A DNA stretch of 64,000 nt, taken from positions 124,001-188,000 of the forward strand of contig NZ_NFHH01000001.1 of assembly GCF_002161285.1 (NCBI RefSeq). The letters are read 5' to 3'. This document shows, piece after piece, positions 1 to 64,000 of this stretch. Position 1 is the first letter of the stretch. Each line of letters opens with the position of its first letter. Source of the stretch: Blautia sp. An81 (GTDB lineage: Bacteria; Bacillota; Clostridia; Lachnospirales; Lachnospiraceae). Made by a program: the position numbers and the translations under genes. A model generated the notes under the pieces. It worked only from the letters and a program-made list of their open reading frames with translations, was not told the DNA's origin and did no database searches.

Positions 1-1349
1 TGAACAGAATCTCCAAATCTGAACTCCTGAATCCTGACATAATTTTTGACGTATTGGATTTCATCCTTTAAATATACTTCCGTCCCCATATCGGTTAAAA
101 TATACCGATACATCATTGCCAAAGCTTCCGTTATTTTTTCTATCTCATAATTTTGGCTCTGTACGGCCTGACTTCGTATCATTTCAAAACAATTTGACAA
201 AAAATGGGGATTGATCTGCATCTGCAGCACAGCAAGCTTAGCTCTTAAAGTTTCATTTCGAGCCTTTGCCGTGGCCTCGATCATAGTATCCAGCTGCTCC
301 GCCATCCCGTTATACTGTCTTTCCAATATCTGCAGCTCTTCAAATTCGCTTAACACCTGCAGCCGTTTTAACTGGCCGGATCGTTCCATCTCTATAAGAT
401 TTCCAGTCAAAACACGAAGAGGCAGCGTAATTCTTTTCGACGCTTTGTAGGCGTAACAGCTGGCGCCCATCGCAAACAAAACAATTAGCAATACAGAGGT
501 CTTCATATTTGATTGAAAATTTTTTGTTGCTGAATCATAACTCATATACACTTCCAGCTTCCAGCCGTTTGGCAATTCGTATTTTTTATGATAGCTTTTT
601 TCGTGTATATTTTTTTCTTTTTTATAGTCTTCTGTTATTTGAACAGATTTTCCAATAGCATTTTGGATCGGAAAAGATACCAGATGGTCTTCGCCATCTG
701 AAATATACGCCAATGCAGCTGCATTGGAATTTATCACATCTAATCTGTTCTCCAGCTCTTCATACTTAAAATCTATCTGAAGGATTCCTCTGATGGTATG
801 GATATCATAAATATTATATATTTTTTTAACATAGGAAAATATATACGGTCCCTGCGTATTCCCCAAAAGATAATCCTGCCGGTGGACCGGGACATAAGGC
901 TGTTCGGCATTCTCATACGCCTGTCTGACGCTTACTCCCGATAAGATTTTCTCTGTATCCAGATCACCCTGAGTTGTACAGATCCACGAATCTTCCGGCA
1001 GCCAAAAAATATCCTGTATATATGCATAAGAACGGCGGAGGGCCATAAACTCTTCCTCAATTTCCTTATGCGTATCTAGCGCTTTCTTTTTGGGATTTTG
1101 TTCCATGCTGGGATAATCCTTTTCCTGTGTCAAAATATCTACTGCCTGATACTGCACAATATCAATCTGGGCAAAAAGATTTTCCAATTCCTTCAAAGCC
1201 TGCTTGGATTCCTTTTCAATCTCGCCGATACTCTGCTCCCTTGTATATCTATAATTCTTATAGATATAAAATCCGCTCATGATACATGCAGTCAGAGATA
1301 TTAATATCATATAGGATATCAGCATACTATTTTTAATTGTTTTCTTCAT
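1..1349 (-). CDS. YesM-family sensor histidine kinase (3' end outside window)
   Basis: I translated this by hand from the ATG at 1347-1349; the frame stays open to base 1, so the C-terminal ATPase part is missing. The visible ~449 residues show an N-terminal membrane segment (LISYMILISLTACIMSGFYI), an extracellular sensor region, a second membrane segment (TSVLLIVLFAMGASCYAYKA), a HAMP-like linker, then LQMQINPHFLSN, the phospho-acceptor motif of the His_kinase (YesM/LytS) family. Such kinases usually pair with an AraC-type response regulator and control the neighbouring carbohydrate ABC operon. The gene starts 16 nt after the glycosidase-like gene, as the last visible gene of that operon. 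A regulator gene would be expected just before base 1. Family call is firm; the signal sensed is unknown. Confidence 0.9.
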   Translation of the reverse strand, partial: MKKTIKNSMLISYMILISLTACIMSGFYIYKNYRYTREQSIGEIEKESKQALKELENLFAQIDIVQYQAVDILTQEKDYPSMEQNPKKKALDTHKEIEEEFMALRRSYAYIQDIFWLPEDSWICTTQGDLDTEKILSGVSVRQAYENAEQPYVPVHRQDYLLGNTQGPYIFSYVKKIYNIYDIHTIRGILQIDFKYEELENRLDVINSNAAALAYISDGEDHLVSFPIQNAIGKSVQITEDYKKEKNIHEKSYHKKYELPNGWKLEVYMSYDSATKNFQSNMKTSVLLIVLFAMGASCYAYKASKRITLPLRVLTGNLIEMERSGQLKRLQVLSEFEELQILERQYNGMAEQLDTMIEATAKARNETLRAKLAVLQMQINPHFLSNCFEMIRSQAVQSQNYEIEKITEALAMMYRYILTDMGTEVYLKDEIQYVKNYVRIQEFRFGDSV

Positions 1350-1365
1350 TCACAATCTCTTTTCT

Positions 1366-2385
1366 TTATTCTTCCCACAGATTTTCTCTGTTCAGATACG
1401 CAGTGCCGATCTGTTCTCTCACAATTTCATCTGGGTTTTCTATATACATGGCACCATTATACCATAGTTTCCATCCTTTCTCTTCCTTTATCACATAAGG
1501 TTTGTAAACTGCCTTTTCGTCAAAGCCTCCTCTATCCGGCGCAATAATAGGATTTTTCCCATATCTTTCCCAGTCCTTGATCCCGTCCTTCGATCTGGCT
1601 AATCCGATCGCCGCTCTGTCAACGTGTATAAATCCAATATAAAACATATAATAATAGTCTTTCCATTTTAAAACATGGCAGGCAGCTACTTTTTCTCTTT
1701 CCCAGGGAATATCCGGCTCATTTTTTAAAATAGGATTGCTCTTATATTTTTTCCAGTGCATTCCATCTTTGCTCTCTGCATATCCTATAGCATCCGGCTC
1801 ATGGTTTCCTCCTCCTGAGTACCACATTTTATAGAGCCCGCTCTCTTCTTCGTAGATCACATGGGGACACATGATCGCCTGAAGCTCCCATTCCTGATCT
1901 GGTACCATCACCGGCTTTGAAAACCTTTCCCAGTGAATGCCATCTGTACTCTGGGCATATCCGATATAGGAACGTCCCTCATTTTTATAAGGATCCATCT
2001 GTCCGGAATACCACATTTTATAAATACCATCTTTTTTTATAACTGAGGGTCTGTTCAGTTCATCTCTATCCCATTCAGATTCCGGGTCCGGTTCTAAAAC
2101 TTTTACAGGTTCTCCCCATTCTAATCCGTCTTTGCTCTCAGAATATGCAATGCATTCTTTAGGCCGCCAGGAAAACCACATCTTATAGATCCCTTCATCC
2201 CACATCACCGAAAGATCAAAGCAGGTTCCATATTTGCCTCCCAGCACCGGGTTCTTCTGATACTTTTCCCAGCCGTCCCGGGTTCCATAAGAATACACTT
2301 TCAGATTTTCAGGCGTATCCCAGAAAAATCTGTCTTCATACCGCTGGACAAAATATCCTTTCTTTATCTTGTTATCTTTTTCCAT
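1366..2385 (-). CDS. Five-bladed beta-propeller glycosidase-like protein (GH43/GH32/GH130 fold)
   Basis: A 339-aa cytoplasmic protein without signal peptide, translated from ATG with AAGGAGG 8 nt upstream. It contains at least four repeats of the pattern YKMWYSG...IGYAxSxDGxxW (about residues 65-290), typical of arabinanase/levansucrase/GH130-type propellers. I cannot fix the exact family, and I do not assign catalytic residues. It follows the two permease genes and precedes the histidine kinase in a sugar-uptake operon, so it probably acts on an imported glycoside or oligosaccharide inside the cell, perhaps by phosphorolysis as GH130 does. Substrate is not deducible. Confidence 0.7.
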   Translation of the reverse strand: MEKDNKIKKGYFVQRYEDRFFWDTPENLKVYSYGTRDGWEKYQKNPVLGGKYGTCFDLSVMWDEGIYKMWFSWRPKECIAYSESKDGLEWGEPVKVLEPDPESEWDRDELNRPSVIKKDGIYKMWYSGQMDPYKNEGRSYIGYAQSTDGIHWERFSKPVMVPDQEWELQAIMCPHVIYEEESGLYKMWYSGGGNHEPDAIGYAESKDGMHWKKYKSNPILKNEPDIPWEREKVAACHVLKWKDYYYMFYIGFIHVDRAAIGLARSKDGIKDWERYGKNPIIAPDRGGFDEKAVYKPYVIKEEKGWKLWYNGAMYIENPDEIVREQIGTAYLNRENLWEE

Positions 2386-2398
2386 CTGTTAATCCTCC

Positions 2399-3226
2399 TT
2401 ATCCTTTTATACTTCCTGCCGTCATTCCTTTTACAACCTGTTTCTGGAACAATACAAAAAATACAAGTACCGGCAGCACCAGAATCATAACCGCCGCTGA
2501 AATCAAACCATAATCCGATACATACTGTGCTTTCATATTATAACAAACCTGATTTAAAGTAATATAATCCTGCTTAGATATAATCAGCAGGCTCAGAAAA
2601 AGATCATTCCATGAATTCAGCAGCACAAACGTACCTACCGTTGCCAGTCCGCCCTTTGATATCGGAAGAATAATTCTCAGAAATGTCTGTACTCTCCCAC
2701 AGCCGTCGATCATTGCCGCATCTTCTAATTCTGCTGGCAATTCTTTCATAAACGGTACTAAAATATAAATACTAAATGCAAGGTTGGTAACAACAAAGGC
2801 CAATATGATTCCTTGCCGTGTGTTTAAAAGGTCGATTCTTCTGAAAATAAGAATAAACGGAATAATAATTGCATTGATTGGAATCATAATCCCTAGAGAA
2901 AAATAGTGATAGATCTTTCTGCCTGTAGAAATCCTCGCTATCACATACGAAGCCATTGCACTGAATATCACGGTAAAAATCACAGCAGATACCGCATAAA
3001 GAATACTATTTAACATGTGCAGCGGGACTTCCGCAGTCTCCCATGCCAATGTATAATTTTCCCATTTTGGATCTGTGGGCAGCGCAAAAGGTTTTGCAAA
3101 AATATCACTGTTTTCCTTCAGAGATGAAATCCCCATCCAGAACAGCGGATAAAGCATTAAAACTGCCACTGCTATCAGGACGATATATTTTATTAGTATT
3201 TCCGGTTTTATTTTTCTCTTTTTCAC
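2399..3226 (-). CDS. Carbohydrate ABC transporter permease, MalG type
   Basis: A 275-aa inner-membrane permease with about six hydrophobic segments. The EAA loop that contacts the ATPase is present as ELEDAAMIDGCGRVQTFLRIILP near residues 165-187. The start codon is GTG (3224-3226) behind a GGGGGCGG ribosome site that overlaps the end of the upstream MalF-type gene. With that gene and the binding protein it makes a CUT1-type importer. No ATPase gene is visible, as is common for CUT1 systems in Firmicutes, which share one MsmK-like ATPase encoded elsewhere. Confidence 0.92.
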   Translation of the reverse strand: MKKRKIKPEILIKYIVLIAVAVLMLYPLFWMGISSLKENSDIFAKPFALPTDPKWENYTLAWETAEVPLHMLNSILYAVSAVIFTVIFSAMASYVIARISTGRKIYHYFSLGIMIPINAIIIPFILIFRRIDLLNTRQGIILAFVVTNLAFSIYILVPFMKELPAELEDAAMIDGCGRVQTFLRIILPISKGGLATVGTFVLLNSWNDLFLSLLIISKQDYITLNQVCYNMKAQYVSDYGLISAAVMILVLPVLVFFVLFQKQVVKGMTAGSIKG

Positions 3227-3238
3227 TGTTTCCGCCCC

Positions 3239-4126
3239 CTAATCATTCCTGTTGATCCATGCAAACAGAAGATTCACTATAACTGTCACACCGATGGCCA
3301 GCAGCAACATACATACAGCAATTGCAGTTCCTCTCCCTATAGATGAATCAATAAAAGCTTCCTTATACATATAGATCGATAAGAAGGTGCTGGATGCCCC
3401 CGGGCCTCCCTGGGTCATCATATAGGGGATATCAAAGGTTTTTATCGATCCGGTTAAATTGATCACAATACATACCTGAATCATCCCTTTTATATTCGGA
3501 ATGATAATTTTATGAAATATCTGCACTGTATTCGCTCCGTCAATCACTGCGCTCTCAATCAGTTCTTTGGGAATCGACTGCATGGCCGCCAGAAGGATAA
3601 TAAAATAATAGCCCAGGTATTGCCATACCCCGGGTAAAATAACGCTGAACAAGACAATCTTAGGATCTGACAGCCAATTCTGCGTTAAGTTTTCCATTCC
3701 GATATCTTTCAGCAATGTATTGACCGGTCCAAAAACGGGATTGAAGAACAATGAAAACATCAGTCCTATAATTGTTGCAGAGATTACCACCGGCACAAAA
3801 TATGCCGATTGAAAAAAGCGAAAACCTTTTACCGTTCGAAATACCATATAAGCCAGTATCAGAGCCAATGGTAACTGAATCAAAATTCCTGCCAGCATGC
3901 TGATAAAAGTATTTCCAAGAACCGTACCAAAGTATCTGTCACTAAATAACAGCTCTGAAAAATTTCCTAATCCGACAAAGATTTTTTCAGAAATCCCATC
4001 CCATTTAAGCAATGCATAATAGAGAGAAGCGATCGCCGGAAAGATCAAAAATACGGTATACAAAAATACGGATGGCAGCTGGAAGAAAAAGCTGAATAAT
4101 TTTCGTCTTGTTTTTCTGCTATTCAT
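3239..4126 (-). CDS. Carbohydrate ABC transporter permease, MalF type
   Basis: A 295-aa membrane protein with a cytoplasmic N-terminus (MNSRKTRRK), about six transmembrane segments, and the EAA motif ELIESAVIDGANTVQIFHKI near residues 185-205. It forms the second half of the permease heterodimer with the next gene. It is separated from the upstream binding-protein gene by a 12-bp perfect hairpin at 4150-4186. The ribosome site is GAGGGAAGG. Substrate is likely a sugar, ketose or oligosaccharide, judging by neighbours. Confidence 0.92.
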   Translation of the reverse strand: MNSRKTRRKLFSFFFQLPSVFLYTVFLIFPAIASLYYALLKWDGISEKIFVGLGNFSELLFSDRYFGTVLGNTFISMLAGILIQLPLALILAYMVFRTVKGFRFFQSAYFVPVVISATIIGLMFSLFFNPVFGPVNTLLKDIGMENLTQNWLSDPKIVLFSVILPGVWQYLGYYFIILLAAMQSIPKELIESAVIDGANTVQIFHKIIIPNIKGMIQVCIVINLTGSIKTFDIPYMMTQGGPGASSTFLSIYMYKEAFIDSSIGRGTAIAVCMLLLAIGVTVIVNLLFAWINRND

Positions 4127-4149
4127 AGCCTTCCCTCTCTTCTTCTTTT

Positions 4150-4186
4150 AGAGCCGGCATATTGCACTTTGCTTTATGCCGGCTCT
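4150..4186 (-). promoter_or_regulatory. Intercistronic stem-loop after the binding-protein gene
   Basis: A perfect 12-bp inverted repeat (AGAGCCGGCATA / TATGCCGGCTCT) with a 13-nt loop lies between the binding-protein and MalF-type genes. There is no U-run on the minus strand, so it looks like an mRNA-stabilising or attenuating hairpin that would let the binding protein be made in excess of the permeases, as in mal operons. That role is inferred. Confidence 0.6.
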
Positions 4187-4197
4187 TGAAATAACAG

Positions 4198-5565
4198 TTA
4201 GTTTCCTTTAGCAGCCGCCAGAGAATTATCGATATTTTCAATCACCTGTTCAGGAGTGGAAATACCGGCAAACAGCTCGTCAAATCCGTCCGCAAAATCT
4301 GTCCAGCACTCGGTTTTCGGACAGGTCTGGGGGAAGTTCGGGCAGGATTCCTTTCCTTTGGCATAATTAATAATCTCCGACAACATAGGTACGGTTACCT
4401 TGCTTTCGTCTATTTCTACATCCATTCTGGCAGGAATCGTACCTCCATTATATAATGCACTTTCCTGCAGATCTGTAGAATAGAGATAATCCATCAGTGT
4501 AATGATCGCATCATGTTTCTGGGGATCTTCCCAGGCGCTCTTTGAGATCATATATCCCATATCGCCTCCGGCTCTTGTAAAATTGGAAGTGTCTCTTGTG
4601 CCTCCCGGCATTTTCGGCGCATCAATGATCACTGTCTTTTCAGCCATTTCTTCAGACATATTAGGTATCTGCCAGGTCCAGGCATAGATCATCGCCGCTT
4701 TTCCCTCATTATAGAGAGCAAACTGCTGATCCCAGTCTCCTATAGACACTGTGTCAGAGGGAAAGAGTTTATTCTCTCTCATAGTATCAATAATGTCCAG
4801 GGTATTTCGGATATTTTCTGTATCAATGGTATAGTTATCTGTAAGATTTTCAAAGTCTTTTTCACAATCCGGCATCTGTCCTAAGATTTCCGCCACAAAC
4901 TCATGAGCAGGATTTCCACCCTTAGAGCCCATTGCAAAAGGAATGATTCCATTCTCATTAAACGTATCCGACATAGCCAGCATATCGTCCAGGGTTTTGG
5001 GAAGTTCTACCCCATACTGGTCAAACAGTTCCTGGTTACATAACCACACTCCATATTCCAATCCGGTTGTGATCGTAACCAGTGTGTCATTTGAAGAGGT
5101 TCTGCTAAAAGACTCTTCCGGGAATAAATCTCTTTTTATTTCTTTTGACTCGTCTAAGTATTCGTCAAAAGGAATGATCACGTCTGAATCAAGGAGCATT
5201 GTAGAATTTCCACCGCTGCCCCAGTAAATAAAAATATCCGGAACTGTATCGCTTGCAATATCTGTCTTAATTTTTGCTTTCAGTTCGTCGCCCAGTATAT
5301 TTTCATGTTCCAGCTTAAATTCAGAACTATGTTCCTGGGCAAATTGCTCAATTAATTCGTATGTAGGTTTTGTCTTTGGATCAGAGGACGTCACCCAGCT
5401 GATCAGGCGCAGGGTCGGCACCTCACCCTCTGCGCTGCCGTCAGCCTTCGTCTCTTCAGCGACATCCCTTTCCTCTCCGTTTCCCTGACATCCTGTAATT
5501 GTGCCTAAAGCCAGCATGGTTCCCAGACCCAATCCCATAAGTTTTCTTAACTTTCTATTTTTCAT
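4198..5565 (-). CDS. Extracellular sugar-binding lipoprotein of the ABC transporter
   Basis: I start at the ATG at 5563-5565 because AAAGGAG lies 8 nt upstream; an upstream in-frame ATG would put that ribosome site inside the gene. The product is 455 aa with a lipoprotein signal (KLMGLGLGTMLALGTITGC; the lipobox Cys is followed by QGNGEER), then an acidic linker and a type I solute-binding fold (SBP_bac_1/8). Features such as FTRAGGDMGYMISKSAW near the C-terminal third fit this family. It delivers substrate to the two permeases encoded directly downstream. Confidence 0.93.
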   Translation of the reverse strand: MKNRKLRKLMGLGLGTMLALGTITGCQGNGEERDVAEETKADGSAEGEVPTLRLISWVTSSDPKTKPTYELIEQFAQEHSSEFKLEHENILGDELKAKIKTDIASDTVPDIFIYWGSGGNSTMLLDSDVIIPFDEYLDESKEIKRDLFPEESFSRTSSNDTLVTITTGLEYGVWLCNQELFDQYGVELPKTLDDMLAMSDTFNENGIIPFAMGSKGGNPAHEFVAEILGQMPDCEKDFENLTDNYTIDTENIRNTLDIIDTMRENKLFPSDTVSIGDWDQQFALYNEGKAAMIYAWTWQIPNMSEEMAEKTVIIDAPKMPGGTRDTSNFTRAGGDMGYMISKSAWEDPQKHDAIITLMDYLYSTDLQESALYNGGTIPARMDVEIDESKVTVPMLSEIINYAKGKESCPNFPQTCPKTECWTDFADGFDELFAGISTPEQVIENIDNSLAAAKGN

Positions 5566-5579
5566 AAATTTTTCTCCTT

Positions 5580-6353
5580 TCAAAAAGCAGTATAACCTCC
5601 ATCGATAAGATAATCTGCTCCTGTAACAAAGCTGCTCGCATCACTTGTCAGATAAACAATCAGCGCTCCTAATTCTTCTGCAGCGCCAAAACGTCTCAGC
5701 GGCGTCCATTGTTCAAAATTAGAAGTCCCCACCTCTTCAGGCTTCAAAGGGATATCAGACCAGGTGCGGATATAGCCGGGACTTATGGTATTTACTCTTA
5801 TTCCATATTTCGCCCATTCAATAGCAAGACTCTTTCCCAGCATGATCACTCCGGCTTTTGAAGAGTTATACGCGCACTGACACTGAGGGATATTGGCAAT
5901 ATGCCCGGACATAGATGCGGTAAGAACGATATTGCCACCTCCATTTCCTATCATCGCTTTTCCAGCCTCTCTTGCAGAAATAAACGCTCCTGTCAGGTTC
6001 ACCTGAACAACTCTCTGGAATTCTTGTACTTCCATTTTTTCAGCCGGGATGTCCTGAAAAGTTCCCGCATTACAAAAAGCGATATCCAGTCTTCCCCATT
6101 TTTCCAGCACTTCATTTACAGCCTTTTTCACGTCCTCCTCTGAAGTAATATCGCCGGTGAAAACAATAGCGTTTCTTCCCCGTTCCCGGATCATATTCCC
6201 GGTTTCTTCCAGTCCTTCTGTATTCAAATCCATAAGCGCTACATCTGCGCCTGCTTCAGCCAAGGCCAGAGCACTGGCTCTTCCGATCCCATGGGCCGCT
6301 CCGGTGACCCAGGCTTTTTTTCCTTTCACAGAAAATTTTTCTTTTATCCCCAT
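5580..6353 (-). CDS. Short-chain dehydrogenase/reductase, probably acting on a sugar or polyol
   Basis: Start chosen at ATG 6351-6353, where GGAGG (inside the end of the epimerase gene) is well spaced. A longer reading to 6482 would lie mostly within the upstream gene. The 257-aa protein is a classical SDR: NAD(P)-binding TGAAHGIG near residues 14-21, NAG motif, catalytic Ser in TASMSGH and YNSSK catalytic Tyr/Lys, and PGYIRT after the active site. Placed between a ketose 3-epimerase and a sugar ABC transporter, it likely oxidises or reduces a keto-sugar or sugar alcohol. The cofactor and substrate are not determined. Confidence 0.88.
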   Translation of the reverse strand: MGIKEKFSVKGKKAWVTGAAHGIGRASALALAEAGADVALMDLNTEGLEETGNMIRERGRNAIVFTGDITSEEDVKKAVNEVLEKWGRLDIAFCNAGTFQDIPAEKMEVQEFQRVVQVNLTGAFISAREAGKAMIGNGGGNIVLTASMSGHIANIPQCQCAYNSSKAGVIMLGKSLAIEWAKYGIRVNTISPGYIRTWSDIPLKPEEVGTSNFEQWTPLRRFGAAEELGALIVYLTSDASSFVTGADYLIDGGYTAF

Positions 6354-6354
6354 A

Positions 6355-7248
6355 TTATATGCCTCCAAATTTTTCTCTGATATAACGGATACCCTGTTTG
6401 GCAAGTAAAATACGGTGTTCCACAGATAGATCGGTATCCAGGTCTCTCCACATTCGCATATCATGTCCCTGCTTACCGCCAAACTTATAAAAAGGTTCCA
6501 AAATCACGGTTTCCTCATACCCTGTCTCTCTTAACGCATTTCCGATTTCTATCCAGTTGATATGGCTGCAACGATTCGGCACTTTCCGGTTAGGTTCACT
6601 TACATGAAAATGTCCGATATAGCCTTTTGCATTTCTGATAGACTGAGCTATATCATCTTCCTCAATATTCATGTGAAAACAATCCAGAAGGAGTTTACAG
6701 TATTTACTGTCCACACGGTCGCATATACTTTTCCCTTCCTCTACTGTATTGATCAAGAAATGTTCAAACCGGTTGACGATTTCCAGGCTAAGTGTTACAT
6801 CATACATTTCTGCCGTTTTTACTACTCTCTTTAACACTTTAACGCATCTCTGTGTCCGTTTTTCCTTCTCCTCAGGCTCGATAGGCGGTCTCGTATAATC
6901 TGCCGGCCAATTTCCGTACAAAATCCCGCCGATCTTTTTTCCTCCCAGGATCCCGATTCCTTCGATCGCTTTTTCCAGATATCGGATTGCCTTTTCCCTG
7001 ACTAAAATATCTTCAGACAAAATATCCCAGTCCTGGGGATATCCAAATGTAAAGATCGGTTCCATCTCATATTCTTTCAGAAGTGCTCTGAGTTCGTATA
7101 TCCCCTTCTTATCTCCTTCCAGCATAGCCGCTGTAGGAAAAAATTCAAAAGAATCGGCCCCGGTTTGTTTTATTTGCCCAATCGTTTTTTCTATACTCTG
7201 AACATCATAATAATTTCCCCAATGGCCAAAATGAATTCCATATTTCAT
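6355..7248 (-). CDS. D-psicose/D-tagatose 3-epimerase-family sugar isomerase
   Basis: A 297-aa TIM-barrel protein (AP_endonuc_2 superfamily). The metal and catalytic residues of ketose 3-epimerases are recognisable: E156 in LEIVNRFEHF, D189 in LLLDCFHMNIEE, H215 and R221 in GHFHVSEPNR, and E251 in VILEPF. These match D-tagatose/D-psicose 3-epimerases in order and spacing from my knowledge of the family. It probably interconverts a ketose at C3 using a divalent metal. It is the first gene of the sugar operon, one base before the SDR start. The start is odd: GGAG is about 20 nt upstream, and an in-frame TAG two codons before rules out extension. Confidence 0.82.
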   Translation of the reverse strand: MKYGIHFGHWGNYYDVQSIEKTIGQIKQTGADSFEFFPTAAMLEGDKKGIYELRALLKEYEMEPIFTFGYPQDWDILSEDILVREKAIRYLEKAIEGIGILGGKKIGGILYGNWPADYTRPPIEPEEKEKRTQRCVKVLKRVVKTAEMYDVTLSLEIVNRFEHFLINTVEEGKSICDRVDSKYCKLLLDCFHMNIEEDDIAQSIRNAKGYIGHFHVSEPNRKVPNRCSHINWIEIGNALRETGYEETVILEPFYKFGGKQGHDMRMWRDLDTDLSVEHRILLAKQGIRYIREKFGGI

Positions 7249-7286
7249 AGGCTACAATTTTCTTTTTTCTCCTTTCATATTTTCTT

Positions 7287-7300
7287 AATGTACGTACATT
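7287..7300 (-). promoter_or_regulatory. Palindromic operator candidate of the epimerase operon
   Basis: AATGTACGTACATT is a perfect 14-bp palindrome located 39-52 nt upstream of the epimerase start and directly after the predicted -10 box, that is over the likely transcription start. The position suits a repressor. A GTACGTAC core is, from memory, like operators of GntR-type DNA-binding domains such as AraR; the actual regulator is not in this window. Confidence 0.55.
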
Positions 7301-7307
7301 TTGTATA

Positions 7308-7336
7308 TTTATATTTTATTAAAAATTTATTTACAA
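7308..7336 (-). promoter_or_regulatory. Promoter of the sugar operon
   Basis: On the minus strand TTGTAA (7331-7336) and TATAAA (7308-7313) are separated by exactly 17 bp in a very AT-rich stretch, followed by the palindrome at 7287-7300 and the epimerase gene. This is a plausible sigma-A promoter by consensus only. Confidence 0.5.
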
Positions 7337-7425
7337 ATAAATCCAAATATTTTCATATAAATATCAATATATTCGGCTTTTGCGAATTTGTCGATCATAG
7401 CTTTGGAGCCATAGGCTCAAAGGCG

Positions 7426-7476
7426 AAAAAAAAGCCCCATACGATGTAACGATATTCTCGTCTGTCGTATAGGACT
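7426..7476 (-). terminator. Rho-independent terminator after the FabK-like gene
   Basis: The minus strand has a 12-bp stem (AGTCCTATACGA paired with TCGTATGGGGCT, with three G-U pairs) enclosing a 20-nt loop and followed by eight T. It lies 13 nt after the stop of the flavoenzyme gene. Just beyond it, 7401-7423 holds another near-perfect inverted repeat (CTTTGGAGCC-ATA-GGCTCAAAG) of unknown role. Confidence 0.88.
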
Positions 7477-7488
7477 GTTTCCTTTTCT

Positions 7489-8556
7489 CTATTTTTCCTG
7501 ACTCGCCTGGCGAAATTCTTCCATAATATCTTTGACTTTTTCGATCTTCTCGCATCGATAGGCGTTCTCCCCGCAGAAAAGCAGGGCTTCCTCCAGATTT
7601 CCTTCCGCCGCATTGACTAAAGCTTGGGTGATACAGTAAGGGATTTTTGCCGGATTACAGGTGGTAATGCAGTGATAGCAATGCTGGATTCTACATTTCT
7701 CTTTCCGGGTCTTTTCGATAAATGCATTGCGGATGGCCCGCCCAGGCATGCCTACCGGACTTTTCACAATGCAGATATCTTCCTTCTTTGCTTTTATATA
7801 TGCTTCTTTATAAGCAGGAGCCGCATCGCACTCTTCTGTAGTGACAAACCGGGTAGCCACCTGGACGCCGTCTGCTCCAAGAGACAGCGCATGTTTCAAA
7901 TCTTCTCCGTCAAAAATTCCTCCCGCCACCATCACAGGAATATCCCTTCCTGCTTTTTCTTCGTATTCTTTATTTTTGCTGATAATAGACAGGATCACCT
8001 GGTCATAGGATTCCGGCGTAAAACTATCCAGCTCTTCTTTAGAAAAACCCAGATGGCCTCCGGCCATGGGGCCTTCAATGACCACGAAATCCGGATATCT
8101 TTTATACTTTCTCTCCCACATCCTGCACAAGACCGTATAAGATTTCAGGGAAGAAACTACCGGTGCGATCTTTACATCAGAACCTTCTGTATATCCAGGC
8201 AGATCCACAGGAAGACCTGCTCCGGAAATGATCACATCTGCCCCTGCCTCTACCGCTATTTTTACATATTCTTCATAGCGCTGGGTAGCCACCATGATAT
8301 TAAAGCCTACGATACCGCCGTCGGCAATTTCTCTGGCTGCCGCCAGCTCTTTTTTCATGGCCCTGTAGTTGGCCTCAAAAGGGTTTTGATAAAAATCCGG
8401 CTCCCGCCACCCGATCTGAGCGGTAGAGATAATACCGATTCCGCCGTTGGCCGCCACAGTGCCGGCCAGACGTGAAAGACTGATTCCCACTCCCATTCCT
8501 CCCTGTATCACAGGGATCCTCGCCTCTAAATCACCGATTTTTAATCCTGTACCCAT
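7489..8556 (-). CDS. FMN-dependent NMO/FabK-superfamily oxidoreductase, candidate enoyl-ACP reductase
   Basis: A 355-aa TIM-barrel flavoprotein. The N-terminus IPVIQGGMGVGIS, VIEGPMAGGHLGF and GGIFDGEDLKHALSLGADGVQVATRF match the 2-nitropropane dioxygenase/FabK superfamily. It carries a C-terminal Cys-rich tail (CRIQHCYHCITTCNPAKIPYC, about residues 286-306) that short FabK proteins lack. It ends the acc-fab cluster, 95 bp behind accDA but across a terminator-like structure. FabK in clostridial clusters reduces enoyl-ACP with FMN, so that role is likely, yet nitronate monooxygenase activity cannot be excluded. A FabV-type reductase is also present at 43698. Confidence 0.7.
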   Translation of the reverse strand: MGTGLKIGDLEARIPVIQGGMGVGISLSRLAGTVAANGGIGIISTAQIGWREPDFYQNPFEANYRAMKKELAAAREIADGGIVGFNIMVATQRYEEYVKIAVEAGADVIISGAGLPVDLPGYTEGSDVKIAPVVSSLKSYTVLCRMWERKYKRYPDFVVIEGPMAGGHLGFSKEELDSFTPESYDQVILSIISKNKEYEEKAGRDIPVMVAGGIFDGEDLKHALSLGADGVQVATRFVTTEECDAAPAYKEAYIKAKKEDICIVKSPVGMPGRAIRNAFIEKTRKEKCRIQHCYHCITTCNPAKIPYCITQALVNAAEGNLEEALLFCGENAYRCEKIEKVKDIMEEFRQASQEK

Positions 8557-8572
8557 TTAACTCTCCATTTCC

Positions 8573-8636
8573 AAAAAGAGCTGCCGTATGGTCTTATCCA
8601 GAGAATGTATTCTCCGGCAGCAGAAATACAGCAGCT
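8573..8636 (-). terminator. Branched terminator/attenuator between accDA and the FabK-like gene
   Basis: On the minus strand an 11-bp outer stem (AGCTGCTGTAT / ATACGGCAGCT) encloses a second GGAGAAT/ATTCTCT hairpin and ends in a run of five T. It immediately precedes the GGAGAG ribosome site of the flavoenzyme gene, so it may reduce rather than abolish read-through. Confidence 0.6.
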
Positions 8637-8651
8637 CCTTTCTACAACTAT

Positions 8652-10394
8652 TTACATTTTCCGAAATCTCTCATAACGCTGGGCTGCCAGCTCTTCTCCT
8701 GACATGCCTTCTGCTTTTTCCAGAAATTCCATCATTCTGCTCTTCATATCTTTAGACAGCTCTTCCAGGTTATCCCTGCAGGCAGGAATATCTTCTGGGA
8801 TTACCTGTTCCACAATCCCCAGCTCCAGCAGGTCTTTTGCCGTGATCTTCATCACTTCCGCAGCTTCTTTGGCCTTCTTGCTGTCTTTCCAGAGAATAGA
8901 TGCAAAGCCTTCCGGAGAAAGAATGGAATAAGTAGCGTTTTCCATCATCCATACTTCATTTGCCACTCCCAGGGCAAGAGCGCCGCCGCTGCCGCCTTCT
9001 CCAATTACAATAGAAAGGACCGGCACTTTCAGATCAGACATTTCCAGAAGATTTCTGGCAATGGCCTCTCCCTGTCCTCTTTCTTCTGCTTCAATGCCGC
9101 AGAAAGCTCCCGGAGTATCGATGAAACAGATTACCGGACGGTTAAATTTCTCTGCCTGCTTCATCAGACGCAGGGCTTTTCTGTATCCTTCCGGAGAAGG
9201 CATACCGAAATTCCTGGTAATATTATCCTTGGTATTTCTTCCCTTCTGAACACCGATAACCGTTACCGGCTGACCGTCTAATACTGCCAGGCCCCCTACA
9301 ACAGCTCCGTCATCCCGGAAAGCCCGGTCTCCGTGAAGTTCCATAAAACTGTCGAAAATGGTTTCTATATAATCCAGACTGGTGAGGCGTTTGGAATCCC
9401 TGGCCGCCTCTACTTTTTCCCAGGCTGTCATCTCTTTTTCTTTTTTTCTTTTCCTGGATTTCTTTTCTTCCTTATTTTCTTCTGGAAGGCTGATTCTCAA
9501 AAACTGGCAATAGCCTTTATTCCTCTGATGGAGTTTCACAAGATTTGACAACGTCTGTTTCAGATTTTCTCTTCTTACGATTCCATCGATAATTCCGTGT
9601 TCCACCAGGAATTCAGACCTCTGGAATCCCTCAGGCAGCTTCTGCCCAATCGTCTGAGCGATAACTCTGGGTCCGGCAAAGCCGATCAGGGCTCCCGGTT
9701 CTGCCAGGATAATATCTCCCAGCATGGCAAAGCTGGCGGTAACCCCTCCTGTGGTAGGATCCGTCAGCACCGGAATGTAAAGAAGGCCGGCTTCGCTGTG
9801 ACGTTTAATGGCTGCGGATGTTTTTGCCATCTGCATAAGGGAAATGATCCCTTCCTGCATCCTGGCGCCGCCTGAACAGCAGAACAGGATTACCGGAAGT
9901 CTTTCCTGTGTAGCCCGCTCAAAAGATTGTGTGATCTTTTCACCCACTACATGGCCCATACTTCCCATAAGGAATCTGGCATCACAGACTCCGAGGACCA
10001 CTCTCTGGCCGTCAATTTTGGCTTCTCCGATGCGGACAGCCTCTTCCAGATGGGTCTTGGCCTGAACCTGGGCGATTTTTTCTTCGTACTCCGGATAGTC
10101 CAGGGGATTGGAGTTGGCAAGGCCGGTACACCATTCGGTAAAACTTCCCTTATCCGCCACCATCTTGATCCTGGTCTTTGCCTTAATACGAAAATACCCG
10201 TTACATTTCGGACAGATATAATAATGACTGACTACGTCCTCTTTATATAAAAGCTCCCCGCACTTGGGACATTTTACCCACAGGCCTTCGGGCACGGAAG
10301 GAGCCCCTTCCGGTTCCTGCCTCTGTTCTTCGCCTTGTACTTCCTGTGTCTGTACATTGGCAGACTTTTTAAATAAATCCTTTAATCTGGACAT
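8652..10394 (-). CDS. accDA: Acetyl-CoA carboxylase carboxyltransferase, beta-alpha fusion (AccDA)
   Basis: One 580-aa open frame carries both carboxyltransferase subunits. Residues ~1-290 are AccD, with the zinc ribbon C42-x2-C45...C61-x2-C64 and [10 protein letters not shown] plus [12 protein letters not shown] signatures. After a Lys-rich linker ([12 protein letters not shown]), residues ~322-580 are AccA, starting at Met322 ([12 protein letters not shown]) and including [15 protein letters not shown]. In most bacteria these are two proteins; fusion enforces 1:1 stoichiometry of the enzyme making malonyl-CoA. No stop or good ribosome site precedes Met322 (only AAAAAGAG), so I read it as a true fusion. 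It follows accC by 26 bp. Confidence 0.95.
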
Positions 10395-10420
10395 CTCCGT
10401 GACTCCTTTATCTTAAATCT

Positions 10421-11767
10421 TTAATCCATGTCATAGTGCTCTGGAATAAAGTGGGTGGTTACATTTCCCTCTACAAAATCTTTTTGATTCAGAATATCGT
10501 ATTGGAAATCCAGATTTGTCTGGACTCCCTCAATGACCACCTCTCCCAGAGTGCTTCTCATTTTTGCAATGGCAGAAGCCCGGTCTTTATCGTACACGAT
10601 CACTTTCATGATCATAGAATCATAGTTGGGCGGAATCTGGTAGCCGTTAAATACAGCGGTATCGATCCGGACACCGTTTCCCCCGGGAAGATGGATGTTC
10701 TCAATGGTTCCCGGACAAGGCATAAAATTCCTGGAAGGATCTTCTGCGTTAATCCTGCACTCAATGGCATGGCCTCTCATAACAATATCCTTCTGCTCTA
10801 CAGAAAGAGGCAGGCCTGCGGCAATGCGGATCTGTTCTTTTACCAGATCTACGCCGGAGACAAATTCTGTCACCGGATGTTCTACCTGGATCCTGGTATT
10901 CATTTCCATAAAGAAAAATTCTCCGGACTTGTCCAGAAGGAACTCAATGGTTCCTGCACTCTCATAGCCTACGGCCTTGGCTGCTTTAACTGCAGTCTCT
11001 CCCATCTTTTCTCTGGTAGCCTGGTCAATGGCGCAGGAAGGGGACTCTTCGATCATTTTCTGATGACGTCTCTGGATAGAGCAGTCTCTCTCTCCCAGCT
11101 GGACTACATTTCCAAATTTATCACCTAAAATCTGAACCTCAATATGTCTGGGCTCCCGGACATATCTCTCCAGATACATGGTATCGTCAGCAAAAGCATT
11201 TACAGATTCTCTCTGGGCAGTATTGAAGTTTTCCTCAAAGTCTTCCAGACTCTCAGAAACCCTCATTCCCTTTCCGCCGCCTCCTGAGGAAGCCTTTATC
11301 ATAATGGGGAAACCGATTTCTTTTGCAGCTTCCAGAGCTTCCTGTACATTGTGCACCGGCTCTTTTGTACCCGGCACTACAGGAACTCCTGCCTCCATCA
11401 TAGTCTTTCTGGCTTCAGATTTGTTTCCCATCTTATGGATGATCTCCGCAGAAGGACCGATAAAGGCCACATTACATTTTTCACACATTTCTACAAATCT
11501 GCTGTTTTCAGAGAGAAATCCAAATCCTGGATGGATAGCCTCTGCCTTTGTGGCTACTGTAGCACTTAAAATCCTTTCCATATTCAGATAGCTGTCCTGA
11601 GGAGCAGCAGGACCGATGCAGATTGCCTCATCGGCCAGCTGGGCATGGAGAGCGTCTCTGTCCGCTTCGGAATAAACCGCCACAGTCTTGATCCCCATTT
11701 CTCTGCAGGCCCGGATGATCCGCACTGCGATCTCTCCTCGGTTTGCGATTAATATTTTCTGAAACAT
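10421..11767 (-). CDS. accC: Biotin carboxylase
   Basis: Start at ATG 11765-11767 (MFQKILIANRGEIAVRI), with GGAG 8 nt upstream; a GTG three codons earlier is less likely. The 448-aa protein has the biotin carboxylase N-domain, the ATP-grasp glycine loop KASSGGGGKGMR, and EMNTRIQVEHPVTEFV. It carboxylates biotin on AccB with ATP and bicarbonate in the first half of malonyl-CoA synthesis. It sits between fabZ and accDA in the acc-fab operon. Length and motifs are normal. Confidence 0.97.
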   Translation of the reverse strand: MFQKILIANRGEIAVRIIRACREMGIKTVAVYSEADRDALHAQLADEAICIGPAAPQDSYLNMERILSATVATKAEAIHPGFGFLSENSRFVEMCEKCNVAFIGPSAEIIHKMGNKSEARKTMMEAGVPVVPGTKEPVHNVQEALEAAKEIGFPIMIKASSGGGGKGMRVSESLEDFEENFNTAQRESVNAFADDTMYLERYVREPRHIEVQILGDKFGNVVQLGERDCSIQRRHQKMIEESPSCAIDQATREKMGETAVKAAKAVGYESAGTIEFLLDKSGEFFFMEMNTRIQVEHPVTEFVSGVDLVKEQIRIAAGLPLSVEQKDIVMRGHAIECRINAEDPSRNFMPCPGTIENIHLPGGNGVRIDTAVFNGYQIPPNYDSMIMKVIVYDKDRASAIAKMRSTLGEVVIEGVQTNLDFQYDILNQKDFVEGNVTTHFIPEHYDMD

Positions 11768-11780
11768 ACCTTTCACTCCT

Positions 11781-12209
11781 TTACCCGATCATAAAGGTCA
11801 TTTCACCCATTACGGTAACTTTTCCATCCTGGTTTTTGGCCACTGCTTTTCCAATGCCTACAGGACCCTTTTCCTTAATGATCTCCACTTCCAGAGTCAG
11901 TACATCTCCCGGTACTACTTTATTCTTAAATTTTGCATTGTTAATGGCTCCAAAATAAGCGGTCTTTCCCTTGTTTTCCGGCTTGCTGAGAATTGCCACT
12001 GCCCCAACCTGAGCCAGAGCTTCAATCTGAAGTACTCCTGGCATAATGGGCTCCTGAGGGAAATGTCCTGTAAAAAATGGCTCATTGTAGGTGACACATT
12101 TTCTTCCTACGGCTCTTACTCCCGGCTCCATTTCTTCAATGGTATCCACCAGCAGAAACGGATGTCTGTGAGGAATGATCTCCATAATCTCTTTGGTTGT
12201 CAGTTTCAT
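11781..12209 (-). CDS. fabZ: 3-hydroxyacyl-ACP dehydratase
   Basis: A 142-aa hot-dog-fold enzyme with the FabZ pattern [12 protein letters not shown], catalytic His49 in FFTGHFP and Glu63 in [10 protein letters not shown]. It dehydrates 3-hydroxyacyl-ACP to trans-2-enoyl-ACP. It lies between accB and accC, 13 bp from each, in the usual clostridial order. No unusual features. Confidence 0.97.
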
Positions 12210-12221
12210 TATCTTTCCCTC

Positions 12222-12689
12222 CTATTTGATCACGAACAGCGGCTGTCCATACTCAACCACGTCTTCGTTGGATACCAGTACCTTTTCTACAGTACCGTCG
12301 AACTCCGATTCAATCTCATTCATCAGTTTCATGGCTTCCACAATAGCCAGTACCTGGCCTTTTTTCACCGTATCTCCTTCTTTTACATAAGGTTCCGCAT
12401 CTGGTGAAGGAGCATTATAGAAGGTTCCTACAAGAGGGGATTTTACTACATTTCCATCTAAAATCTCTTCCTGGGTCTGTTGTGCGTTCTCCCGGGCAGG
12501 GACTGCTGCCTGTACAGTTTCTGTAACCACTGCGGCAGGAACTGCTGCAGCCGCCTGGGGTGCGGCAATAACTTTCGTCTGTTTATCTGTTTTCATGGAG
12601 ATTTTCAGATTTCCCTCTTCCATGGTAAACTGTGTAAGGTTTGACTCGCTGACTGTATGAATTAACTCAATGATTTTTTCTAATTCCAT
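12222..12689 (-). CDS. accB: Biotin carboxyl carrier protein of acetyl-CoA carboxylase
   Basis: Start at ATG 12687-12689, preceded by GGAGGAG at a proper distance; an earlier in-frame ATG would overlap fabF and lacks a site. The product is 155 aa: an N-terminal helical domain, an Ala/Pro/Gln-rich flexible linker (residues ~42-75) and the biotinyl domain with EAMKLMNE, in which Lys121 is the biotin attachment site. It shuttles carboxybiotin between AccC and AccDA. Confidence 0.96.
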   Translation of the reverse strand: MELEKIIELIHTVSESNLTQFTMEEGNLKISMKTDKQTKVIAAPQAAAAVPAAVVTETVQAAVPARENAQQTQEEILDGNVVKSPLVGTFYNAPSPDAEPYVKEGDTVKKGQVLAIVEAMKLMNEIESEFDGTVEKVLVSNEDVVEYGQPLFVIK

Positions 12690-12706
12690 TGTATCTCCTC
12701 CGTCAA

Positions 12707-13942
12707 TCACTCATGATATTTTTTAATCAGCAGGCTGGCGTTGTGTCCTCCAAATCCCAGGGAATTGGAAAGGGCATATTCGATTTCCATTTCCTGTCCC
12801 TGTCCTGTTACATAGTCCAGATCACACTCTTCGTCCGGCACCTGATATCCTACAGTTTCATGGATATAACCGTTTTCAATTTCTTTCACACAGGCAATAA
12901 ATTCTACAGCGCCTGCTGCACCCAGAAGATGTCCGATCATAGATTTTGTAGAGTTTACCTTTAATTTATAAGCATGGTCTCCGAATAATTTCTTAATGGC
13001 TCTTGTCTCGAACAGGTCGTTATGATGAGTGCTGGTTCCGTGAGCGTTGATATAAGTTACCTCTTCCAGAGGAATTCCCGCTTCATTGATGGCATATTCC
13101 ATACATTTTGCAGCGCCTTCTCCGTCTTCTGCCGGAGAAGTAATATGGTAAGCATCGCTGGTAGCTCCATATCCTACGACTTCTGCAAGGATCTTGGCGC
13201 CTCTCCTTTTCGCATGCTCCAGCTCTTCCAGAACTACCACTCCTGATCCTTCACCCATGACAAAACCGCTTCTCTCCTTATCAAAAGGAACTGAGCAGCG
13301 TGCTGGATCCGGGTTCGTGGAAAGAGCAGTAAGAGCGGTAAATCCGGCGATTCCCAGAGGTGTTACACTGGCCTCTGTACCACCTGCTACCATAACGTCT
13401 GCGTCTCCTGCCTGGATACTCCTGTAGGCTTCGCCAATGCTGTGGGTTCCTGTAGCACAGGCGGTTACCACATTGATGCTCTTTCCTTTCAGGCCGAACT
13501 GAATAGATACATTTCCTGCAGCCATGTTAGAGATCATCAGAGGCACCATCAGAGGATTTACTCTGTTTGGTCCTTTTTCTACCAGTTTTGTATGCTCTCT
13601 CTCTACCGCCTGCAGGCTTCCAATACCGGAACCGATGGAACAGCCTACACGGAAAGGATCTTCCTTCTCCATATCCAGGCCAGCCTGCTCGATTGCTTCC
13701 TTTGCGGCTGCCACTGCATACTGGGCGAAAAGTTCCATTCTCTTTGCCGCCTTAAAGTCCATATAATCTTTGCCCTGGAATCCTTTTACTTCTGCTGCCA
13801 GATGCACTTTATAATCAGAGGTGTCAAATTTGGTAATTTCTCCAAATCCGATCTTCCCCTCTTTTAATCCATTCCAATATTCTTCTACATTTAATCCGAT
13901 AGGAGTAATGGCTCCCATACCGGTAACAACAACTCTTTTCAT
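12707..13942 (-). CDS. fabF: Beta-ketoacyl-ACP synthase II
   Basis: Start at ATG 13940-13942 ([16 protein letters not shown]) with AGGAGG four bases upstream, inside the end of fabG. The 411-aa condensing enzyme has catalytic Cys162 in [13 protein letters not shown], and the two active-site His in [11 protein letters not shown] and [10 protein letters not shown]. It elongates acyl-ACP with malonyl-ACP. Complete and typical. Confidence 0.97.
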
Positions 13943-13950
13943 ATATCCTC

Positions 13951-14691
13951 CTACATGCACATACCGCCGTCAACGCTGATGACCTGGCCGGTAATATAAT
14001 CTGCTTTGTCTGACGCCAGAAAAGCTACCATCTCTGCGATATCTTTCGTCTTTCCAAATCTTCCCAGAGGAATCTGCTTGCAGGCAGCTTCTTTAATATC
14101 CTCTCCTAATACTTCTGTCATCTCTGTATCTACAAAGCCGGGAGCTACTGCATTTACGGTAATGCCTCTGCTGGCCAGCTCTCTGGCCATAGTCTTGGTC
14201 AATCCGATGACCCCTGCCTTGCTTGCTGCATAATTGGCCTGTCCTGCATTTCCCAGGATACCGGATACGGAAGAGATATTGATGATCTTTCCGCTTTTCT
14301 GCTTCAACATCTGGCGGGCACTGTGACGGATGGTGTTAAAAGCTCCCTTTAAATTGGTATTGATCACCGCATCAAAGTCTTCTTCTTTCATACGCATGAT
14401 CAGATTGTCTCTGGTAATTCCGGCGTTGTTCACCAGGATATCCAGCCGTCCATATTCTTTAATGATACTCTGTATCATTTCCTGGCAGGCATTAAAATCT
14501 CCTACGCTGCACTGATAAGCAGCGGCCTGTCCGCCGTTTTTCTCAATGGTCTCTACCACTTCTTTTGCTCTGGCTTCAGAGCCGTTATAATTTACAACAA
14601 CAAAATTTCCCTGGGCTGCTAAAGTCAGGGCAATCTCTCTTCCGATTCCCCTGCTGGCCCCTGTGACTAACGCTACTTTCTTATCCAGCAT
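13951..14691 (-). CDS. fabG: 3-oxoacyl-ACP reductase
   Basis: A 246-aa SDR enzyme with TGASRGIG at residues 10-17, NNAGITRDN, catalytic Ser in ISSVSG and YAASK for the Tyr/Lys pair. It reduces 3-oxoacyl-ACP with NADPH. It sits 9 bp behind fabD and just ahead of fabF. Typical length and C-terminus (ISVDGGMCM). Confidence 0.97.
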
Positions 14692-14700
14692 ATCTATCCC

Positions 14701-15630
14701 TCACATTTCCTGCTGCAGTTCTTCCACAGCCTTTTCAAAGTCTTCCACAGTCTGAATGTTGATCACTTTCACATTCCGGTTAATCTTCCTCATAAAACCA
14801 CTTAAGGTTTTTCCCGGGCCGATCTCTACAAAAGTATCCACGCCGTCGGCAATCATAGTCTCTGCACATTGCTGCCAGCGTACAGAAGAAGAAACCTGAG
14901 CCACCAGAAGGTCTTTGATTTCTTCCTTATTCTTTACGTACTGTGCAGTAACATTGGTGGTGTAAGGAACCTCCACCTCCTGAAGGACCACATCCTTAAG
15001 AACCTCTCCCAATTTTTCCCCTGCACCTGTAAGCATTTTGGAATGGAACGGTCCGGAAACCTTCAGAGGTATCACCCTCTTAGCGCCTGCTGCTTTAAGG
15101 GCTTCGGAAGCTTTTTCTACTGACTGAGCCTCTCCGGTGATTACAATCTGTCCCGGACAGTTATAGTTGGCAATGGATACGATCCCTTCTGTCTCCTGAC
15201 AGATTTTTTCAATCACAGAAGCCTCTGTTCCCAGGACTGCCGACATGGCTCCCCCTGTAGGAACTGCCTCCTGCATAAAGATTCCTCTTTTTCTTACCAC
15301 TGCAAAAGCATCCTCCATAGTCATTGCTTTAGATGCGATCAGTGCTCCATATTCTCCAAGGCTCAGTCCTCCTGCTGCATCGGGAGTGATCCCTCTTTCC
15401 TCCAGAGCCTTTAAGATAGCAGCCTCTACCGCCAGCATGGCGATCTGGGTATATTCTGTAATATTGATCTTCTCATTCTCCTCAAAACAGATTGTCTTCA
15501 GATCCAGTCCGGAAATCTCTGAGGCTTTATCTATTACTTCTCTGCATACAGGAAATGTCTCATAAAAATCCCTGCCCATACCCACATACTGGGCACCCTG
15601 GCCAGGGAAAATAAATGCTGTTTTTCCCAT
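14701..15630 (-). CDS. fabD: Malonyl-CoA:ACP transacylase
   Basis: Start at ATG 15628-15630 (MGKTAFIFPGQGAQ), where GGAAGG is 7 nt upstream. A frame extension to 15738 runs through the acpP-fabD spacer and its palindrome and is rejected. The 309-aa protein has the GQGAQ oxyanion motif, catalytic Ser in GLSLGEY, and GPFHSKML with the active His. It loads malonyl groups onto AcpP encoded just upstream. Confidence 0.96.
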   Translation of the reverse strand: MGKTAFIFPGQGAQYVGMGRDFYETFPVCREVIDKASEISGLDLKTICFEENEKINITEYTQIAMLAVEAAILKALEERGITPDAAGGLSLGEYGALIASKAMTMEDAFAVVRKRGIFMQEAVPTGGAMSAVLGTEASVIEKICQETEGIVSIANYNCPGQIVITGEAQSVEKASEALKAAGAKRVIPLKVSGPFHSKMLTGAGEKLGEVLKDVVLQEVEVPYTTNVTAQYVKNKEEIKDLLVAQVSSSVRWQQCAETMIADGVDTFVEIGPGKTLSGFMRKINRNVKVINIQTVEDFEKAVEELQQEM

Positions 15631-15653
15631 GTTCTTACCTTCCTTATATCTCC

Positions 15654-15678
15654 AAATATTTTGATTAACAAAGTATTT
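15654..15678 (-). promoter_or_regulatory. FabT-like operator upstream of fabD
   Basis: Imperfect 25-bp palindrome, arms AAATATTTTG / CAAAGTATTT around ATTAA, 24-48 nt before the fabD start. It matches the acpP and fabH sites in its TTTG...CAAA core. A weak promoter (AATACT as -10 inside the palindrome) may allow separate control of fabD within the operon. Confidence 0.6.
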
Positions 15679-15769
15679 ATCTAAAAGAATAGGAAGCACG
15701 CTGTTGCGGCCTCCCATCTTGTTTTTAATTCCTGACAACAGCCGGTTTCAAAGGATCCCGTCTATTGTT

Positions 15770-16003
15770 TTATTCTTCTACGCCTTTTGTTTTCAGATAG
15801 TCAACTACTGCACCTACAGTTGTCAGATCCTGTAATTCCTCGGAAGGAATCTCAACAGAGTATTCATCTTCCAGAGCCATAACCAGCTCAAACAGGTCTA
15901 AGGAGTCAGCTCCTAAATCTTCTTTAAAAGATGTCTCCAGAGTAATGCTTTCTGCGTCACAGTTTAACTGCTCTGCAATGATCTCTTTCATTTTTTCTAA
16001 CAT
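15770..16003 (-). CDS. acpP: Acyl carrier protein
   Basis: A 77-aa acidic protein with GADSLDLFELVM, in which Ser34 receives the 4'-phosphopantetheine arm. It has AAAGGAG upstream of ATG 16001-16003 and is the first gene of the fatty-acid cluster, under a strong promoter with a FabT-like operator. Length and helices are normal for ACP. Confidence 0.97.
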   Translation of the reverse strand: MLEKMKEIIAEQLNCDAESITLETSFKEDLGADSLDLFELVMALEDEYSVEIPSEELQDLTTVGAVVDYLKTKGVEE

Positions 16004-16063
16004 GATTTCCTATCTCCTTTAAATTACATTATTCAATCCCCAATGGGAATTTTGCTGTCATGA

Positions 16064-16084
16064 ATACTTTGATACTCAAAGTAT
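16064..16084 (-). promoter_or_regulatory. FabT-like operator of acpP
   Basis: Two perfect 9-bp arms, ATACTTTGA and TCAAAGTAT, around a 3-nt centre. The palindrome overlaps the -10 box of the acpP promoter, so a bound repressor would block RNA polymerase. The pattern resembles the MarR-family FabT consensus (TTTGATTATCAAA type, recalled from streptococci). Confidence 0.75.
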
Positions 16085-16108
16085 ATCTTCTTTCCCTATA
16101 TTTGTCAA
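16080..16108 (-). promoter_or_regulatory. acpP (fatty-acid operon) promoter
   Basis: Minus strand TTGACA (16103-16108), 17-bp spacer, TATACT (16080-16085): a near-consensus sigma-A promoter about 80 bp before the acpP start. Confidence 0.82.
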
Positions 16109-16114
16109 CCCTTT

Positions 16115-17296
16115 TTATTCCGTAAATTTAATTTGCCTGGAGATGCTTAAAGCAATGGCGATTTCCAGCATCAAAAACAGGATTGACGTACCTCCATAAC
16201 TGATGAAAGGAAGGGTGATTCCCGTTGTAGGAATCCAGTTCAGTACCACACAGATATTCAATATCACCTGAAGGGCAATATGTATCATGATCCCCCCAAC
16301 TACCAGGGACCCATAAAAATCCGGAGCATTCTCCGCAATAAAAAACAGACGGTACAGCAGGTAGGCAAACAGGATAAGAACTATCAATCCGCCGAAAACT
16401 CCCAGTTCCTCACACACGATAGAAAAAATCATGTCATTCTGGGCCTCGGGCACAGGCCCCAGTTTCTGCACACTGTTTCCCAGTCCCTTTCCAAAAAAAC
16501 CTCCGCTTCCGATGGCGTACAGAGCCTGCATGATCTGGTATCCTCCTTCACTGGAATACTGTTCCGGATTCAGCCATACCAGGATACGCCCCAGACGGAA
16601 ACTGCTCAGATTTTCTGTGTCGATCACCGCATCCTTCAGCACTGTCTGAAGGACAACCCTGCCCACAACCACCAGAACTGCCAGAATACCGCCCATAATT
16701 ATAAAGGGCCTGGTCTTTGGATGTGCAATGAAAATCATAATTACGGTAATCGCCCCTATAATAATTCCTGTACTTAAATTTTCTGTAAGCAGGAAAGCTC
16801 CCATTGCCAAAAGACCGCCTGTACACAGAAGAAAAACAGAGCCCCGGAGAGTCTTTACATTCTTTCCCATCTTTATGATCAGACAGGGAATAAAGGTAAT
16901 AGCTGCGATCTTTGCCAGTTCCGAGGGCTGAAACTGCAGGGCAGTCCCCGGAATAACCGTCAGCCATCTTCTGGCGCCGTTTACCTCTACGCCTAAAGGC
17001 GAATATTTAACCAAAAGCATCAATATCAAAGAGAGCACATAAATTCCGCCGCTGATATAATAAAGGACATGATAGTCTAATCTGGATATAAGCAGCGCTC
17101 CCAGGATACTGGCTATACTGATTATGGCCTGACGTCCAAAAAAACGCATATCGTTTTCATAGTTTACCTGAGAAGTATAGGCACTGGTGCTGTAAAGCAT
17201 GACCAGGCCGAAACAGGTCAGCAGAATTACAATAGCAACCAGATTATAATCATAATATCTTGGTTTTGCCGCCTGTTTTTTATTTTTTTTTGGCAT
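16115..17296 (-). CDS. SEDS-family peptidoglycan glycosyltransferase (FtsW/SpoVE/RodA type)
   Basis: A 393-aa integral membrane protein with about ten transmembrane segments. Signature stretches include NGARRWLTV...QPSELAK, the large loop GSGGFFGKGLGNSVQKLGPVPEAQNDMIFSIVCEELG, and ITLPFISYGGTS near the C-terminus. These are typical of SEDS proteins that polymerise lipid II. I cannot separate FtsW from SpoVE by sequence reading alone; no mur/fts neighbours are visible. It follows the GDPD gene closely (15 bp). Confidence 0.92.
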   Translation of the reverse strand: MPKKNKKQAAKPRYYDYNLVAIVILLTCFGLVMLYSTSAYTSQVNYENDMRFFGRQAIISIASILGALLISRLDYHVLYYISGGIYVLSLILMLLVKYSPLGVEVNGARRWLTVIPGTALQFQPSELAKIAAITFIPCLIIKMGKNVKTLRGSVFLLCTGGLLAMGAFLLTENLSTGIIIGAITVIMIFIAHPKTRPFIIMGGILAVLVVVGRVVLQTVLKDAVIDTENLSSFRLGRILVWLNPEQYSSEGGYQIMQALYAIGSGGFFGKGLGNSVQKLGPVPEAQNDMIFSIVCEELGVFGGLIVLILFAYLLYRLFFIAENAPDFYGSLVVGGIMIHIALQVILNICVVLNWIPTTGITLPFISYGGTSILFLMLEIAIALSISRQIKFTE

Positions 17297-17311
17297 TATT
17301 TACCCTCCCGC

Positions 17312-19132
17312 TTAAATTCCAAGGGCATACTCCAACAGTTCTGCAAAACCTGTCTTCGTACCGCTCTCCTGATTCTGCACCTTACGGACCAGAACAGGAT
17401 CATCTGTGATTATATTGTCAACCCCCATGTCCAGCATCCGTTTTATATTCCCCCTGTAATTTACCGTCCAGGCATGAACCTCTTTTCCCAAAGCATGAGC
17501 CTCTCTCACAAATCTCTCTGTCACATAATCATATCGGACACTGAAAAAATCTGCAGCTTCAGCCTGGGAAATACTCCCATAGCTCATTGTCATAATATAG
17601 CCTGTCCCGATTTCAGGCGCAGTTTCTTTTATCTGTTCCAGGAACTGATAACTCATAGATGTGACCACGCAGTGCTCCTGAAAATCATTCTCCCTGATCA
17701 CCTGGATCACTCTCTGAACAATCCCCTTATTTTTACCATTATACTTAATCTCTATGTTTAAGTCCAGTCTTCCATAGCAAAATTTTAATACATCTTCCAA
17801 AGTGGGGATTTTTTCCCCTTTAAAATCCTCTCCGAAAGAACTTCCTGCATCCAACTGGCTGATCTCCTGGTAGGTCATCTCCCAGACTTTCTTATCTACG
17901 CCTGTAATTCTTTCAAGAGAATCATCATGGAGCAGGATCAGTACTCCGTCTTTCGTTTCCTGCACGTCAATTTCTGCAGAGTCTGCTCCACATTCCCAGG
18001 TATACTCCAGGGCACTGAGAGTATTTTCCGGTGCTCTGAGAGCTCCGCCCCGGTGGGCGGTAATATTTGCATCTGCGTTCAGACTTTCCAGAACCGTATC
18101 GTGACTCACTGCCGTGGCTGCCAGATATCCCCCTTCCATTCCCACAAATAATATGGTCAGAAAGGCGGCTGCTCTGCGCCGCCCCAGTTTGGAAAGCCAG
18201 CTGTAGCTGCGTACCAGTCTGCAGAGGGGAACATCCTCATTTTTCTGCCTGTGAAAGCGGGAATAGACTGCATAAACAAAGGCCAGACTGCCTATCATCT
18301 GAAGGCCTCCTGCAAAAACTCCCATAGCCATATGAATGTATTCTTTATAGATCAGCACACTTGTAATCTTTCCTTCTTCCGGCCTGAGCAGCATAACAGC
18401 TCCGGTTATGCCCACAGTGGTCAGAAGATAAAATGCCGCTCCAATGACAGCCAAGATCAGATAAAGGATAACGCCTCCTCTGAGAATAAGTTTCCAGCGT
18501 TTTTTCAGTAGATGGATTCCCTTTCCGATTCCAGCAAGACTTTTTTCACTTTCCAAAAAACAATAGGGAAGAGCGAATACGGAACAGCCGGAGATCAGAA
18601 GCAGGATTGCCAGAAACAGATACAGAAGGCCATGGGGAGTCACTGTCTGATAAATCTCTCTTGCCGTAAATTCCAGAAGCCCTACATAGGAAGCCTCCAG
18701 CACCAGAAAACAGGCGCTAAGAAAAGGAACGGACAGAGCTGCCCAGAAAATCCACAGAAATTTTCTCTGTCTGAGGAGTCTCAGAACTCCTTTTAACCCT
18801 TCTATAAAAAAATCACTTGCATAAAGTTTTCTTTTTGCTGCTGAATGCTGGAAACCCCAGAGCAGCGCCGAGGCCTCTATGAGAAAAAACAACAGCAGTA
18901 CCGCAAAAGCTCCAAGAAACAGCAGTATGGTCCAGGGACTTTTAATAAACTCCCCGTAATTTTCCGCAGTAAGATAACTGAATCCCTGATGTTTCAGAGA
19001 GATATCCACTGCCTTTTCTATAATCTGCATGGTCAGGAAAAAAGTCAGGATACGATAGCCTGTCTCAAAAAGCAGCAGGTTTCCCAGATTGTGTCTGACT
19101 GCTTTCCATGTGTGTTTCAAAATTCTTTTCAT
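17312..19132 (-). CDS. Membrane-anchored glycerophosphodiester phosphodiesterase
   Basis: A 606-aa protein with a ~330-residue N-terminal multi-helix membrane region (GPDPase_memb type) and a C-terminal GDPD TIM barrel. The catalytic signature ITAHRGGALRAPENT is near residue 355, followed by AEIDVQETKDGVLILLHDDSLERITG and NIEIKYNGK. Such enzymes hydrolyse glycerophosphodiesters to glycerol-3-phosphate and an alcohol, possibly from lipid or teichoic-acid turnover. The promoter would lie in the 170-bp region shared with the divergent cotJ operon; I see no convincing box there. Confidence 0.93.
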   Translation of the reverse strand: MKRILKHTWKAVRHNLGNLLLFETGYRILTFFLTMQIIEKAVDISLKHQGFSYLTAENYGEFIKSPWTILLFLGAFAVLLLFFLIEASALLWGFQHSAAKRKLYASDFFIEGLKGVLRLLRQRKFLWIFWAALSVPFLSACFLVLEASYVGLLEFTAREIYQTVTPHGLLYLFLAILLLISGCSVFALPYCFLESEKSLAGIGKGIHLLKKRWKLILRGGVILYLILAVIGAAFYLLTTVGITGAVMLLRPEEGKITSVLIYKEYIHMAMGVFAGGLQMIGSLAFVYAVYSRFHRQKNEDVPLCRLVRSYSWLSKLGRRRAAAFLTILFVGMEGGYLAATAVSHDTVLESLNADANITAHRGGALRAPENTLSALEYTWECGADSAEIDVQETKDGVLILLHDDSLERITGVDKKVWEMTYQEISQLDAGSSFGEDFKGEKIPTLEDVLKFCYGRLDLNIEIKYNGKNKGIVQRVIQVIRENDFQEHCVVTSMSYQFLEQIKETAPEIGTGYIMTMSYGSISQAEAADFFSVRYDYVTERFVREAHALGKEVHAWTVNYRGNIKRMLDMGVDNIITDDPVLVRKVQNQESGTKTGFAELLEYALGI

Positions 19133-19301
19133 AAGTCTGTCCGCCTTTTTGGTATCTTTACATTATTTTAACAAAAACAGACTGGCTTATGCAAACAGAA
19201 AGACAGACATCCGATTTTCACATTTTATGCAGAGTCTCATAAAATATTACTGTAATATTCGGGCAGATATATTTCTGCTGATAGATCTGAGAGGTTTAAA
19301 A

Positions 19302-19580
19302 ATGGATAATTGCAGAATGAATTATACAGCTTCCCGTTCCTGCCGCATCAGCCCCAGGGAAATGTCTCCCTCCTGGGGCTGCCAACCTTCTTCAGGCAGT
19401 TCGGATAAGATTGAAGACACCTGCATTTACACCCATGCAGATGAACTTCCCCTGACAATGGCCTATGTGCCCTGTCAGAAATTTTCCAATACTTTCTCTT
19501 TGTGTAAAGGCCTGCAGATGGGAACCATCTTTCCGGAACTGTGCAAACCTTTTTGTGGAAAGCGAGGTGGCTGCAGATGA
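19302..19580 (+). CDS. cotJA: Spore coat-associated protein CotJA
   Basis: A 92-aa protein from ATG 19302 with GAGAGG upstream. The C-terminal half ELPLTMAYVPCQKFSNTFSL...GTIFPELCKPFCGKRGGC matches the CotJA pattern AMAYVPxQxW...GTIFPELDKPF; the N-terminus is lineage-specific. In spore formers cotJABC is transcribed in the mother cell under SigmaE and the products enter the inner coat. The stop TGA overlaps the cotJB start (ATGA). An upstream in-frame extension to 19089 lacks support. Confidence 0.88.
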   Translation: MDNCRMNYTASRSCRISPREMSPSWGCQPSSGSSDKIEDTCIYTHADELPLTMAYVPCQKFSNTFSLCKGLQMGTIFPELCKPFCGKRGGCR

Positions 19581-19849
19581 ATAAAAATTGCAGATATTCC
19601 AGAGAGCAGCTGTTAAATACCATCAACGAGGTCAGCTTTGCAGTAGATGACATAAAGCTTTATCTGGACACTCATCCTGAGGACGAAAAGGCTCTTGAAT
19701 TTTTTAAGGAAAAAGTAATGGTCCGGAACGAGGCCCTGAAAGAATATGCCGCCCAGTACGGTCCCCTGACCATTGATACTGGAGATGATGCCTGCAGCAG
19801 GCAATGGGACTGGGTCCTGGAACCCTGGCCATGGGAAGGAGTGTGCTGA
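19577..19849 (+). CDS. cotJB: Spore coat protein CotJB
   Basis: A 90-aa protein starting at the ATG that overlaps the cotJA stop. NTINEVSFAVDDIKLYLDTHPEDEKAL, YGPLTID and WDWVLEPWPWEGVC are hallmark CotJB segments. It ends 3 bp before the cotJC ATG, so all three genes form one translationally tight operon. Confidence 0.92.
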   Translation: MNKNCRYSREQLLNTINEVSFAVDDIKLYLDTHPEDEKALEFFKEKVMVRNEALKEYAAQYGPLTIDTGDDACSRQWDWVLEPWPWEGVC

Positions 19850-19852
19850 ATT

Positions 19853-19987
19853 ATGTGGAATTATGAAAAACGTTTACAATATCCTGTTCATATTAAAACG
19901 CCTAATGCAAAGATTGCCAAGATCATTCTTACGCAATATGGGGGCCCTTACTCCCGTAACCTAGAACGGTTTTTCTACTTATTTTAA
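19853..19987 (+). pseudogene. cotJC: cotJC 5' part (interrupted by the element)
   Basis: ATG 19853 begins MWNYEKRLQYPVHIK...ILTQYGGP, the canonical N-terminus of CotJC, a manganese-catalase-like coat protein. After the Pro codon at 19946-19948 the frame enters the element and adds 12 foreign residues (YSRNLERFFYLF) before TAA 19985-19987. The 44-residue product cannot be an active catalase. The rest of cotJC lies at 29024-29563. Confidence 0.93.
19940..19963 (+). other. attL of the cotJC element
   Basis: The left junction has the 9-bp core GGGGGCCCT (19940-19948), inside cotJC, then 7 nt and the inner arm GTAACCTA (19956-19963). The same core occurs at the right junction (29015-29023), and the arm recurs there inverted (TAGGTTAC). 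This is the arrangement expected for a large serine recombinase site; which two bases are cut is unknown. Confidence 0.8.
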
Positions 19988-20026
19988 ATGTGAATGAGAA
20001 TTGATTAAGAAGATGACACAATATGT

Positions 20027-20058
20027 ACTCCCCGGAGGGCTTCCGGGGAGTTTTTTTT
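20027..20058 (+). terminator. Strong terminator at the left end of the element
   Basis: Ten-bp perfect stem ACTCCCCGGA / TCCGGGGAGT, 5-nt loop, then eight T on the plus strand. It lies 40 bp after the truncated cotJC frame and would stop cotJ transcripts entering the element. With A-runs absent on the other side it is mainly plus-directed. Confidence 0.85.
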
Positions 20059-20095
20059 GATATAAATATTTATCATGAATAAAATCTTCCTATAT

Positions 20096-20647
20096 TTAGC
20101 CCTTTTTATTTTTTATAACAAATTTTTTCACCTCAAACAATATTGCATTACTTGTCCGTTCTGCTAGTTGTTGTTCTTCTAAAAACTTTTGAGTCTCTTT
20201 TTCATCCTCAAAGTCCCTATGTTTTAACAGTGTTTCTGTGACATCTAAATTATCTTTTATTTTTTTAATAAGGCTTCCAATATCTTCATACTTGTTTCTT
20301 TCATCTTCAATTTCAAGGATAAGCTGAAGTTCTAAAACTTTTCTATTATATTCCAGTAAATCTGAGAAATATTGTCCTTTATTCCCTTTTACTAATGAAG
20401 ATATAATTTTTTTAGGATACATATCTAAATAAGTAGCTTCATTTATAATTTTATGAAAAAATTCTAACTTTTCTTGTTGTTCTCTTTCCTGTCGATTTGA
20501 TACTATAGTCTTCCAAAGAACTATTAACGTAATTGCTCCACCAATAATGGCTCCTAAGTATGAGCCCCAAAATCCTATCCAGTCATTGCTTCCTTCTATT
20601 TTAGGCCACGGTATCCAATATGAAGACACACAAAACGCCACCACCAT
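20096..20647 (-). CDS. Small membrane protein with coiled coil, unknown function
   Basis: A 183-aa protein: one or two N-terminal hydrophobic segments (residues ~1-12 and SYLGAIIGGAITLIVLWKTIV, ~28-48), then a long charged, helical region rich in Glu, Lys and Gln. The layout SNDWIGFWGSYLGAIIGG is common in small hypothetical proteins of Firmicutes mobile elements. I do not recognise a function. It is the last minus-strand gene of the Rep-side module, 5 bp after a small ORF. Confidence 0.6.
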   Translation of the reverse strand: MVVAFCVSSYWIPWPKIEGSNDWIGFWGSYLGAIIGGAITLIVLWKTIVSNRQEREQQEKLEFFHKIINEATYLDMYPKKIISSLVKGNKGQYFSDLLEYNRKVLELQLILEIEDERNKYEDIGSLIKKIKDNLDVTETLLKHRDFEDEKETQKFLEEQQLAERTSNAILFEVKKFVIKNKKG

Positions 20648-20652
20648 AGGGC

Positions 20653-20814
20653 TTATTGGCCAAAGTCCGCCGGCGTCTCTGTCACCTGGTTCATGACATA
20701 ATCAATTTCCTGGAGTTCTTTACGGTGCATTGCCGCCGTCTGCCAGTCATTTATTGCTCCGGATATAGATCGGTGTGTCCCCGGTTCGCCACAGCCCAGG
20801 TATTTCAATATCAT
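20653..20814 (-). CDS. Small hypothetical protein of the element
   Basis: A 53-aa frame from ATG 20812-20814 (MILKYLGCGEPGTHRS...) to TAA 20653-20655. The same frame is open further upstream with coding-like content (KCGRYGQPFWITDDEE) but without a normal start codon, so the true start is uncertain. It sits between rep and the membrane-protein gene with tight spacing. Confidence 0.4.
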   Translation of the reverse strand: MILKYLGCGEPGTHRSISGAINDWQTAAMHRKELQEIDYVMNQVTETPADFGQ

Positions 20815-20864
20815 CTTTTCTTCGTCATCTGTAATCCAGAAGGGCTGTCCATACCTTCCGCATT

Positions 20865-21587
20865 TTATCCTCCCTCCTTAATCAGCGTGTAATAGATAAA
20901 TTCGTAGCCGTCCGCCGTAAATCCTTCCCTAAGACTGTCTTTATCCAGATACCAGCCTGGGGGAATTTTTATTTCCCGGGAAAACCTATTCCCCTTCATT
21001 GGCTGTTTTTTCGGCACAGGGCGAATCAGGTTCTTGCTGGGATTGTAAGATTTTTTCTGAAGCTGTTCGTCTGTATCTCTGGTCTTTTGAAAGTACTTGA
21101 TGAAGTATTCCGCCAGCCTTCGATATTGCCCATTTCTCTCCATTGGCTTTAACGTTGTATATCCATATGGCCATACATCCCTTATCTTTCTGGCGTCAAT
21201 AGGGCTGAGTACCATATGTATATGGGCAGCTCCTCTTGTTCCCACTTCTGCGGTCCAGATGTACTTTAGAATCCGTTTTTCCTTTTTGTATACTTTTCTA
21301 AGATCCCGCAGGAGTTTCTGTTCCTGCTTATGCAAAAGCTTCGCATCCTGCGGTCTGTCTTCCTTTCGGTAGCTGAAGGTCACATACCAGCACTCTCCAT
21401 TAAAATTTGCGTTCAACAGCCTTGTCAGTCTTTTTACCAAGTGCCTGTCGTTGATTTTTCTTTGCTGCTCCGTTGTGGGGTTTACCCGGGGCCTTCTCTT
21501 TTGTCCCTTTGGCTGCAGCCAATATGTATAAAACTTGGCAATCTCCTTTGTCTTCCCTGCCTTGCATATCATCTTCATGTACGGCAT
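20865..21587 (-). CDS. HUH-type replication initiator (Rep, ORF2/G2P-like)
   Basis: Start at ATG 21585-21587 behind AGGAGG. The 240-aa basic protein has the three landmarks of rolling-circle HUH endonucleases: motif 1 CWYVTFSYRKE, motif 2 GAAHIHMVLS (the His-x-His metal pair), and motif 3 LAEYFIKYFQK with Tyr and Lys (YxxKYxxK), the nicking Tyr candidate. The fold resembles phage/plasmid Rep ORF2/G2P proteins. It probably nicks a nearby origin so the excised circle can replicate. Two perfect hairpins lie directly upstream (21633-21731). Confidence 0.75.
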   Translation of the reverse strand: MPYMKMICKAGKTKEIAKFYTYWLQPKGQKRRPRVNPTTEQQRKINDRHLVKRLTRLLNANFNGECWYVTFSYRKEDRPQDAKLLHKQEQKLLRDLRKVYKKEKRILKYIWTAEVGTRGAAHIHMVLSPIDARKIRDVWPYGYTTLKPMERNGQYRRLAEYFIKYFQKTRDTDEQLQKKSYNPSKNLIRPVPKKQPMKGNRFSREIKIPPGWYLDKDSLREGFTADGYEFIYYTLIKEGG

Positions 21588-21632
21588 ATTCTGTCCTCCT
21601 GGTTGAAACAGTAATAAACTTAGCAAGTCTAA

Positions 21633-21659
21633 AACGGGCATTCGCCCGTTGTTTTTTTT
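21633..21659 (+). terminator. Hairpin with T-run upstream of rep
   Basis: Seven-bp stem AACGGGC / GCCCGTT, loop ATTC, G then eight T on the plus strand. No plus-strand gene precedes it, so besides being a terminator it could be part of a replication origin for the adjacent Rep. Confidence 0.55.
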
Positions 21660-21707
21660 CGGCCATATATGCTATACTTGTCCTGTGATGAGTAGCCTAT
21701 ATGGCTT

Positions 21708-21731
21708 GCCCGGAGGTTTCGGCCTCCGGGC
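21708..21731. repeat. Perfect GC-rich hairpin upstream of rep (candidate origin)
   Basis: Nine-bp perfect stem GCCCGGAGG / CCTCCGGGC with a 6-nt TTTCGG loop. It is immediately next to the stop of the 21734-21946 gene and ~120 bp upstream of rep. On the plus strand TTCTATTTTT follows. Together with the hairpin at 21633 it makes a candidate double-strand origin or terminator pair. Confidence 0.5.
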
Positions 21732-21733
21732 TT

Positions 21734-21946
21734 CTATTTTTGTATGAATGGTATTTCAAGGTTTCCGCTCCTGTCCCGCCGGCGGCATCCCATAAAGTGT
21801 TCCTTTCCTCCATGGGAGCCGTAGAACTGATCTATGGTGTGAAAGCTCTCCAGCGACAGAGAAGTGATTCCATATCGTGCTTTTATTTCCTCAATCTTGT
21901 GAAATACAGGAATTAAATCTTTGCTTAAATCGGCAAATTCTCCCAT
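21734..21946 (-). CDS. Small hypothetical protein of the element
   Basis: A 70-aa soluble protein (MGEFADLSKDLIPVFHKIEEIKARYG...) with a good AAGGAG site 8 nt before ATG. Predominantly helical and charged. No family recognised. It lies in the minus-strand run of small genes ahead of rep. Confidence 0.55.
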   Translation of the reverse strand: MGEFADLSKDLIPVFHKIEEIKARYGITSLSLESFHTIDQFYGSHGGKEHFMGCRRRDRSGNLEIPFIQK

Positions 21947-21988
21947 TGCATTTTCTCCTTACTCGCCTTATAATAAAGGCGTGCTAAA

Positions 21989-22183
21989 CTATTTAACGTC
22001 CGTTTGGGTGCCAGCCCGGCGGACCTCTTCTTTTTTCAATGCTTCTTTGTAATCACATACCGCCATGAAGGCTTTAACGCAGAGTTCCATGGTTTTGTTT
22101 CGTGGTAGATTACGATTTTTAATATATTCGCTGCATTCATCACGCAGCATTTCCTCCATTTTGAATACTGTTTTGCTTTTCAC
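21989..22183 (-). CDS. Small hypothetical protein of the element, GTG start
   Basis: GTG 22181-22183 has AGGAGG 8 nt upstream, which decides the start over an ATG at 22219. The 64-aa product (MKSKTVFKMEEMLRDECSEYIKNRNLPRNKT...) is helical and charged; it could be a small DNA-binding or copy-control protein but nothing proves it. Overlaps the end of the next upstream gene by 44 nt. Confidence 0.5.
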   Translation of the reverse strand: MKSKTVFKMEEMLRDECSEYIKNRNLPRNKTMELCVKAFMAVCDYKEALKKEEVRRAGTQTDVK

Positions 22184-22364
22184 ACTTTTTTCGCCTCCTC
22201 TCTTCCCAGTCCCGGGCAACTTCTATCAACCACAGTATTGCGCCAAATATAATTGTTACTCCTAAAATCTGCGTGAATATTCCGTCCTCCGGCGGGATGC
22301 GAAATACTGTGTTGAACGCCAGGGCTGTCAATAATGCTGCCTCCGTGATGCTTGTCCTATGCAA
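22140..22364 (-). CDS. Small membrane protein of the element, TTG start
   Basis: TTG 22362-22364 has AAAGGAGG 8 nt upstream. The 74-aa protein has a hydrophobic stretch ITEAALLTALAFNTVF and a second, TQILGVTIIFGAILWLIEVA, followed by a very basic tail (RDWEERRRKKCEK). The size and layout would fit a phage minor coat or holin-like protein, but that is only a shape argument. Confidence 0.5.
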   Translation of the reverse strand: MHRTSITEAALLTALAFNTVFRIPPEDGIFTQILGVTIIFGAILWLIEVARDWEERRRKKCEKQNSIQNGGNAA

Positions 22365-22386
22365 TGCTTGTCCCTCCTTTCCCGCC

Positions 22387-22539
22387 TCAGGCGGTCTTTT
22401 TCTTAAGCTTAGTTTCAAATCCAACCGCCCTTCCGGCCCGGCAGATTGTCTCGGCTACAATTTTTGCCACCATTTCTTCCGGGAGCTGGTCTTGATTTAC
22501 CCATTTTCCATTTACTTTAATTTCGCTGATTATTTGCAT
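22387..22539 (-). CDS. Very small hypothetical protein of the element
   Basis: A 50-aa frame read by hand: ATG 22537-22539, beginning MQIISEIKVNGKWVNQDQLP and ending ETKLKKKTA, with AGAGGTG upstream. Clean coding sequence between two other small genes; no family recognised. Confidence 0.5.
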   Translation of the reverse strand: MQIISEIKVNGKWVNQDQLPEEMVAKIVAETICRAGRAVGFETKLKKKTA

Positions 22540-22689
22540 TGAATCACCTCTGTTTTAGGGTATGTAATGTACGTTGTCCAGGTTCATATCTAAACACAAT
22601 ATGTTCCTGGAAGTTTTCTGCACTCTGCATTTACACGGGGTTGTGACCGCCCTTGCCTGCATTACAGGCGGAGCTTATGCTCCGCTATC

Positions 22690-23574
22690 CTATTTTTCAG
22701 TTGAATCTGTAACTACTGTGTCTGCTCCCTGGACAGTTACCCAGCCATGTTCCTTCCGGGCTTCAGCTTCTGTCATTTTAATAAGTTCGTCTGTAATAGA
22801 TGCAGCCTTAATCCGGTTCGCTTCAGCTTCAGCCTCTGCATTTGTAATTGTAACCGCCTTATCCGCTTCCGCTTTTGCTTTGTCGGCTTCTCCCTGAGCA
22901 ATAGCGGTCTGCTTATCCAGTTCCGCTTTCTCTGCGTCCTGCTTTGCCTGTTCTTTTGCCTGTACCTTGGTCTGAAGCTCCTCATCAAGCTGCACATCTA
23001 TGATCAGAGCGGAGGAAACTTCCATTCCATACTCTTCTCCTAATTTTGCGTTCAAATATTCAGTAATGGCCTGTCCGACCTCTGCTCGTTTGTCTGAGTA
23101 GATGTCCATGACAGAAAACTGTGGCGTGACTTCTTTTATGTATGCAAGTATGGAATTTTTCACCTTAGATTCCACGATCTGGTTTCCGTCCATGCCGTTA
23201 AATTTTTCATATACGCTGGTCACTTTTTCCGGTATGAAATTATAGTTGACAGTCATATTCATCTTTACCATTCCGCCATCTGCTGGAGCGTCAACATGAG
23301 TATCTTTTTCCAGTTTCTTTTCATTGAAATCTGCTGCATTGTTGCTGAGCACAAGCTGCTGCTGCGATACTGGAAAATTTTCCACACGGTTAAACGGTCC
23401 TACAAAATGAATCCCTGGACCAAGAGTTTTTTCCTGTACTCCGTTTTGGACTGACCAGACTACCCCAACTTCTCCCTGATCTACGCTTGTCAACGACATA
23501 GCTATATAGATCCCTCCAGCGATAGCAGCTATTCCGATAATGATTCCAGCTATTATTGAAGATTTCTTACTCAT
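22690..23574 (-). CDS. SPFH/band-7 (prohibitin-like) membrane protein
   Basis: A 294-aa protein with an N-terminal membrane anchor (SSIIAGIIIGIAAIAGGIYIAMSL), an SPFH domain (residues ~30-200, e.g. VDQGEVGVVWSVQNGVQEKTLGPGIHFVGPF), and an Ala/Glu/Lys coiled-coil tail rich in QAKEQAKQDAEKAELDK-type repeats. SPFH proteins form membrane rings or microdomains. Its presence on the element is unusual; a role in membrane defence, superinfection control or assembly is conceivable. It overlaps the preceding HTH gene by 8 nt. Confidence 0.85.
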   Translation of the reverse strand: MSKKSSIIAGIIIGIAAIAGGIYIAMSLTSVDQGEVGVVWSVQNGVQEKTLGPGIHFVGPFNRVENFPVSQQQLVLSNNAADFNEKKLEKDTHVDAPADGGMVKMNMTVNYNFIPEKVTSVYEKFNGMDGNQIVESKVKNSILAYIKEVTPQFSVMDIYSDKRAEVGQAITEYLNAKLGEEYGMEVSSALIIDVQLDEELQTKVQAKEQAKQDAEKAELDKQTAIAQGEADKAKAEADKAVTITNAEAEAEANRIKAASITDELIKMTEAEARKEHGWVTVQGADTVVTDSTEK

Positions 23575-24007
23575 TCTTATTCTCCTTTACTTTCTTCTTC
23601 ATTTTTTTGTAAGCTTCCTTTTCCACATCAAAAGCGTTTTCTCTTCTTTTGATGGATATAAATGCCTTATTCCATATCCACCATACTGCTATCCCGGCTA
23701 TGGCTAGTGTAAGGACGGCAGCTACGAATACAAGAAACCTCATGTTTTCACCTCCTGCTTCTCTTAATATTGTAATTACATGTAATGTGCCACTTTTTGT
23801 CTCATTTCGTGACAATTTAAATAAAAAAATTTCTTGTACGCTTCTTTTATAATATTTTGCCAATTTAATTTTTATAGAATCTCTGGGCACTCGTTTTTCA
23901 GTTTCATACATTCCAAGTGTAGATGTAGCTATTCCGATATCTTTCGCTACCTCTTCCTGAGTTTTATCTCCTCTTAACTCAGTAAGTTTTTTCCCGAATC
24001 CTTCCAT
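23567..24007 (-). CDS. XRE-type HTH protein running into a membrane segment
   Basis: Start at ATG 24005-24007 (MEGFGKKLTELRGDKTQEEVAKDIGI) behind AAAGGAGG. Residues 1-60 are an XRE helix-turn-helix. The same frame continues without stop through a low-conservation stretch to MRFLVFVAAVLTLAIAGIAVWWIW and a Lys-rich tail. An ideal AGGAGG site stands before that internal Met (ATG 23741-23743), and the joining stretch contains an operator-like repeat (GTC-TCATTTC-GTGAC, ~23799-23813). So this is either a membrane-tethered regulator or two genes that lost the separating stop. Confidence 0.7.
   Translation of the reverse strand: MEGFGKKLTELRGDKTQEEVAKDIGIATSTLGMYETEKRVPRDSIKIKLAKYYKRSVQEIFLFKLSRNETKSGTLHVITILREAGGENMRFLVFVAAVLTLAIAGIAVWWIWNKAFISIKRRENAFDVEKEAYKKMKKKVKENKNE
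23741..23743 (-). promoter_or_regulatory. Internal start codon with ideal ribosome site
   Basis: ATG preceded by AGGAGGTGAAAAC on the minus strand, inside the long HTH frame. Translation from here would give a 58-aa single-pass membrane protein just upstream of the SPFH gene. Confidence 0.55.
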
Positions 24008-24025
24008 TTGCTCCTCCTTTCTTTT

Positions 24026-24130
24026 GTCACTTTTTGTGACTAGCCATAATATATCACTCATCTCTCATATTGTCAATATCTTTCTTCACATTATGTGACA
24101 CTTTTCATTTACTTTTACCACGTTTTGTGA
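24026..24130. promoter_or_regulatory. Operator cluster between divergent repressor genes
   Basis: The 150-bp divergent region carries three related palindromes: GTCAC-TTTTT-GTGAC (24026-24040), TCACATTATGTGA (24086-24098) and CAC-GTTTT-GTG (24119-24129), a TCAC...GTGA family. The third lies just upstream of a TAATAT/TATATA region and the AAGGAGG of the plus-strand repressor. This is a typical lysogeny-type switch, presumably bound by one or both XRE proteins. Confidence 0.7.
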
Positions 24131-24157
24131 TAATATGTATATAAGGAGGTTTCAAAT

Positions 24158-24550
24158 ATGGGCGATTTCAGTAAAATATTTAAAGCTTTACGACAGTCTA
24201 GCGGATACACGCAACAAGAGTTTGCGGATAAAATAGGTATTTCACGAAGCACTATAGGTATGTACGAAACAGGCGCTCGGGAACCCGATTTTGAGACATT
24301 AGAAGCTATAGCTGATTTTTTTAATGTAGATATTGATTATTTATTAGGAAGAACTAACAAGACAACCGTACTACCCGAATCTTCCTACTATTTTAATGAT
24401 GAAGCTAGAGAAATGGCAGAATTCATGTTTAAACATCCAGAATACAAAGTATTATTTGATGCTTCACGGAAAGTAAAAAAAGAAGATATCGAATTTGTTA
24501 AAGAAATGATTGACCGTGTAAGGGGTGATTCCAATGACACCGGTTGTTAA
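24158..24550 (+). CDS. ImmR/CI-like XRE repressor
   Basis: A 130-aa protein; residues 1-67 form an XRE HTH (SKIFKALRQSSGYTQQEFADKIGISRSTIGMYE...IDYLLGR), the C-terminal part is helical. AAGGAGG precedes the ATG. It is followed, with overlap, by an ImmA/IrrE-like peptidase gene, the arrangement of the ICEBs1 immunity repressor and its anti-repressor protease. It most likely keeps the divergent minus-strand genes and perhaps excision silent. Confidence 0.82.
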   Translation: MGDFSKIFKALRQSSGYTQQEFADKIGISRSTIGMYETGAREPDFETLEAIADFFNVDIDYLLGRTNKTTVLPESSYYFNDEAREMAEFMFKHPEYKVLFDASRKVKKEDIEFVKEMIDRVRGDSNDTGC

Positions 24551-24752
24551 TGTATCATTAGCCGACCTACCATGTTCTATAAAAGCATATACCGTGGTTT
24601 CACCGGATGGTACATACAATATAATTTTAAGTTCCAGGCATACCCACTATCAACATTTATTATCTTACCATCATGAAATGAGCCATATAGAAAATGGCGA
24701 TTATGATAAGCAGTGCAGCGCTGATTTAGTTAAATTTTTTGCACACGGCTAA
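24534..24752 (+). CDS. Small ImmA/IrrE-like metallopeptidase
   Basis: Start at ATG 24534 (MTPVVNVSLADLPCSIKA), overlapping the repressor end by 17 nt. The 72-aa product has HHEMSHIENGDYD, that is HExxH followed by an acidic residue, the zinc site of ImmA/IrrE proteins. It is about half the usual ImmA length, so it is a minimal or C-terminally shortened version. Expected role: cleavage of the neighbouring repressor upon a cell signal. Confidence 0.72.
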   Translation: MTPVVNVSLADLPCSIKAYTVVSPDGTYNIILSSRHTHYQHLLSYHHEMSHIENGDYDKQCSADLVKFFAHG

Positions 24753-24793
24753 ACCATTTTAATACACAACCAATTATATAGGGAAGGAATTTT

Positions 24794-25873
24794 ATGAAAA
24801 AGAAATTTTTAATTCTCTTATTGATCCTATGTTTTTCTGCCTCAACAATAGCATGCAACTTCCACGAGTTTGCTCAAAAAGGAGACTATTCTCAATCTAA
24901 TCTCGACCAAGGGGCATCCAATGAAAGAGAAGGCCCCAACCAAACATCAAATACGGTTTTTCAAAGCAATGCATCTGTTTCGCTAGTGGCTAATATCACA
25001 TCGCCCAAAGTCGGGGATGCCAAAATGTTCTGTAATAAAATAGCTGCTGGTTCGGACGGTGAGCTTGTTCTTTTTAATACCGATGGAACTGTATATAAAA
25101 AATTTTCTAATATTCCTGTAAACTGGCTATACCCATCTGAGGACGATATGATTATTGTCAGTGGTAGTTTTAACCATCAAATTCTTCTCACAGAATTTGA
25201 TGACGATTTTGAAATTAAGAATAGTAAGGTGTTGTTTGATAATACCAACCTTCTTATCGATCCTACCATAACAAAATATAACGATATATGGATATTAACA
25301 TATATTGAAATCAATGGAACTGTAAATAATTCAAATCCAGATGCTGAAAATGGATTGTACACAGTACATTGTTATACATCGTCGGATCTTTCAGAATGGA
25401 CACTTGTTTCTGATATTATCTCTTGTAAAAATAATATAGAAGATGGTGATTTAGTTATTAACAATGACATTTTCTATTATATTTTCGAAAAAGAGTCTTA
25501 TGACAAGGGTCCTTCCTCTTTAGAAGTAATTTCCTCTAAAGATCATGGCGTAACCTGGGAAAACAAAAAAACAATTATTTCAAATGATTCCGATAATGAA
25601 CTTGCTTCTGTATTTCCAACTTCTTCAGGATATAGTTTATACTATAGCAGTGATGTACAAAATCCCGGAAAAAGTTATGACGGAGCATCTGTTTATTGTG
25701 CAAATCTAAAAAATGATTTTTCTATGGAGAATACATATGAGATTCCGCTTGATGAAACTAATGGGATCCTTTTATATGATGTTGTAAGAAAAGATAGGGA
25801 CTGCTATTTTCTCTATTCTCAAAATTATATAACAAAAAACAATTTATTGCTTAAGAAAATTTCTTTAAAGTAA
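24794..25873 (+). CDS. Lipoprotein with sialidase-like propeller character, cargo
   Basis: A 359-aa secreted protein with lipoprotein signal MKKKFLILLLILCFSASTIAC (lipobox STIAC). The mature part is low in GC, rich in Asn and Asp, and contains ISSKDHGVTWENKK, an Asp-box (S-x-D-x-G-x-T-W) as in BNR/sialidase propellers, and SSDLSEWT. Function unknown; it may bind or degrade an extracellular ligand. Base composition is clearly AT-richer than the host genes, consistent with transfer. Confidence 0.7.
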   Translation: MKKKFLILLLILCFSASTIACNFHEFAQKGDYSQSNLDQGASNEREGPNQTSNTVFQSNASVSLVANITSPKVGDAKMFCNKIAAGSDGELVLFNTDGTVYKKFSNIPVNWLYPSEDDMIIVSGSFNHQILLTEFDDDFEIKNSKVLFDNTNLLIDPTITKYNDIWILTYIEINGTVNNSNPDAENGLYTVHCYTSSDLSEWTLVSDIISCKNNIEDGDLVINNDIFYYIFEKESYDKGPSSLEVISSKDHGVTWENKKTIISNDSDNELASVFPTSSGYSLYYSSDVQNPGKSYDGASVYCANLKNDFSMENTYEIPLDETNGILLYDVVRKDRDCYFLYSQNYITKNNLLLKKISLK

Positions 25874-25913
25874 TCCATATTTCGCCATTTTACAAAAGAG
25901 GGGGGAATCTCTT

Positions 25914-26804
25914 ATGGGATTAAGGTTTAAAAAAAGTATCAAAATTGCTCCTGGGGTAAAGCTAAATCTAAATAAGAAAAGTACAAGTGTTACTTTTGGC
26001 GGAAAAGGGTTTCATCACACTATAAGTTCAACTGGAAAGAAAACCACAACCGTCGGTGTACCCGGTACGGGAATAAGTTATACGGAAACTTCTTCCAAAA
26101 GAAAAGCTTCCACTCCACCGCCGCTTCCTCCAGAAGGCACTTCTGGGTTCAATGCTTTGCCAGAGGATCCTAACAACAGGAAACAACGTGGCTGCCTATT
26201 TTATTTACTTGCTCTTTTGGCTATTTGTTTTGCCATTGTGTTATATCCCCTTGTATGGATACCGGCTATTGGATTTTTAGTATACTTTCTCATCAGAAAA
26301 GATCTGTACGGCACCAAGAGGCGGAATATAGCAATTTCAGGCGCAGTATTTATAACTTCTTTAATTGTTTTTGCTTTGTTTCCGTCATCTTCTGATTCCC
26401 CCGAAAGCATATATGCCGATTGGGGAAAAGATACCTTTGATGTGTCAGAAACAACAGAGGTAAAAATAACAACTTCTCTTTCAGATGCCGATATTACTTC
26501 TCTTGAACTCTCTTCGAATGAGATTGCAGAGCTTGATTATACTGATGGCAAAGCGGTTATTACATTTAAGGAGCCCGGAGAGGCTGCATTATTCTTTACT
26601 ACTAACCATGATATAGATAGCAACACGGTAAAAATCTCTGTAACTGACAAAGTGGCTGAAGAGGCAAAAGCCAAAACAGAAGAGGAAGCAAGGATTAAAG
26701 CTGAACAGGAAGCTCAGGCCAAAGCGGAAGAAGAGGCAAGAATTAAAAATTTGTCAAACATGAAAACTACCCCGGTGCGCCAGCACCAGGAAGGATGTAT
26801 ATAA
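25914..26804 (+). CDS. DUF4236-domain membrane protein, cargo
   Basis: A 296-aa protein. Residues 1-55 are the DUF4236 motif (MGLRFKKSIKIAPGVKLNLNKKSTSVTFGGKGF...VGVPGTGISYTE). Then comes a Pro-rich spacer, two or three membrane helices (residues ~95-165), a Big2/Ig-like segment (~170-245) and an Ala/Glu/Lys heptad-like stretch (EEARIKAEQEAQAKAEEEARIK). The C-terminus is abrupt (TTPVRQHQEGCI) and TAATG couples it to the next start. Function unknown. Confidence 0.78.
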   Translation: MGLRFKKSIKIAPGVKLNLNKKSTSVTFGGKGFHHTISSTGKKTTTVGVPGTGISYTETSSKRKASTPPPLPPEGTSGFNALPEDPNNRKQRGCLFYLLALLAICFAIVLYPLVWIPAIGFLVYFLIRKDLYGTKRRNIAISGAVFITSLIVFALFPSSSDSPESIYADWGKDTFDVSETTEVKITTSLSDADITSLELSSNEIAELDYTDGKAVITFKEPGEAALFFTTNHDIDSNTVKISVTDKVAEEAKAKTEEEARIKAEQEAQAKAEEEARIKNLSNMKTTPVRQHQEGCI

Positions 26805-27118
26805 TGGAACTAAACATTGAAGATTTAAAAAAGATCTGTACTATAGAAAATCTTGAAATCACTCTCCATGCAGCCAAACGCTTGGAGCAGCGTGGTATAA
26901 AAACTTCCGATATCATAAATTGTATAAAAAGCGGCACAATAATAGAGCAATATCCTACAGACTATCCGTATCCAAGCTGTCTTATTTTAGGAATGGCCGT
27001 TTCAAATCATTTTCTACATGTAGTCGTTGGAAGTGATTTAAGAACCCTTTGGATTGTAACTGCTTATTATCCAGATCCCGCAAAATGGGAATCTGATTTC
27101 CGGAGAAGAAAGGAGTAA
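26804..27118 (+). CDS. DUF4258 protein, candidate toxin
   Basis: A 104-aa protein from ATG 26804, which overlaps the previous stop by one base. ITLHAAKRLEQRGIKTSDIINCIKSGTIIEQYP and LIVTAYYPDPAKWESDFRRRK-type C-terminus are typical of DUF4258, a family related in shape to small RNase toxins (RelE/MqsR-like). It is followed 5 bp later by a YgiT-type zinc-finger gene, the common toxin-antitoxin arrangement. Toxicity is inferred. Confidence 0.75.
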   Translation: MELNIEDLKKICTIENLEITLHAAKRLEQRGIKTSDIINCIKSGTIIEQYPTDYPYPSCLILGMAVSNHFLHVVVGSDLRTLWIVTAYYPDPAKWESDFRRRKE

Positions 27119-27123
27119 TTGAT

Positions 27124-27351
27124 ATGACTTGTTTTTTATGCAAAGGTGATGTAGAAAAATCCACAACCACTTATATGACGGAATATAACGGCTGCTACAT
27201 CATTATCAAAAATGTACCTTGTACAAAGTGTACTCAGTGTGGTGAAGAATTCCTAAACGGGGTTACTCTTCAGAAAATTGAAAAAATCCTGGAGGGTCTT
27301 AAATCCATGCTGACAGAATTTGCCGTTGTTGACTATAATAAAGCCGCATAA
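27124..27351 (+). CDS. YgiT-type zinc-finger protein, candidate antitoxin
   Basis: A 75-aa protein with CxxC pairs CFLCKGDVE and CTKCTQCGEEF, the zinc-binding N-terminal domain found in MqsA/YgiT antitoxins. The C-terminal helix is short and lacks the MqsA HTH. GGAG overlaps the DUF4258 stop. The pair may stabilise the element in the population. Confidence 0.78.
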   Translation: MTCFLCKGDVEKSTTTYMTEYNGCYIIIKNVPCTKCTQCGEEFLNGVTLQKIEKILEGLKSMLTEFAVVDYNKAA

Positions 27352-27532
27352 TACAATAAAAACCGCCCCTGCGCCAACAGGAACGGCTTTACATACATAT
27401 CCGAAGATATGCGCTTACTTTGGACGGTAATATTGTATCATCTTCGGGGCAGTCATGCAAGCGGAACAAAAGTTCGCTGGCTGTTATTTTTGTACCTATT
27501 TTTACATAGTTTCAAAAGAGGAGATGATAAAC

Positions 27533-28975
27533 ATGGCAGAACTCCAAGACAACTACACGGACGGCGCCCTGTATATCCGTGTCAGCACAGACAAACAGGA
27601 GGAACTCTCTCCTGACGCCCAGAAGAGGCTACTGCTGGATTATGCCAGGAAACATAAAATTCTAGTAAAGGAGGAGCATATCTTCATAGAAAACGGCATA
27701 TCCGGGAGAAACGCCAGGAAACGTCCGGAGTTTCTAAGAATGATATCCATGGCAAAATCAAAGCCCGTTCCCTTCCAGACTATCTTGGTGTGGAAGTTCA
27801 GCCGTTTTGCCCGGAACCAGGAGGAATCCATTGTCTACAAATCCATGCTTAAGAAACAGTGCGGCATTGAAGTGGTAAGCACCTCAGAGCCCCTCATAGA
27901 AGGTCCCTTTGGCAGCCTGATTGAAAGGATTATAGAATGGATGGACGAATATTACTCTATCAACCTATCTGGGGAAACTTCCCGGGGAATGACGGAAAAA
28001 GCCCTGCGAGGCGGCTATCAATCTTCACCGCCTCTGGGATACAAAGCTGTTGGCGGCGGAGCTCCTTTTTTGATAATTCCTGAGGAGGCCCGGGTGGTCT
28101 CCTATATCTTTGAGCAGTACTGTCATTATCACAGGGAGCCCACAGCCATAGCCAGACAAATCAACGATATGGGGATTCACACCAAAAGAGGCGGCCAGTT
28201 TGAACGCCGTAATATCATGTATATTCTCCAGAATAAGTTTTATATAGGGGAATTGGAGTGGAACGGGATTTCTTCCCGGGGCCAGCATGAAACCTTCATT
28301 TCCCCGGAAATGTTCCAGGAGGCCCAAAGGCGCATTACTAACACTTATTCTCCCAAGAAGCGCCGCAGCGTATCCACCTGCAGGCACTGGCTGTCCGGTC
28401 TGGTAAAGTGCTCTATCTGCGGAGCCTCCCTTTCCTATAACACCGGGAAATACCCCTATTTCGTCTGTCATCGGTACGCTAAGGGATTTCACAAGGGAAG
28501 CTCAGCAATCGGCGAAAAGCGGCTGATACGCAGTGTAGAGGAGTATCTGAATAAGCTGCTGAAGGGCCAGGATTTTACTCTTTCTTACATAGAACGTGAT
28601 GCTCCAGAGATTACCGCCCAGGGCCAGTGTAAAAAGGAGCTGGAGAGCCTGGCCATCCGGGAGAAGCGCATTAAGATGGCCTATGAAACTGGTGTGGATA
28701 CCTTGGAGGAATACAAAGAGAATAAGGAACGGCTCCTGCAGGAAAGGGAACGCCTTGAAAAACAATTCGCTCAGCTCCAGGAAGCTCCTGCCGCCCCGGA
28801 CGCAAAGGAAGGTTTTCTCAAAAAGGTGCAGACCGTATATGATATCATTGAAAATCCTGAGATAGGAAATGAAACAAAAGGTGTCTTCATCCGCTCTGTA
28901 ATAGAGGAAATCATCTATGATAAGGAGCAAGATACCTTGACTTTCCATCTCTACAGTCCCCGAAACCCCGCATAA
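27533..28975 (+). CDS. Large serine recombinase of the element
   Basis: Start at ATG 27533 with GAGGAG upstream; a frame extension to 27455 lacks a site. The 480-aa protein has the resolvase catalytic domain with Ser18 in YIRVSTDKQ and the arginine-containing VWKFSRFARN, a Recombinase domain (~residues 165-270), a zinc ribbon CSICGASL...YFVCHRY near 340, and a coiled coil (KENKERLLQERERLEKQF). It lies 40 bp from attR, as expected for integrases of this class. It should catalyse integration into, and with a directionality factor excision from, cotJC. No directionality factor is identifiable by sequence. Confidence 0.95.
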   Translation: MAELQDNYTDGALYIRVSTDKQEELSPDAQKRLLLDYARKHKILVKEEHIFIENGISGRNARKRPEFLRMISMAKSKPVPFQTILVWKFSRFARNQEESIVYKSMLKKQCGIEVVSTSEPLIEGPFGSLIERIIEWMDEYYSINLSGETSRGMTEKALRGGYQSSPPLGYKAVGGGAPFLIIPEEARVVSYIFEQYCHYHREPTAIARQINDMGIHTKRGGQFERRNIMYILQNKFYIGELEWNGISSRGQHETFISPEMFQEAQRRITNTYSPKKRRSVSTCRHWLSGLVKCSICGASLSYNTGKYPYFVCHRYAKGFHKGSSAIGEKRLIRSVEEYLNKLLKGQDFTLSYIERDAPEITAQGQCKKELESLAIREKRIKMAYETGVDTLEEYKENKERLLQERERLEKQFAQLQEAPAAPDAKEGFLKKVQTVYDIIENPEIGNETKGVFIRSVIEEIIYDKEQDTLTFHLYSPRNPA

Positions 28976-28998
28976 ATACTGGGGTTTCAGGCTTCCCA

Positions 28999-29023
28999 TA
29001 GGTTACTGATGTAAGGGGGCCCT
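28999..29023 (+). other. attR of the cotJC element
   Basis: Inner arm TAGGTTAC (28999-29006), 8 nt, then the core GGGGGCCCT (29015-29023) followed directly by the remaining cotJC codons (GACGGCGAG...). The reconstructed circular attP would be arm, core, inverted arm, symmetric to within one base. Confidence 0.8.
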
Positions 29024-29563
29024 GACGGCGAGATGGGTGCCTCTATGCGTTATCTGTCCCAGCGTTACACCATGCCCAACCGTATTGCCATGGGAACCCT
29101 AAATGACATTGCCACTGAAGAGCTTGGCCATCTGGAAATGGTATCTACCATTGTCCATCAGCTGACCAGAAATCTTTCTATGGAAGAAATCGAGAAATCC
29201 GGTTTTGCCGACTACTATGTGGACCACACCGTAGGAATCTGGCCCCAGGCGGCAGGCGGAATTCCTTTTAACGCCTGTGAATTCCAGTCCAAGGGAGATC
29301 CTATCACTGATCTTTTTGAAGATATGGCCGCAGAGCAGAAAGCCCGGACTACCTATGACAACATCCTCCGGCTGGTGGATGACCCCGATGTGCTAGACCC
29401 TATCCGTTTCCTCCGTGCCAGAGAAATCGTTCATTTCCAGCGATTCGGGGAAGTCCTCCGTTCTGTCCAGGAAAATCTGGACTCAAGAAACTTTTACGCT
29501 TTTAATCCAAGTTTTGATATGCCCTGCAAGGCAAGCTGCAAAGACTGCACTTCCAGGAATTAA
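29024..29563 (+). pseudogene. cotJC: cotJC 3' part (interrupted by the element)
   Basis: Codons from GAC 29024 encode DGEMGASMRYLSQRYTMPN...TEELGHLEMV...AEQKARTTYDNILRL...CKASCKDCTSRN, the manganese-catalase body of CotJC with its Glu/His metal ligands (TEELGHLE, AEQKA, AREIVHFQRFGE). It lacks a promoter, ribosome site and start of its own; the first in-frame ATG (29033) is inside the conserved domain. Joined to the 5' part it gives a 211-aa protein of normal CotJC size. Confidence 0.93.
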
Positions 29564-29569
29564 AAAGCA

Positions 29570-29619
29570 AAATCCCTCTGCACACAGATTTTCACTCTGT
29601 TCCATATGCAGAGGGATTT
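29570..29619. terminator. Bidirectional terminator between cotJC and the DUF134 gene
   Basis: Thirteen-bp perfect inverted repeat AAATCCCTCTGCA / TGCAGAGGGATTT with a 24-nt loop between convergent genes. T-tracts are short (ATTTC/ATTTTG). Confidence 0.7.
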
Positions 29620-29654
29620 CTTCAAAACTTTTGTTCTTACATCGGGAATGCTGC

Positions 29655-30428
29655 TCAGCCGCAGTTTCCGCCGCCGCAGCCTTCTCCCTGGCTGTGATGA
29701 TGGCCGCATCCTTCTCCCTGGCCGTGGTGGTGTCCGCAGCTTTCCCCGTCCTCATGATGATGGTGGCTGCAAGTAGTATCAGGGTCATAGCTCAAGCTGC
29801 CTTTTAAGAAAGCTTCTACCTGTACATCTGCGTCTCCGCAGGCTCCGGGATACAGACGGATACCGGCCTCTGCGAGAGCGTTTCTGGCTCCTCCGCCGAT
29901 TCCGCCGCAGATAAGCACCTCCACTCCCAGATCTTTTAAGAATCCTGCCAGTGCCCCATGGCCCTTTCCCGCAGTATCCACGATTTCTGCAGAACGGATT
30001 TTTCCTTCTTCTATATCATAGATTTTAAATTGTTCCGTGTGTCCAAAGTGCTGAAATACCTGCCCGTCTTCATAAGTAACTGCTATTTTCATCTTATAAA
30101 CACCTCTTTCTCCCCTGCCGGCTTTCTCTTTATCCTGCTGCTCCAAACAGTAATTGCCTCCGCAGATATGAAGAGCTGCCCCTTCAATAAGAAATCTGGC
30201 GATTTTCTTTCTGGTTTCTGTATACATAGCCTGAACAGTGGCCCGCCCTACTTCCATTTCCAGAGCACAGGCCTCCTGAGTCAGTCCCTGATAATCAATG
30301 AGCCGCAGCGTTTCATATTCTTCCACAGTCATCAGGATTTCATGGACGCTGCCCTTTCCTTTTTCAGGATAAAATCTGTCACATAAAGGCAGCTTTTTCA
30401 CTCTTTTGGGTTTATTTGGTCTCGGCAT
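29655..30428 (-). CDS. DUF134 HTH regulator fused to a NifX/NifB-type metal-cofactor domain
   Basis: A 257-aa two-domain protein. Residues 1-95 are DUF134 (RVKKLPLCDRFYPE...MTVEEYETLRLIDYQGLTQEACALEMEVGRATVQ), a sigma-like HTH. Residues ~112-215 are the dinitrogenase FeMo-cofactor domain (MKIAVTYEDGQVFQHFGHTEQFKIYD...LICGGIGGGARNAL). The tail has three Gly-Glu-Gly-Cys-Gly-His-His-His-like repeats and probably binds metal. The second domain has its own GAGGTG site before MKIAVTY, so internal initiation is possible. Direct repeats at its promoter suggest autoregulation in response to metal or Fe-S state. Confidence 0.88.
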   Translation of the reverse strand: MPRPNKPKRVKKLPLCDRFYPEKGKGSVHEILMTVEEYETLRLIDYQGLTQEACALEMEVGRATVQAMYTETRKKIARFLIEGAALHICGGNYCLEQQDKEKAGRGERGVYKMKIAVTYEDGQVFQHFGHTEQFKIYDIEEGKIRSAEIVDTAGKGHGALAGFLKDLGVEVLICGGIGGGARNALAEAGIRLYPGACGDADVQVEAFLKGSLSYDPDTTCSHHHHEDGESCGHHHGQGEGCGHHHSQGEGCGGGNCG

Positions 30429-30445
30429 AGGGGCTCCTTTCTTTT

Positions 30446-30488
30446 ATTATTGGTATATGTTTATTATAAGATGATTATTAGTATATGT
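30446..30488 (-). repeat. Two direct repeats at the DUF134 promoter (operator candidate)
   Basis: ATTATTGGTATATGT (30446-30460) and ATTATTAGTATATGT (30474-30488) match at 14 of 15 positions and are 28 bp apart, nearly three helical turns. One overlaps the -35 box, the other lies just downstream of the -10, a layout suited to repression by a dimeric HTH protein such as DUF134 itself. Confidence 0.65.
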
Positions 30489-30491
30489 CAA
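30463..30491 (-). promoter_or_regulatory. Consensus promoter of the DUF134 gene
   Basis: Minus strand TTGACA (30486-30491), 17 bp, TATAAT (30463-30468): exact sigma-A consensus at both boxes, about 35 bp before the start codon. Confidence 0.85.
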
Positions 30492-30494
30492 TAA

Positions 30495-31676
30495 TTAATG
30501 ATTGGCATTTTTTAATATTTCCAGCACATCTTTTTCATGAAGTTCTTTAAATTTTGCCACTGTGAAAGTGTCGTTTCCCGTTGCCCTTCTGGCCATGTCT
30601 TCCAGCTCTTCCACGGGTCTTACGCCAATCTCCAGTTCTCCAATAGAAACCGGCATGTGAATGGAGCGGAAATAATCTACCGTTGCCTGGATTCCCTGGC
30701 AGGCAGCTTTTACAGGATCTTCTTCCCGGATGTCCCATACAGTCCTGGCATACTTTGCAAAGCGTTCCGGCTCTTCCATATAGACATACCTGGCCCAGGC
30801 CTCCCAGACAGCAGAAAGACTGGCACCATGGGCCACATCATATTTCGCGCTTAATTCATGACTAATCTTGTGAGGCGCAAAGTCCTTTTCTGCACCAAGT
30901 CCTGTAATGCCGTTGTGAGAAAGACTGCCGCACCACATCAGTTCGCTCATAGCCTGGTAGTCCTCCTGGTTTTCGAAGGCTTTTTTTCCATTTCTGATCA
31001 CTGTACGCAGTAGTCCCTGAGCAATCTCATCGGTCATTTCATTTCCCTTGCTGTGGGTAAAATATCTGTCCAGGGTGTGCATCATAATATCTACAATGCC
31101 GCAGGTAACCTGATATTTCGGCAGGGTATAAGTAAGCTCCGGATTCATAACTGCAAATTTTACCCGGTTAAACTCTGTACTCAGCCCCTTTTTTCTTCCA
31201 ATCTTCTCATTGGTCAGCACTGCAGAATCACTCATCTCACTTCCAGCAGCCGAAATAGTAAGCACTACGCCTACGGGAATGCTCTTTTTTAGCTCTACCT
31301 TTTCTGTCCAGATATCCCAGAGGTCCAGTTCAGGATTGGCAGCTCCATGTGCAATGCCTTTTGCCGTATCAATGGCGCTGCCTCCTCCTACTGCCAGGAT
31401 AAAGTCTGCCTGGATTTTCAATGCCTTTTTAGCGCCTTCTTCTGCCAGAGAAAGTCTGGGATTTGGCTGTACCCCTCCCAGTTCCTCCCAGAATATATTT
31501 TCATCATCCAGTTCTTTTTGGATTCTTTCCAGAAGTCCGCTTCTTCTGGCGCTGCCTCCCCCATATACAAGGAGTACTCTGGTGCCTCCCCACTTTTTCA
31601 CAGCTTTACCAGTCTGTGCCTCCGCCCCTTTTCCAAATATGATTTCTGTAGGCGCATAGTATTCAAAACTCTGCAT
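30495..31676 (-). CDS. Iron-containing alcohol dehydrogenase (NAD(P)H butanol dehydrogenase type)
   Basis: A 393-aa group III ADH. NAD-binding GGGSAIDTAKGIAHG near residue 98, and metal-binding HTLDRYF...and HKISHELSAKYDVAHGASLSAV (three His, one Asp in the family). Similar enzymes (BdhA/YqhD type) reduce aldehydes to alcohols. GGAGGAGGAAG precedes ATG; TATAAT at 31711-31716 is a likely -10 box. Divergent from the aldo-keto reductase gene across 177 bp. Confidence 0.93.
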   Translation of the reverse strand: MQSFEYYAPTEIIFGKGAEAQTGKAVKKWGGTRVLLVYGGGSARRSGLLERIQKELDDENIFWEELGGVQPNPRLSLAEEGAKKALKIQADFILAVGGGSAIDTAKGIAHGAANPELDLWDIWTEKVELKKSIPVGVVLTISAAGSEMSDSAVLTNEKIGRKKGLSTEFNRVKFAVMNPELTYTLPKYQVTCGIVDIMMHTLDRYFTHSKGNEMTDEIAQGLLRTVIRNGKKAFENQEDYQAMSELMWCGSLSHNGITGLGAEKDFAPHKISHELSAKYDVAHGASLSAVWEAWARYVYMEEPERFAKYARTVWDIREEDPVKAACQGIQATVDYFRSIHMPVSIGELEIGVRPVEELEDMARRATGNDTFTVAKFKELHEKDVLEILKNANH

Positions 31677-31853
31677 GATCTTCCTCCTCCATCTATTTTA
31701 TCTACCATCGATTATAGAATATATTTTTCCATTCTGCCATACTGCTGATTATTTTTCGAAATTTTTACCATAATTTTTCTGAATCTATGATACAATAGCA
31801 GAAAGAAGAAATTTCTTTATGTATTTTAAAGATGAATATCAGGAGGTGCCGAT

Positions 31854-33002
31854 ATGGAATATCGCAAAATGGAAAAATTAGGGGTTTCTACCTCTCTTCT
31901 GGGATTTGGCTGCATGCGATTCCCCTTAAATCCAGATGGCTCAATCTGTGAAGAAGAAGCCGAAAAAATGCTGGATACCGCTATTAAGGCAGGGGTAAAT
32001 TACATAGACACTGCCTACCCTTACCACAACGGAAACAGTGAACCTTTCGTTGGCAGAGTCTTAAAAAAGTATGATCGGAGCAGTTTCTTTTTAGCCACCA
32101 AACTTCCTATGTGGGATATTCATTCCATAGATGATGTTAAGAGGATTTTCCAGGAGCAGCTGAACCGTCTCCAGACAGATTACATAGATTTTTATCTTCT
32201 TCACTGTCTGGACAAGGAAAAATGGGAAAAAACACTGAATCTGGATGTTATATCTTATATGGAAGAAATGAAAAAACAGGGAAAGATCCGCTTCTTCGGT
32301 TTTTCTTTCCATGACGATTTTGAAACCTTTAAAACTATCCTTACCTACAGAGACTGGGACTTCTGTCAGATCCAGTACAATTATGCGGATACTGACATCC
32401 AGGCCGGAGACAAGGGTTATGACCTTGCTGAAGAGCTTGGAATTCCCATGGTGATCATGGAGCCTGTAAAAGGCGGTTCTCTGGCCTCTCTTCCCAAAGA
32501 GGTCGTCGCTCCCTTTGCAGACTATAATCCGGAAGCCAGCACAGCCTCCTGGGCTCTCCGCTGGGTGGCAAGCAAACCCAACGTAAAAGTAGTTTTAAGT
32601 GGTATGTCCACTCCGGAACAGGTAGAAGACAACCTTCGGACATTTCACCCCTTCCGCCCTCTTTCCCTCAAAGAAAAAGAGCTGGTATCAGAAGTTTCCA
32701 GACGTATAAAACAGAGGACTAAAAACGGGTGTACCGGATGTGCTTACTGTATGCCTTGTCCTTTCGGTGTGAACATTCCAAAGAATTTCCATATCTGGAA
32801 CGAGCTGGCCATGTATGGAAACAAGGCCAAGGCAGAGCAGGCATATTTCAAAGATCTTTCTGAAAAAGAACGGGCAGATCAATGTCATGAGTGTGGAAAA
32901 TGCGAAGAAGTCTGTCCTCAGGGACTTTCCATCCGTGAAAATCTAAAAGAGGCCGCCAAAGAACTGAGTGTTCTTAAAGAAACAGTAGAAAATCCTTCAT
33001 AA
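31854..33002 (+). CDS. Aldo/keto reductase with C-terminal 4Fe-4S cluster domain
   Basis: A 382-aa protein. Residues ~1-270 form the AKR barrel (LGVSTSLLGFGCMRFP, GVNYIDTAYPYHNGNSE with the catalytic Tyr, and ATKLP). The C-terminus has CTGCAYCMPCPFGVNIP and CHECGKCEEVCPQGLSI, the ferredoxin-type Cys sets found in a clostridial AKR subgroup. It reduces aldehydes or ketones; the Fe-S part may link it to ferredoxin. Ribosome site AGGAGG; TACAAT with an upstream TG (31788-31796) could be an extended -10. Confidence 0.9.
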   Translation: MEYRKMEKLGVSTSLLGFGCMRFPLNPDGSICEEEAEKMLDTAIKAGVNYIDTAYPYHNGNSEPFVGRVLKKYDRSSFFLATKLPMWDIHSIDDVKRIFQEQLNRLQTDYIDFYLLHCLDKEKWEKTLNLDVISYMEEMKKQGKIRFFGFSFHDDFETFKTILTYRDWDFCQIQYNYADTDIQAGDKGYDLAEELGIPMVIMEPVKGGSLASLPKEVVAPFADYNPEASTASWALRWVASKPNVKVVLSGMSTPEQVEDNLRTFHPFRPLSLKEKELVSEVSRRIKQRTKNGCTGCAYCMPCPFGVNIPKNFHIWNELAMYGNKAKAEQAYFKDLSEKERADQCHECGKCEEVCPQGLSIRENLKEAAKELSVLKETVENPS

Positions 33003-33013
33003 AATCCATAGAA

Positions 33014-33061
33014 AACAGAAAAGAGAAAGGGCCGCAGCAGCAGTTCTTTCTCTTCTCTGTT
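33014..33061. terminator. Hairpin between convergent AKR and uxaC genes
   Basis: Inverted repeat AACAGA-a-AAGAGAAAG / CTTTCTCTT-c-TCTGTT, 15 pairs with one mismatch, 16-nt loop. Position between two convergent stops suggests termination for both strands, though no long T-run follows. Confidence 0.55.
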
Positions 33062-33115
33062 ATAATTATAATTCAGCGGCAAAGCTCCTTCCGGGAGCCG
33101 CCCCCTTTCAAGTCC

Positions 33116-34531
33116 TTATTTTGTTTCCAGATCAAATCCGAAATATCTCACTGCATTGTTGTAGGAGGTACCTTTCACGATCTTTTCCAGATTCTTCATA
33201 TCTTTCGGATATTCTCCGTTCTCTACCCATCCCCCGATCAGTTCACACATAATTCTTCTGAAATACTCATGTCTCGGATAGGACAGGAAGCTTCTGGAGT
33301 CTGTCAGCATTCCGATGAAGTTGCCCAGCAGTCCCAGGTTTGCCAGAGATGTCATCTGTTTCATCATACCGGTCTTATTGTCATTAAACCACCATGCAGA
33401 ACCCTGCTGGATCTTTCCGATCGCATCGCTGTTCTGGAAGCAGCCGATAATGGTTCCGATAGTCTCATCATCTGCCGGATTCAGGCTGTAAATAATCGTT
33501 TTCGGCATCTTTCCTGTGTCGTTGACTGCATTTAAGAAATCTGCCAGCTGATCAGCCGGTGTATAATTACTGATACAGTCAAATCCGGTATCCGGGCCAA
33601 GCTTTGCATACATAGCCTTATTGTTATCTCTCTTACAGCCATAATGGAGCTGCATTACCCAGCCTTTTTCCCCGTATTCCGGGGCCAGGAACAGCATAAA
33701 AGCTGTTTTAAACTTGGCAGCGTCTTCTTTGGAAACAGGTGCTCCGGCTAAAGCTCCCTGGAAAATCTTCTCTACCTCTTCCTCAGAAGCAGGCACATAC
33801 ATCACGTAGTCCAGACCATGGTCAGAAACCAGGCAGCCCATGCTGTGGAAGAAGTCAATTCTCTTCTTTAAGGCTTCTTTCAGATCTGCAAAGGTCTTGA
33901 TCTCTACGCCGGAAACTTCTGCCAGCTTCCGGATATATTCCTGATAGCCCGGTTTTTCCAGATTCATAGCTTTGTCCGGTCTCCATGCCGGAAGAACCTG
34001 TACGTCAAAAGACTCGTCCTCTTTAATCACTTTATGCCATTTCAGGTCGTCTACCGGATCATCTGTGGTACACAGAAGGGTAACATTGGACTGTTTAATC
34101 AGGTTCCGCACGCTCATAGAATCTTCCTGAAGCTTTGCATTGCACAGATTCCATACCTCTTCTGCTGTCTCGCTGTTGAGAACGCCGGTATAACCGAAAA
34201 ATCTCTGGAGTTCCAGGTGGCTCCAGTGGAACAGAGGATTTCCGATAGCTTTTTCCAGAGTTTCCGCCCATTTCTGGAATTTTTCTCTGTCCGGTGCATC
34301 TCCGGTAATGTAATACTCTTCCACGCCGTTGGAACGCATCTGGCGCCATTTGTAATGGTCGCCTCCCAGCCATACCTGGGTAATGTTCTCAAATTTTCTG
34401 TCTTCTGCGATTTCCTGAGGATTAATATGGCAATGATAATCCAATACAGGAACCTGTGCTGCAAAATCATGGTACAGCTCTTTGGCTGTCTCTGTGCTCA
34501 GTAAAAAATCCTTATCCATAAATGGTTTCAT
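33116..34531 (-). CDS. uxaC: Glucuronate isomerase
   Basis: A 471-aa amidohydrolase-superfamily enzyme. DYHCHINPQEIAEDRKFENITQVWLGGDHYKWRQMRSNGV is the UxaC N-terminal signature, with LLCTTDDPVDDLKWH and FIGMLTDSRSFLSYPRHEYFRR further on. It converts D-glucuronate to D-fructuronate (and galacturonate to tagaturonate). Start ATG has AGGAGG 8 nt upstream. It lies 100 bp after dctM and probably has its own promoter (TTGACA at 34578-34583). The expected next enzyme, fructuronate reductase, survives here only as a fragment at 36076-36279. Confidence 0.96.
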   Translation of the reverse strand: MKPFMDKDFLLSTETAKELYHDFAAQVPVLDYHCHINPQEIAEDRKFENITQVWLGGDHYKWRQMRSNGVEEYYITGDAPDREKFQKWAETLEKAIGNPLFHWSHLELQRFFGYTGVLNSETAEEVWNLCNAKLQEDSMSVRNLIKQSNVTLLCTTDDPVDDLKWHKVIKEDESFDVQVLPAWRPDKAMNLEKPGYQEYIRKLAEVSGVEIKTFADLKEALKKRIDFFHSMGCLVSDHGLDYVMYVPASEEEVEKIFQGALAGAPVSKEDAAKFKTAFMLFLAPEYGEKGWVMQLHYGCKRDNNKAMYAKLGPDTGFDCISNYTPADQLADFLNAVNDTGKMPKTIIYSLNPADDETIGTIIGCFQNSDAIGKIQQGSAWWFNDNKTGMMKQMTSLANLGLLGNFIGMLTDSRSFLSYPRHEYFRRIMCELIGGWVENGEYPKDMKNLEKIVKGTSYNNAVRYFGFDLETK

Positions 34532-34633
34532 AATACAAACCTCCTTTTATAATAATTTACAAAATTTTTCAGGTATTTGTCAACATATCCTGTAAGATTT
34601 ACGAAAAGTTCTAAAAACTGGTTTGTACTGACT

Positions 34634-35941
34634 TTATACGTAGCCCATCAGACTTGGCAGCCACAGACTGAGCTGCGGGATATAAGTTACCAGCATCAGT
34701 ACGATAAAGATGGCCAGGAAATACCAGAGAAGCTGGCGGAATACGGTCTCGATCTTCACCTTTCCTACCTTAACACCTACAAATAAGGTAGTTCCCACAG
34801 GAGGCGTGATGGTTCCGATACACAGATTGAAGATCATCATAATACCAAAATGGATAGTGTTCATTCCCAGGGCTGTGCATACCGGCAGGAAAATCGGTGT
34901 AAAGATCAGGCAGGCCGGTGTCATGTCCATAAAAGTACCTACGATCAGCAGGATAATATTGATAATAAACAGGATCACAAATTTGTTGTCGCTGATAGCC
35001 AGCAGGCCCTCAGAAACCAGTGACGGGATATTGGTGAAAGCCATAACCCAGGACATAATGCTGGAAACGCCGATGAGGAAAATAATGATACCGGTCATCT
35101 CAGCACTTTCCTTGAGGATCTGGGGGATCTCTTTGAGCTTAATAGATTTATAGCCGAACAGAGACAGGAGCAGACTGTACACCACTGCTACCACAGACCC
35201 CTCGGTTGCTGTAAAAATTCCGCCAATAATACCGCCGATAACGATTATGATCAGCAGCAGGCAGGGAATTGCTTCAAGGAGAACTTTAATCTTTTCTTTT
35301 CCGGTAAACTTGCTGGTGCTTCTGTAGCCTTTTTTCTTGGCGATAAAATAGATCACCACCATACATGCCAGTCCCCAGAGGATACCCGGGATATAACCGG
35401 CCATAAACAGAGCCGCCACAGATGTGCCGCCGCTTACCAGAGAAAAGGTAATCATAACATTGCTGGGAGGGATTAAAAGCCCTGTAGGAGCCGTAGCAAT
35501 ATTGGCTGCTGCAGAAAAGTTCGGGTCATAGCCTTCATCCTTCTCAATAGGACCGATGATGGAACCCATAGCAGAAGCTGCCGCTGTACCGGAACCGGAA
35601 ATAGCGCCGAAAAGCATATTTGCTACAACGTTTGTGTGTGCCAGTACTCCGGGAGCACGTCCTGTAACTAATTTTGCAAGGTTGATCAGACGGACTGCGA
35701 TACCGCCCTTATTCATAATATTTCCTGCCAGGATAAAGAAGGGAATGGCCAGCAGACTGAACACAGAGATACCGGAGAAAATTCTCTGGGCTCCTGTCAG
35801 AACTGCTACACTGGTATCCATAACAGGCAGGATTGCGCAAATGGAGGAAATTCCAAGGGCAACTGCAATAGGTACACCGGCAATCAGCATGATCACCAGC
35901 AGTACCAGAATAATTAAACCTGAAAGTAATGCTGTACTCAT
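34634..35941 (-). CDS. dctM: TRAP transporter large permease, DctM family
   Basis: A 435-aa membrane protein with about twelve segments; ISGSGTAAASAMGSIIGPIEKDEGYDP and ATAPTGLLIPPSNVMI plus the C-terminal GTITPPVGTTLFVG are DctM hallmarks. TRAP systems import organic acids, often uronates, using an Na+ gradient, and need DctQ and a periplasmic-type binding protein DctP. Here only a DctQ-like C-terminal stub is upstream and no DctP is visible, so the transporter seems incomplete in this locus. Neighbour uxaC suggests uronate as substrate. Confidence 0.94.
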   Translation of the reverse strand: MSTALLSGLIILVLLVIMLIAGVPIAVALGISSICAILPVMDTSVAVLTGAQRIFSGISVFSLLAIPFFILAGNIMNKGGIAVRLINLAKLVTGRAPGVLAHTNVVANMLFGAISGSGTAAASAMGSIIGPIEKDEGYDPNFSAAANIATAPTGLLIPPSNVMITFSLVSGGTSVAALFMAGYIPGILWGLACMVVIYFIAKKKGYRSTSKFTGKEKIKVLLEAIPCLLLIIIVIGGIIGGIFTATEGSVVAVVYSLLLSLFGYKSIKLKEIPQILKESAEMTGIIIFLIGVSSIMSWVMAFTNIPSLVSEGLLAISDNKFVILFIINIILLIVGTFMDMTPACLIFTPIFLPVCTALGMNTIHFGIMMIFNLCIGTITPPVGTTLFVGVKVGKVKIETVFRQLLWYFLAIFIVLMLVTYIPQLSLWLPSLMGYV

Positions 35942-35956
35942 ATTTTATCTCCTTTC

Positions 35957-36067
35957 CTATTCTTCCTCTGTCGGCCTGCGGTCAATTCCCATTGCCAGGT
36001 CAATGACGATTTCCAGGATTTTCTTCGGAACCCCTGTAAGCTTATCTGCAATAAATCCCATGCGCAT
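35957..36067 (-). pseudogene. Remnant of a TRAP small-permease (DctQ-like) gene
   Basis: A short minus-strand frame ending at TAG 35957-35959 reads MRMGFIADKLTGVPKKILEIVIDLAMGIDRRPTEEE and stops 15 bp before dctM, exactly where dctQ normally ends. No membrane segments remain; upstream sequence changes at ~36070 into a plus-strand uxuB-like fragment. I read it as a truncated dctQ 3' end. The assignment rests mainly on position. Confidence 0.45.
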
Positions 36068-36075
36068 ATGATCTC

Positions 36076-36279
36076 TTTCTGACGATCCTTCTGTTCTGGA
36101 ATTCTATTATCAGCATAGAGACAGCAGTGCAAAAGATCTGGTACATGCTGTCTGCACAAACACAGACTTCTGGGGAAAAGATTTAACAGAAATCCCTGGG
36201 TTTGAAGAAGAAGTAACAAGAATCCTGGAGAACATTCAGACCCTGGGAACATATGAGGTAATGAAAAACTGTTTATAGG
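36076..36279 (+). pseudogene. C-terminal fragment of a fructuronate/tagaturonate reductase
   Basis: Plus-strand frame with no start, reading ...VLEFYYQHRDSSAKDL, VHAVCTNTDFWGKDLTEIPG, FEEEVTRILENIQTLGTYEVM, ending at TAG 36277-36279. This matches the end of mannitol-dehydrogenase-family uronate reductases (UxuB/UxaB; W-G-x-DL-x-x-IPGF). An in-frame TGA lies just upstream, at the junction with the dctQ remnant. It points to deletion or rearrangement of a uronate locus. Confidence 0.5.
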
Positions 36280-36362
36280 GCCCCATTCTTAATGACTTTT
36301 CTTTTGGAAAGTGCTAAAATGGAAAAGAACTGATGAAACTGAAAGAAAAGAGGTAGAAGCCC

Positions 36363-36833
36363 ATGAAAGTACGTATGGCTCAGGAAAAAGATATAGAAAG
36401 GATCCACAGCCTGCTGGCCCAGGTGGCTATGGTCCATCACAAGGGAAGACCAGATTTATTTAAAGCCGGAAAAAGCAAGTATACTGACGAAGAATTAAAA
36501 GTCCTTCTCCGGGATGCCAGCCGCCCCATTCTGGCGGCAGTAGATGAAAATGACTGTATGCAGGGATATGCTTTCTGTATTTTTCAGCAATATAAAGACC
36601 ACAATATTATGACCGATATTAAAACTCTGTATATTGACGATCTGTGTGTGGATGAAACTATGCGGGGCCATCATATTGGGCGGATGCTTTATGAGGCTGC
36701 TCTGGATTTTGCACGGGAACATGGCTGCTATAACCTGACACTTAACGTATGGAGCTGCAACGAAAGCGCCATGAACTTCTATCAGTCCTGTGGTCTGAAG
36801 CCTCAGAAAGTAGGAATGGAGATCATTCTTTAA
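36363..36833 (+). CDS. GNAT-family N-acetyltransferase
   Basis: A 156-aa acetyltransferase. The acetyl-CoA loop is DDLCVDETMRGHHIGRMLYEAAL (R/Q-x-x-G-x-G/A variant RGHHIG, ~residues 97-115), followed by LTLNVWSCNESAMNFYQSCGLKPQKVGMEIIL. Substrate unknown. Translated from ATG behind GAGGTAG; convergent with fabH with a shared terminator. Confidence 0.88.
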   Translation: MKVRMAQEKDIERIHSLLAQVAMVHHKGRPDLFKAGKSKYTDEELKVLLRDASRPILAAVDENDCMQGYAFCIFQQYKDHNIMTDIKTLYIDDLCVDETMRGHHIGRMLYEAALDFAREHGCYNLTLNVWSCNESAMNFYQSCGLKPQKVGMEIIL

Positions 36834-36843
36834 AAAGCATGAA

Positions 36844-36899
36844 AAAACGGCATGAAACAGACTTCTGAAATTTTTCAAAGTTCTGTTCCATGCCGTTTT
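36844..36899. terminator. Long bidirectional terminator between GNAT and fabH
   Basis: Arms AAAACGGCATG...AACAGA-CTT and AAG-TCTGTT...CATGCCGTTTT make an ~18-bp stem with small bulges and T/A tracts at both ends. Confidence 0.8.
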
Positions 36900-36910
36900 A
36901 TACTATTTCT

Positions 36911-37873
36911 TTACCATTCCAGAAGAGAAGCTCCCCAGGTTAATCCTGCGCCAAATCCAGAAAGGATAATCTTGTCGCCTTTTTCCAACATGCCTTTCCT
37001 GTTCATCTCATCTAAAAGAATGGGAATACTTGCCGCTGATGTATTTCCATAAAAATGGAGATTCATAGGGAATTTTTCTTCCGGTTCTTTCATTCTCTTT
37101 GCAACGCTGTCGATGATCCTGCTGTTTGCCTGATGGAGAACATAATATTTAATCTCCTCTTTTGAGGTTCCTGTCTTATCCAAAAGAGCTTTGATACACT
37201 CAGGGACCTTTTTTACGGCAAACTTGAATACCGGCTGTCCCTCCATATAAATATGATCGGCTTTCTGCTCATTAGGGAATAAAAAGTTGCTGGTTTCCCT
37301 TGCCTTACAGGTAAGTACCGGTCCCTGCTGTCCGTCAGAATACTGGACCATATCAATCATGCCAGTCTCTTCTGCCTGTATCACCGCAGCTCCTGCACCA
37401 TCCCCAAAGAGCACACAGGTACCTCTGTCTTCCCAGTCAATGAGTTTTGACATGGTTTCTGCTCCTATGAGCAATGCCTTTTTATAAATCCCGGCTTTCA
37501 TATAAGCCTGAATCGTATTCAGCCCGAAAAGAAAGCCTGAGCAGGCAGCACTGAGATCAAAGGCCACTGCATTTACTGCTCCCACAGCCTCCTGGACACA
37601 GCAGGCTGTATTTGGGAAAAAATAATCCGGTGAACAGGTGGCCACAATGATCAGGTCCAGGTCCTGAGGGTCCGTCCCTGCATCTTCCAGAGCTTTTTTC
37701 GCCGCCGAAACAGACATGGAAACTGTAGACTCTTCCCCGGCAATCCTTCTCTCTTTGATCCCTGTCCGGCTGGATATCCATTCATCATTGGTCTCTACCA
37801 CTCTGGACAAATCTTCATTTGTTACTTTATGGACGGGAACTGAGCTCCCCGTACCGACAATTCTGGCTGTCAT
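36911..37873 (-). CDS. fabH: Beta-ketoacyl-ACP synthase III
   Basis: A 320-aa initiating condensing enzyme with catalytic Cys111 in DLSAACSGF, His in VLHQANSRI and Asn in YGNTSAAS. It condenses acetyl-CoA with malonyl-ACP. In many clostridia fabH is in the fab cluster; here it is 21 kb away but shares a FabT-like operator and promoter design with acpP, supporting co-regulation. Start ATG has GAGGTAAAG. Confidence 0.96.
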   Translation of the reverse strand: MTARIVGTGSSVPVHKVTNEDLSRVVETNDEWISSRTGIKERRIAGEESTVSMSVSAAKKALEDAGTDPQDLDLIIVATCSPDYFFPNTACCVQEAVGAVNAVAFDLSAACSGFLFGLNTIQAYMKAGIYKKALLIGAETMSKLIDWEDRGTCVLFGDGAGAAVIQAEETGMIDMVQYSDGQQGPVLTCKARETSNFLFPNEQKADHIYMEGQPVFKFAVKKVPECIKALLDKTGTSKEEIKYYVLHQANSRIIDSVAKRMKEPEEKFPMNLHFYGNTSAASIPILLDEMNRKGMLEKGDKIILSGFGAGLTWGASLLEW

Positions 37874-37914
37874 AGCTTTACCTCTATTCTGTTATCGTGT
37901 TACTTTTCATTTCA

Positions 37915-37937
37915 AATATTTTGATATACAAAATATT
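37915..37937 (-). promoter_or_regulatory. FabT-like operator of fabH
   Basis: Perfect 9-bp arms AATATTTTG / CAAAATATT around a 5-nt centre (ATATA), beginning about 10 bp after the -10 box, over the transcription start. Confidence 0.75.
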
Positions 37938-37946
37938 CTTTTTCTA

Positions 37947-37975
37947 AGTATACAGTAATTCCTTTTCTTTGTCAA
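37947..37975 (-). promoter_or_regulatory. fabH promoter
   Basis: TTGACA (37970-37975), 17 bp, TATACT (37947-37952): the same boxes and spacing as the acpP promoter. The -35 overlaps the stop codon of the upstream membrane-protein gene. Confidence 0.82.
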
Positions 37976-38997
37976 TTATCCGGCCCAGAATTCTCGTCAT
38001 TATATATCTTCTGGATTTCCCGTGAAAGCTCCCGGTTCAGATCGTCCAAGTCAATCCCTACTCCTGGCTGCGCTCCGTAATTATTCGTTGGCTTAGGCCT
38101 TTCGTACTGTTTCTGACCCACAACATATTCCTGGGTTCTGTCCATATTCAGCTTCTGCCTTTCCTTTTCTCTGGCCTCATAGATTTCTTCCAGGTCCTCA
38201 TCGTCATAGTCTTCTGCGTCAAAGTGATCCTTCTTAGGCTTGGTTTTCTTAGAATCGGTTTTCTTAGGATCTGCTTTTTCAGATTCTTTCTCTGTATCCT
38301 GGTATCTCCTGCTGCCGCCACTTCTGTGATGTACAGTTTTCTTTACCACCTTTTTCTTCCGTCCCGGCAGACCTCTGCTTCCTCGTCTTGTCAGAGGAGC
38401 CTCTGAATTTCTCCGGGTCATGTACGGAAGTGACTGTACAAAGGCCCCAAAAGCCGCCAGTACCAGTCCCAGTAAAAGATGAGCTGCACTGGAATCAACA
38501 TTTACCATAGACAGCAGCAGCCCCATACCGCCGATACCACCGCATAGAGCCGTAATGACGATCACCATCTGACGCTCATATCCCAGTGCCAGAGTTCCTG
38601 CAAAAACACCGATCACAAGAGCGATCAGATGATTCATTGTAGAAGGACTTTCCATGAAAGTAATGACCATGAAATATATAAGGCCGGTACACATTACAAA
38701 GACGCCCAGTTTATAAAAAACCCATGCAAGAAAGCAGACGATCAGAGCACATCCTGCTCCGGCTGCCAGAGCCAGCACCCAGTCATTCAGGACATAATAG
38801 CCTACTGCAGTGCCTCCTGCCCCTCCTGCCAGAAGACCTAGCAGGCATCCCCAGACCTTTCTTAACCGATATCCCATGAAGCAGTTAAGGAGAGCAAAAC
38901 CTGCTCCGCCAAAAGTAAAAATGATCAAATATTCTTGAGGTATCTGCTGCCACAGGTTATTTATGATTCCCAAAACCTGTTCTAACTGCATTGTCAT
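37972..38997 (-). CDS. DUF4203/TM198-like membrane protein with charged tail
   Basis: A 341-aa protein with seven or so N-terminal hydrophobic helices (residues ~20-195, Gly-rich, e.g. GLLAGGAGGTAVGYYVL) followed by a hydrophilic, Lys/Asp/Glu-rich cytoplasmic tail of ~145 residues (KKTDSKKTKPKKDHFDAEDYDDEDLEE). The membrane part resembles DUF4203. No function known. Follows the DUF5662 gene by 7 bp. Confidence 0.72.
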   Translation of the reverse strand: MTMQLEQVLGIINNLWQQIPQEYLIIFTFGGAGFALLNCFMGYRLRKVWGCLLGLLAGGAGGTAVGYYVLNDWVLALAAGAGCALIVCFLAWVFYKLGVFVMCTGLIYFMVITFMESPSTMNHLIALVIGVFAGTLALGYERQMVIVITALCGGIGGMGLLLSMVNVDSSAAHLLLGLVLAAFGAFVQSLPYMTRRNSEAPLTRRGSRGLPGRKKKVVKKTVHHRSGGSRRYQDTEKESEKADPKKTDSKKTKPKKDHFDAEDYDDEDLEEIYEAREKERQKLNMDRTQEYVVGQKQYERPKPTNNYGAQPGVGIDLDDLNRELSREIQKIYNDENSGPDN

Positions 38998-39004
38998 AAT
39001 TTTT

Positions 39005-39541
39005 CTACTTTCCTTTCAAATAAACATGCTTGATATATTTCAGTGTTTCTCTTTCCCCTCTCTCGGCCAGCATCCGAAGGAGCATCTCCAAATCTCGGTT
39101 TGTTTTTTCATGGACAAACCACAGCTTGTCTTTGCTTTTCAGGAAATATTCCAATGGAGCAGCATCTGTATAAGTATCCGGGTGGTAGTTTCTGGAAGCG
39201 CTGATACGGTCCATGACCATCTCTGCAATATACTTCCTGGGCATAGGCACTCCCCGGATTACTGTGTCACAGTTAATGCCGTAATCTACCCAATGTTCAA
39301 AATGATGCTTATTTCTTCCGTAATGGTGTATCCAGGAGGTAGAAAGGCCTGTGGCCTCTCTCTCTGCATTGTTGGGACTTCTGTTTCCCTGATAATATCT
39401 GCATCCCACAGAAAACTCTGTCCAGGAATATTTGGACAGGTCGTGAAGGATTCCCTGCTTATAAAGCCCTATCTTAAAACAGTATTTCATTACTAAAAGC
39501 TTGTGCCTTGTAATCGTCTTAAAATGTTGCCAGACCCGCAT
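39005..39541 (-). CDS. DUF5662 family protein
   Basis: A 178-aa protein with several conserved His/Asp residues: KIGLYKQGILHDLSKYSWTEF, SWIHHYGRNKHHFEHWVDY and MVMDRISASRNYHPDTYTDAAPLEYF. The HD and HHxxxNxHHFEHW motifs look like a metal-dependent phosphohydrolase (HD-like) fold. The start overlaps the end of the GH13-like gene by 49 nt, implying translational coupling. Biochemical role unknown. Confidence 0.75.
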   Translation of the reverse strand: MRVWQHFKTITRHKLLVMKYCFKIGLYKQGILHDLSKYSWTEFSVGCRYYQGNRSPNNAEREATGLSTSWIHHYGRNKHHFEHWVDYGINCDTVIRGVPMPRKYIAEMVMDRISASRNYHPDTYTDAAPLEYFLKSKDKLWFVHEKTNRDLEMLLRMLAERGERETLKYIKHVYLKGK

Positions 39542-41409
39542 GCTTTCTCATCCTGCTTTCCTGCTAAAATTATAATGGTTCTTGGTGGAATTTCTATGGT
39601 TTTCTCTTTCAAAACTTTCTCTTCCGGTTCAAATTCCCTGCTCTCTTCCTGGTCTGTGGCCATAATCTTTCTCCAGGAAATCTCTTTGGCTGCCCCCGGA
39701 AGGGCTATTTCATGGGGCATCCAGTGAAAATTACAGGCCAGAAAGATAAAATCTCTGTCCTGTCCCGCATAATCTCCGCAGTACATAACTCCCAGATATC
39801 TCTGACTGCTGCCCCGGTCAAGATACCAGGCCTGTTCTCCATGATAGGAAATATCCGGATATCCCAGGGCCTTATAGTCCGTTCCCTTAGGCTCGGTTTC
39901 CATATGGAGAAGGGGATTCTGTTTCCGAAAGGAAACAGCCTTTTTTACAAAGTCCAGAAGCTTTCCGTTCTTTTTCATGCCTCTCCAGTCCACCCAGCCT
40001 AATTCATTGTCCTGGCACCAGGCATTGTTATTTCCCCTCTGGGAATTTCCCCACTCGTCTCCCTGGAAGATCATAGGGGTTCCCTGGGAAAACATCAGCA
40101 TAGCAAAAGCGTTTTTCAGCTGGCGGAAACGCAGCTGCCGGATATTCTGTTTTCTGGTAGGTCCTTCCGCCCCGCAATTCCAGGTGCAGTTGTATTCCAG
40201 TCCATCCTGGTTGTTCTCCCCATTTTCTTCATTATGCCGCTCTTCATAGGCCACCATATCTCCCATAGTAAAGCCATCCTGATCCGCCATATAATTGATC
40301 ACCCCGTTATATGGGGGATTTCTTCTGATACGGAATAAAAATTCTCCCATCATATTCTCATCGCCCTTTAACATATGGCGCATGCAGTAAAGGAAGCCTT
40401 CATTATATTCTCCCACATTTTTATAGGTCAGCTTCCTTCCTCCCAATACTGCTTCCCCGTCTACATCATGGAAGAAAAGTTTTGTTCCTGAGAGATAGGC
40501 GTCTTTCATAAAGACTTCCTGGCAGATTCCTCTTCCCATAAGATGGAAGCCATCTATATGATATTCTCTCTTCCAGTATTTTAAAATCTCCAGAGCCTCT
40601 GAAGGAGAAGTCTCCTCCTCAAAGTAAAATTCCATTAAACATTCCAGACCATTCTGATGGAAAGCATCCACCATATGTTTAAACTCCTGTACAGGATTTC
40701 TGGTAGCGCAGAAAGCAGACTTAGGTGCATAGTAACAGGCATCTCCCGTATATCCCCAGCAGTTTATCCTGGGATTTTCTTCTTTCTTTCGCTTCTCTTC
40801 TGTATATCCGTACAGATGATCTCTGCGCTTGATCCGCATCCTCTCTCTGTATTCATAGGCCGGCATCAGAAGAACAGCTGTAACTCCCAGTTCCTGAAGA
40901 TAGGGAATCTTCTGCTCAACTGCCTGAAAAGTTCCTTTTTTCCGTACTCCGGAGCTTCTGTGCATGGTAAAACTCCGGACCTGAAGCTTATAGAGTATAG
41001 TATCTGCCAGAGATCTTGGTTCTCTCTTTTCTGCTTTCCATACATAGCGGTCTGTTTTCCATCCACAGCACAAAGTCTCTGAAACTTTTTCTCCGAATCC
41101 CTGGGTATTGCAAAGATACCTGGCTCTGGGGTCTTGGATCACTTCTCCTTCTATCTGAAAATTATACCTTATCTCTTCACGGATTCCCTTTACTCTTACA
41201 GAGAGGATTTCTCCCTCCCTGCTCTCCTCCGGAAAGGGGATTTCCAGAGTATCTTCTCCCTGCCTGTATAAAAGCAGAGAAGCCTCCATTCCCCGTGGAA
41301 CTTCTAGGGCAAATTCATAGCCTTCTGATGTCTTCCGGACTCCTGGAAAGCAGGAGCATCCCGGAACAGTCTGTACTTTTTCTTTCTTCTCTCTTTCTGT
41401 TGTGTTCAA
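39493..41409 (-). CDS. GH13 (GlgX/isoamylase-like) homologue with degenerate active site
   Basis: A 638-aa protein with an N-terminal CBM48-like region, a GH13 barrel and a beta-sandwich C-domain, as in glycogen debranching enzymes (ADTILYKLQVRSFT, PQEFKHMVDAFH, WNCGAEGPT, GTPMIFQGDEWGNSQRGNNNAWCQD). But the four conserved regions are altered: DVVYNHT becomes MEFYFEEET (259-267), the nucleophile region GFRFD becomes GFHLM (Met291), the acid-base Glu region reads LFFHDVD (311-317), and NHD becomes DQD (376-378). It is probably not a glycosidase. Start is TTG 41407-41409 behind GAGGTG. Confidence 0.8.
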   Translation of the reverse strand: MNTTEREKKEKVQTVPGCSCFPGVRKTSEGYEFALEVPRGMEASLLLYRQGEDTLEIPFPEESREGEILSVRVKGIREEIRYNFQIEGEVIQDPRARYLCNTQGFGEKVSETLCCGWKTDRYVWKAEKREPRSLADTILYKLQVRSFTMHRSSGVRKKGTFQAVEQKIPYLQELGVTAVLLMPAYEYRERMRIKRRDHLYGYTEEKRKKEENPRINCWGYTGDACYYAPKSAFCATRNPVQEFKHMVDAFHQNGLECLMEFYFEEETSPSEALEILKYWKREYHIDGFHLMGRGICQEVFMKDAYLSGTKLFFHDVDGEAVLGGRKLTYKNVGEYNEGFLYCMRHMLKGDENMMGEFLFRIRRNPPYNGVINYMADQDGFTMGDMVAYEERHNEENGENNQDGLEYNCTWNCGAEGPTRKQNIRQLRFRQLKNAFAMLMFSQGTPMIFQGDEWGNSQRGNNNAWCQDNELGWVDWRGMKKNGKLLDFVKKAVSFRKQNPLLHMETEPKGTDYKALGYPDISYHGEQAWYLDRGSSQRYLGVMYCGDYAGQDRDFIFLACNFHWMPHEIALPGAAKEISWRKIMATDQEESREFEPEEKVLKEKTIEIPPRTIIILAGKQDEKACGSGNILRRLQGTSF

Positions 41410-41438
41410 ACCGGCACCTCATTTCTTTTATTCATGGA

Positions 41439-43016
41439 TTACTGATCAGTCTTATTATTTTTTTCTGTACATGCCTTTTCCATATAATCATATACAGCCG
41501 GCGCATCCAACTCATCAGCCATGGTGACAATGATGTCCCCCGCCATGAGTATGGTTCTCCCTCTTGGTATCAATTCTGCCCCATTTCTCCTCACCGCCAC
41601 GATCAGGCAATTTCTGGGCCACTCTATCTGCTGGATCATCTTATTGTGGATCGGGCTGTTATGGCAGACTACAAATTCCTGTAAAATCTTTTCTCCTGTT
41701 TTTTCTGTTACCTTCTGTCCCCGTCTTTTCAGCAGACTGTTCAGAAGGCTCTCGTAAATCGGTTCTGACCTTACCCAGGAAGCTACCAGATATGCAGTAA
41801 TAGAAATCAGGGACATAGACAGCATCTGACTTACCTGCCCTGTCATCTCAAATATCAGTATGATTCCCGTAATAGGCGCTCTTACGATAGCAGTAAAATA
41901 TCCAGCCATGGCAAGAAGCACGAAATTACTGATATAGGAGGGATCCAGTCCCATATATTGGGCGGCAAAGGTTCCATAACTGCCTCCGATAAGGGCTCCT
42001 AAGACCAGAAGGGGAAAGAAAATTCCTCCTGGAGCTCCTGAGCCAAAGGAGATTAAAGAAAACACAAACTTCAGGGCCAGCAGGCCTAAAAGTGTCCCCA
42101 GGACCATTTCTCCTCCAGCAGCTGTTTCAATAAGGTCATGACCGCTTCCCAGCACCTGGGGAGCGGCAAGTCCCAGAACGCCGGCCAGAAGAAATGGTAT
42201 TAAAAGTCTGGTCGTCTCATTCAGCCTCTTAGCCTTATAATACAGGCCCTGGACCCACATTGTCATTTTGTTGTAAAAAGCACCCAGCAGACCTAGGATC
42301 ACACCAAGTATCACAATATGCCAGTAATACCGGGGCTCAATCTCCAGGCCTATATCAAACTGGAATACCGACTGAAAACCTAAAAGCTGTCCGGAAATAT
42401 AATCTGCCGTAATCGAAGCTGTCATTACTGAGACCAGAACAGAAACCGAAAAGTTTTTGTGTATTTCTTCCAGAGAAAACATAACTCCGGCCAGAGGCGC
42501 GTGAAAAGCCGCTGCCAGTCCGGCGCTGGCGCCGCAGGTGAGCAGATATTTTTCCTCTGTCTTTCCTCTGTCCAAAGCCTTAGACACTGCTTTTCCTGTC
42601 ATTGCTCCGATCTGGATAGAAGGTCCCTCTCTTCCTAAAGAAAGCCCCGCCAATAGAGAAAGAAAGCCTCCCAGGAATTTAGCAGGCAAAACACGCCACC
42701 AGACCTGCTCCAGCTTTCCCATCATCTCCCCTTCCACCTGGGGGATGCCGCTTCCTGAGATCATGGGCTCCCACTTTACAAGTTTTCCCACAATACAGGC
42801 CATAACAACCAGCAGAAAAAGCCATGCTGCTGCCGCAGCCGGGTATTCACGGGCATATTGAAGGACCTCTGTCATGGCTTTGCCCGCATACTCCAGCAGA
42901 ACCCTATACAGCAGCACTACCAGACCGGCTATGATCCCTACCAGAAATCCCTCTGCTGTCAGTATTGTCTTAAAATGCTCTGCTCTTCGGATAATATGGG
43001 TGGTATCCTTTTTCAC
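41439..43016 (-). CDS. ClC-type chloride channel/antiporter with TrkA-C domain
   Basis: A 525-aa membrane protein with the ClC selectivity motifs GSGIPQVE, GREGPSIQ (gating Glu) and GSGAPGGIFFP. The C-terminal ~75 residues form a TrkA-C-like domain (NCLIVAVRRNGAELIPRGRTILMAGDIIVTM). It exchanges or conducts Cl- (or F-). Start is GTG 43014-43016 with an ideal AAGGAGG. Stands 29 bp upstream of the GH13-like gene. Confidence 0.93.
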   Translation of the reverse strand: MKKDTTHIIRRAEHFKTILTAEGFLVGIIAGLVVLLYRVLLEYAGKAMTEVLQYAREYPAAAAAWLFLLVVMACIVGKLVKWEPMISGSGIPQVEGEMMGKLEQVWWRVLPAKFLGGFLSLLAGLSLGREGPSIQIGAMTGKAVSKALDRGKTEEKYLLTCGASAGLAAAFHAPLAGVMFSLEEIHKNFSVSVLVSVMTASITADYISGQLLGFQSVFQFDIGLEIEPRYYWHIVILGVILGLLGAFYNKMTMWVQGLYYKAKRLNETTRLLIPFLLAGVLGLAAPQVLGSGHDLIETAAGGEMVLGTLLGLLALKFVFSLISFGSGAPGGIFFPLLVLGALIGGSYGTFAAQYMGLDPSYISNFVLLAMAGYFTAIVRAPITGIILIFEMTGQVSQMLSMSLISITAYLVASWVRSEPIYESLLNSLLKRRGQKVTEKTGEKILQEFVVCHNSPIHNKMIQQIEWPRNCLIVAVRRNGAELIPRGRTILMAGDIIVTMADELDAPAVYDYMEKACTEKNNKTDQ

Positions 43017-43215
43017 TTTTAAGGACCTCCTTATTAAAAGTATCTGTTGCTCTTTGCCTGTAAAGAGCGGAAATCAGCCTTAATCTCATGTATGATCATT
43101 TTCATTATACGTGTCCCCATATGAAAATGCAAATTCTTTTAGCCCCAGGCGCCATTGCATTATCAGTAAGTATCTGATAAAATATTAAGGAAATTCAAAA
43201 GAGAGAGGTCCAAAC

Positions 43216-43614
43216 ATGAGTGAAGAAAGCTATACAACTGATATCGGGGCATGTAAGCCCAGCGACTGTGCTTCCTGTACTGCCGACTGTTCCAGTGCCG
43301 GCGGAAGTAACGGCACCATTCCCAGAGTTCCCAATCCTACCATCAAACTGACTCTGGAAGACGATACGGTACTGGAATGTGCCGTTCTCACTACCTTTCC
43401 TGTAGAGGGCTTCGGAGAATATATTGCTCTGGTTCCTCTGAACCAAAATGGAAAGAGTCCTGAGGGAGAAACTTATTTATTCCGTTTTTCCGAAGATGGA
43501 GACAACCCCGTTGTCAGCAATATTGAGCGGGAAGATGAATACATGGCGGCTGCTGAAGCCTTTCATGACTTTATCGCAAATTTAAAAAGTGAAAAAGACC
43601 TGGAGGAAAACTGA
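43216..43614 (+). CDS. DUF1292 protein with a Cys-rich N-terminus
   Basis: A 132-aa protein. Residues ~45-125 are the DUF1292 domain (IKLTLEDDTVLECAVLTTFPVEGFGEYIALVPL). The N-terminal 40 residues hold C13, C18, C21 and C25 (CKPSDCASCTADC), an arrangement like the Fe-S-binding N-terminus of some clostridial Mrp/NBP35 ATPases. The combination suggests metal binding, which is unproven. Confidence 0.85.
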   Translation: MSEESYTTDIGACKPSDCASCTADCSSAGGSNGTIPRVPNPTIKLTLEDDTVLECAVLTTFPVEGFGEYIALVPLNQNGKSPEGETYLFRFSEDGDNPVVSNIEREDEYMAAAEAFHDFIANLKSEKDLEEN

Positions 43615-43633
43615 TTTTTCCTTCTGCCTAAAA

Positions 43634-43669
43634 GGGACTGTTGCATTAAATATTTAATGCGACAGCCCC
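43634..43669. terminator. Bidirectional terminator between DUF1292 and fabV
   Basis: Arms GGGaCTGTtGCATTAAA / TTTAATGCgACAGcCCC form a ~17-bp stem with three mismatches, followed by TCTTCTTTTG on the plus strand. Confidence 0.75.
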
Positions 43670-43697
43670 TCTTCTTTTGTTTCTTCATGCTCCTCTA

Positions 43698-44888
43698 CTA
43701 CTGGGCATCAGCTTTCAGGCTGGGGATTTCCACCTGGACTTCCGTATCTTCTGTATAATCAATATTATCAAAATGGAAACCAAACATATGGTAAAAGTCT
43801 TCCCAGTATCCGTCAATATCAGAAACTTCTTCTACGTTTTCTGTAGTGACCTTTTTCCAGCACTCCATTACCTGATTCTGGACCTTATCATCTAATTCCC
43901 AGTCATCGATACGAATCTGGTATTTTTCATCTGCAGGCACCTGTTCCACCAGCAGCTTATCCTTGAAAAGTCTGGCGATCTGCTGGATACATCCCTCATG
44001 AGTTCCCTGTTCCTTCATCACCTTATATAAAATAGCAAAATACAGAGGCACAATAGGAATTGCTGCACTGGCCTGGGTAACCAGAGCCTTATTAACAGAA
44101 ATATAGGCCTTTACATCCTCATACTTCTCATTAATCTCTCCTGCAGTTTTTGTCAGATGGCGTTTTGCCTGACCGATGGTTCCGTCATAATAGATCGGAT
44201 ATGTAAGTTCCGGACCGATATAAGAATAAGCCACTGTTACTGCATCTTTTTCCAGTACATCGGCGGCTTTCAGCGCATCGATCCAGTCCATCCAGTCTTC
44301 TCCGCCCATAACCTTTACAGTACCTTCCAATTCTCCTTCTTCTGCAGGTTCTACTGTCTTGGTAACAATGGTATTTGTCCGCAGATCCAGACTCTTTTCT
44401 GTAAAAGGCTTGTCTGTGGTCTTCAAAGTGGATACCCACATTTTCCCCTGGGCATCAGTCCTTCTGGGCGCCGCCAGACTGTAGATTACCATATCCACCT
44501 TTCCCAGGTCTTCCTTTATTATGGAAATCGCCTGTTCTTTTACTTCTTTTGAAAACGCGTCTCCATTAATGGATTTTGCATACACCCCTTCTTTTGCAGC
44601 CTCTTCCTCAAAAGCGGCTGTGTTATACCAGCCTGGAGTGGCTGTTCTCTTTCCATTAGATGGCTTTTCAAACATAATTCCCAGTGTAGCTGCATGACAT
44701 CCGAAAGCGGACGTGATCCTGCTTGCCAGTCCATATCCCGTGGAAGCTCCGATTACCAGGACCTTTTTTGGCCCCCCTGTAATCCCCTGCTCTTTCACAT
44801 ACGCGATCTGCTCTCTTACATTCTCTTTACAGCCCTGGGGATGGGCAGTAGTACAAATAAACTCTCTGACCTTAGGTTCAACAATCAT
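43698..44888 (-). CDS. fabV: Trans-2-enoyl-ACP/CoA reductase (FabV/Ter)
   Basis: Start at ATG 44886-44888 (MIVEPKVREFICTTAHPQGC) behind AGGAGGAG. The 396-aa enzyme has the NADH loop VLVIGASTGYGLASRI (~residues 44-59) and catalytic Tyr233-x8-Lys242 in YYDGTIGQAK, typical for FabV/Ter. It reduces enoyl-ACP or crotonyl-CoA with NADH. It is preceded by a FabT-like site, so it is probably regulated with fatty-acid synthesis; a role in butyrate-type metabolism is the alternative. Confidence 0.95.
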   Translation of the reverse strand: MIVEPKVREFICTTAHPQGCKENVREQIAYVKEQGITGGPKKVLVIGASTGYGLASRITSAFGCHAATLGIMFEKPSNGKRTATPGWYNTAAFEEEAAKEGVYAKSINGDAFSKEVKEQAISIIKEDLGKVDMVIYSLAAPRRTDAQGKMWVSTLKTTDKPFTEKSLDLRTNTIVTKTVEPAEEGELEGTVKVMGGEDWMDWIDALKAADVLEKDAVTVAYSYIGPELTYPIYYDGTIGQAKRHLTKTAGEINEKYEDVKAYISVNKALVTQASAAIPIVPLYFAILYKVMKEQGTHEGCIQQIARLFKDKLLVEQVPADEKYQIRIDDWELDDKVQNQVMECWKKVTTENVEEVSDIDGYWEDFYHMFGFHFDNIDYTEDTEVQVEIPSLKADAQ

Positions 44889-44941
44889 GATATGCTCCTC
44901 CTGGATTTCTATAATCACTTCTCAATCTCTTCTGCATATTT

Positions 44942-44957
44942 ACTTTGAGTCTCAAAA
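44942..44957 (-). promoter_or_regulatory. FabT-like operator of fabV
   Basis: Core TTTGAG-T-CTCAAA with flanking AC/AC on the plus strand. It is shorter than the acpP and fabH sites but centred just after the -10 box of fabV. Confidence 0.6.
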
Positions 44958-44958
44958 C

Positions 44959-44987
44959 ATTCTAACACACCCCAAAATAATATGCAA
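44959..44987 (-). promoter_or_regulatory. fabV promoter
   Basis: TTGCAT (44982-44987), 17 bp, TAGAAT (44959-44964), about 70 bp before the start codon. Confidence 0.7.
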
Positions 44988-44998
44988 GATTTTTGTTC

Positions 44999-45514
44999 CT
45001 ATTTTCCTGTGGTACTGCCCATGCCACCGTTGCGTACTGCTGTAGCATCATCGTCCACTGTAATCCCATACTCCAGAAAAATCCCCTGAGCGAATCCTGT
45101 TCCCCCCTCTACCTGAACGGTCTTTCCTTCTTTTGAATCATTAGTTATCTTAATAAAAATATGACCTTCATTATCTGAGTAATAATAATCGCTGTCAATG
45201 ATACCAACTGTATTATTTAACTGAAGACGGTATTTAAATCCCAGTCCGCTCCGGGGATAGATTTTCAATACCCAGTCTGGTTCCATCCAGGCCCGGATCC
45301 CTGTAGGCATTTTCAGAGTTTCTCCCGGTTTCAGCTCAAAATCTACCGGGCTGAAGAAATCATAGCCGGCACTTCCTGCAGTGGCTCTTCTTGGAAGACG
45401 GATCCCATCATAAATCTCCCGGATTTTTTCTTCCTCTGTCTGCGGAAAGGCGCCCAGCCATCCTTCCCGGAACTGTTCCCAGGTTACCTTCTGGAATTTT
45501 GCGATTCTCCTCAT
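44999..45514 (-). CDS. dUTP diphosphatase-family protein
   Basis: Start at ATG 45512-45514 (MRRIAKFQKVTWEQF); AAGGAG sits 6 nt upstream, within a slightly longer frame. The 171-aa protein has dUTPase/dCTP-deaminase features: LPRRATAGSAGYDFFSP, the PRSGLGFKYRLQLNNTVGIIDSDYYY core with the catalytic Asp, and GTGFAQGIF. It likely hydrolyses dUTP, keeping uracil out of DNA. It is longer than trimeric dUTPases, with a ~35-residue N-terminal extension. Confidence 0.85.
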   Translation of the reverse strand: MRRIAKFQKVTWEQFREGWLGAFPQTEEEKIREIYDGIRLPRRATAGSAGYDFFSPVDFELKPGETLKMPTGIRAWMEPDWVLKIYPRSGLGFKYRLQLNNTVGIIDSDYYYSDNEGHIFIKITNDSKEGKTVQVEGGTGFAQGIFLEYGITVDDDATAVRNGGMGSTTGK

Positions 45515-45570
45515 ATCTTTCTCCTTACTCATGGCTTGTTCAAAGTTCTTTTCTTATCTGATATCTGTTA

Positions 45571-45612
45571 AAACAAAAGAGCTGCCGCACATAGTTCATT
45601 GCAGCAGCCCCT
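45571..45612 (-). terminator. pnp terminator
   Basis: Stem GGCTGCTGCA / TGCGGCAGCT on the minus strand followed by CTTTTGTTTT, 11 bp after the pnp stop. Confidence 0.8.
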
Positions 45613-45622
45613 CAATTTTCTT

Positions 45623-47716
45623 TTAATTCTCTTTTGGCACGTCTTTCATGCTGAAGCTGATGCGGCCCTGTCTGTCTTTACCCAGGCAGACTACCTTCAC
45701 AACATCTCCCAGGGAAAGTACGTCTTCTACCTTGTCGATGCGCTCTTTCGCAATCTTGGAAATGTGGACCATTCCTTCTTTGCCAGGAGCAAATTCCAGA
45801 AATGCGCCGAATTCCTTAATGCTTACCACTTTTCCTGTAAGAATCTGTCCTTCCTCAAAATCTGTGGTAATGATATTGATGTATTTTACAGCCTTATCCA
45901 TCATGGCCTGGTCTGTGCCGCAGATAGAAACACCGCCGTTGTCGTCAATATCAATCTTTACGCCGGTTTCATCGATAATGGCATTGATGGTTTTTCCCCT
46001 CTGTCCAACAACATCACCAATTTTTTCCGGATCAATCTGGATCTGAATGATCTTAGGCGCATATTTGCTTACAGTCTCTCTGGGCTTGTCAATGCATTTT
46101 GCCATAACTTCATCCAGAATATATTCTCTTGCCTCTCTGGTCCGGGCAATCGCTTCCTCAATGATCTGTCTTGTAAGACCGTGGATTTTAATATCCATCT
46201 GAATAGCAGTGATTCCTTCATGAGTTCCTGCCACCTTGAAGTCCATATCGCCGAAGAAGTCTTCCAGACCCTGAATGTCTGTCAGTACAATATAATCATC
46301 GTCTGTCTCTCCTGTTACCAGACCGCAGGAAATACCGGCAACCGGTTTCTTGATCGGAACGCCTGCAGCCATCAGAGACATCGTAGAAGCACAGATACTT
46401 GCCTGGGAAGTAGAACCGTTAGACTCAAAAGTCTCGGAAACGGTACGGATAGCATAAGGGAATTCCTCTACACTTGGCAGTACGGGAACCAGAGCTCTCT
46501 CTGCCAGAGCCCCATGTCCGATCTCACGGCGTCCTGGGCCTCTGGAAGGTTTTGTCTCTCCTACAGAGTAGGATGGGAAATTATAGTGATGCATATAGCG
46601 CTTGCTCACTTCAAACTCGTCCAGTCCGTCCAGTCTCTGAGCCTCAGAAAGAGGTGCCAGAGTGGTAACAGTACAAATCTGAGTCTGTCCTCTTGTAAAC
46701 ATAGCAGAACCATGTACTCTTGGTACGATATCTACTTCTGCTGCCAGAGGACGGATCTGGCGGATATCCCTTCCGTCAGGACGTTTATGATCCTTTAAGA
46801 TCATCTTCCGGACAGTTTTCTTCTGGTACTGATAAATAGCATCTCCTAAAACAGCCAGCCATTCTTCATTGTCCGCAAAAGCTTCTTCCAGCTTCTCGGT
46901 GATCTGGCGGATATTTTCCTCTCTCACCTGTTTCTCGTCTGTGAAGACAGCTTCTTCCATCTCTTCAGGAGTAACGATTTCTTTGATAGCGGAAAATAAT
47001 TCTTCCGGAACTGCACAGCTCTCATAAGAGTGCTTCTCTTTTCCACATTCTGCAACAATCTTATCAATAAAAGCAATGATTTCCTGGTTCACTTCATGAG
47101 CCTTGAAAATTGCTTCGATCATCTGAGTTTCCGGCACTTCGTTGGCGCCAGCTTCGATCATAATAACTTTTTCTCTGGTAGAAGCTACAGTAAGCTGAAG
47201 ATCGGAAATCTCCTTCTGTGCCAGAGATGGATTAACTACAAACTCCCCATTGATCAGACCAATCTGTGTAGCGGCACAGGGACCGTCAAAAGGAATATCG
47301 GAAATGCAGGTGGCAATAGAAGAGCCCAGCATTGCCACAACCTCTGGATTACACTCCGGGTCTACAGACATGACCATATTATTCAGAGTCACATCATTTC
47401 TATAATCTTTTGGAAACAGGGGACGCATAGGACGGTCTATTACACGGGAAGTCAGGATGGCATGTTCACTGGCCTTTCCTTCTCTCTTATTAAAGCCTCC
47501 TGGAATTTTTCCAACTGCGTACATCTTTTCTTCATATTCTACGCTTAATGGGAAGAAATCGATTCCTTCTCTGGGCTTATCAGAAGCCGTTGCTGTAGAT
47601 AATACCGTAGTATCTCCATAGTGCATAAATGCAGCACCATTTGCCTGCTTAGCCACACGACCAACATCTACTGTCAGTGTTTTGCCGGCAAGCTCCATTG
47701 AAAAACTTTTATACAT
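45623..47716 (-). CDS. pnp: Polyribonucleotide nucleotidyltransferase (PNPase)
   Basis: Start at ATG 47714-47716 (MYKSFSMELAGKTLTVDVGRVAKQANGAA) with AAAGGAG upstream; the longer frame is noncoding. The 697-aa enzyme has two RNase PH domains, with KRYMHHYNFPSYSVGETKPSRGPGRREIGHGALAERAL in the second, then KH (IGDVVGQRGKTINAI) and S1 (GQILTGKVVSIKEFGAFLEF) domains. It degrades RNA 3'-5' with phosphate. rpsO directly upstream is the classical arrangement. Confidence 0.97.
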   Translation of the reverse strand: MYKSFSMELAGKTLTVDVGRVAKQANGAAFMHYGDTTVLSTATASDKPREGIDFFPLSVEYEEKMYAVGKIPGGFNKREGKASEHAILTSRVIDRPMRPLFPKDYRNDVTLNNMVMSVDPECNPEVVAMLGSSIATCISDIPFDGPCAATQIGLINGEFVVNPSLAQKEISDLQLTVASTREKVIMIEAGANEVPETQMIEAIFKAHEVNQEIIAFIDKIVAECGKEKHSYESCAVPEELFSAIKEIVTPEEMEEAVFTDEKQVREENIRQITEKLEEAFADNEEWLAVLGDAIYQYQKKTVRKMILKDHKRPDGRDIRQIRPLAAEVDIVPRVHGSAMFTRGQTQICTVTTLAPLSEAQRLDGLDEFEVSKRYMHHYNFPSYSVGETKPSRGPGRREIGHGALAERALVPVLPSVEEFPYAIRTVSETFESNGSTSQASICASTMSLMAAGVPIKKPVAGISCGLVTGETDDDYIVLTDIQGLEDFFGDMDFKVAGTHEGITAIQMDIKIHGLTRQIIEEAIARTREAREYILDEVMAKCIDKPRETVSKYAPKIIQIQIDPEKIGDVVGQRGKTINAIIDETGVKIDIDDNGGVSICGTDQAMMDKAVKYINIITTDFEEGQILTGKVVSIKEFGAFLEFAPGKEGMVHISKIAKERIDKVEDVLSLGDVVKVVCLGKDRQGRISFSMKDVPKEN

Positions 47717-47840
47717 ATCTTTTCTCCTTTTACTTATTGCGGTCCTGCATCTCTCTCCGAAACAACTGAAAAAAGCACTTGGGGCAAATGTTCTTTTCAG
47801 TGGTCTCGGCACAGGGCACGCGGACCGCTGTTTTCATGGC

Positions 47841-47868
47841 GTAAAACAGGGCGGAATTTCTCCCGCCC
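47841..47868 (-). terminator. Hairpin after rpsO
   Basis: GGGCGG / CCGCCC stem with an 8-nt loop then TGTTTTA on the minus strand, between rpsO and pnp. In other bacteria this spacer is processed by RNase III and feeds PNPase autoregulation; whether that holds here is unknown. Confidence 0.6.
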
Positions 47869-47885
47869 CGTCAACCCTGATCTGA

Positions 47886-48152
47886 TTACTTTCTGAGACC
47901 TAACCTTTCAATTAAAGAACGGTATCTCTCGATATCTTTTTTCTTCAGGTATGCAAGTAAACCACGTCTCTGACCTACCATTTTCAGAAGACCTCTTCTG
48001 GAATGATGATCTTTGTGATTCACCTTTAAATGCTCTGTCAGCTCATTGATTCTTGCTGTAAGAACTGCAACCTGTACCTCAGGTGAACCTGTGTCTCCAG
48101 GTGTTCTTGCATATTCTGCCATGATAGCCTGTTTCTTTTCTTTAGAAATCAT
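47886..48152 (-). CDS. rpsO: 30S ribosomal protein S15
   Basis: Start at ATG 48150-48152 ([27 protein letters not shown]) with GGAGG 8 nt upstream. Exactly 88 aa, the standard S15 length, with [23 protein letters not shown]. Binds 16S rRNA and often represses its own mRNA. Confidence 0.97.
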
Positions 48153-48245
48153 TTTGTTTTCCTCCATATACTTTTAATAATCGCCGGTGATTAAGAAACG
48201 GTTGGAGATTCCAATTCCTGAACCACGGCTGTTTCCAACGTTTTG

Positions 48246-48274
48246 AGTATAGCATAAGGAGATTGGGTTGTAAA
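48246..48274 (-). promoter_or_regulatory. rpsO promoter
   Basis: TTTACA (48269-48274), 17 bp, TATACT (48246-48251), giving a ~90-nt leader with inverted repeats (GTTGGA...TCCAAC) that might serve S15 autocontrol. Confidence 0.7.
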
Positions 48275-48340
48275 GGGAAAAATCTACAAATATTATACTC
48301 CACAAAAAGCACCACCATGTTGTACTGCAGACTGTGAAAT

Positions 48341-50134
48341 CTATCCCTTTAACAATTTTCCCCCTGTATACCCTAAAATAAGCCAGAAAAAAGCTGTTGC
48401 CGCTACACAGCTGTTATTTACCAATCCAGCAATCTCATAAGCCAGCAATCCAAAGAGAAGCAGATATTCCAAATTTCCTGAGGGTGTTTCCTTTTTAATC
48501 AGTCTTCCTGCTCCTTTAAAAAAGCACCAAGCAAAAATATACAGCATACAGAAAAGGGAAATAAGCCCGCTGCTTATAGCCGTCTGCAAATACCAGCTAT
48601 GGGCCTGTTCGATACAGTAATCTGCGCTTCCATGTACATTCAGCATACCTGCTACTTCCGACTGAGGATAGTAAAAAGGAAAGGTCCCAATTCCCCTGCC
48701 GAGAACCACTACATCCCAAAGAAGCGGTATGGAGGAAATCCAGATATAGCCTCTCCCTGTAAAAAGGGAATAAAACTGTTCAAATCCAGTAATAACCGGC
48801 TGAGGAATCCTGGAAAGTAGGGAGCCATTAAAATCCACATAGTACAAAAGTCCATCCTGTACATAGAACTCCACCGGGTCCTGATATCCGAAATCCAAAG
48901 AGAGAACTCTTCCCACAACTGATAGAGAAATTTTTTCATATTCTCCTGAAAGTCTTGCTCCTTCCAATGTAGCTTCTAATGGAATCTCCGTATTCTCTTC
49001 ATCGCTGAATCGAAAGTCCTCTATTGTAAGATCTGCAGCGTCTTTCAGAACTTCTACCTGGAAATCTCTCTGCTTTCCTTCCACAGAAAGAATTCCCTGG
49101 TTCAACTGTATTTTTTCTACAGTGAATACTTCTGAAGTTTTCTCATATTGACTATTGACCACTGATTCTTTTACATTCCCTAATAAATTTTCCCCTTTGG
49201 TAAAGCTGCCTGGGGCTATCAGTAGAATAAGGACACAGACGGTCATGATGATTGCCGCCTGCAGATAGTTTTTCCAAATTTTCTTGGAAAACAGCAGTAT
49301 TCCTTCTACGAGCAAAGTAATCACAGACGCATAAAATGCACCTGAAGAATCGGATACAAAAACATCAAAAAACAGACCTCCAGCTAAAATCCCGTCCAAG
49401 ATTCTTGCACCTGTAGATTTTTCGGTCAAAGCGGAAGCAGTCATTACTCCAAATAGCAGTGCGCAAAATCCCCCAAAGAATCCAGGGTTTCCAAAAGTAA
49501 GCGCCACACTCCCATTATAATCCAGATAAATATTTTCCAAAAGATGCTGATATCTTTCTGGTGTAAGAAGCTTTTGGACTGACTCTATATTAAAGGCAGG
49601 CCCCCAGACAAGTTCGGCCACTGCTCCAATTGTAAGCAGCAGACTCAGCAGCCGGATGCTCCATATCAAAAGTTTTTCTCCCCATTTGCCGGCAAAAAGA
49701 AAAAATCCGCCGATAAATAGCACCATATATCCAAAAATTGCAGCCAGGCCCTCATAGTCAATACTCAGGCCCATAAATCCATACTCCCTATACTGGGAAA
49801 ATATACAGGACAACACATTCAGTAAGAAATAAAGTCCCAAGGCGGCCCAAAGCTTTCTGCCTTTCCAAAGATCTTCCGGAAATTTGTCTGCAAGAATCCA
49901 GTAGGCCAAAAATCCCAAACCCATAGCCGCCAACAAAAACAAGGCAAAAACAAATAAAACAACCTCTTTATTATAGTAAAAAAGGTCTACTGTAAATTTT
50001 GACTTTTTAGCGAAGTAAATTAATTCCATTCCTTCCGGTCTCGCCACGTGGAAGTAGATCAAAAAAGGGTAGAACACCATAAACAGGGTTAGGATCACTG
50101 CCAGGACTTTTCTATAGTTTTCTAAACGTTTCAT
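48341..50134 (-). CDS. O-antigen ligase/polymerase-like membrane protein
   Basis: Start at ATG 50132-50134 (MKRLENYRKVLAV) with AGAGG upstream. The 597-aa protein has about twelve membrane segments and one large extracytoplasmic loop (~residues 300-470). GRGIGTFPFYYPQ and EQAHSWYLQTAISSG near the C-terminus fit the Wzy_C/O-antigen ligase superfamily (H in AHSWYLQ is typical). In Gram-positives such proteins polymerise or attach cell-wall glycans; the LCP gene nearby supports a role in wall polymers. Confidence 0.8.
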   Translation of the reverse strand: MKRLENYRKVLAVILTLFMVFYPFLIYFHVARPEGMELIYFAKKSKFTVDLFYYNKEVVLFVFALFLLAAMGLGFLAYWILADKFPEDLWKGRKLWAALGLYFLLNVLSCIFSQYREYGFMGLSIDYEGLAAIFGYMVLFIGGFFLFAGKWGEKLLIWSIRLLSLLLTIGAVAELVWGPAFNIESVQKLLTPERYQHLLENIYLDYNGSVALTFGNPGFFGGFCALLFGVMTASALTEKSTGARILDGILAGGLFFDVFVSDSSGAFYASVITLLVEGILLFSKKIWKNYLQAAIIMTVCVLILLIAPGSFTKGENLLGNVKESVVNSQYEKTSEVFTVEKIQLNQGILSVEGKQRDFQVEVLKDAADLTIEDFRFSDEENTEIPLEATLEGARLSGEYEKISLSVVGRVLSLDFGYQDPVEFYVQDGLLYYVDFNGSLLSRIPQPVITGFEQFYSLFTGRGYIWISSIPLLWDVVVLGRGIGTFPFYYPQSEVAGMLNVHGSADYCIEQAHSWYLQTAISSGLISLFCMLYIFAWCFFKGAGRLIKKETPSGNLEYLLLFGLLAYEIAGLVNNSCVAATAFFWLILGYTGGKLLKG

Positions 50135-50151
50135 AATCTTCCTCTGATACC

Positions 50152-50194
50152 GAAGAGCCCCATTACATCTTATGAGCGATGTATGGGGCTCTTC
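50152..50194. terminator. Strong hairpin between surface-protein and ligase-like genes
   Basis: GAAGAGCCCCAT-t-ACATC / GATGT-a-TGGGGCTCTTC, ~17 bp with one mismatch and an 8-nt loop. T-rich tails are short on both strands, so it may attenuate more than terminate. Confidence 0.65.
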
Positions 50195-50252
50195 TTCATG
50201 TATAATCACACAAAATATTTACTTCTTTTATAATATTTTTAATAATAAAAAA

Positions 50253-51035
50253 CTAATTACCTGTCTTTGGAGATTTTTTCTCTGCAGTTGTCTTCACAAT
50301 CTTGGAGGTTTCTCCTTTTACTTTTTCACCTTTGTTAGCGCTATTTGCAGCATTAACATCAATAGTTCCCTTGTAGTTTTCATTCTTATCTAAAACTACA
50401 ACTTCACCATTAGACATAACCTTAATGATGGCTACTGGGGAAAGGGTATCAAAGTGAGCGGTTACATAATATCTTGAATAGGTATAATTATCGTAATCAT
50501 ATCTATTAACTTTAACCGTACCTTCCATAACTTCCCAGGTTCCATCATCTTTCTGATGAAGGATATATACCGTATCTCCTTCTTTGAGCCCTTCAATATC
50601 ACCATTTGTATATTTATAGCCTGATTTATATTCTGTATTATTTCCAAATGTCAAATCAAGGTCAACGCCGCCTTCTGGTACTTCTACTTCTTCCCATCTA
50701 TCATTTACAAGTTCAAGATCGCTTGCAGCAATAACCTTAACCTCCTGGCCGTCTTCTACCGTATAACCTGCTTCGTAAAGAATATCCTTAACCTTTTCTT
50801 CATCACTTAAGATTTCCTTAACTTCCTGGCTAAGATCTTCCATACTGTATGCAGTTACCTTATTTCCGTCTTTGTCGGTACCTTCTGACATCCAAATCGA
50901 ATTGAAGGTTAACGTTTTTCCATCATTAACAATCTGCTCTGGGTCTGTTGGGCTGGATGCGAATACGCCTATACTCATGCTCATGCAAAGTACGGCTGCT
51001 GCAACAACTGCAGCTGCTTTTTTTATTTTGCTCAT
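50253..51035 (-). CDS. Secreted surface protein ending in SPKTGN (paralogue A)
   Basis: Start at ATG 51033-51035 (MSKIKKAAAVVAAAVLCMSMSIGVFA-SS), AGGAG upstream. A 260-aa protein with a clear signal peptide, an acidic N-terminal domain and a C-terminal module TVYILHQKDDGTWEVMEGTV...VTAHFDTLSPVAIIKVMSNGEVVVLDKN. It ends in KTTAEKKSPKTGN with a stop right after Asn: a sortase-like SPKTG motif but no hydrophobic anchor or basic tail. It is a paralogue of the next gene. A class B sortase gene is 1 kb away. Confidence 0.85.
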   Translation of the reverse strand: MSKIKKAAAVVAAAVLCMSMSIGVFASSPTDPEQIVNDGKTLTFNSIWMSEGTDKDGNKVTAYSMEDLSQEVKEILSDEEKVKDILYEAGYTVEDGQEVKVIAASDLELVNDRWEEVEVPEGGVDLDLTFGNNTEYKSGYKYTNGDIEGLKEGDTVYILHQKDDGTWEVMEGTVKVNRYDYDNYTYSRYYVTAHFDTLSPVAIIKVMSNGEVVVLDKNENYKGTIDVNAANSANKGEKVKGETSKIVKTTAEKKSPKTGN

Positions 51036-51121
51036 TGTTTTCTTTCTCCTCTCTATTTTGTGTGACATGATTTATTAAAACATTCCATTACAGAATGTCT
51101 TAACCTTAAAAAGCAAAGGTC

Positions 51122-51859
51122 TTAATTACCTGTCTTCGGAGATTTCTTCTCTGCGGTTGTCTTTACAACTTTTACAGATTCACCTTTTACCTTATCACCT
51201 TTATTGGCTTCAGTTGTTGTAATTGTACCTGTTTCATTACCATTTTTATCCAAGACTGTAATCTTACCGTTGGACATAACTTTAATGATCGCTACTGGAG
51301 AGAAGCTGTCAAAATGCGCTTTTACTTTATAGGTCGTAACGTCACCAGATGTTTCTACGACTGCTGTAGCTTCCAGCACTTCCCAGGTTCCGTCAGCTTT
51401 CTGATGCAGGATATAAAGAGTATCATTATTTTTGATTCCCTCTAAATTCGGGTTGGAAAGTCCACTCCACAAATCAGCTCCCAGATAAAATTCAAAGTCT
51501 GTACCCCCTTCTGGGATCTCTACTTTTTCACCATTTCTGGGATCGATAAGCTCCATATCAGAAGCTGCAATAACGGTAATATCCTGATCGTCTTTTACCT
51601 CATATCCGGCATTTATAAGGATATCCTTTATCTGGCTTTTGTCCTGTAAGATTGCTTCAACTTCTTCACTAAGATCTTTAGATACCGCTACTGCGCTGAT
51701 ACTTGGGCCATCCTCATTATCCAAAGACATTCCGTAAGAAATACCTGGAATCTGGTCCGGATCTGTAGGGCTGGAAGCCAACACTCCCATACTCATACTC
51801 ATGCAAAGCACTGTTGCAGCAATAAACGCTGCCGCCTTTTTCAGATTTTTCATTCCCAT
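51122..51859 (-). CDS. Secreted surface protein ending in SPKTGN (paralogue B)
   Basis: A 245-aa protein with signal peptide (MKNLKKAAAFIAATVLCMSMSMGVLA-SSPTDPDQIPG) and the same C-terminal module as paralogue A (TLYILHQKADGTWEVLEA...VKAHFDSFSPVAIIKVMSNGKITVLDKNGNETG), again ending KTTAEKKSPKTGN then stop. The pair arose by tandem duplication and has diverged in the middle. AAAGGAG precedes ATG. A weak hairpin with T-run follows (ACATTC...GAATGT, ~51080-51102). Confidence 0.85.
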   Translation of the reverse strand: MGMKNLKKAAAFIAATVLCMSMSMGVLASSPTDPDQIPGISYGMSLDNEDGPSISAVAVSKDLSEEVEAILQDKSQIKDILINAGYEVKDDQDITVIAASDMELIDPRNGEKVEIPEGGTDFEFYLGADLWSGLSNPNLEGIKNNDTLYILHQKADGTWEVLEATAVVETSGDVTTYKVKAHFDSFSPVAIIKVMSNGKITVLDKNGNETGTITTTEANKGDKVKGESVKVVKTTAEKKSPKTGN

Positions 51860-51892
51860 CTTTTTCTCCTTTCTTCTCCTGGGATTTTTTAT

Positions 51893-51919
51893 AAAAATGT
51901 CTTGATATACCAGACATTC
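51893..51919 (-). terminator. Weak terminator-like hairpin between sortase and paralogue B
   Basis: Seven-bp stem AATGTCT / AGACATT around a 9-nt loop followed by TTTAT on the minus strand, 20-odd bases after the sortase stop. Partial termination or a 5' leader element for paralogue B. Confidence 0.5.
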
Positions 51920-51940
51920 TTATACACTTCGTAAATCTTC

Positions 51941-52723
51941 TCAATTTTCCCCCACCAGTGTAGCATTTACCAGCCATCTCTGATCAGGATACTCTCCGAT
52001 ACAAGTAGACAGCGTCAGAATTTTGCTCTCCTGGGTCACCTGCACATCTTGATTTACATTTCCGTCAATGGAACTTCTCAGCTCGTCCAGATATTTCTGG
52101 AAGTCATCCTTATCCTGGAAGTTATAATTTCCTAGTATATAACGGTCATCAAAGGCCACTGCCGCAAAAATTTGGTACTTCAAAGTCTTGTCCGGCAGAT
52201 AAATATAAATATAGGGATTACTGTCAAAAAATGTTCTGTCCGTATATTTATGAAGATCCGCAAACATAGTTCCTTCCTTCATATTATGTCCATATACCAC
52301 CGTCACCGGATCCGTGAAGGAAGTTGAATTATATTTTTCAGTATAAATAGAACCTGGATATCCTGCTTTCCCATCAATCGTTGTGTTCAGATAATAGTCA
52401 TCAGCTTCCGTAACAGACTGCAAAATGGGATAATTCACATTTGTCCCCGGTATCTGGATCCAGGCATAGACATCTGGATTTATTTCCTGAAGCGCTTCAA
52501 AATCCACCTGGTTTTGAACAGGATCCTCAGCTTGTGTTACAGCCTCTCCCTGGAGTGTCTGATATTCTTCTTCAGCCTCAACTGGATCTGCTTCTTCCAC
52601 CTGTTCCTGAACAACTGCCTCAGACGCTTCCTGCTGAAAGAAAAAAATCACCCCTGCTGCCGCTCCCAGAACAATAATCAGCGCTACCACTGCAGCTATC
52701 ACTATTTTTTTTGTCTTTTTCAT
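51941..52723 (-). CDS. Class B sortase
   Basis: A 260-aa transpeptidase with an N-terminal membrane anchor (KIVIAAVVALIIVLGAAAGVIFFF), an acidic linker and the SrtB fold (NPDVYAWIQIPGTNVNYPILQ). Catalytic residues are His146 in VYGHNM, Cys241 in LTLSTC and Arg249 in DQRWLV. It would cleave a T-G bond in a sorting motif and join the protein to peptidoglycan or to pili. The flanking SPKTGN proteins are natural substrate candidates, although they lack a normal anchor. It follows the LCP gene by 20 bp. Confidence 0.93.
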   Translation of the reverse strand: MKKTKKIVIAAVVALIIVLGAAAGVIFFFQQEASEAVVQEQVEEADPVEAEEEYQTLQGEAVTQAEDPVQNQVDFEALQEINPDVYAWIQIPGTNVNYPILQSVTEADDYYLNTTIDGKAGYPGSIYTEKYNSTSFTDPVTVVYGHNMKEGTMFADLHKYTDRTFFDSNPYIYIYLPDKTLKYQIFAAVAFDDRYILGNYNFQDKDDFQKYLDELRSSIDGNVNQDVQVTQESKILTLSTCIGEYPDQRWLVNATLVGEN

Positions 52724-52743
52724 CTTTCCTTTCCTCTTTTCCC

Positions 52744-53904
52744 TTAGTTTGCGTTTTCTGCCGGACCGCCTTCTATAACGGTATTTTCCTCTGTATCAGA
52801 ATCATTTGTCTGTTCTGCCGGAACCTCTTTATAAAACATCTGGATCACCAGCTGTTTCAGAGCATCTGCATCTACATGATATTCTTCATGCTCTCCGCCA
52901 GTAATCGTCTCCCCTGGCACCATACTGATATTTTCCAGGTTTATCTCCATATTCAGCAGTTCCGGTACTAAGTACGTGATATCTGCCACAGTTACATCTG
53001 TACACATATTTTCTGTAAGACTTTGGAACATTTTCACCGGCAATGTTAAATCCTTCCCTACAGCCTCCTTTGCCTGTTCAAGGTAACAAGTAATATACTG
53101 CTTCTGTCGTTCCAGTCTTCCCATACTGCTTTTGGGTATCGTCTCATCTCTCTGCCGTACATAGTCCAACGCCGCCTGTCCTTCCAAATGCATCTGCTGC
53201 CCTTCATAAAAGCTTCCATTCCACCAGTGCACAGTTTCTATTGATACCAGATCCACCCCGCCTATAGCGTCATTTAATGCCGGTAGTGCCTGGAAATTAA
53301 TTGCACAATACCTCTGTATCGGAAGATGAAACAGCAGATTGGACACTGTATCTATCATAAGTTCGCAGCTTTTTTCTGCCGTCTGCCCATAGGCATACTG
53401 CAGTGTGATCTGCTCGTTCTCTGTGCGTACAAAATTTCCCTTTGTATCTATAAGCTTTACAGGTACCATGGTTTCCCTTGGAACGGCAAGAAACTTTAAT
53501 GTATCTTCCTTTGTATCAATGCTGGCAAGGATTACTACATCCGCAAGCCCTTCGCTTCCGGTTTCTCTTTTCTCCTCTATGGGAATATCTTTGTCAATGC
53601 CCAGGCATAGAATATTGATCACATCAGAATTATACTGGTATTGTTTCCCATCATATGTAATATAAAATCCTTCCTGCTCTTCTTCAGATATAGAATCTTC
53701 TGAAGTATTTTCCCTATTTTCCATATTTGCATCCATTATCTGAACCTGAGATTTCAGACTTCTTTCTCCCTGAAATCTCAAATATAAAAGGCCCAGACCT
53801 GCTCCGGCTACAATCAGCAAAATAGTCCCCAGAACAATTGCCGCCGCTATCTTCAGTCTCGACTTTTTTTTCTTATCTATTTTCTGTTCTTCCACAAAAC
53901 TCAC
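52744..53904 (-). CDS. LytR-CpsA-Psr (LCP) family wall-polymer transferase
   Basis: A 386-aa membrane-anchored protein: basic cytoplasmic start, one membrane helix (~residues 18-42), then the LCP domain (ADVVILASIDTKEDTLKFLAVPRETMVPV, ...YAYGQTAEKSCELMIDTVSNLL, VDLVSIETVHWWNG, AALDYVRQRDETIPKSSMGRLERQKQYI). The Arg residues that bind polyprenyl pyrophosphate are present. It attaches glycopolymers to peptidoglycan. Start is GTG 53902-53904 with a weak ribosome site; an alternative start is possible a few codons away. Confidence 0.92.
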   Translation of the reverse strand: MSFVEEQKIDKKKKSRLKIAAAIVLGTILLIVAGAGLGLLYLRFQGERSLKSQVQIMDANMENRENTSEDSISEEEQEGFYITYDGKQYQYNSDVINILCLGIDKDIPIEEKRETGSEGLADVVILASIDTKEDTLKFLAVPRETMVPVKLIDTKGNFVRTENEQITLQYAYGQTAEKSCELMIDTVSNLLFHLPIQRYCAINFQALPALNDAIGGVDLVSIETVHWWNGSFYEGQQMHLEGQAALDYVRQRDETIPKSSMGRLERQKQYITCYLEQAKEAVGKDLTLPVKMFQSLTENMCTDVTVADITYLVPELLNMEINLENISMVPGETITGGEHEEYHVDADALKQLVIQMFYKEVPAEQTNDSDTEENTVIEGGPAENAN

Positions 53905-53961
53905 TCATTCCATTTCGTTTATCAGCAGATTACATTCTGCATAGAGATTTAATCTGTGGTA

Positions 53962-53989
53962 ATTATATCAAATCTGTGTCTTTTGTCGC
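53962..53989 (-). promoter_or_regulatory. Promoter of the LCP-sortase genes
   Basis: GCGACA (53984-53989), 16 bp, TATAAT (53962-53967), overlapping the 3' region of the upstream kinase-like gene's spacer. A good -10 with a moderate -35. Confidence 0.5.
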
Positions 53990-53993
53990 CCTT

Positions 53994-55322
53994 TTATTCA
54001 GAAACTGTCTTCTGATTGTAATATTCTGTACATGGAATCATAACTTTTACATAAAATCCACCTTCATTTTTCTCAGATTTAACTATCCCCTGATGCTTCT
54101 TTAGGAAATATCTCAACTTTCCAATCTGAAATCTTCCTTTACATCTGGTCTCCAGTATCAATACCACCTGATTTTTCACCGTTCCGGCAGTAAGAGAAAT
54201 TTTTCTTTTTTCCGCCTCCACAGTCAGATTCCCTTCGATGGATTTCTCCAATAAAAGTACTAAAATCTCACTTAGCACTTCATAGTTTAAAGAACCCTTT
54301 CGGTAATTTCCAAAGAAAAAGCTGCAGAAAATCTGGTTTTGACTGGCCTTCCTGGCATAATAATACAAGACTGCATCAATTTCCCATTCACTGCAATAAA
54401 CTCCAGCCTTAATACTGTGGTATTCCTGTTTCAATTTTTTCAGATAGTTTTCTGCTCTTTCTCCAGAAAAGGCTTTTTCCTCAAACTTCTCTATCTCCTT
54501 CATTTGGTGATCGATGATTTTTTGATTTTCTTCCATTCTTTGAATCTGTTCATCAATGGCTTTTCTGTGCAGTCCCAGGAATTCCTGCTGTTTTTTTAAA
54601 GCCCTGTGTTCCATCTCTATTCTCTTCATATAACCCATCCAGCTTATGACTCCTACTGTTCCTGCGCCTGCTGCCATCAGGAAAAACAACAGCCACGTAA
54701 CCCAGGACATCTGGCTCATCTTGTTTGCATAGCCATTCCACCAGGACATGATTCCCAAAAGAATATACAGCACTGTAAAGGAAATCCAAAATTTCCTGTG
54801 CTTCAGTTCTTTATTTCTATATTTTCTCAATCTATCCCGAAAGAAAAAATATAGAGGAAGAAACACTGCATACATCACCAATGGTATAAAGAGGTCCAAA
54901 GGCTGAAAAGGTCCTGCACTTAGAAACAGACTATTCCTGCCTTCTACAAAATTTATCATTGCCAGTATGACGCCGTTTAAAGCCACAGTATAGATTTCTG
55001 CTGCTATAGAAACAACCATGATTTTTAAGGCATCTCCTGCAAATGTGTAAAAGGCAACTCCCCACAGGATCACAGATTGAAAAGTAATGAAAAATTCATA
55101 ACAATTGTTCCAGAAAGGATTTTGAGCAATGTAGTCCTGAAAAACAATTCCGCCTAATAGATTTAGCAGAATATTTCTTCCCAGATAGACTAGAGTGAGA
55201 GCCAGAAGTGACCTTCTTCTTTCTAAAGCTGTCAGCTGGATAATAAAAGCAATGGATATATTGGACAGTAAAATCAAGGCAACCCGAAAGGCAATCTGCC
55301 AGGGAAGCATTTCCATATTCAT
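53994..55322 (-). CDS. Multi-pass sensor protein with degenerate GHKL kinase end
   Basis: A 442-aa protein with six or more membrane helices (residues ~10-235), a coiled coil (EMEHRALKKQQEFLGLHRKAIDEQIQRMEENQKI) and a C-terminal part related to AgrC-type GHKL ATPases. The ATP site is degenerate: where NLLDNAIEA is expected there is LVLLLEKSIEG, without the Asn, and no G-x-G box follows. It starts within the stop of the intact kinase gene (ATGA). It may be the sensory partner of that kinase rather than an enzyme. Confidence 0.75.
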   Translation of the reverse strand: MNMEMLPWQIAFRVALILLSNISIAFIIQLTALERRRSLLALTLVYLGRNILLNLLGGIVFQDYIAQNPFWNNCYEFFITFQSVILWGVAFYTFAGDALKIMVVSIAAEIYTVALNGVILAMINFVEGRNSLFLSAGPFQPLDLFIPLVMYAVFLPLYFFFRDRLRKYRNKELKHRKFWISFTVLYILLGIMSWWNGYANKMSQMSWVTWLLFFLMAAGAGTVGVISWMGYMKRIEMEHRALKKQQEFLGLHRKAIDEQIQRMEENQKIIDHQMKEIEKFEEKAFSGERAENYLKKLKQEYHSIKAGVYCSEWEIDAVLYYYARKASQNQIFCSFFFGNYRKGSLNYEVLSEILVLLLEKSIEGNLTVEAEKRKISLTAGTVKNQVVLILETRCKGRFQIGKLRYFLKKHQGIVKSEKNEGGFYVKVMIPCTEYYNQKTVSE

Positions 55323-56056
55323 AGTCTTCCCTTTCCATAAAGGAGAATCCTGTCAGCTACTATCCTATTCTCCCTGTCTGCTTTAATCACTCTGGTTCCC
55401 TGATATTTCTCTACAAGACCGGAAATAATCTTCGTACCAATTCCATGTTCTGTCTTTTTATTTTTTTTCGTAACAAAACTGAACTCTTCCTCTGAAGAAA
55501 TACAATTTTTAACAGTTATCAATATCTTATCCTCTTTCTTTTCCATATAAAACCAGATTCCTCTTCTCTCCCCCTCACGGCACCGCTGATTTGCTTCTAT
55601 AGCATTATCCAGAAGGTTACATAGAAGTCCTACCATGTCAGCCTCTTCGATTTCCCTGTAAAGACAGTCTTCAGCACGTATATCTGCAGGAATTTCTAAC
55701 TCCCGGCACTGCCTGGCCTTCATATCGAGAATCGTCTCCACAATCTCGTCCTTGCAAAACTCCCTTTTCTTTAAATCTGCATATTCTTTTTTCAGCCCCT
55801 CCATGTAGCTTCTGATCTCTCCCCTATCCTCCCGCGCTTCCAGAAGGCTTTCCAAGGTCTGGATATGTTTTGCTAGATCATGGCGGTACTTGCCAGAAGC
55901 CTCTATACGTTTCTGTATCCCTTGATAAAAATCTTTTGCCGTATCCATATACTCAGACAGCAGGCGATTTTCTTTTTCCAGAGCGTTCACTCGCATTCCA
56001 ACAAGAATCAAAAGCAGGGAAGCCAGCAAAAGGATTGCACTTCCTAAGATCAGCAT
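55319..56056 (-). CDS. GHKL sensor histidine kinase with a single membrane helix
   Basis: A 245-aa kinase with one N-terminal helix (LGSAILLLASLLLILVGM), H-box SGKYRHDLAKHIQTL (His phospho-acceptor ~residue 59), N-box LLCNLLDNAIEANQR and G-box EHGIGTKII, all intact. It lacks any sensor domain. GGGGGAGG precedes ATG, 35 bp after the response regulator. Together with the downstream multi-pass homologue it looks like a split AgrC-type receptor. Confidence 0.88.
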   Translation of the reverse strand: MLILGSAILLLASLLLILVGMRVNALEKENRLLSEYMDTAKDFYQGIQKRIEASGKYRHDLAKHIQTLESLLEAREDRGEIRSYMEGLKKEYADLKKREFCKDEIVETILDMKARQCRELEIPADIRAEDCLYREIEEADMVGLLCNLLDNAIEANQRCREGERRGIWFYMEKKEDKILITVKNCISSEEEFSFVTKKNKKTEHGIGTKIISGLVEKYQGTRVIKADRENRIVADRILLYGKGRL

Positions 56057-56090
56057 ATAATCCTCCCCCTTCTTGCGGCAGATATAGCTT

Positions 56091-56801
56091 TTAGAGCATC
56101 TGTGTCATAGCCCAGCGCATAAATGCTGTCTTCACAGCCTTTGTATGACTTCTGCTTATCATGATCTTTGTCCCATTTTTCAAAATAAAGCATCCCTTTC
56201 CGAGTTCTCGGACAGCTGGCATATATACGATATAACTGTTGTGACAGCGAACAAAATCCATCTTAGACAATTTTTCCATCACACTTCCCAGCTTATCCCA
56301 TATCTCATAATTTCCCCACACAGTTACAATCCTGGTAATTCTTCCGCTTCGCTCAAAATACAAAATATCTTCCGGAGCAAGAACCACTTCTTTCCCACCA
56401 ATGGCTGAAAAGACAAGATTTTCTGACTTCTGCTCTATGGTATGCAAAATCTTTCCAAATACCTCTCCGATCCTATCCTGGAACTGTTCTTTTAAGACAA
56501 AAAAAGTATGTGCGGTATGATAAGTTTCCGTAGCATAACTCAGATAATTAGTAAGATATATGATCTGGCAGCTTTTCCATTTTTTATTAATTTTCCCAGC
56601 CAGAGCAATTCCACTTTCCTCCCCCAGATCTACATCCATAAAAATTGCTTCCAAGGGAGCTCCCTCATAAACCTCCAGATTTTCTCCCTGTGAAAAATAC
56701 AGCACGTCTATTTTTATATCTACTTTCTTTCCATATGCCTCAATAATCCCTTTTGCTTTCTGATACCATTTACTGTCATCATCACAAATTCCCACTCTCA
56801 T
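56091..56801 (-). CDS. LytTR-type response regulator (AgrA-like)
   Basis: A 236-aa protein with an N-terminal receiver domain (CDDD at 6-9, phospho-acceptor Asp56 in IFMDVDLG) and a C-terminal LytTR DNA-binding domain (~residues 135-230: LAPEDILYFERSGRITRIVT...FVRCHNSYIVYMPAV...MISRS). First gene of the three-gene signalling operon. Its targets are unknown; the neighbouring surface and LCP genes are candidates. The 250-bp region upstream contains repeated TATACT-type boxes and the palindromic GTATACTATA area (~56862-56890). Confidence 0.93.
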   Translation of the reverse strand: MRVGICDDDSKWYQKAKGIIEAYGKKVDIKIDVLYFSQGENLEVYEGAPLEAIFMDVDLGEESGIALAGKINKKWKSCQIIYLTNYLSYATETYHTAHTFFVLKEQFQDRIGEVFGKILHTIEQKSENLVFSAIGGKEVVLAPEDILYFERSGRITRIVTVWGNYEIWDKLGSVMEKLSKMDFVRCHNSYIVYMPAVRELGKGCFILKNGTKIMISRSHTKAVKTAFMRWAMTQML

Positions 56802-57050
56802 TACCGGTCTCTCCCACCTTTATACAAGTTTTTTCAAGGCCGATTTCCTTGACATTTTCTTATAGTATACTCCAAGTAAGTATAGCAAATTCTTACCTAT
56901 TTATATCCGTCCACGCAAAATCTGTCGCTTTTATGTAATATTTTGTTTAATTTTATACCCTAACCTGGCAGGTATCAATCATTATTATATAAATTCTTTT
57001 TTAAACTTGTATTTTATCCATTTTTATATTTCCTTAAGTATATATAGAGA

Positions 57051-57084
57051 AAGAGACCGGATGAATCGCTCAATCCGGTCTCTT
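57051..57084. terminator. Bidirectional terminator after ribF
   Basis: Eleven-bp stem AAGAGACCGGAT / ATCCGGTCTCTT with a 12-nt loop; plus-strand side continues into TCATTTTTTTTT. The 57085 ribF stop is adjacent. The rest of the 56802-57050 spacer is AT-rich and holds no gene I can see. Confidence 0.82.
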
Positions 57085-58011
57085 TCATTTTTTTTTCTGC
57101 TGAAAATATTCTTTTCCTGTTTGAATATCCCTCATCATCTGAATTTTTAATTCTTCCAGAGAAGAAAACTTTAATTCCGGTCTCAGATAGCGGTAAAATT
57201 TCACCTCTGCCTCCTGTCCATACAGGTCTTCATGACAGGAAAACAGGTAGGTTTCCACACCCAGAAAGTTTTCCTTAACCGTAGGCTTATAACCTACATT
57301 GGTAATTCCCTGGTAAGTTTTCCCCTGAATGACTGACTCCGTAATGTATACCCCATTAGGAGGCAGTTTTTTTATAGAAGGGGGAATCAGATTTGCCGTA
57401 GGAATACCAATGGTCCTTCCCAGCTGTCTTCCATGGACAATCTCTCCTTTTGTAAAGTAGATATACCCCAGAAGACGGTTCACTTCTTCCATATGGCCTT
57501 TTTCTAATTCTTCCCGGACATAGGTACTGCTGATATCTCTGTTCCCGTACTTCTCTTTCTCTACAATTTCTGTGTAAAAACCATAGACCTTTCCCAGTTC
57601 CTGCAAAAGCTGAGGCGTACCTTTACGCTGATATCCGAAGCGGAAATCTGGTCCTACAGCAAGGTATTCTCCATGAAGCCTGTCCACCAGATATTCTTTT
57701 ACAAAGGCCTCTGGCTCCATATGCATCAGCTCCTCTGTAAAAGGACACTCCGTAAGAATATCTACTCCCAGACCTTCCGCCAGTTCTCTTCGCTCTTCAT
57801 AAGTAAGCAGAAATTTGGGAGAGGTGTGAAGCATAAAAGATTTAGGAGCCACATCAAAGGTAAATATCACGGTTCTGCAGTCTCTGCTCTGTCGTTCCTT
57901 GATGCAATTTATCAGCTTCTGATGTCCCCGATGAAGTCCGTCAAATTTTCCCAGAGTAATGCCGCTTCTGATTCCCTTCTCCAGATGAGGTACCTGTGTG
58001 GTATAAATCAT
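57085..58011 (-). CDS. ribF: Riboflavin kinase / FAD synthetase
   Basis: A 308-aa bifunctional enzyme: FAD synthetase part with GITLGKFDGLHRGHQKLI (nucleotidyl-transferase HxGH-type) and ISSTYVREELEKG, then the riboflavin kinase part GRQLGRTIGIPTANL...PPNGVY. It makes FMN and FAD from riboflavin. Start ATG overlaps the truB stop by 4 nt; AAAGGAG upstream. Last gene of the nusA-infB operon. Confidence 0.96.
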   Translation of the reverse strand: MIYTTQVPHLEKGIRSGITLGKFDGLHRGHQKLINCIKERQSRDCRTVIFTFDVAPKSFMLHTSPKFLLTYEERRELAEGLGVDILTECPFTEELMHMEPEAFVKEYLVDRLHGEYLAVGPDFRFGYQRKGTPQLLQELGKVYGFYTEIVEKEKYGNRDISSTYVREELEKGHMEEVNRLLGYIYFTKGEIVHGRQLGRTIGIPTANLIPPSIKKLPPNGVYITESVIQGKTYQGITNVGYKPTVKENFLGVETYLFSCHEDLYGQEAEVKFYRYLRPELKFSSLEELKIQMMRDIQTGKEYFQQKKK

Positions 58012-58931
58012 GTTTTCTCCTTTCGGATGTCAGAATCTAAGAAGTCCTGGGGCGAAGAAAAAATTGTTGTGGGACGATACTGGCGTCTTTCTTTCTGCCA
58101 TTGATAAATTCCTATAAAAATCCCACTGCTGTGATATACCCTGACATTCTCGCCGGGGATCTCCCCCTTCCATGGAAGGGGATTTCCATTTTCCAGCATC
58201 TTGTCAAATTTTCTGTCTGCCAGAATCTTCGGATAATCTGAAAACATTTCATCCGGCCCAAGGATATACTTTTCCAGTTCCCCCTGGTTTACCAGTTCTT
58301 CTATCTGCGAAAGCTTCAGACTGTTTTCAATGGAAAATCTGTCTACTCTGGTCCGAAGAAGACTCTCCATACAGCCTTTGCATCCCAGTTTTTCTCCGAT
58401 ATCATGACACAGAGTCCTTATGTAGGTTCCCTTGGAACAAGTTACCCTGACAGTGACAAAAGGCAGTTCCATGGAAAGGATCTTTATGTCGTAGAAAGTC
58501 ACTGGTCTGGGCTTTCTCTCCACTTCTTTTCCCTCTCTGGCCAGTTCATATAACTTCTTTCCCTGAACTTTTAGTGCAGAATACATAGGTGGAACCTGCA
58601 TCTGTTCTCCCTCAAAGCTCCGGATGCACTCTGCCACTTCCTCAGGAGAAACTTCTACAGGACGTTGGCATTTTACTTGGCCTGAAATGTCCTGGGTATC
58701 CGTCTCAATTCCCAGATGGATCACTGCCTCATAAGTCTTTCTTTTATCTGTCAGCATCCCGCAGAGTTTTGTAGCTCTTCCCAGGCAGACAGGGAGGACT
58801 CCCTGGGCATCCGGGTCCAGGGTCCCTGTGTGGCCGATTTTCTTCTGCTTCAAAATTCCTCTCAGCTTTGCCACCACGTCATGGGAGGTATATCCCTTTT
58901 CCTTATAAACATTTAAAACTCCGTTTATCAT
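58008..58931 (-). CDS. truB: tRNA pseudouridine55 synthase
   Basis: A 307-aa enzyme with NVYKEKGYTSHDVVAKLRGIL, KKIGHTGTLDPDAQGVLPVCLGRATKL (the catalytic Asp in GTLDP) and SKGTYIRTLCHDIGEKLGC. It modifies U55 of tRNA. Overlaps nrnA and ribF by 4 nt each, a tightly coupled operon. Confidence 0.97.
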   Translation of the reverse strand: MINGVLNVYKEKGYTSHDVVAKLRGILKQKKIGHTGTLDPDAQGVLPVCLGRATKLCGMLTDKRKTYEAVIHLGIETDTQDISGQVKCQRPVEVSPEEVAECIRSFEGEQMQVPPMYSALKVQGKKLYELAREGKEVERKPRPVTFYDIKILSMELPFVTVRVTCSKGTYIRTLCHDIGEKLGCKGCMESLLRTRVDRFSIENSLKLSQIEELVNQGELEKYILGPDEMFSDYPKILADRKFDKMLENGNPLPWKGEIPGENVRVYHSSGIFIGIYQWQKERRQYRPTTIFSSPQDFLDSDIRKEKT

Positions 58932-59896
58932 GATTTCTGACTTCTCTCTTTAAGCTGTTTTGCAATGGGTCTGGTAAGGTTGTTGATCACATCATATACG
59001 GACCCCTGCATAGTACAGCCAGCAGCTTTTACATGGCCGCCGCCGCTGAAATAGGATGCCACAGCATTTACATCAACGTTACCATTTGAGCGAAGACTTA
59101 CCTTAAATTCCTGCGTCTTTACCTCATAGATAAAAATCGCAACTTCCACGCCTTTGGTCACTCGGAGCTGCTGAACAATTCCGTCCAGATCCTTGGGCTC
59201 CACTCCGTAAAACTCCATATCTCTCTTCCTGATATATCCCACGATTACCTTGCCATCCATGATCAGGATGCTTTCCATGAGGCATCTGCCTAAGATTTGA
59301 TTCTGGACATAACTTTTCTCATAGAAGGATTTATCTATGATCTCAGAAAAGTCAATTCCCATTTCCATCAGTTCCGCAGCAATTCTCATAGTCTGAGGAG
59401 AAGTACATGTATACTGGAATACTCCTGTATCATGGGCAATTCCCGTATAAATGGCCTCTGCAGTCTCCTTGGTAATCTTTTCTTTTTCCAGAAGGGTATA
59501 CAAAAGTTCTGAGGCGGAGCTGATCTCCGGTCTGATCACATTGATATCCCCGAAACCTTTGTTACTTATATGATGGTCGATACAGATAGTCCTGCCTGCA
59601 CTTTCATATCCGGCAATTGCTACTCCTATACGGTTTTTCTCACTGGTATCCAGGACAAAGAAAACATCGTATTTTTTATTTTCATCATACTCTGTCTTAA
59701 CCTGGTCCAGACCCTGGATAAAAGAGAATCCTGACTTAGGCTCTTCCAGATATACATCTGTCTCAATTTCCGGATAATTGGTCTTTAAATAAAGATATAA
59801 ACCCATGCAGGCTCCCACACAGTCTCCGTCAGGACGGACATGCCCTGCGATACCTGCAGTCTTAACACCTTTTAATTCACTGGTTATCTTCTCCAT
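58928..59896 (-). CDS. nrnA: DHH phosphoesterase, oligoribonuclease/pAp phosphatase (NrnA)
   Basis: Start at ATG 59894-59896 (MEKITSELKGVKTAGIAGHVRPDGDCVGA) with AGGAGG upstream, overlapping rbfA by 20 nt. The 322-aa protein has DHH-family metal motifs HVRPDGD, VLDTSE, IDHHISNKG and the DHHA1 C-domain with GGGHVKAAGC. It degrades nano-RNA and pAp. Placement between rbfA and truB is the standard Firmicutes order. Confidence 0.95.
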   Translation of the reverse strand: MEKITSELKGVKTAGIAGHVRPDGDCVGACMGLYLYLKTNYPEIETDVYLEEPKSGFSFIQGLDQVKTEYDENKKYDVFFVLDTSEKNRIGVAIAGYESAGRTICIDHHISNKGFGDINVIRPEISSASELLYTLLEKEKITKETAEAIYTGIAHDTGVFQYTCTSPQTMRIAAELMEMGIDFSEIIDKSFYEKSYVQNQILGRCLMESILIMDGKVIVGYIRKRDMEFYGVEPKDLDGIVQQLRVTKGVEVAIFIYEVKTQEFKVSLRSNGNVDVNAVASYFSGGGHVKAAGCTMQGSVYDVINNLTRPIAKQLKERSQKS

Positions 59897-60272
59897 CTCC
59901 CTGCACCTCCTGTGCATCTTCTTTTTTGCTCACTTCGTCAATGAGTTTCGACATAGCAACACCATACTCAATGGATTCGTCCAGGATGAAACGAATTTCA
60001 GGGGTATTCCGAAGATTTATATTTTTCGCCAGCTGTCTGCGAATATACCCCTCTGCGTTTTTCAGCCCCTGAAGGGTATTCTTTTTTTCTTCTTCATTTC
60101 CCAGTACACTGATATAGGCTCTGCATGTCTTCAGATCCGGCGCAACCTCTACAGATGTTACTGAAGTCATTGGATGGATGCGTGGATCTTTGATCCCTCC
60201 CCGGATCAGATTGGCCAGCTCATGCTGCACCTCTGCATTGACCCGGGTGTTTTTTATACTGTTTTTTCTCAT
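59877..60272 (-). CDS. rbfA: 30S ribosome-binding factor A
   Basis: A 131-aa KH-like protein: NTRVNAEVQHELANLIRGGIKDPRIHPMTSVTSVEVAPDLKTCRAYISV...PEIRFILDESIEYG is characteristic. It assists late 30S maturation. The C-terminus carries an acidic extra tail (KKEDAQEVQGDGEDNQ). Confidence 0.96.
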   Translation of the reverse strand: MRKNSIKNTRVNAEVQHELANLIRGGIKDPRIHPMTSVTSVEVAPDLKTCRAYISVLGNEEEKKNTLQGLKNAEGYIRRQLAKNINLRNTPEIRFILDESIEYGVAMSKLIDEVSKKEDAQEVQGDGEDNQ

Positions 60273-60293
60273 AACTTCCTTCCCGGTTTCTTC

Positions 60294-62969
60294 CTACCTT
60301 GGCACCTCCACCATGATGTAGGCTTCTACCTGGTCCTCTTCTTTAATATCATTGAAACCTTCAAAGACAAGACCACATTCGTAGCCGGCCTTTACTTCTT
60401 TTACATCATCTTTAAACCGCTTCAGAGAAGCCAGTTCTCCTTCGAAAATCTGCTCTCCTTCTCTTGAGATACGTACTTTGCAGTTTCTCTGGAACATACC
60501 ATCTGTCACATAGGAGCCGGCAATATTTCCTATACCGGAAGCCTTGAAGATCTGACGGATTTCTGCGTGTCCGATAACCTTTTCCTCGAATACCGGATCC
60601 AGCATACCTTTCATAGCTGCCTCTACATCCTCGATAGCCTGATAAATAACTCTATACAGACGAAGGTCTACTCCCTCCTGCTCTGCAATAGATTTTGCAG
60701 TAGCATCAGGTCTTACATTAAATCCGATAATGATCGCATTAGATGCGCTTGCCAGAGATACATCAGATTCATTGATGGCGCCTACGCCTCCGTGGATCAC
60801 CTTTACTACCACTTCCTCGTTAGACAGTTTTACCAGGCTCTGTTTCACTGCCTCTACAGAGCCCTGAACATCTGCTTTAACGATAATCGGAAGCTCTTTC
60901 AGATTACCAGCCTGGATCTGACTGAACAGATCATCCAGAGACATCTTTGATTTAGTCTCTTCCAGAAGACGGTTTTTATTCTCTGAAACAAAGGTTGCCG
61001 CAAAGTTTTTCGCTTCTTTGTCATTTTCAGTTACTACTAAAATCTCACCGGCATTAGGAACATCGTTAAGACCAAGGATTTCCACTGGAGTGGAAGGGCC
61101 TGCTTCTTTTACTTTTCTTCCTTTATCGTCAATCATGGCTCTTACTTTTCCTGAGCAAGCGCCTGCTGCAATAAAGTCTCCTACATGAAGGGTACCTTTC
61201 TGTACCAGGATTGTAGCCACAGAGCCTTTTCCTTTATCCAGCTTTGCTTCGATCACAAGACCTCTGGCTCTTCTGTTTGGATTTGCTTTCAGCTCGGCAA
61301 CCTCTGCTGTCAGCAGGATCATTTCCAGAAGGTTATTGATTCCTTCTCCGGTATGAGCAGAAACAGGTACAAAGATGGTGCTACCGCCCCAGTCTTCCGG
61401 AATCAGCTCATATTCAGAAAGCTCCTGTTTTACTCTCTCGATATTGGCGCTTGGCTTATCAATCTTATTAATGGCAACGATAATTTCTACTCCTGCAGCC
61501 TTTGCATGGTTGATAGCCTCGATAGTCTGAGGCATAACGCCGTCGTCAGCAGCTACTACCAGTACGGCGATATCTGTAGCGTTGGCGCCTCTCATACGCA
61601 TGGCGGTGAAGGCCTCATGTCCAGGAGTATCCAGGAAAGTAATCTTCTGTCCGTTAATCGTTACCATATAGGCGCCGATATGCTGAGTGATGCCTCCGGC
61701 CTCACGGTCTGTTACATGAGTTTTTCTGATACAGTCCAAAAGAGAGGTTTTACCATGGTCTACATGACCCATAACGCAGACTACCGGCGGTCTAGGAACC
61801 ATGCTGCTCTCATCATCTTCTTCATCTTTCAGCAGTTCTCCGATAACATCTACTTTCTCTTCAGGTTCTGCGATGATATCATATTCCAGAGCAATTTCCT
61901 GAGCCTTTTCAAAGTCGATCTCATGATTTACGGTTACCATGATTCCTTCCATGAAAAGTTTTTTTACGATCACAGAAGGCTGCATCTTCATCTTATCTGC
62001 CAGTTCCCGGATTGTCATTTTTTCTGGAAGTGTGATTTCTTTTACTTCTTCCTTTTTCTCTTCCTTTGGATGAGAAACCGGCTTCTGAAGCTGAAGAGCC
62101 TTGGGAATACGCTGAGTCTGACGGCGTCCGCCCTGATTAGGTCTTCTGCTCTGGTTCTGGTATTCATCTCTTCTGTTATCTTTCTTCTTATTTTCTCTGT
62201 TTGCCTTCCGGCTGTCTTTTTCTACAAATTCCAGATTCGGTGTTTCAAATTTATTTCCCTGATCTCTTCTGGAATCTCCTCTTCCCTCATTCTTGCCTCC
62301 GAAGCGGCCCTGCTGACGATTCTCGCCGGAGAAACGGGAACGGTTTTCTCCATTGTTAAAACGTCCCTGGGAACGGTCATTTCCGCTGTTTTGACGATTC
62401 TGGCGATTGTCGCCACGGCTGTCGTTCCGGTTGTTCTGATGATCCTGTCCGCCGCCAAAACGCCCGCCCTGACGGCCTTCTCCATTATTGTTCCGATTGT
62501 TAAAGCGGCCCTGAGAACGATTTTCTCCACCTGCCGGACGGTTCTGACGGTTTTCCCCATTCTGTCCGTTATACCGGTTATTATTGGGGCGGTTGTTTCT
62601 GTTTTCCTGTCTTGGACCGCCATTTGCATTTCTGCTGCCCTCTCCCTGACGGTTATCCTGGCGTTTATTCTCTGGTCTCTGTTCCTGTCCAGGTCTTGTA
62701 TTCTGACGGGGCTTCTGTTTTCTCTCAGGCATATGGCTTGCGTTCTGAGGCCGGAACACCTGGATAAACTTCTTCTTTGGCTTTTCTCCTGCACTGGTGG
62801 CTGATACATTCCCCTTCTTAAAATTTGCTCTTACCATCCGCGCGTGGTCATCCTCTACTGTGCTCATATGGCTGGTCAGATCTATATTCTTAGATTTCAG
62901 AAAATCCAAAACCTCTTTATTGCTTACATTCAATTCTTTTGCGAGTTCATAAACTCTCACTGTTGACAT
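60294..62969 (-). CDS. infB: Translation initiation factor IF-2
   Basis: An 891-aa GTPase. N-terminal IF2_N ([21 protein letters not shown]), then a long disordered region (~residues 75-285) very rich in Asn, Arg, Gly and Gln with repeats such as [11 protein letters not shown]; a second IF2_N; then the G domain ([26 protein letters not shown]) and domains II-IV. Brings fMet-tRNA to the ribosome. AGGAGG precedes ATG. Confidence 0.97.
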
Positions 62970-62983
62970 ATATTGCCCTCCTT

Positions 62984-63304
62984 CTATTGTTCATGTCTTT
63001 TCTTTTCAATCTTTTTTATTACGGCCCGGGAAAAGTTTTCGTCGGTCAGCCCAAGGGACGCCCGATATTCCTTTCCTATGGCCCTTCCCAACTCCTCCTT
63101 TGATCCGATGATGTAAAACGGCACCTGATAATATGTGCACATATCATGAAATTTTTTTCTTGTATTTTCTGATGCATCCTGGGCAATGATGACCAGGAAA
63201 GCCTTCTGAGTTTTTACGGCCTTTTCTGTAGCAAACTCACCGCTTACCACTTTTCCTGCTTTTGCAGCCAGACCTACAAGAGATATTTCTTCAGGTATTC
63301 TCAA
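62984..63304 (-). CDS. ylxQ: YlxQ-like ribosomal L7Ae-family RNA-binding protein
   Basis: I prefer the TTG at 63302-63304 ([30 protein letters not shown]) because AAGGAG lies 10 nt before it; the ATG at 63334 has no site. The 106-aa product has the L7Ae/L30e fold signature [13 protein letters not shown] and [18 protein letters not shown]. It overlaps ylxR by 14 nt. Usual member of the nusA-infB operon; binds RNA, perhaps at K-turns. Confidence 0.88.
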
Positions 63305-63569
63305 TATCTTCAAACTCCTTTTCAAGATGCTCATAGACCGTCTGGGGAATCTCCATTTTCAGAGAACGCTCCAGGCCTTTGTTCCTGACTGCTTTTTTCA
63401 GACATTCTCTGTCAAAACAGAGATAAGCGCCTCTGCCGTTTTTCCGGCCTGTGGCGTCCAGGATCACCTGGCCATCTTCTGTCTTCAGCACTCTGAGCAT
63501 CTCTTTCTTACTTTTCATTTCACCGCAGCCCACACATTTTCGCATGGGGATTTTCCGCACTGCCGCCAT
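63291..63569 (-). CDS. ylxR: YlxR (DUF448) RNA-binding protein
   Basis: A 92-aa protein with MRKCVGCGEMKSKKEMLRVL and the GRKNGRGAYLCFDRECLKKA signature of DUF448. It links nusA to ylxQ as in other Firmicutes. GGGGGAAA precedes ATG. Confidence 0.95.
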   Translation of the reverse strand: MAAVRKIPMRKCVGCGEMKSKKEMLRVLKTEDGQVILDATGRKNGRGAYLCFDRECLKKAVRNKGLERSLKMEIPQTVYEHLEKEFEDIENT

Positions 63570-63578
63570 ATTTTCCCC

Positions 63579-64000
63579 CTATTCTTCTGAGGCTTCCTCC
63601 TCATAGTCTTCATAGTCCGTATAATTATCAGCTTCCGGAATCTCTGTCTCAATTTCCTGGACTTCCTCATATCCGTTTTCATATTCCTGCTCATAAAACT
63701 CGAAATCTCCAGATTCTCTTGCCTGAGTCTCGCTCTTGATATCGATCTTAAATCCAGTAAGTCTGGCAGCCAGTCTTGCGTTCTGTCCCTCTTTTCCAAT
63801 CGCCAGGGAAAGCTGGAAATCCGGAACAATGACCATAGCATTCTTCTCTTCCGGATCTGCCATAACAGAAATAACCTTTGCAGGACTTAAAGCATTTTCA
63901 ATCAGAATAGCCGGATTATCGCTCCAGTTGATGATATCAATCTTTTCTCCTCTCAGCTCCTCTACAATAGAGTTAACTCTGGCGCCGTTCATACCTACGC
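63579..64000 (-). CDS. nusA: Transcription factor NusA (5' part outside window)
   Basis: Only the last ~140 residues are visible; the frame runs off the window end. [42 protein letters not shown] and [29 protein letters not shown] are the two NusA KH domains, followed by a Glu/Tyr/Asp-rich acidic tail ([14 protein letters not shown]). NusA modulates pausing, termination and antitermination. Confidence 0.96.

Follow-up and report, generated by a model that had tools for sequence, protein, structure and literature searches.

The described systems closest to the locus considered here are intervening elements that split sporulation genes. In Clostridioides difficile, the skin-Cd element lies within sigK, with the gene for its serine recombinase, CD1231, adjoining the 3' part of the split gene, and its excision restores sigK (Serrano 2016, PMC5025042). 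The recombination directionality factor (RDF) of skin-Cd, CD1234, is a small protein under mother-cell control (sigmaE and SpoIIID), and its transcription starts 14 bp before the start codon (PMC5025042). The SPbeta prophage splits spsM of Bacillus subtilis, where the recombinase SprA and the 58-aa RDF SprB are reported to suffice for excision during sporulation and the -10 site of the RDF gene is of the sigmaE/sigmaK type (PMC4191935). A non-phage element called gin, found in gerE of Bacillus cereus ATCC10987, is described as having a serine recombinase and directionality factor (GirC/GirX) and a 9-bp core (PMC5595907). The yin element of Clostridium botulinum splits yabG, a sigmaK-controlled coat-related gene, and has a putative small RDF whose gene is preceded by a putative SigK promoter (PMC10747680). 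Finally, the phi027 prophage of C. difficile R20291 adjoins a CotJC homologue and is reported to excise spontaneously (PMC11222575).

The locus analyzed here lies in a 64-kb stretch of DNA from Blautia sp. An81, called the window below, in which a 9,075-bp element interrupts cotJC at codons 30-32. The cotJ genes form a mother-cell operon, and the insertion lies inside the coding sequence of this mother-cell sporulation gene, as in skin-like elements. The initial annotation had described cotJA and cotJB as intact and cotJC as split by a 9.1-kb element with the same repeat at each junction. Both descriptions hold: Pfam matches were obtained for CotJA and CotJB, and the two copies of the repeat, GGGGGCCCT, are 9,075 bp apart. 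The features of the split operon are as follows.

19220..19246, + strand: sigmaE/sigmaK-type promoter-like site 5' of cotJA, AC-N16-CATAAAATA (pattern scan)
19302..19580, + strand: cotJA, intact (Pfam CotJA 1.7e-18 on 19371-19580; start read from the sequence)
19577..19849, + strand: cotJB, intact (Pfam CotJB 1.5e-29)
19853..19948, + strand: 5' part of cotJC, codons 1-32 including the core (sequence)
19940..19948, + strand: left core GGGGGCCCT, attL (sequence)
19949..29014, no strand: intervening element (GC 0.404 versus 0.44 in the flanks)
29015..29023, + strand: right core GGGGGCCCT, attR (sequence)
29015..29563, + strand: 3' part of cotJC, codon 30 to stop (Pfam Mn_catalase 1.1e-33 on 29033-29563)

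The core is found exactly twice on the + strand of the window (19940-19948 and 29015-29023) and not at all on the other strand, and recombination between these short direct repeats would restore the reading frame, another property of skin-like elements. When the 5' part, which starts at 19853 with ATGTGGAATTAT, is computationally fused to the 3' part at GGGGGCCCT, the result is 636 nt encoding an unbroken 211-aa CotJC. This rejoining in frame, also anticipated by the initial annotation, agrees with the intact genes of relatives: the fused gene is colinear with them through the junction, and over 600 nt it shares 76-88% DNA identity with its intact counterpart in the seven Blautia relatives compared, the four nearest being at 85-88%. 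A search of the window's genome with the right half gave one match, so no second copy of cotJC was found there; with whole CotJC as the query there were two matches, the listed one being the right half and the other presumably the 5' piece of the split gene. The same class of sigmaE/sigmaK-type site precedes cotJA in seven related loci. The window's genome also has spoIVA and an uninterrupted sigK-type ORF. A split sigK was considered and rejected, since the best match, at 299.4 bits versus a cut-off of 298.65 and aligned from model position 24, is a single open frame of 212 aa.

The element contains the following genes and sites.

20865..21641, - strand: rolling-circle-type replication protein, REP_ORF2-G2P (Pfam 2e-18; PHROG replication initiation 2.1e-52)
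22387..22539, - strand: 50-aa candidate RDF (family profile, with this protein among the seeds)
22556..22583, - strand: promoter-like site of the candidate RDF gene, AC-N17-CATACCCTA (pattern scan)
22690..23574, - strand: SPFH/Band_7 protein (Pfam 1.7e-24)
23567..24061, - strand: protein with a helix-turn-helix (HTH_3) region (Pfam 3.3e-08)
24158..24550, + strand: HTH_3 (Cro/CI-type) regulator (Pfam 2.3e-20)
26795..27118, + strand: DUF4258 protein, possibly the toxin of a toxin-antitoxin pair (Pfam 4.9e-26)
27124..27351, + strand: YgiT-type zinc finger/MqsA-like protein, possibly the antitoxin (TIGR03831 2.5e-14; Pfam MqsA 5.6e-4, below cut-off)
27533..28975, + strand: large serine recombinase, site-A clade (Pfam Resolvase 6.3e-25, Recombinase 1e-17, Zn_ribbon 2.9e-08; tree)

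Like skin-like elements, this one encodes a site-specific recombinase. A large serine recombinase had been noted next to the right junction, and the 27533-28975 gene is indeed of this kind: its stop codon is 39 nt 5' of the right core, and its product has all three domains of the family (N-terminal Resolvase, Recombinase and the zinc ribbon, Zn_ribbon_recom). Six element proteins compared with PHROGs fell into replication, integration, transcription regulation and a "lipoprotein" family (the SPFH protein), with one unknown and no match for the 50-aa protein, and no phage structural gene, as a prophage would carry, was found among the element proteins scanned (Pfam, and PHROGs on those six).

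Joining the two ends of the element yields an imperfect palindrome around a central GG, AGGTTACtgatGTAAGGG-GG-CCCTTACtcccGTAACCT; this is more than chance would give and is what the attP of a serine recombinase should look like. From the palindrome test, 33 of the 159 loci were left out, having too little sequence or no plus-strand match. The solved recombinase nearest to this family is SprA/YokA (E 3e-30). Across genomes, cotJC is split at five sites in all (A, B1, B2, C and D), with a distinct recombinase clade at each, and the recombinase tree clusters by site with five label changes, the minimum. A cotJC piece is present at 21 of the 30 recombinase-family loci in the family (the window locus counted) and at 61 of the 79 in named genomes. 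The script detected no in-register core of 5 nt in 11 of the 35 junction pairs, which were then read by eye and have overlaps of 2-14 nt; among these, two genomes (G202 and G206) each have two elements in tandem at site B.

The initial annotation had proposed searching Lachnospiraceae genomes for intact cotJC and for the same insertion; both were found, and the split recurs across the family. A paired split, called by position, is present in 81 of 243 CotJC-bearing family genomes, which is a lower bound, and in roughly one in three such genomes annotation will label as "broken" a spore gene that may work. In the 126 family genomes searched once, a near-full-length CotJC match (start <= 9, end >= 195) was obtained in all 126. 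Split cotJC genes are also found in other Clostridia outside the family, sometimes with several insertions per gene, and cotJC of Blautia parvula is in five pieces, one of them 12 nt long.

Most site-A elements encode an unannotated protein of about 50 aa, here considered a candidate for the element's directionality factor on the basis of its co-occurrence, size and promoter. It is found in all 12 named loci with both A junctions (five of which supplied seeds of the RDF profile). Among loci of the recombinase family it occurs at 55 of 79 in genomes and 56 of 80 in viral sequences. Among nine whole A elements, the profile match is strong in the window and in L091, L100 and L101, weak in L334 (3e-5) and L107 (8e-4), and absent in L105, L106 and L333. 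The window's 50-aa protein has no match in Pfam, PHROGs or NCBIfam, and its fold model has a mean pLDDT of 89. Neither a profile search, whose best match (E 0.002) covered 23 residues of an unnamed chain, nor Foldseek (best E 3.3) supported homology to RDFs of solved structure.

A promoter of the form AC-16..18-CATANNNT precedes 60 of 107 candidate RDF genes, versus 1.7 expected, when the scan is anchored on start codons that follow a ribosome-binding site and duplicate upstream regions are dropped; the same pattern precedes 14 of 488 other ORFs. A looser scan found CATANNNTA alone 5' of 43 of 112 candidate RDF genes, and with the start of the RDF profile as anchor the count was 0 of 109, since N-terminal leader columns form part of that profile. 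Taken by itself, the window contains the strict pattern three times, versus 1.4 expected. The candidate RDF gene thus seems often to be under a mother-cell sigmaE/sigmaK-type promoter, as assigned by consensus. Small ORFs with a mother-cell-type promoter gave 15 matches in the B, C and D loci: seven are cotJA, two are a protein of 49-50 aa in the B2 element and six belong to no cluster shared by at least two loci. This promoter and small-ORF scan yielded no RDF candidate for sites B1, C and D.

If the halves of cotJC had decayed independently in relatives, the initial annotation reasoned, the insertion would be a dead one. Such decay was not seen. All 27 split genes in the 27 genomes covered by the stop check are free of internal stops; in other genomes, stop codons may occur, in the gene or in the element, where a match extends beyond a junction. 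The median dN/dS is 0.029 for pairs of split genes (highest 0.047, seven pairs) and 0.012 for split-intact pairs (highest 0.183, 14 pairs). These 21 pairs within range involve 10 of the 27 split genomes; four codons were trimmed per junction, and pairs with dS outside 0.05-1.5 or with fewer than 60 codons were dropped. The values indicate that purifying selection acts on the cotJC pieces, and, with the absence of stops, they led us to reject a dead insertion as the general case. Between the window and its nearest split relative, dS is 1.09 for the recombinase and 1.48 for cotJC, with a cotJC dN of 0.009, making long residence without decay plausible. Elements pared to little more than the recombinase and the ~50-aa gene also persist.

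These results bear on the view that cotJC is a tolerated landing site of little value, which elements rarely leave and which is lost cheaply. In 16 of the 81 split genomes a separate full-length cotJC is also present, so that excision may not be needed there, and in C. difficile, insertions in cotCB and cotD are reported to lower catalase activity with no significant coat defect, as if CotJC-type catalases were redundant for the coat in that species (PMC11222575). The occurrence of the same recombinase family on predicted prophages fits a mere landing site as well. A few insertions appear stuck, because their recombinase is short or truncated (at least three elements, G155, G328 and G367) and two of these also have no RDF match; such insertions may be dead, although their cotJC pieces are still open. 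Nevertheless, a dispensable site is hard to reconcile with 27 stop-free split genes, low dN/dS in the pairs within range and the persistence of pared-down elements, and it does not predict a mother-cell-type promoter at the candidate RDF gene. We regard this view as unlikely.

Still less probable, in our judgment, is a series of recent, independent prophage insertions that leave only by SOS-type excision, the split being transient, with no time for decay and no involvement of sporulation. The recombinase family does occur on predicted prophage contigs (the best 80 of 171 matches in IMG/VR). A search of phage records gave a single distant match (36.8%). Closed attP forms also exist: one related prophage is known both as a form joined to cotJC and as a form whose attP is closed, the two being 97.4% identical over 7.5 kb and diverging at the core. 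The closed form comes from another isolate, of unspecified growth state. However, for insertions common to two species the recombinase dS is 1.08-1.46, and those pairs are therefore not recent copies of one another; the lack of a phage structural gene among the window's scanned element proteins and the promoters of the candidate RDF genes also argue against this view. An assembly artefact or chimera can be set aside with near certainty: the draft genome that contains the window has 82 contigs, but the same site and recombinase clade recur in many assemblies, including the complete genomes of B. parvula (NZ_CP084061.1) and Hungatella hathewayi (CP102274.1), and the att palindromes agree with the empty sites in relatives.

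The best reading, and in our estimation a likely one, is a developmentally excised, skin-like element at a conserved attB in cotJC. This reading is supported by the split with its core, the palindromic attP, the adjoining recombinase, the match of clades to sites, the purifying selection on the cotJC pieces and the related prophage with its joined and closed forms, and it is strengthened by the candidate RDF with its mother-cell-type promoter. From sequence, we infer mother-cell timing, RDF function, promoter use and a need for excision. In this model, a serine-integrase-type mobile element would sit at a conserved attB within cotJC (codons QYGGP), and in vegetative cells, where cotJC would be off anyway, the gene would stay split. 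Once sporulation is under way, the ~50-aa directionality factor would be switched on in the mother cell from a sigmaE/sigmaK-type promoter; this factor together with the element's recombinase would recombine attL with attR at the GG core. The element would depart as a circle, leaving a continuous cotJABC message and intact CotJC for the coat, while the forespore would retain the element. The overall logic would be that of skin and SPbeta, applied to cotJC.

We also lean, with less assurance, toward a broader proposal: that cotJC is a class-wide hub of developmental DNA splicing, in which at least five serine-recombinase lineages each own one site in a gene of about 630 bp, several elements can occupy one gene at once (as in B. 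parvula, with its five pieces, one of 12 nt), and one coat enzyme is built through several mother-cell excisions, the timing of which is set by directionality factors of ~50 aa, a new family controlled by sigmaE/sigmaK. The repeated insertions into this one small gene make testable the long-open question of whether intervening elements are passengers or domesticated developmental switches, and the five groups of site-specific recombinases with their natural att sites, plus a candidate RDF family, are of use in genome engineering.

If it is skin-like, as seems likely, the element stands apart from the described systems in its target, cotJC, which is hit repeatedly, at five sites and by separate recombinase clades. 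Unlike the window's element, phi027 is given no account of splitting or restoring the CotJC homologue in the available text of PMC11222575. The yin element shares a coat-related target and a putative small RDF with a promoter, but differs in the gene and is described as unique to its isolate (PMC10747680). The gin element is likewise non-phage, with a serine recombinase, a 9-bp core and a mother-cell gene as target, but is described as 28.6 kb long, with three recombinase genes, in gerE (PMC5595907). SPbeta resembles the present case in its small RDF (here a candidate) with a sigmaE/sigmaK-type site, and SprA/YokA is the solved recombinase nearest the present family; SPbeta, however, is a large active prophage in another gene, whereas the element in the window measures 9 kb and its scanned proteins include no phage structural one. 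The arrangement of skin-Cd is similar in that the recombinase gene borders the 3' part of the split gene and a small (here candidate) RDF has a mother-cell-type promoter, although the candidate RDF, outside the Pfam, PHROGs and NCBIfam families, is set beside CD1234 by description only. Skin-Cd is one insertion in sigK, and skin-Cd, SPbeta, gin and yin are each described as interrupting a sporulation gene once; cotJC, in contrast, has been struck repeatedly, at five sites and, in some relatives, by several elements in the same gene.

The element that splits cotJC in the window is very probably developmentally excised; we infer the timing of excision, the function of its candidate recombination directionality factor (RDF) and the physiological need. 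Both cotJA and cotJB are intact there, and cotJC lies in two parts:

19853-19948: cotJC 5' part, from its start at 19853 up to the core GGGGGCCCT (19940-19948)
29015-29563: cotJC 3' part, resuming at the second core (29015-29023) and ending at 29563

The 9-bp core GGGGGCCCT occurs at only two places in the 64-kb window, both of them cotJC junctions. The initial annotation had claimed a split gene that could be rejoined in frame, and this stands: the joined cotJC, 636 nt long, encodes a protein of 211 aa, and the intact genes of the seven Blautia relatives compared are colinear with it (76-88% identity over 600 nt). Searches of the window's genome (4.3 Mb, 82 contigs) with CotJC found no further cotJC; spoIVA is present, and a sigK-type ORF of 212 aa, which at 299.4 bits is barely above the cut-off, is uninterrupted. 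The element is 9,075 bp long, with a GC content of 0.404 versus about 0.44 in the flanks, and encodes a rolling-circle-type replication protein, an SPFH protein, HTH regulators and a large serine recombinase; no phage structural genes were found among the element proteins scanned. The recombinase had also been placed at the right junction, and its stop codon indeed lies 39 nt from the right core. Directly before it (26795-27351) is a DUF4258 and YgiT/MqsA-like pair, likely a toxin-antitoxin module, which, if such, could stabilise the element.

A dead insertion was considered and, as the general case, rejected: internal stops are absent from all 27 split genes, over 186-207 codons. By the NG86 method, applied to pairs with dS of 0.05-1.5 (pairs that include a split gene draw on 10 of the 27 split genomes), median dN/dS was 0.029 for split-split pairs (highest 0.047, 7 pairs), 0.012 for split-intact pairs (highest 0.183, 14 pairs) and 0.036 for intact-intact pairs (highest 0.152, 8 pairs). 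The window and genome G201, both split at site A, differ in cotJC by a dS of 1.48 and a dN of 0.009, and in their recombinases by a dS of 1.09. The comparison is consistent with one old, shared insertion at A kept in working order, though the two may instead have been gained independently. Identity between these two genomes is 89% across 116 nt of attL-side (left-junction) DNA and 83% across 1.6 kb of the recombinase region, with little matched in the rest of the cargo. The recombinases of genomes G202 and G206 (dS 1.08-1.34) are more diverged than their cotJC genes (dS 0.60). At loci L106, L333 and L329 (genomes G155, G328 and G367), the recombinase ORFs are short (273-384 aa), lacking the C-terminal part, and the elements very small (about 1.6-2.7 kb); both site-A elements among them also lack the candidate RDF. 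These recombinases are either decayed or short-form enzymes, and some elements look stuck.

When the window recombinase was used as query, 30 of 200 family genomes gave a match at E <= 1e-60, and 21 of the 30 recombinase loci taken (the window's own included) hold a cotJC piece, with the break in nearly all of them close to codon 31. Such a piece was present in 61 of 79 named loci (the best 79 of 487 relatives) and in 15 of 80 IMG/VR loci (the best 80 of 171). Within the genus, taken to be Blautia, with B. parvula (G202) among its members, all 20 genomes have cotJC: 8 paired split, 11 intact, and one (G215) with a 5' piece that diverges, by eye, at site D and is outside the paired-split count. 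In the Lachnospiraceae draw, CotJC matched 243 of 397 genomes, of which 116 were searched again individually, giving 117 rows with the window's genome. The initial annotation had suggested looking for the same insertion in relatives, and splits of cotJC recur, at this and other sites: left and right pieces meet at one site in 81 of the 117 rows, paired by position, with junction sequence read in 27 genomes only. A further 20 rows had one half only and 16 neither; a near-full-length CotJC match is listed in all of the other 126 family genomes. By site, the paired splits number 32 at A, 35 at B, 15 at C and 12 at D, with two sites in 13 genomes, and 16 of the 81 split genomes have a separate full-length copy. 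Outside the family, matches to CotJC came from 248 of 391 genomes in the same class; among 30 searched again, chosen mostly for partial matches, the same windows gave paired pieces in 19 (12 families) and looser windows in 22 (13 families). Stop codons occur in some of these matches. The length of the inserted DNA varies between about 2 kb and nearly 90 kb, since the site-A pieces of Hungatella hathewayi DSM 13479 (CP102274.1; loci L108/L109 of G046) lie about 87 kb apart. Locus L226, from Clostridium sp. Marseille-P2415, resembles a tandem repeat of the element, since two cotJC 5' pieces and three identical copies of the candidate-RDF gene follow one another there.

Site B comprises two sites, B1 at codon 61 and B2 at codon 65. 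In a tree of 55 recombinases (22 A, 10 B1, 1 B of unsure subtype, 5 B2, 8 C and 9 D), the enzymes group by site: the label changes 5 times, which is the minimum, as against a mean of 29.8 after shuffling. Two B2 rows form long branches, and how the clades join at depth is unsure. The unsure B enzyme nests within B1. The site-A clade arises partly by construction, because it was assembled through homology to the window's enzyme; the B, C and D enzymes were found by adjacency to their junctions, except that of G111, a B1 row, which is 3.7 kb from its cotJC piece. In two complete genomes a 12-nt cotJC piece lies between the B1 and B2 elements:

G206, 4195460-4195471: 12-nt cotJC piece GGTACAGAGGAA
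G202 (Blautia parvula NBRC 113351, NZ_CP084061.1): 12-nt cotJC piece GGTACTGAGGAA

Four pieces in G206 and five in G202 each join to give 210 aa; on the assumption of a circular record, the G202 gene extends over about 131 kb. The window's own genome encodes one more recombinase of this family (contig C41, locus L340, 5241-6839; 51% identical), which abuts a gene fragment (4792-5199) with a peptidoglycan-binding domain (PG_binding_1, 5e-17). Among the 159 loci taken from named genomes and IMG/VR, 17 carry a fragment of that gene, so a sister group of these integrases seems to target another gene, possibly spore-related.

Joining the ends of the window element creates a palindrome around a GG centre, the form that attP takes for serine integrases. 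Of 35 junction pairs in 27 genomes, 24 gave by the same computation an in-register core of 5 nt or more; the remaining 11, read by eye, overlap by 2-14 nt. A ATAGGTTAC-like outer repeat is common to site-A attP arms in several genera. Over 7,533 bp, two IMG/VR contigs (L242 and L243) share 97.4% identity; they part at GGTGGACC, one running into cotJC and the other into the second arm of attP. In a palindrome test of A-family loci, a score of at least 16 matches among the 21 arm positions (shuffles reached 15) was attained by 10 of the 50 that lack a cotJC piece and by 1 of the 76 that have one; because several are near-copies, the ten represent fewer events. Both states, joined to cotJC and closed as attP, thus exist, in sources that are different isolates or metagenomes and speak to the states rather than to excision timing.

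Elements reduced to 2-4 kb carry the recombinase and an ORF of about 50 aa on the opposite strand, the candidate RDF:

22387-22539, strand -: candidate RDF, window copy

With an iterated profile, matches were obtained in 55 of the 79 genome loci, 56 of the 80 viral loci and all 12 named loci holding both A junctions, 5 of which, like the window, had supplied profile seeds. Among eight further whole A elements it is strong in 3, weak in 2 and absent from 3, two of the last also having a short recombinase. No family in Pfam, PHROGs or NCBIfam matched at a useful score; in the AlphaFold model (mean pLDDT 89) the protein forms a hairpin and a helix, and comparison with the PDB gave no convincing match. 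The motif AC-16..18-CATANNNT occurs in 60 of 107 distinct upstreams. A Markov model gave a mean of 1.7 and at most 5; the reverse strand had 2, and among 488 other ORFs that have a ribosome-binding site the motif stood before 14. Its -10 is mostly 24-30 nt before the start. Judged by the B. subtilis consensus, the candidate RDF gene carries a putative sigmaE/sigmaK-type promoter. AC-N16-CATAAAATA lies upstream of cotJA in the window, and in a scan of B, C and D loci for a mother-cell-type promoter plus small ORF, 7 of 15 matches were cotJA itself, so that candidate RDF and target operon appear to carry the same promoter class. A longer motif, ACAAGTACA, perhaps the site of a second regulator, precedes 34 of the 107 genes (expected 0.39; 0 of 488 other ORFs) and is absent upstream of the window copy. 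Two B2 elements (L093:12408+ and L096:2503-) encode a 49-50-aa protein with a mother-cell-type promoter, a candidate RDF of the B2 clade.

Described targets of intervening elements include sigK, spsM, spoVFB, spoVR, gerE, yabG and kamA (PMC5595907, PMC6957869, PMC10747680, PMC5025042). No report of cotJC split in this way was found among the matches listed by full-text searches of the open PMC collection; the nearest hint is phi027 of C. difficile R20291, which adjoins a CotJC homologue (PMC11222575). The layout of the candidate RDF resembles those of two small RDF genes with mother-cell promoters: CD1234, with a start site 14 bp upstream (PMC5025042), and SprB, with one 20 nt upstream (PMC4191935).
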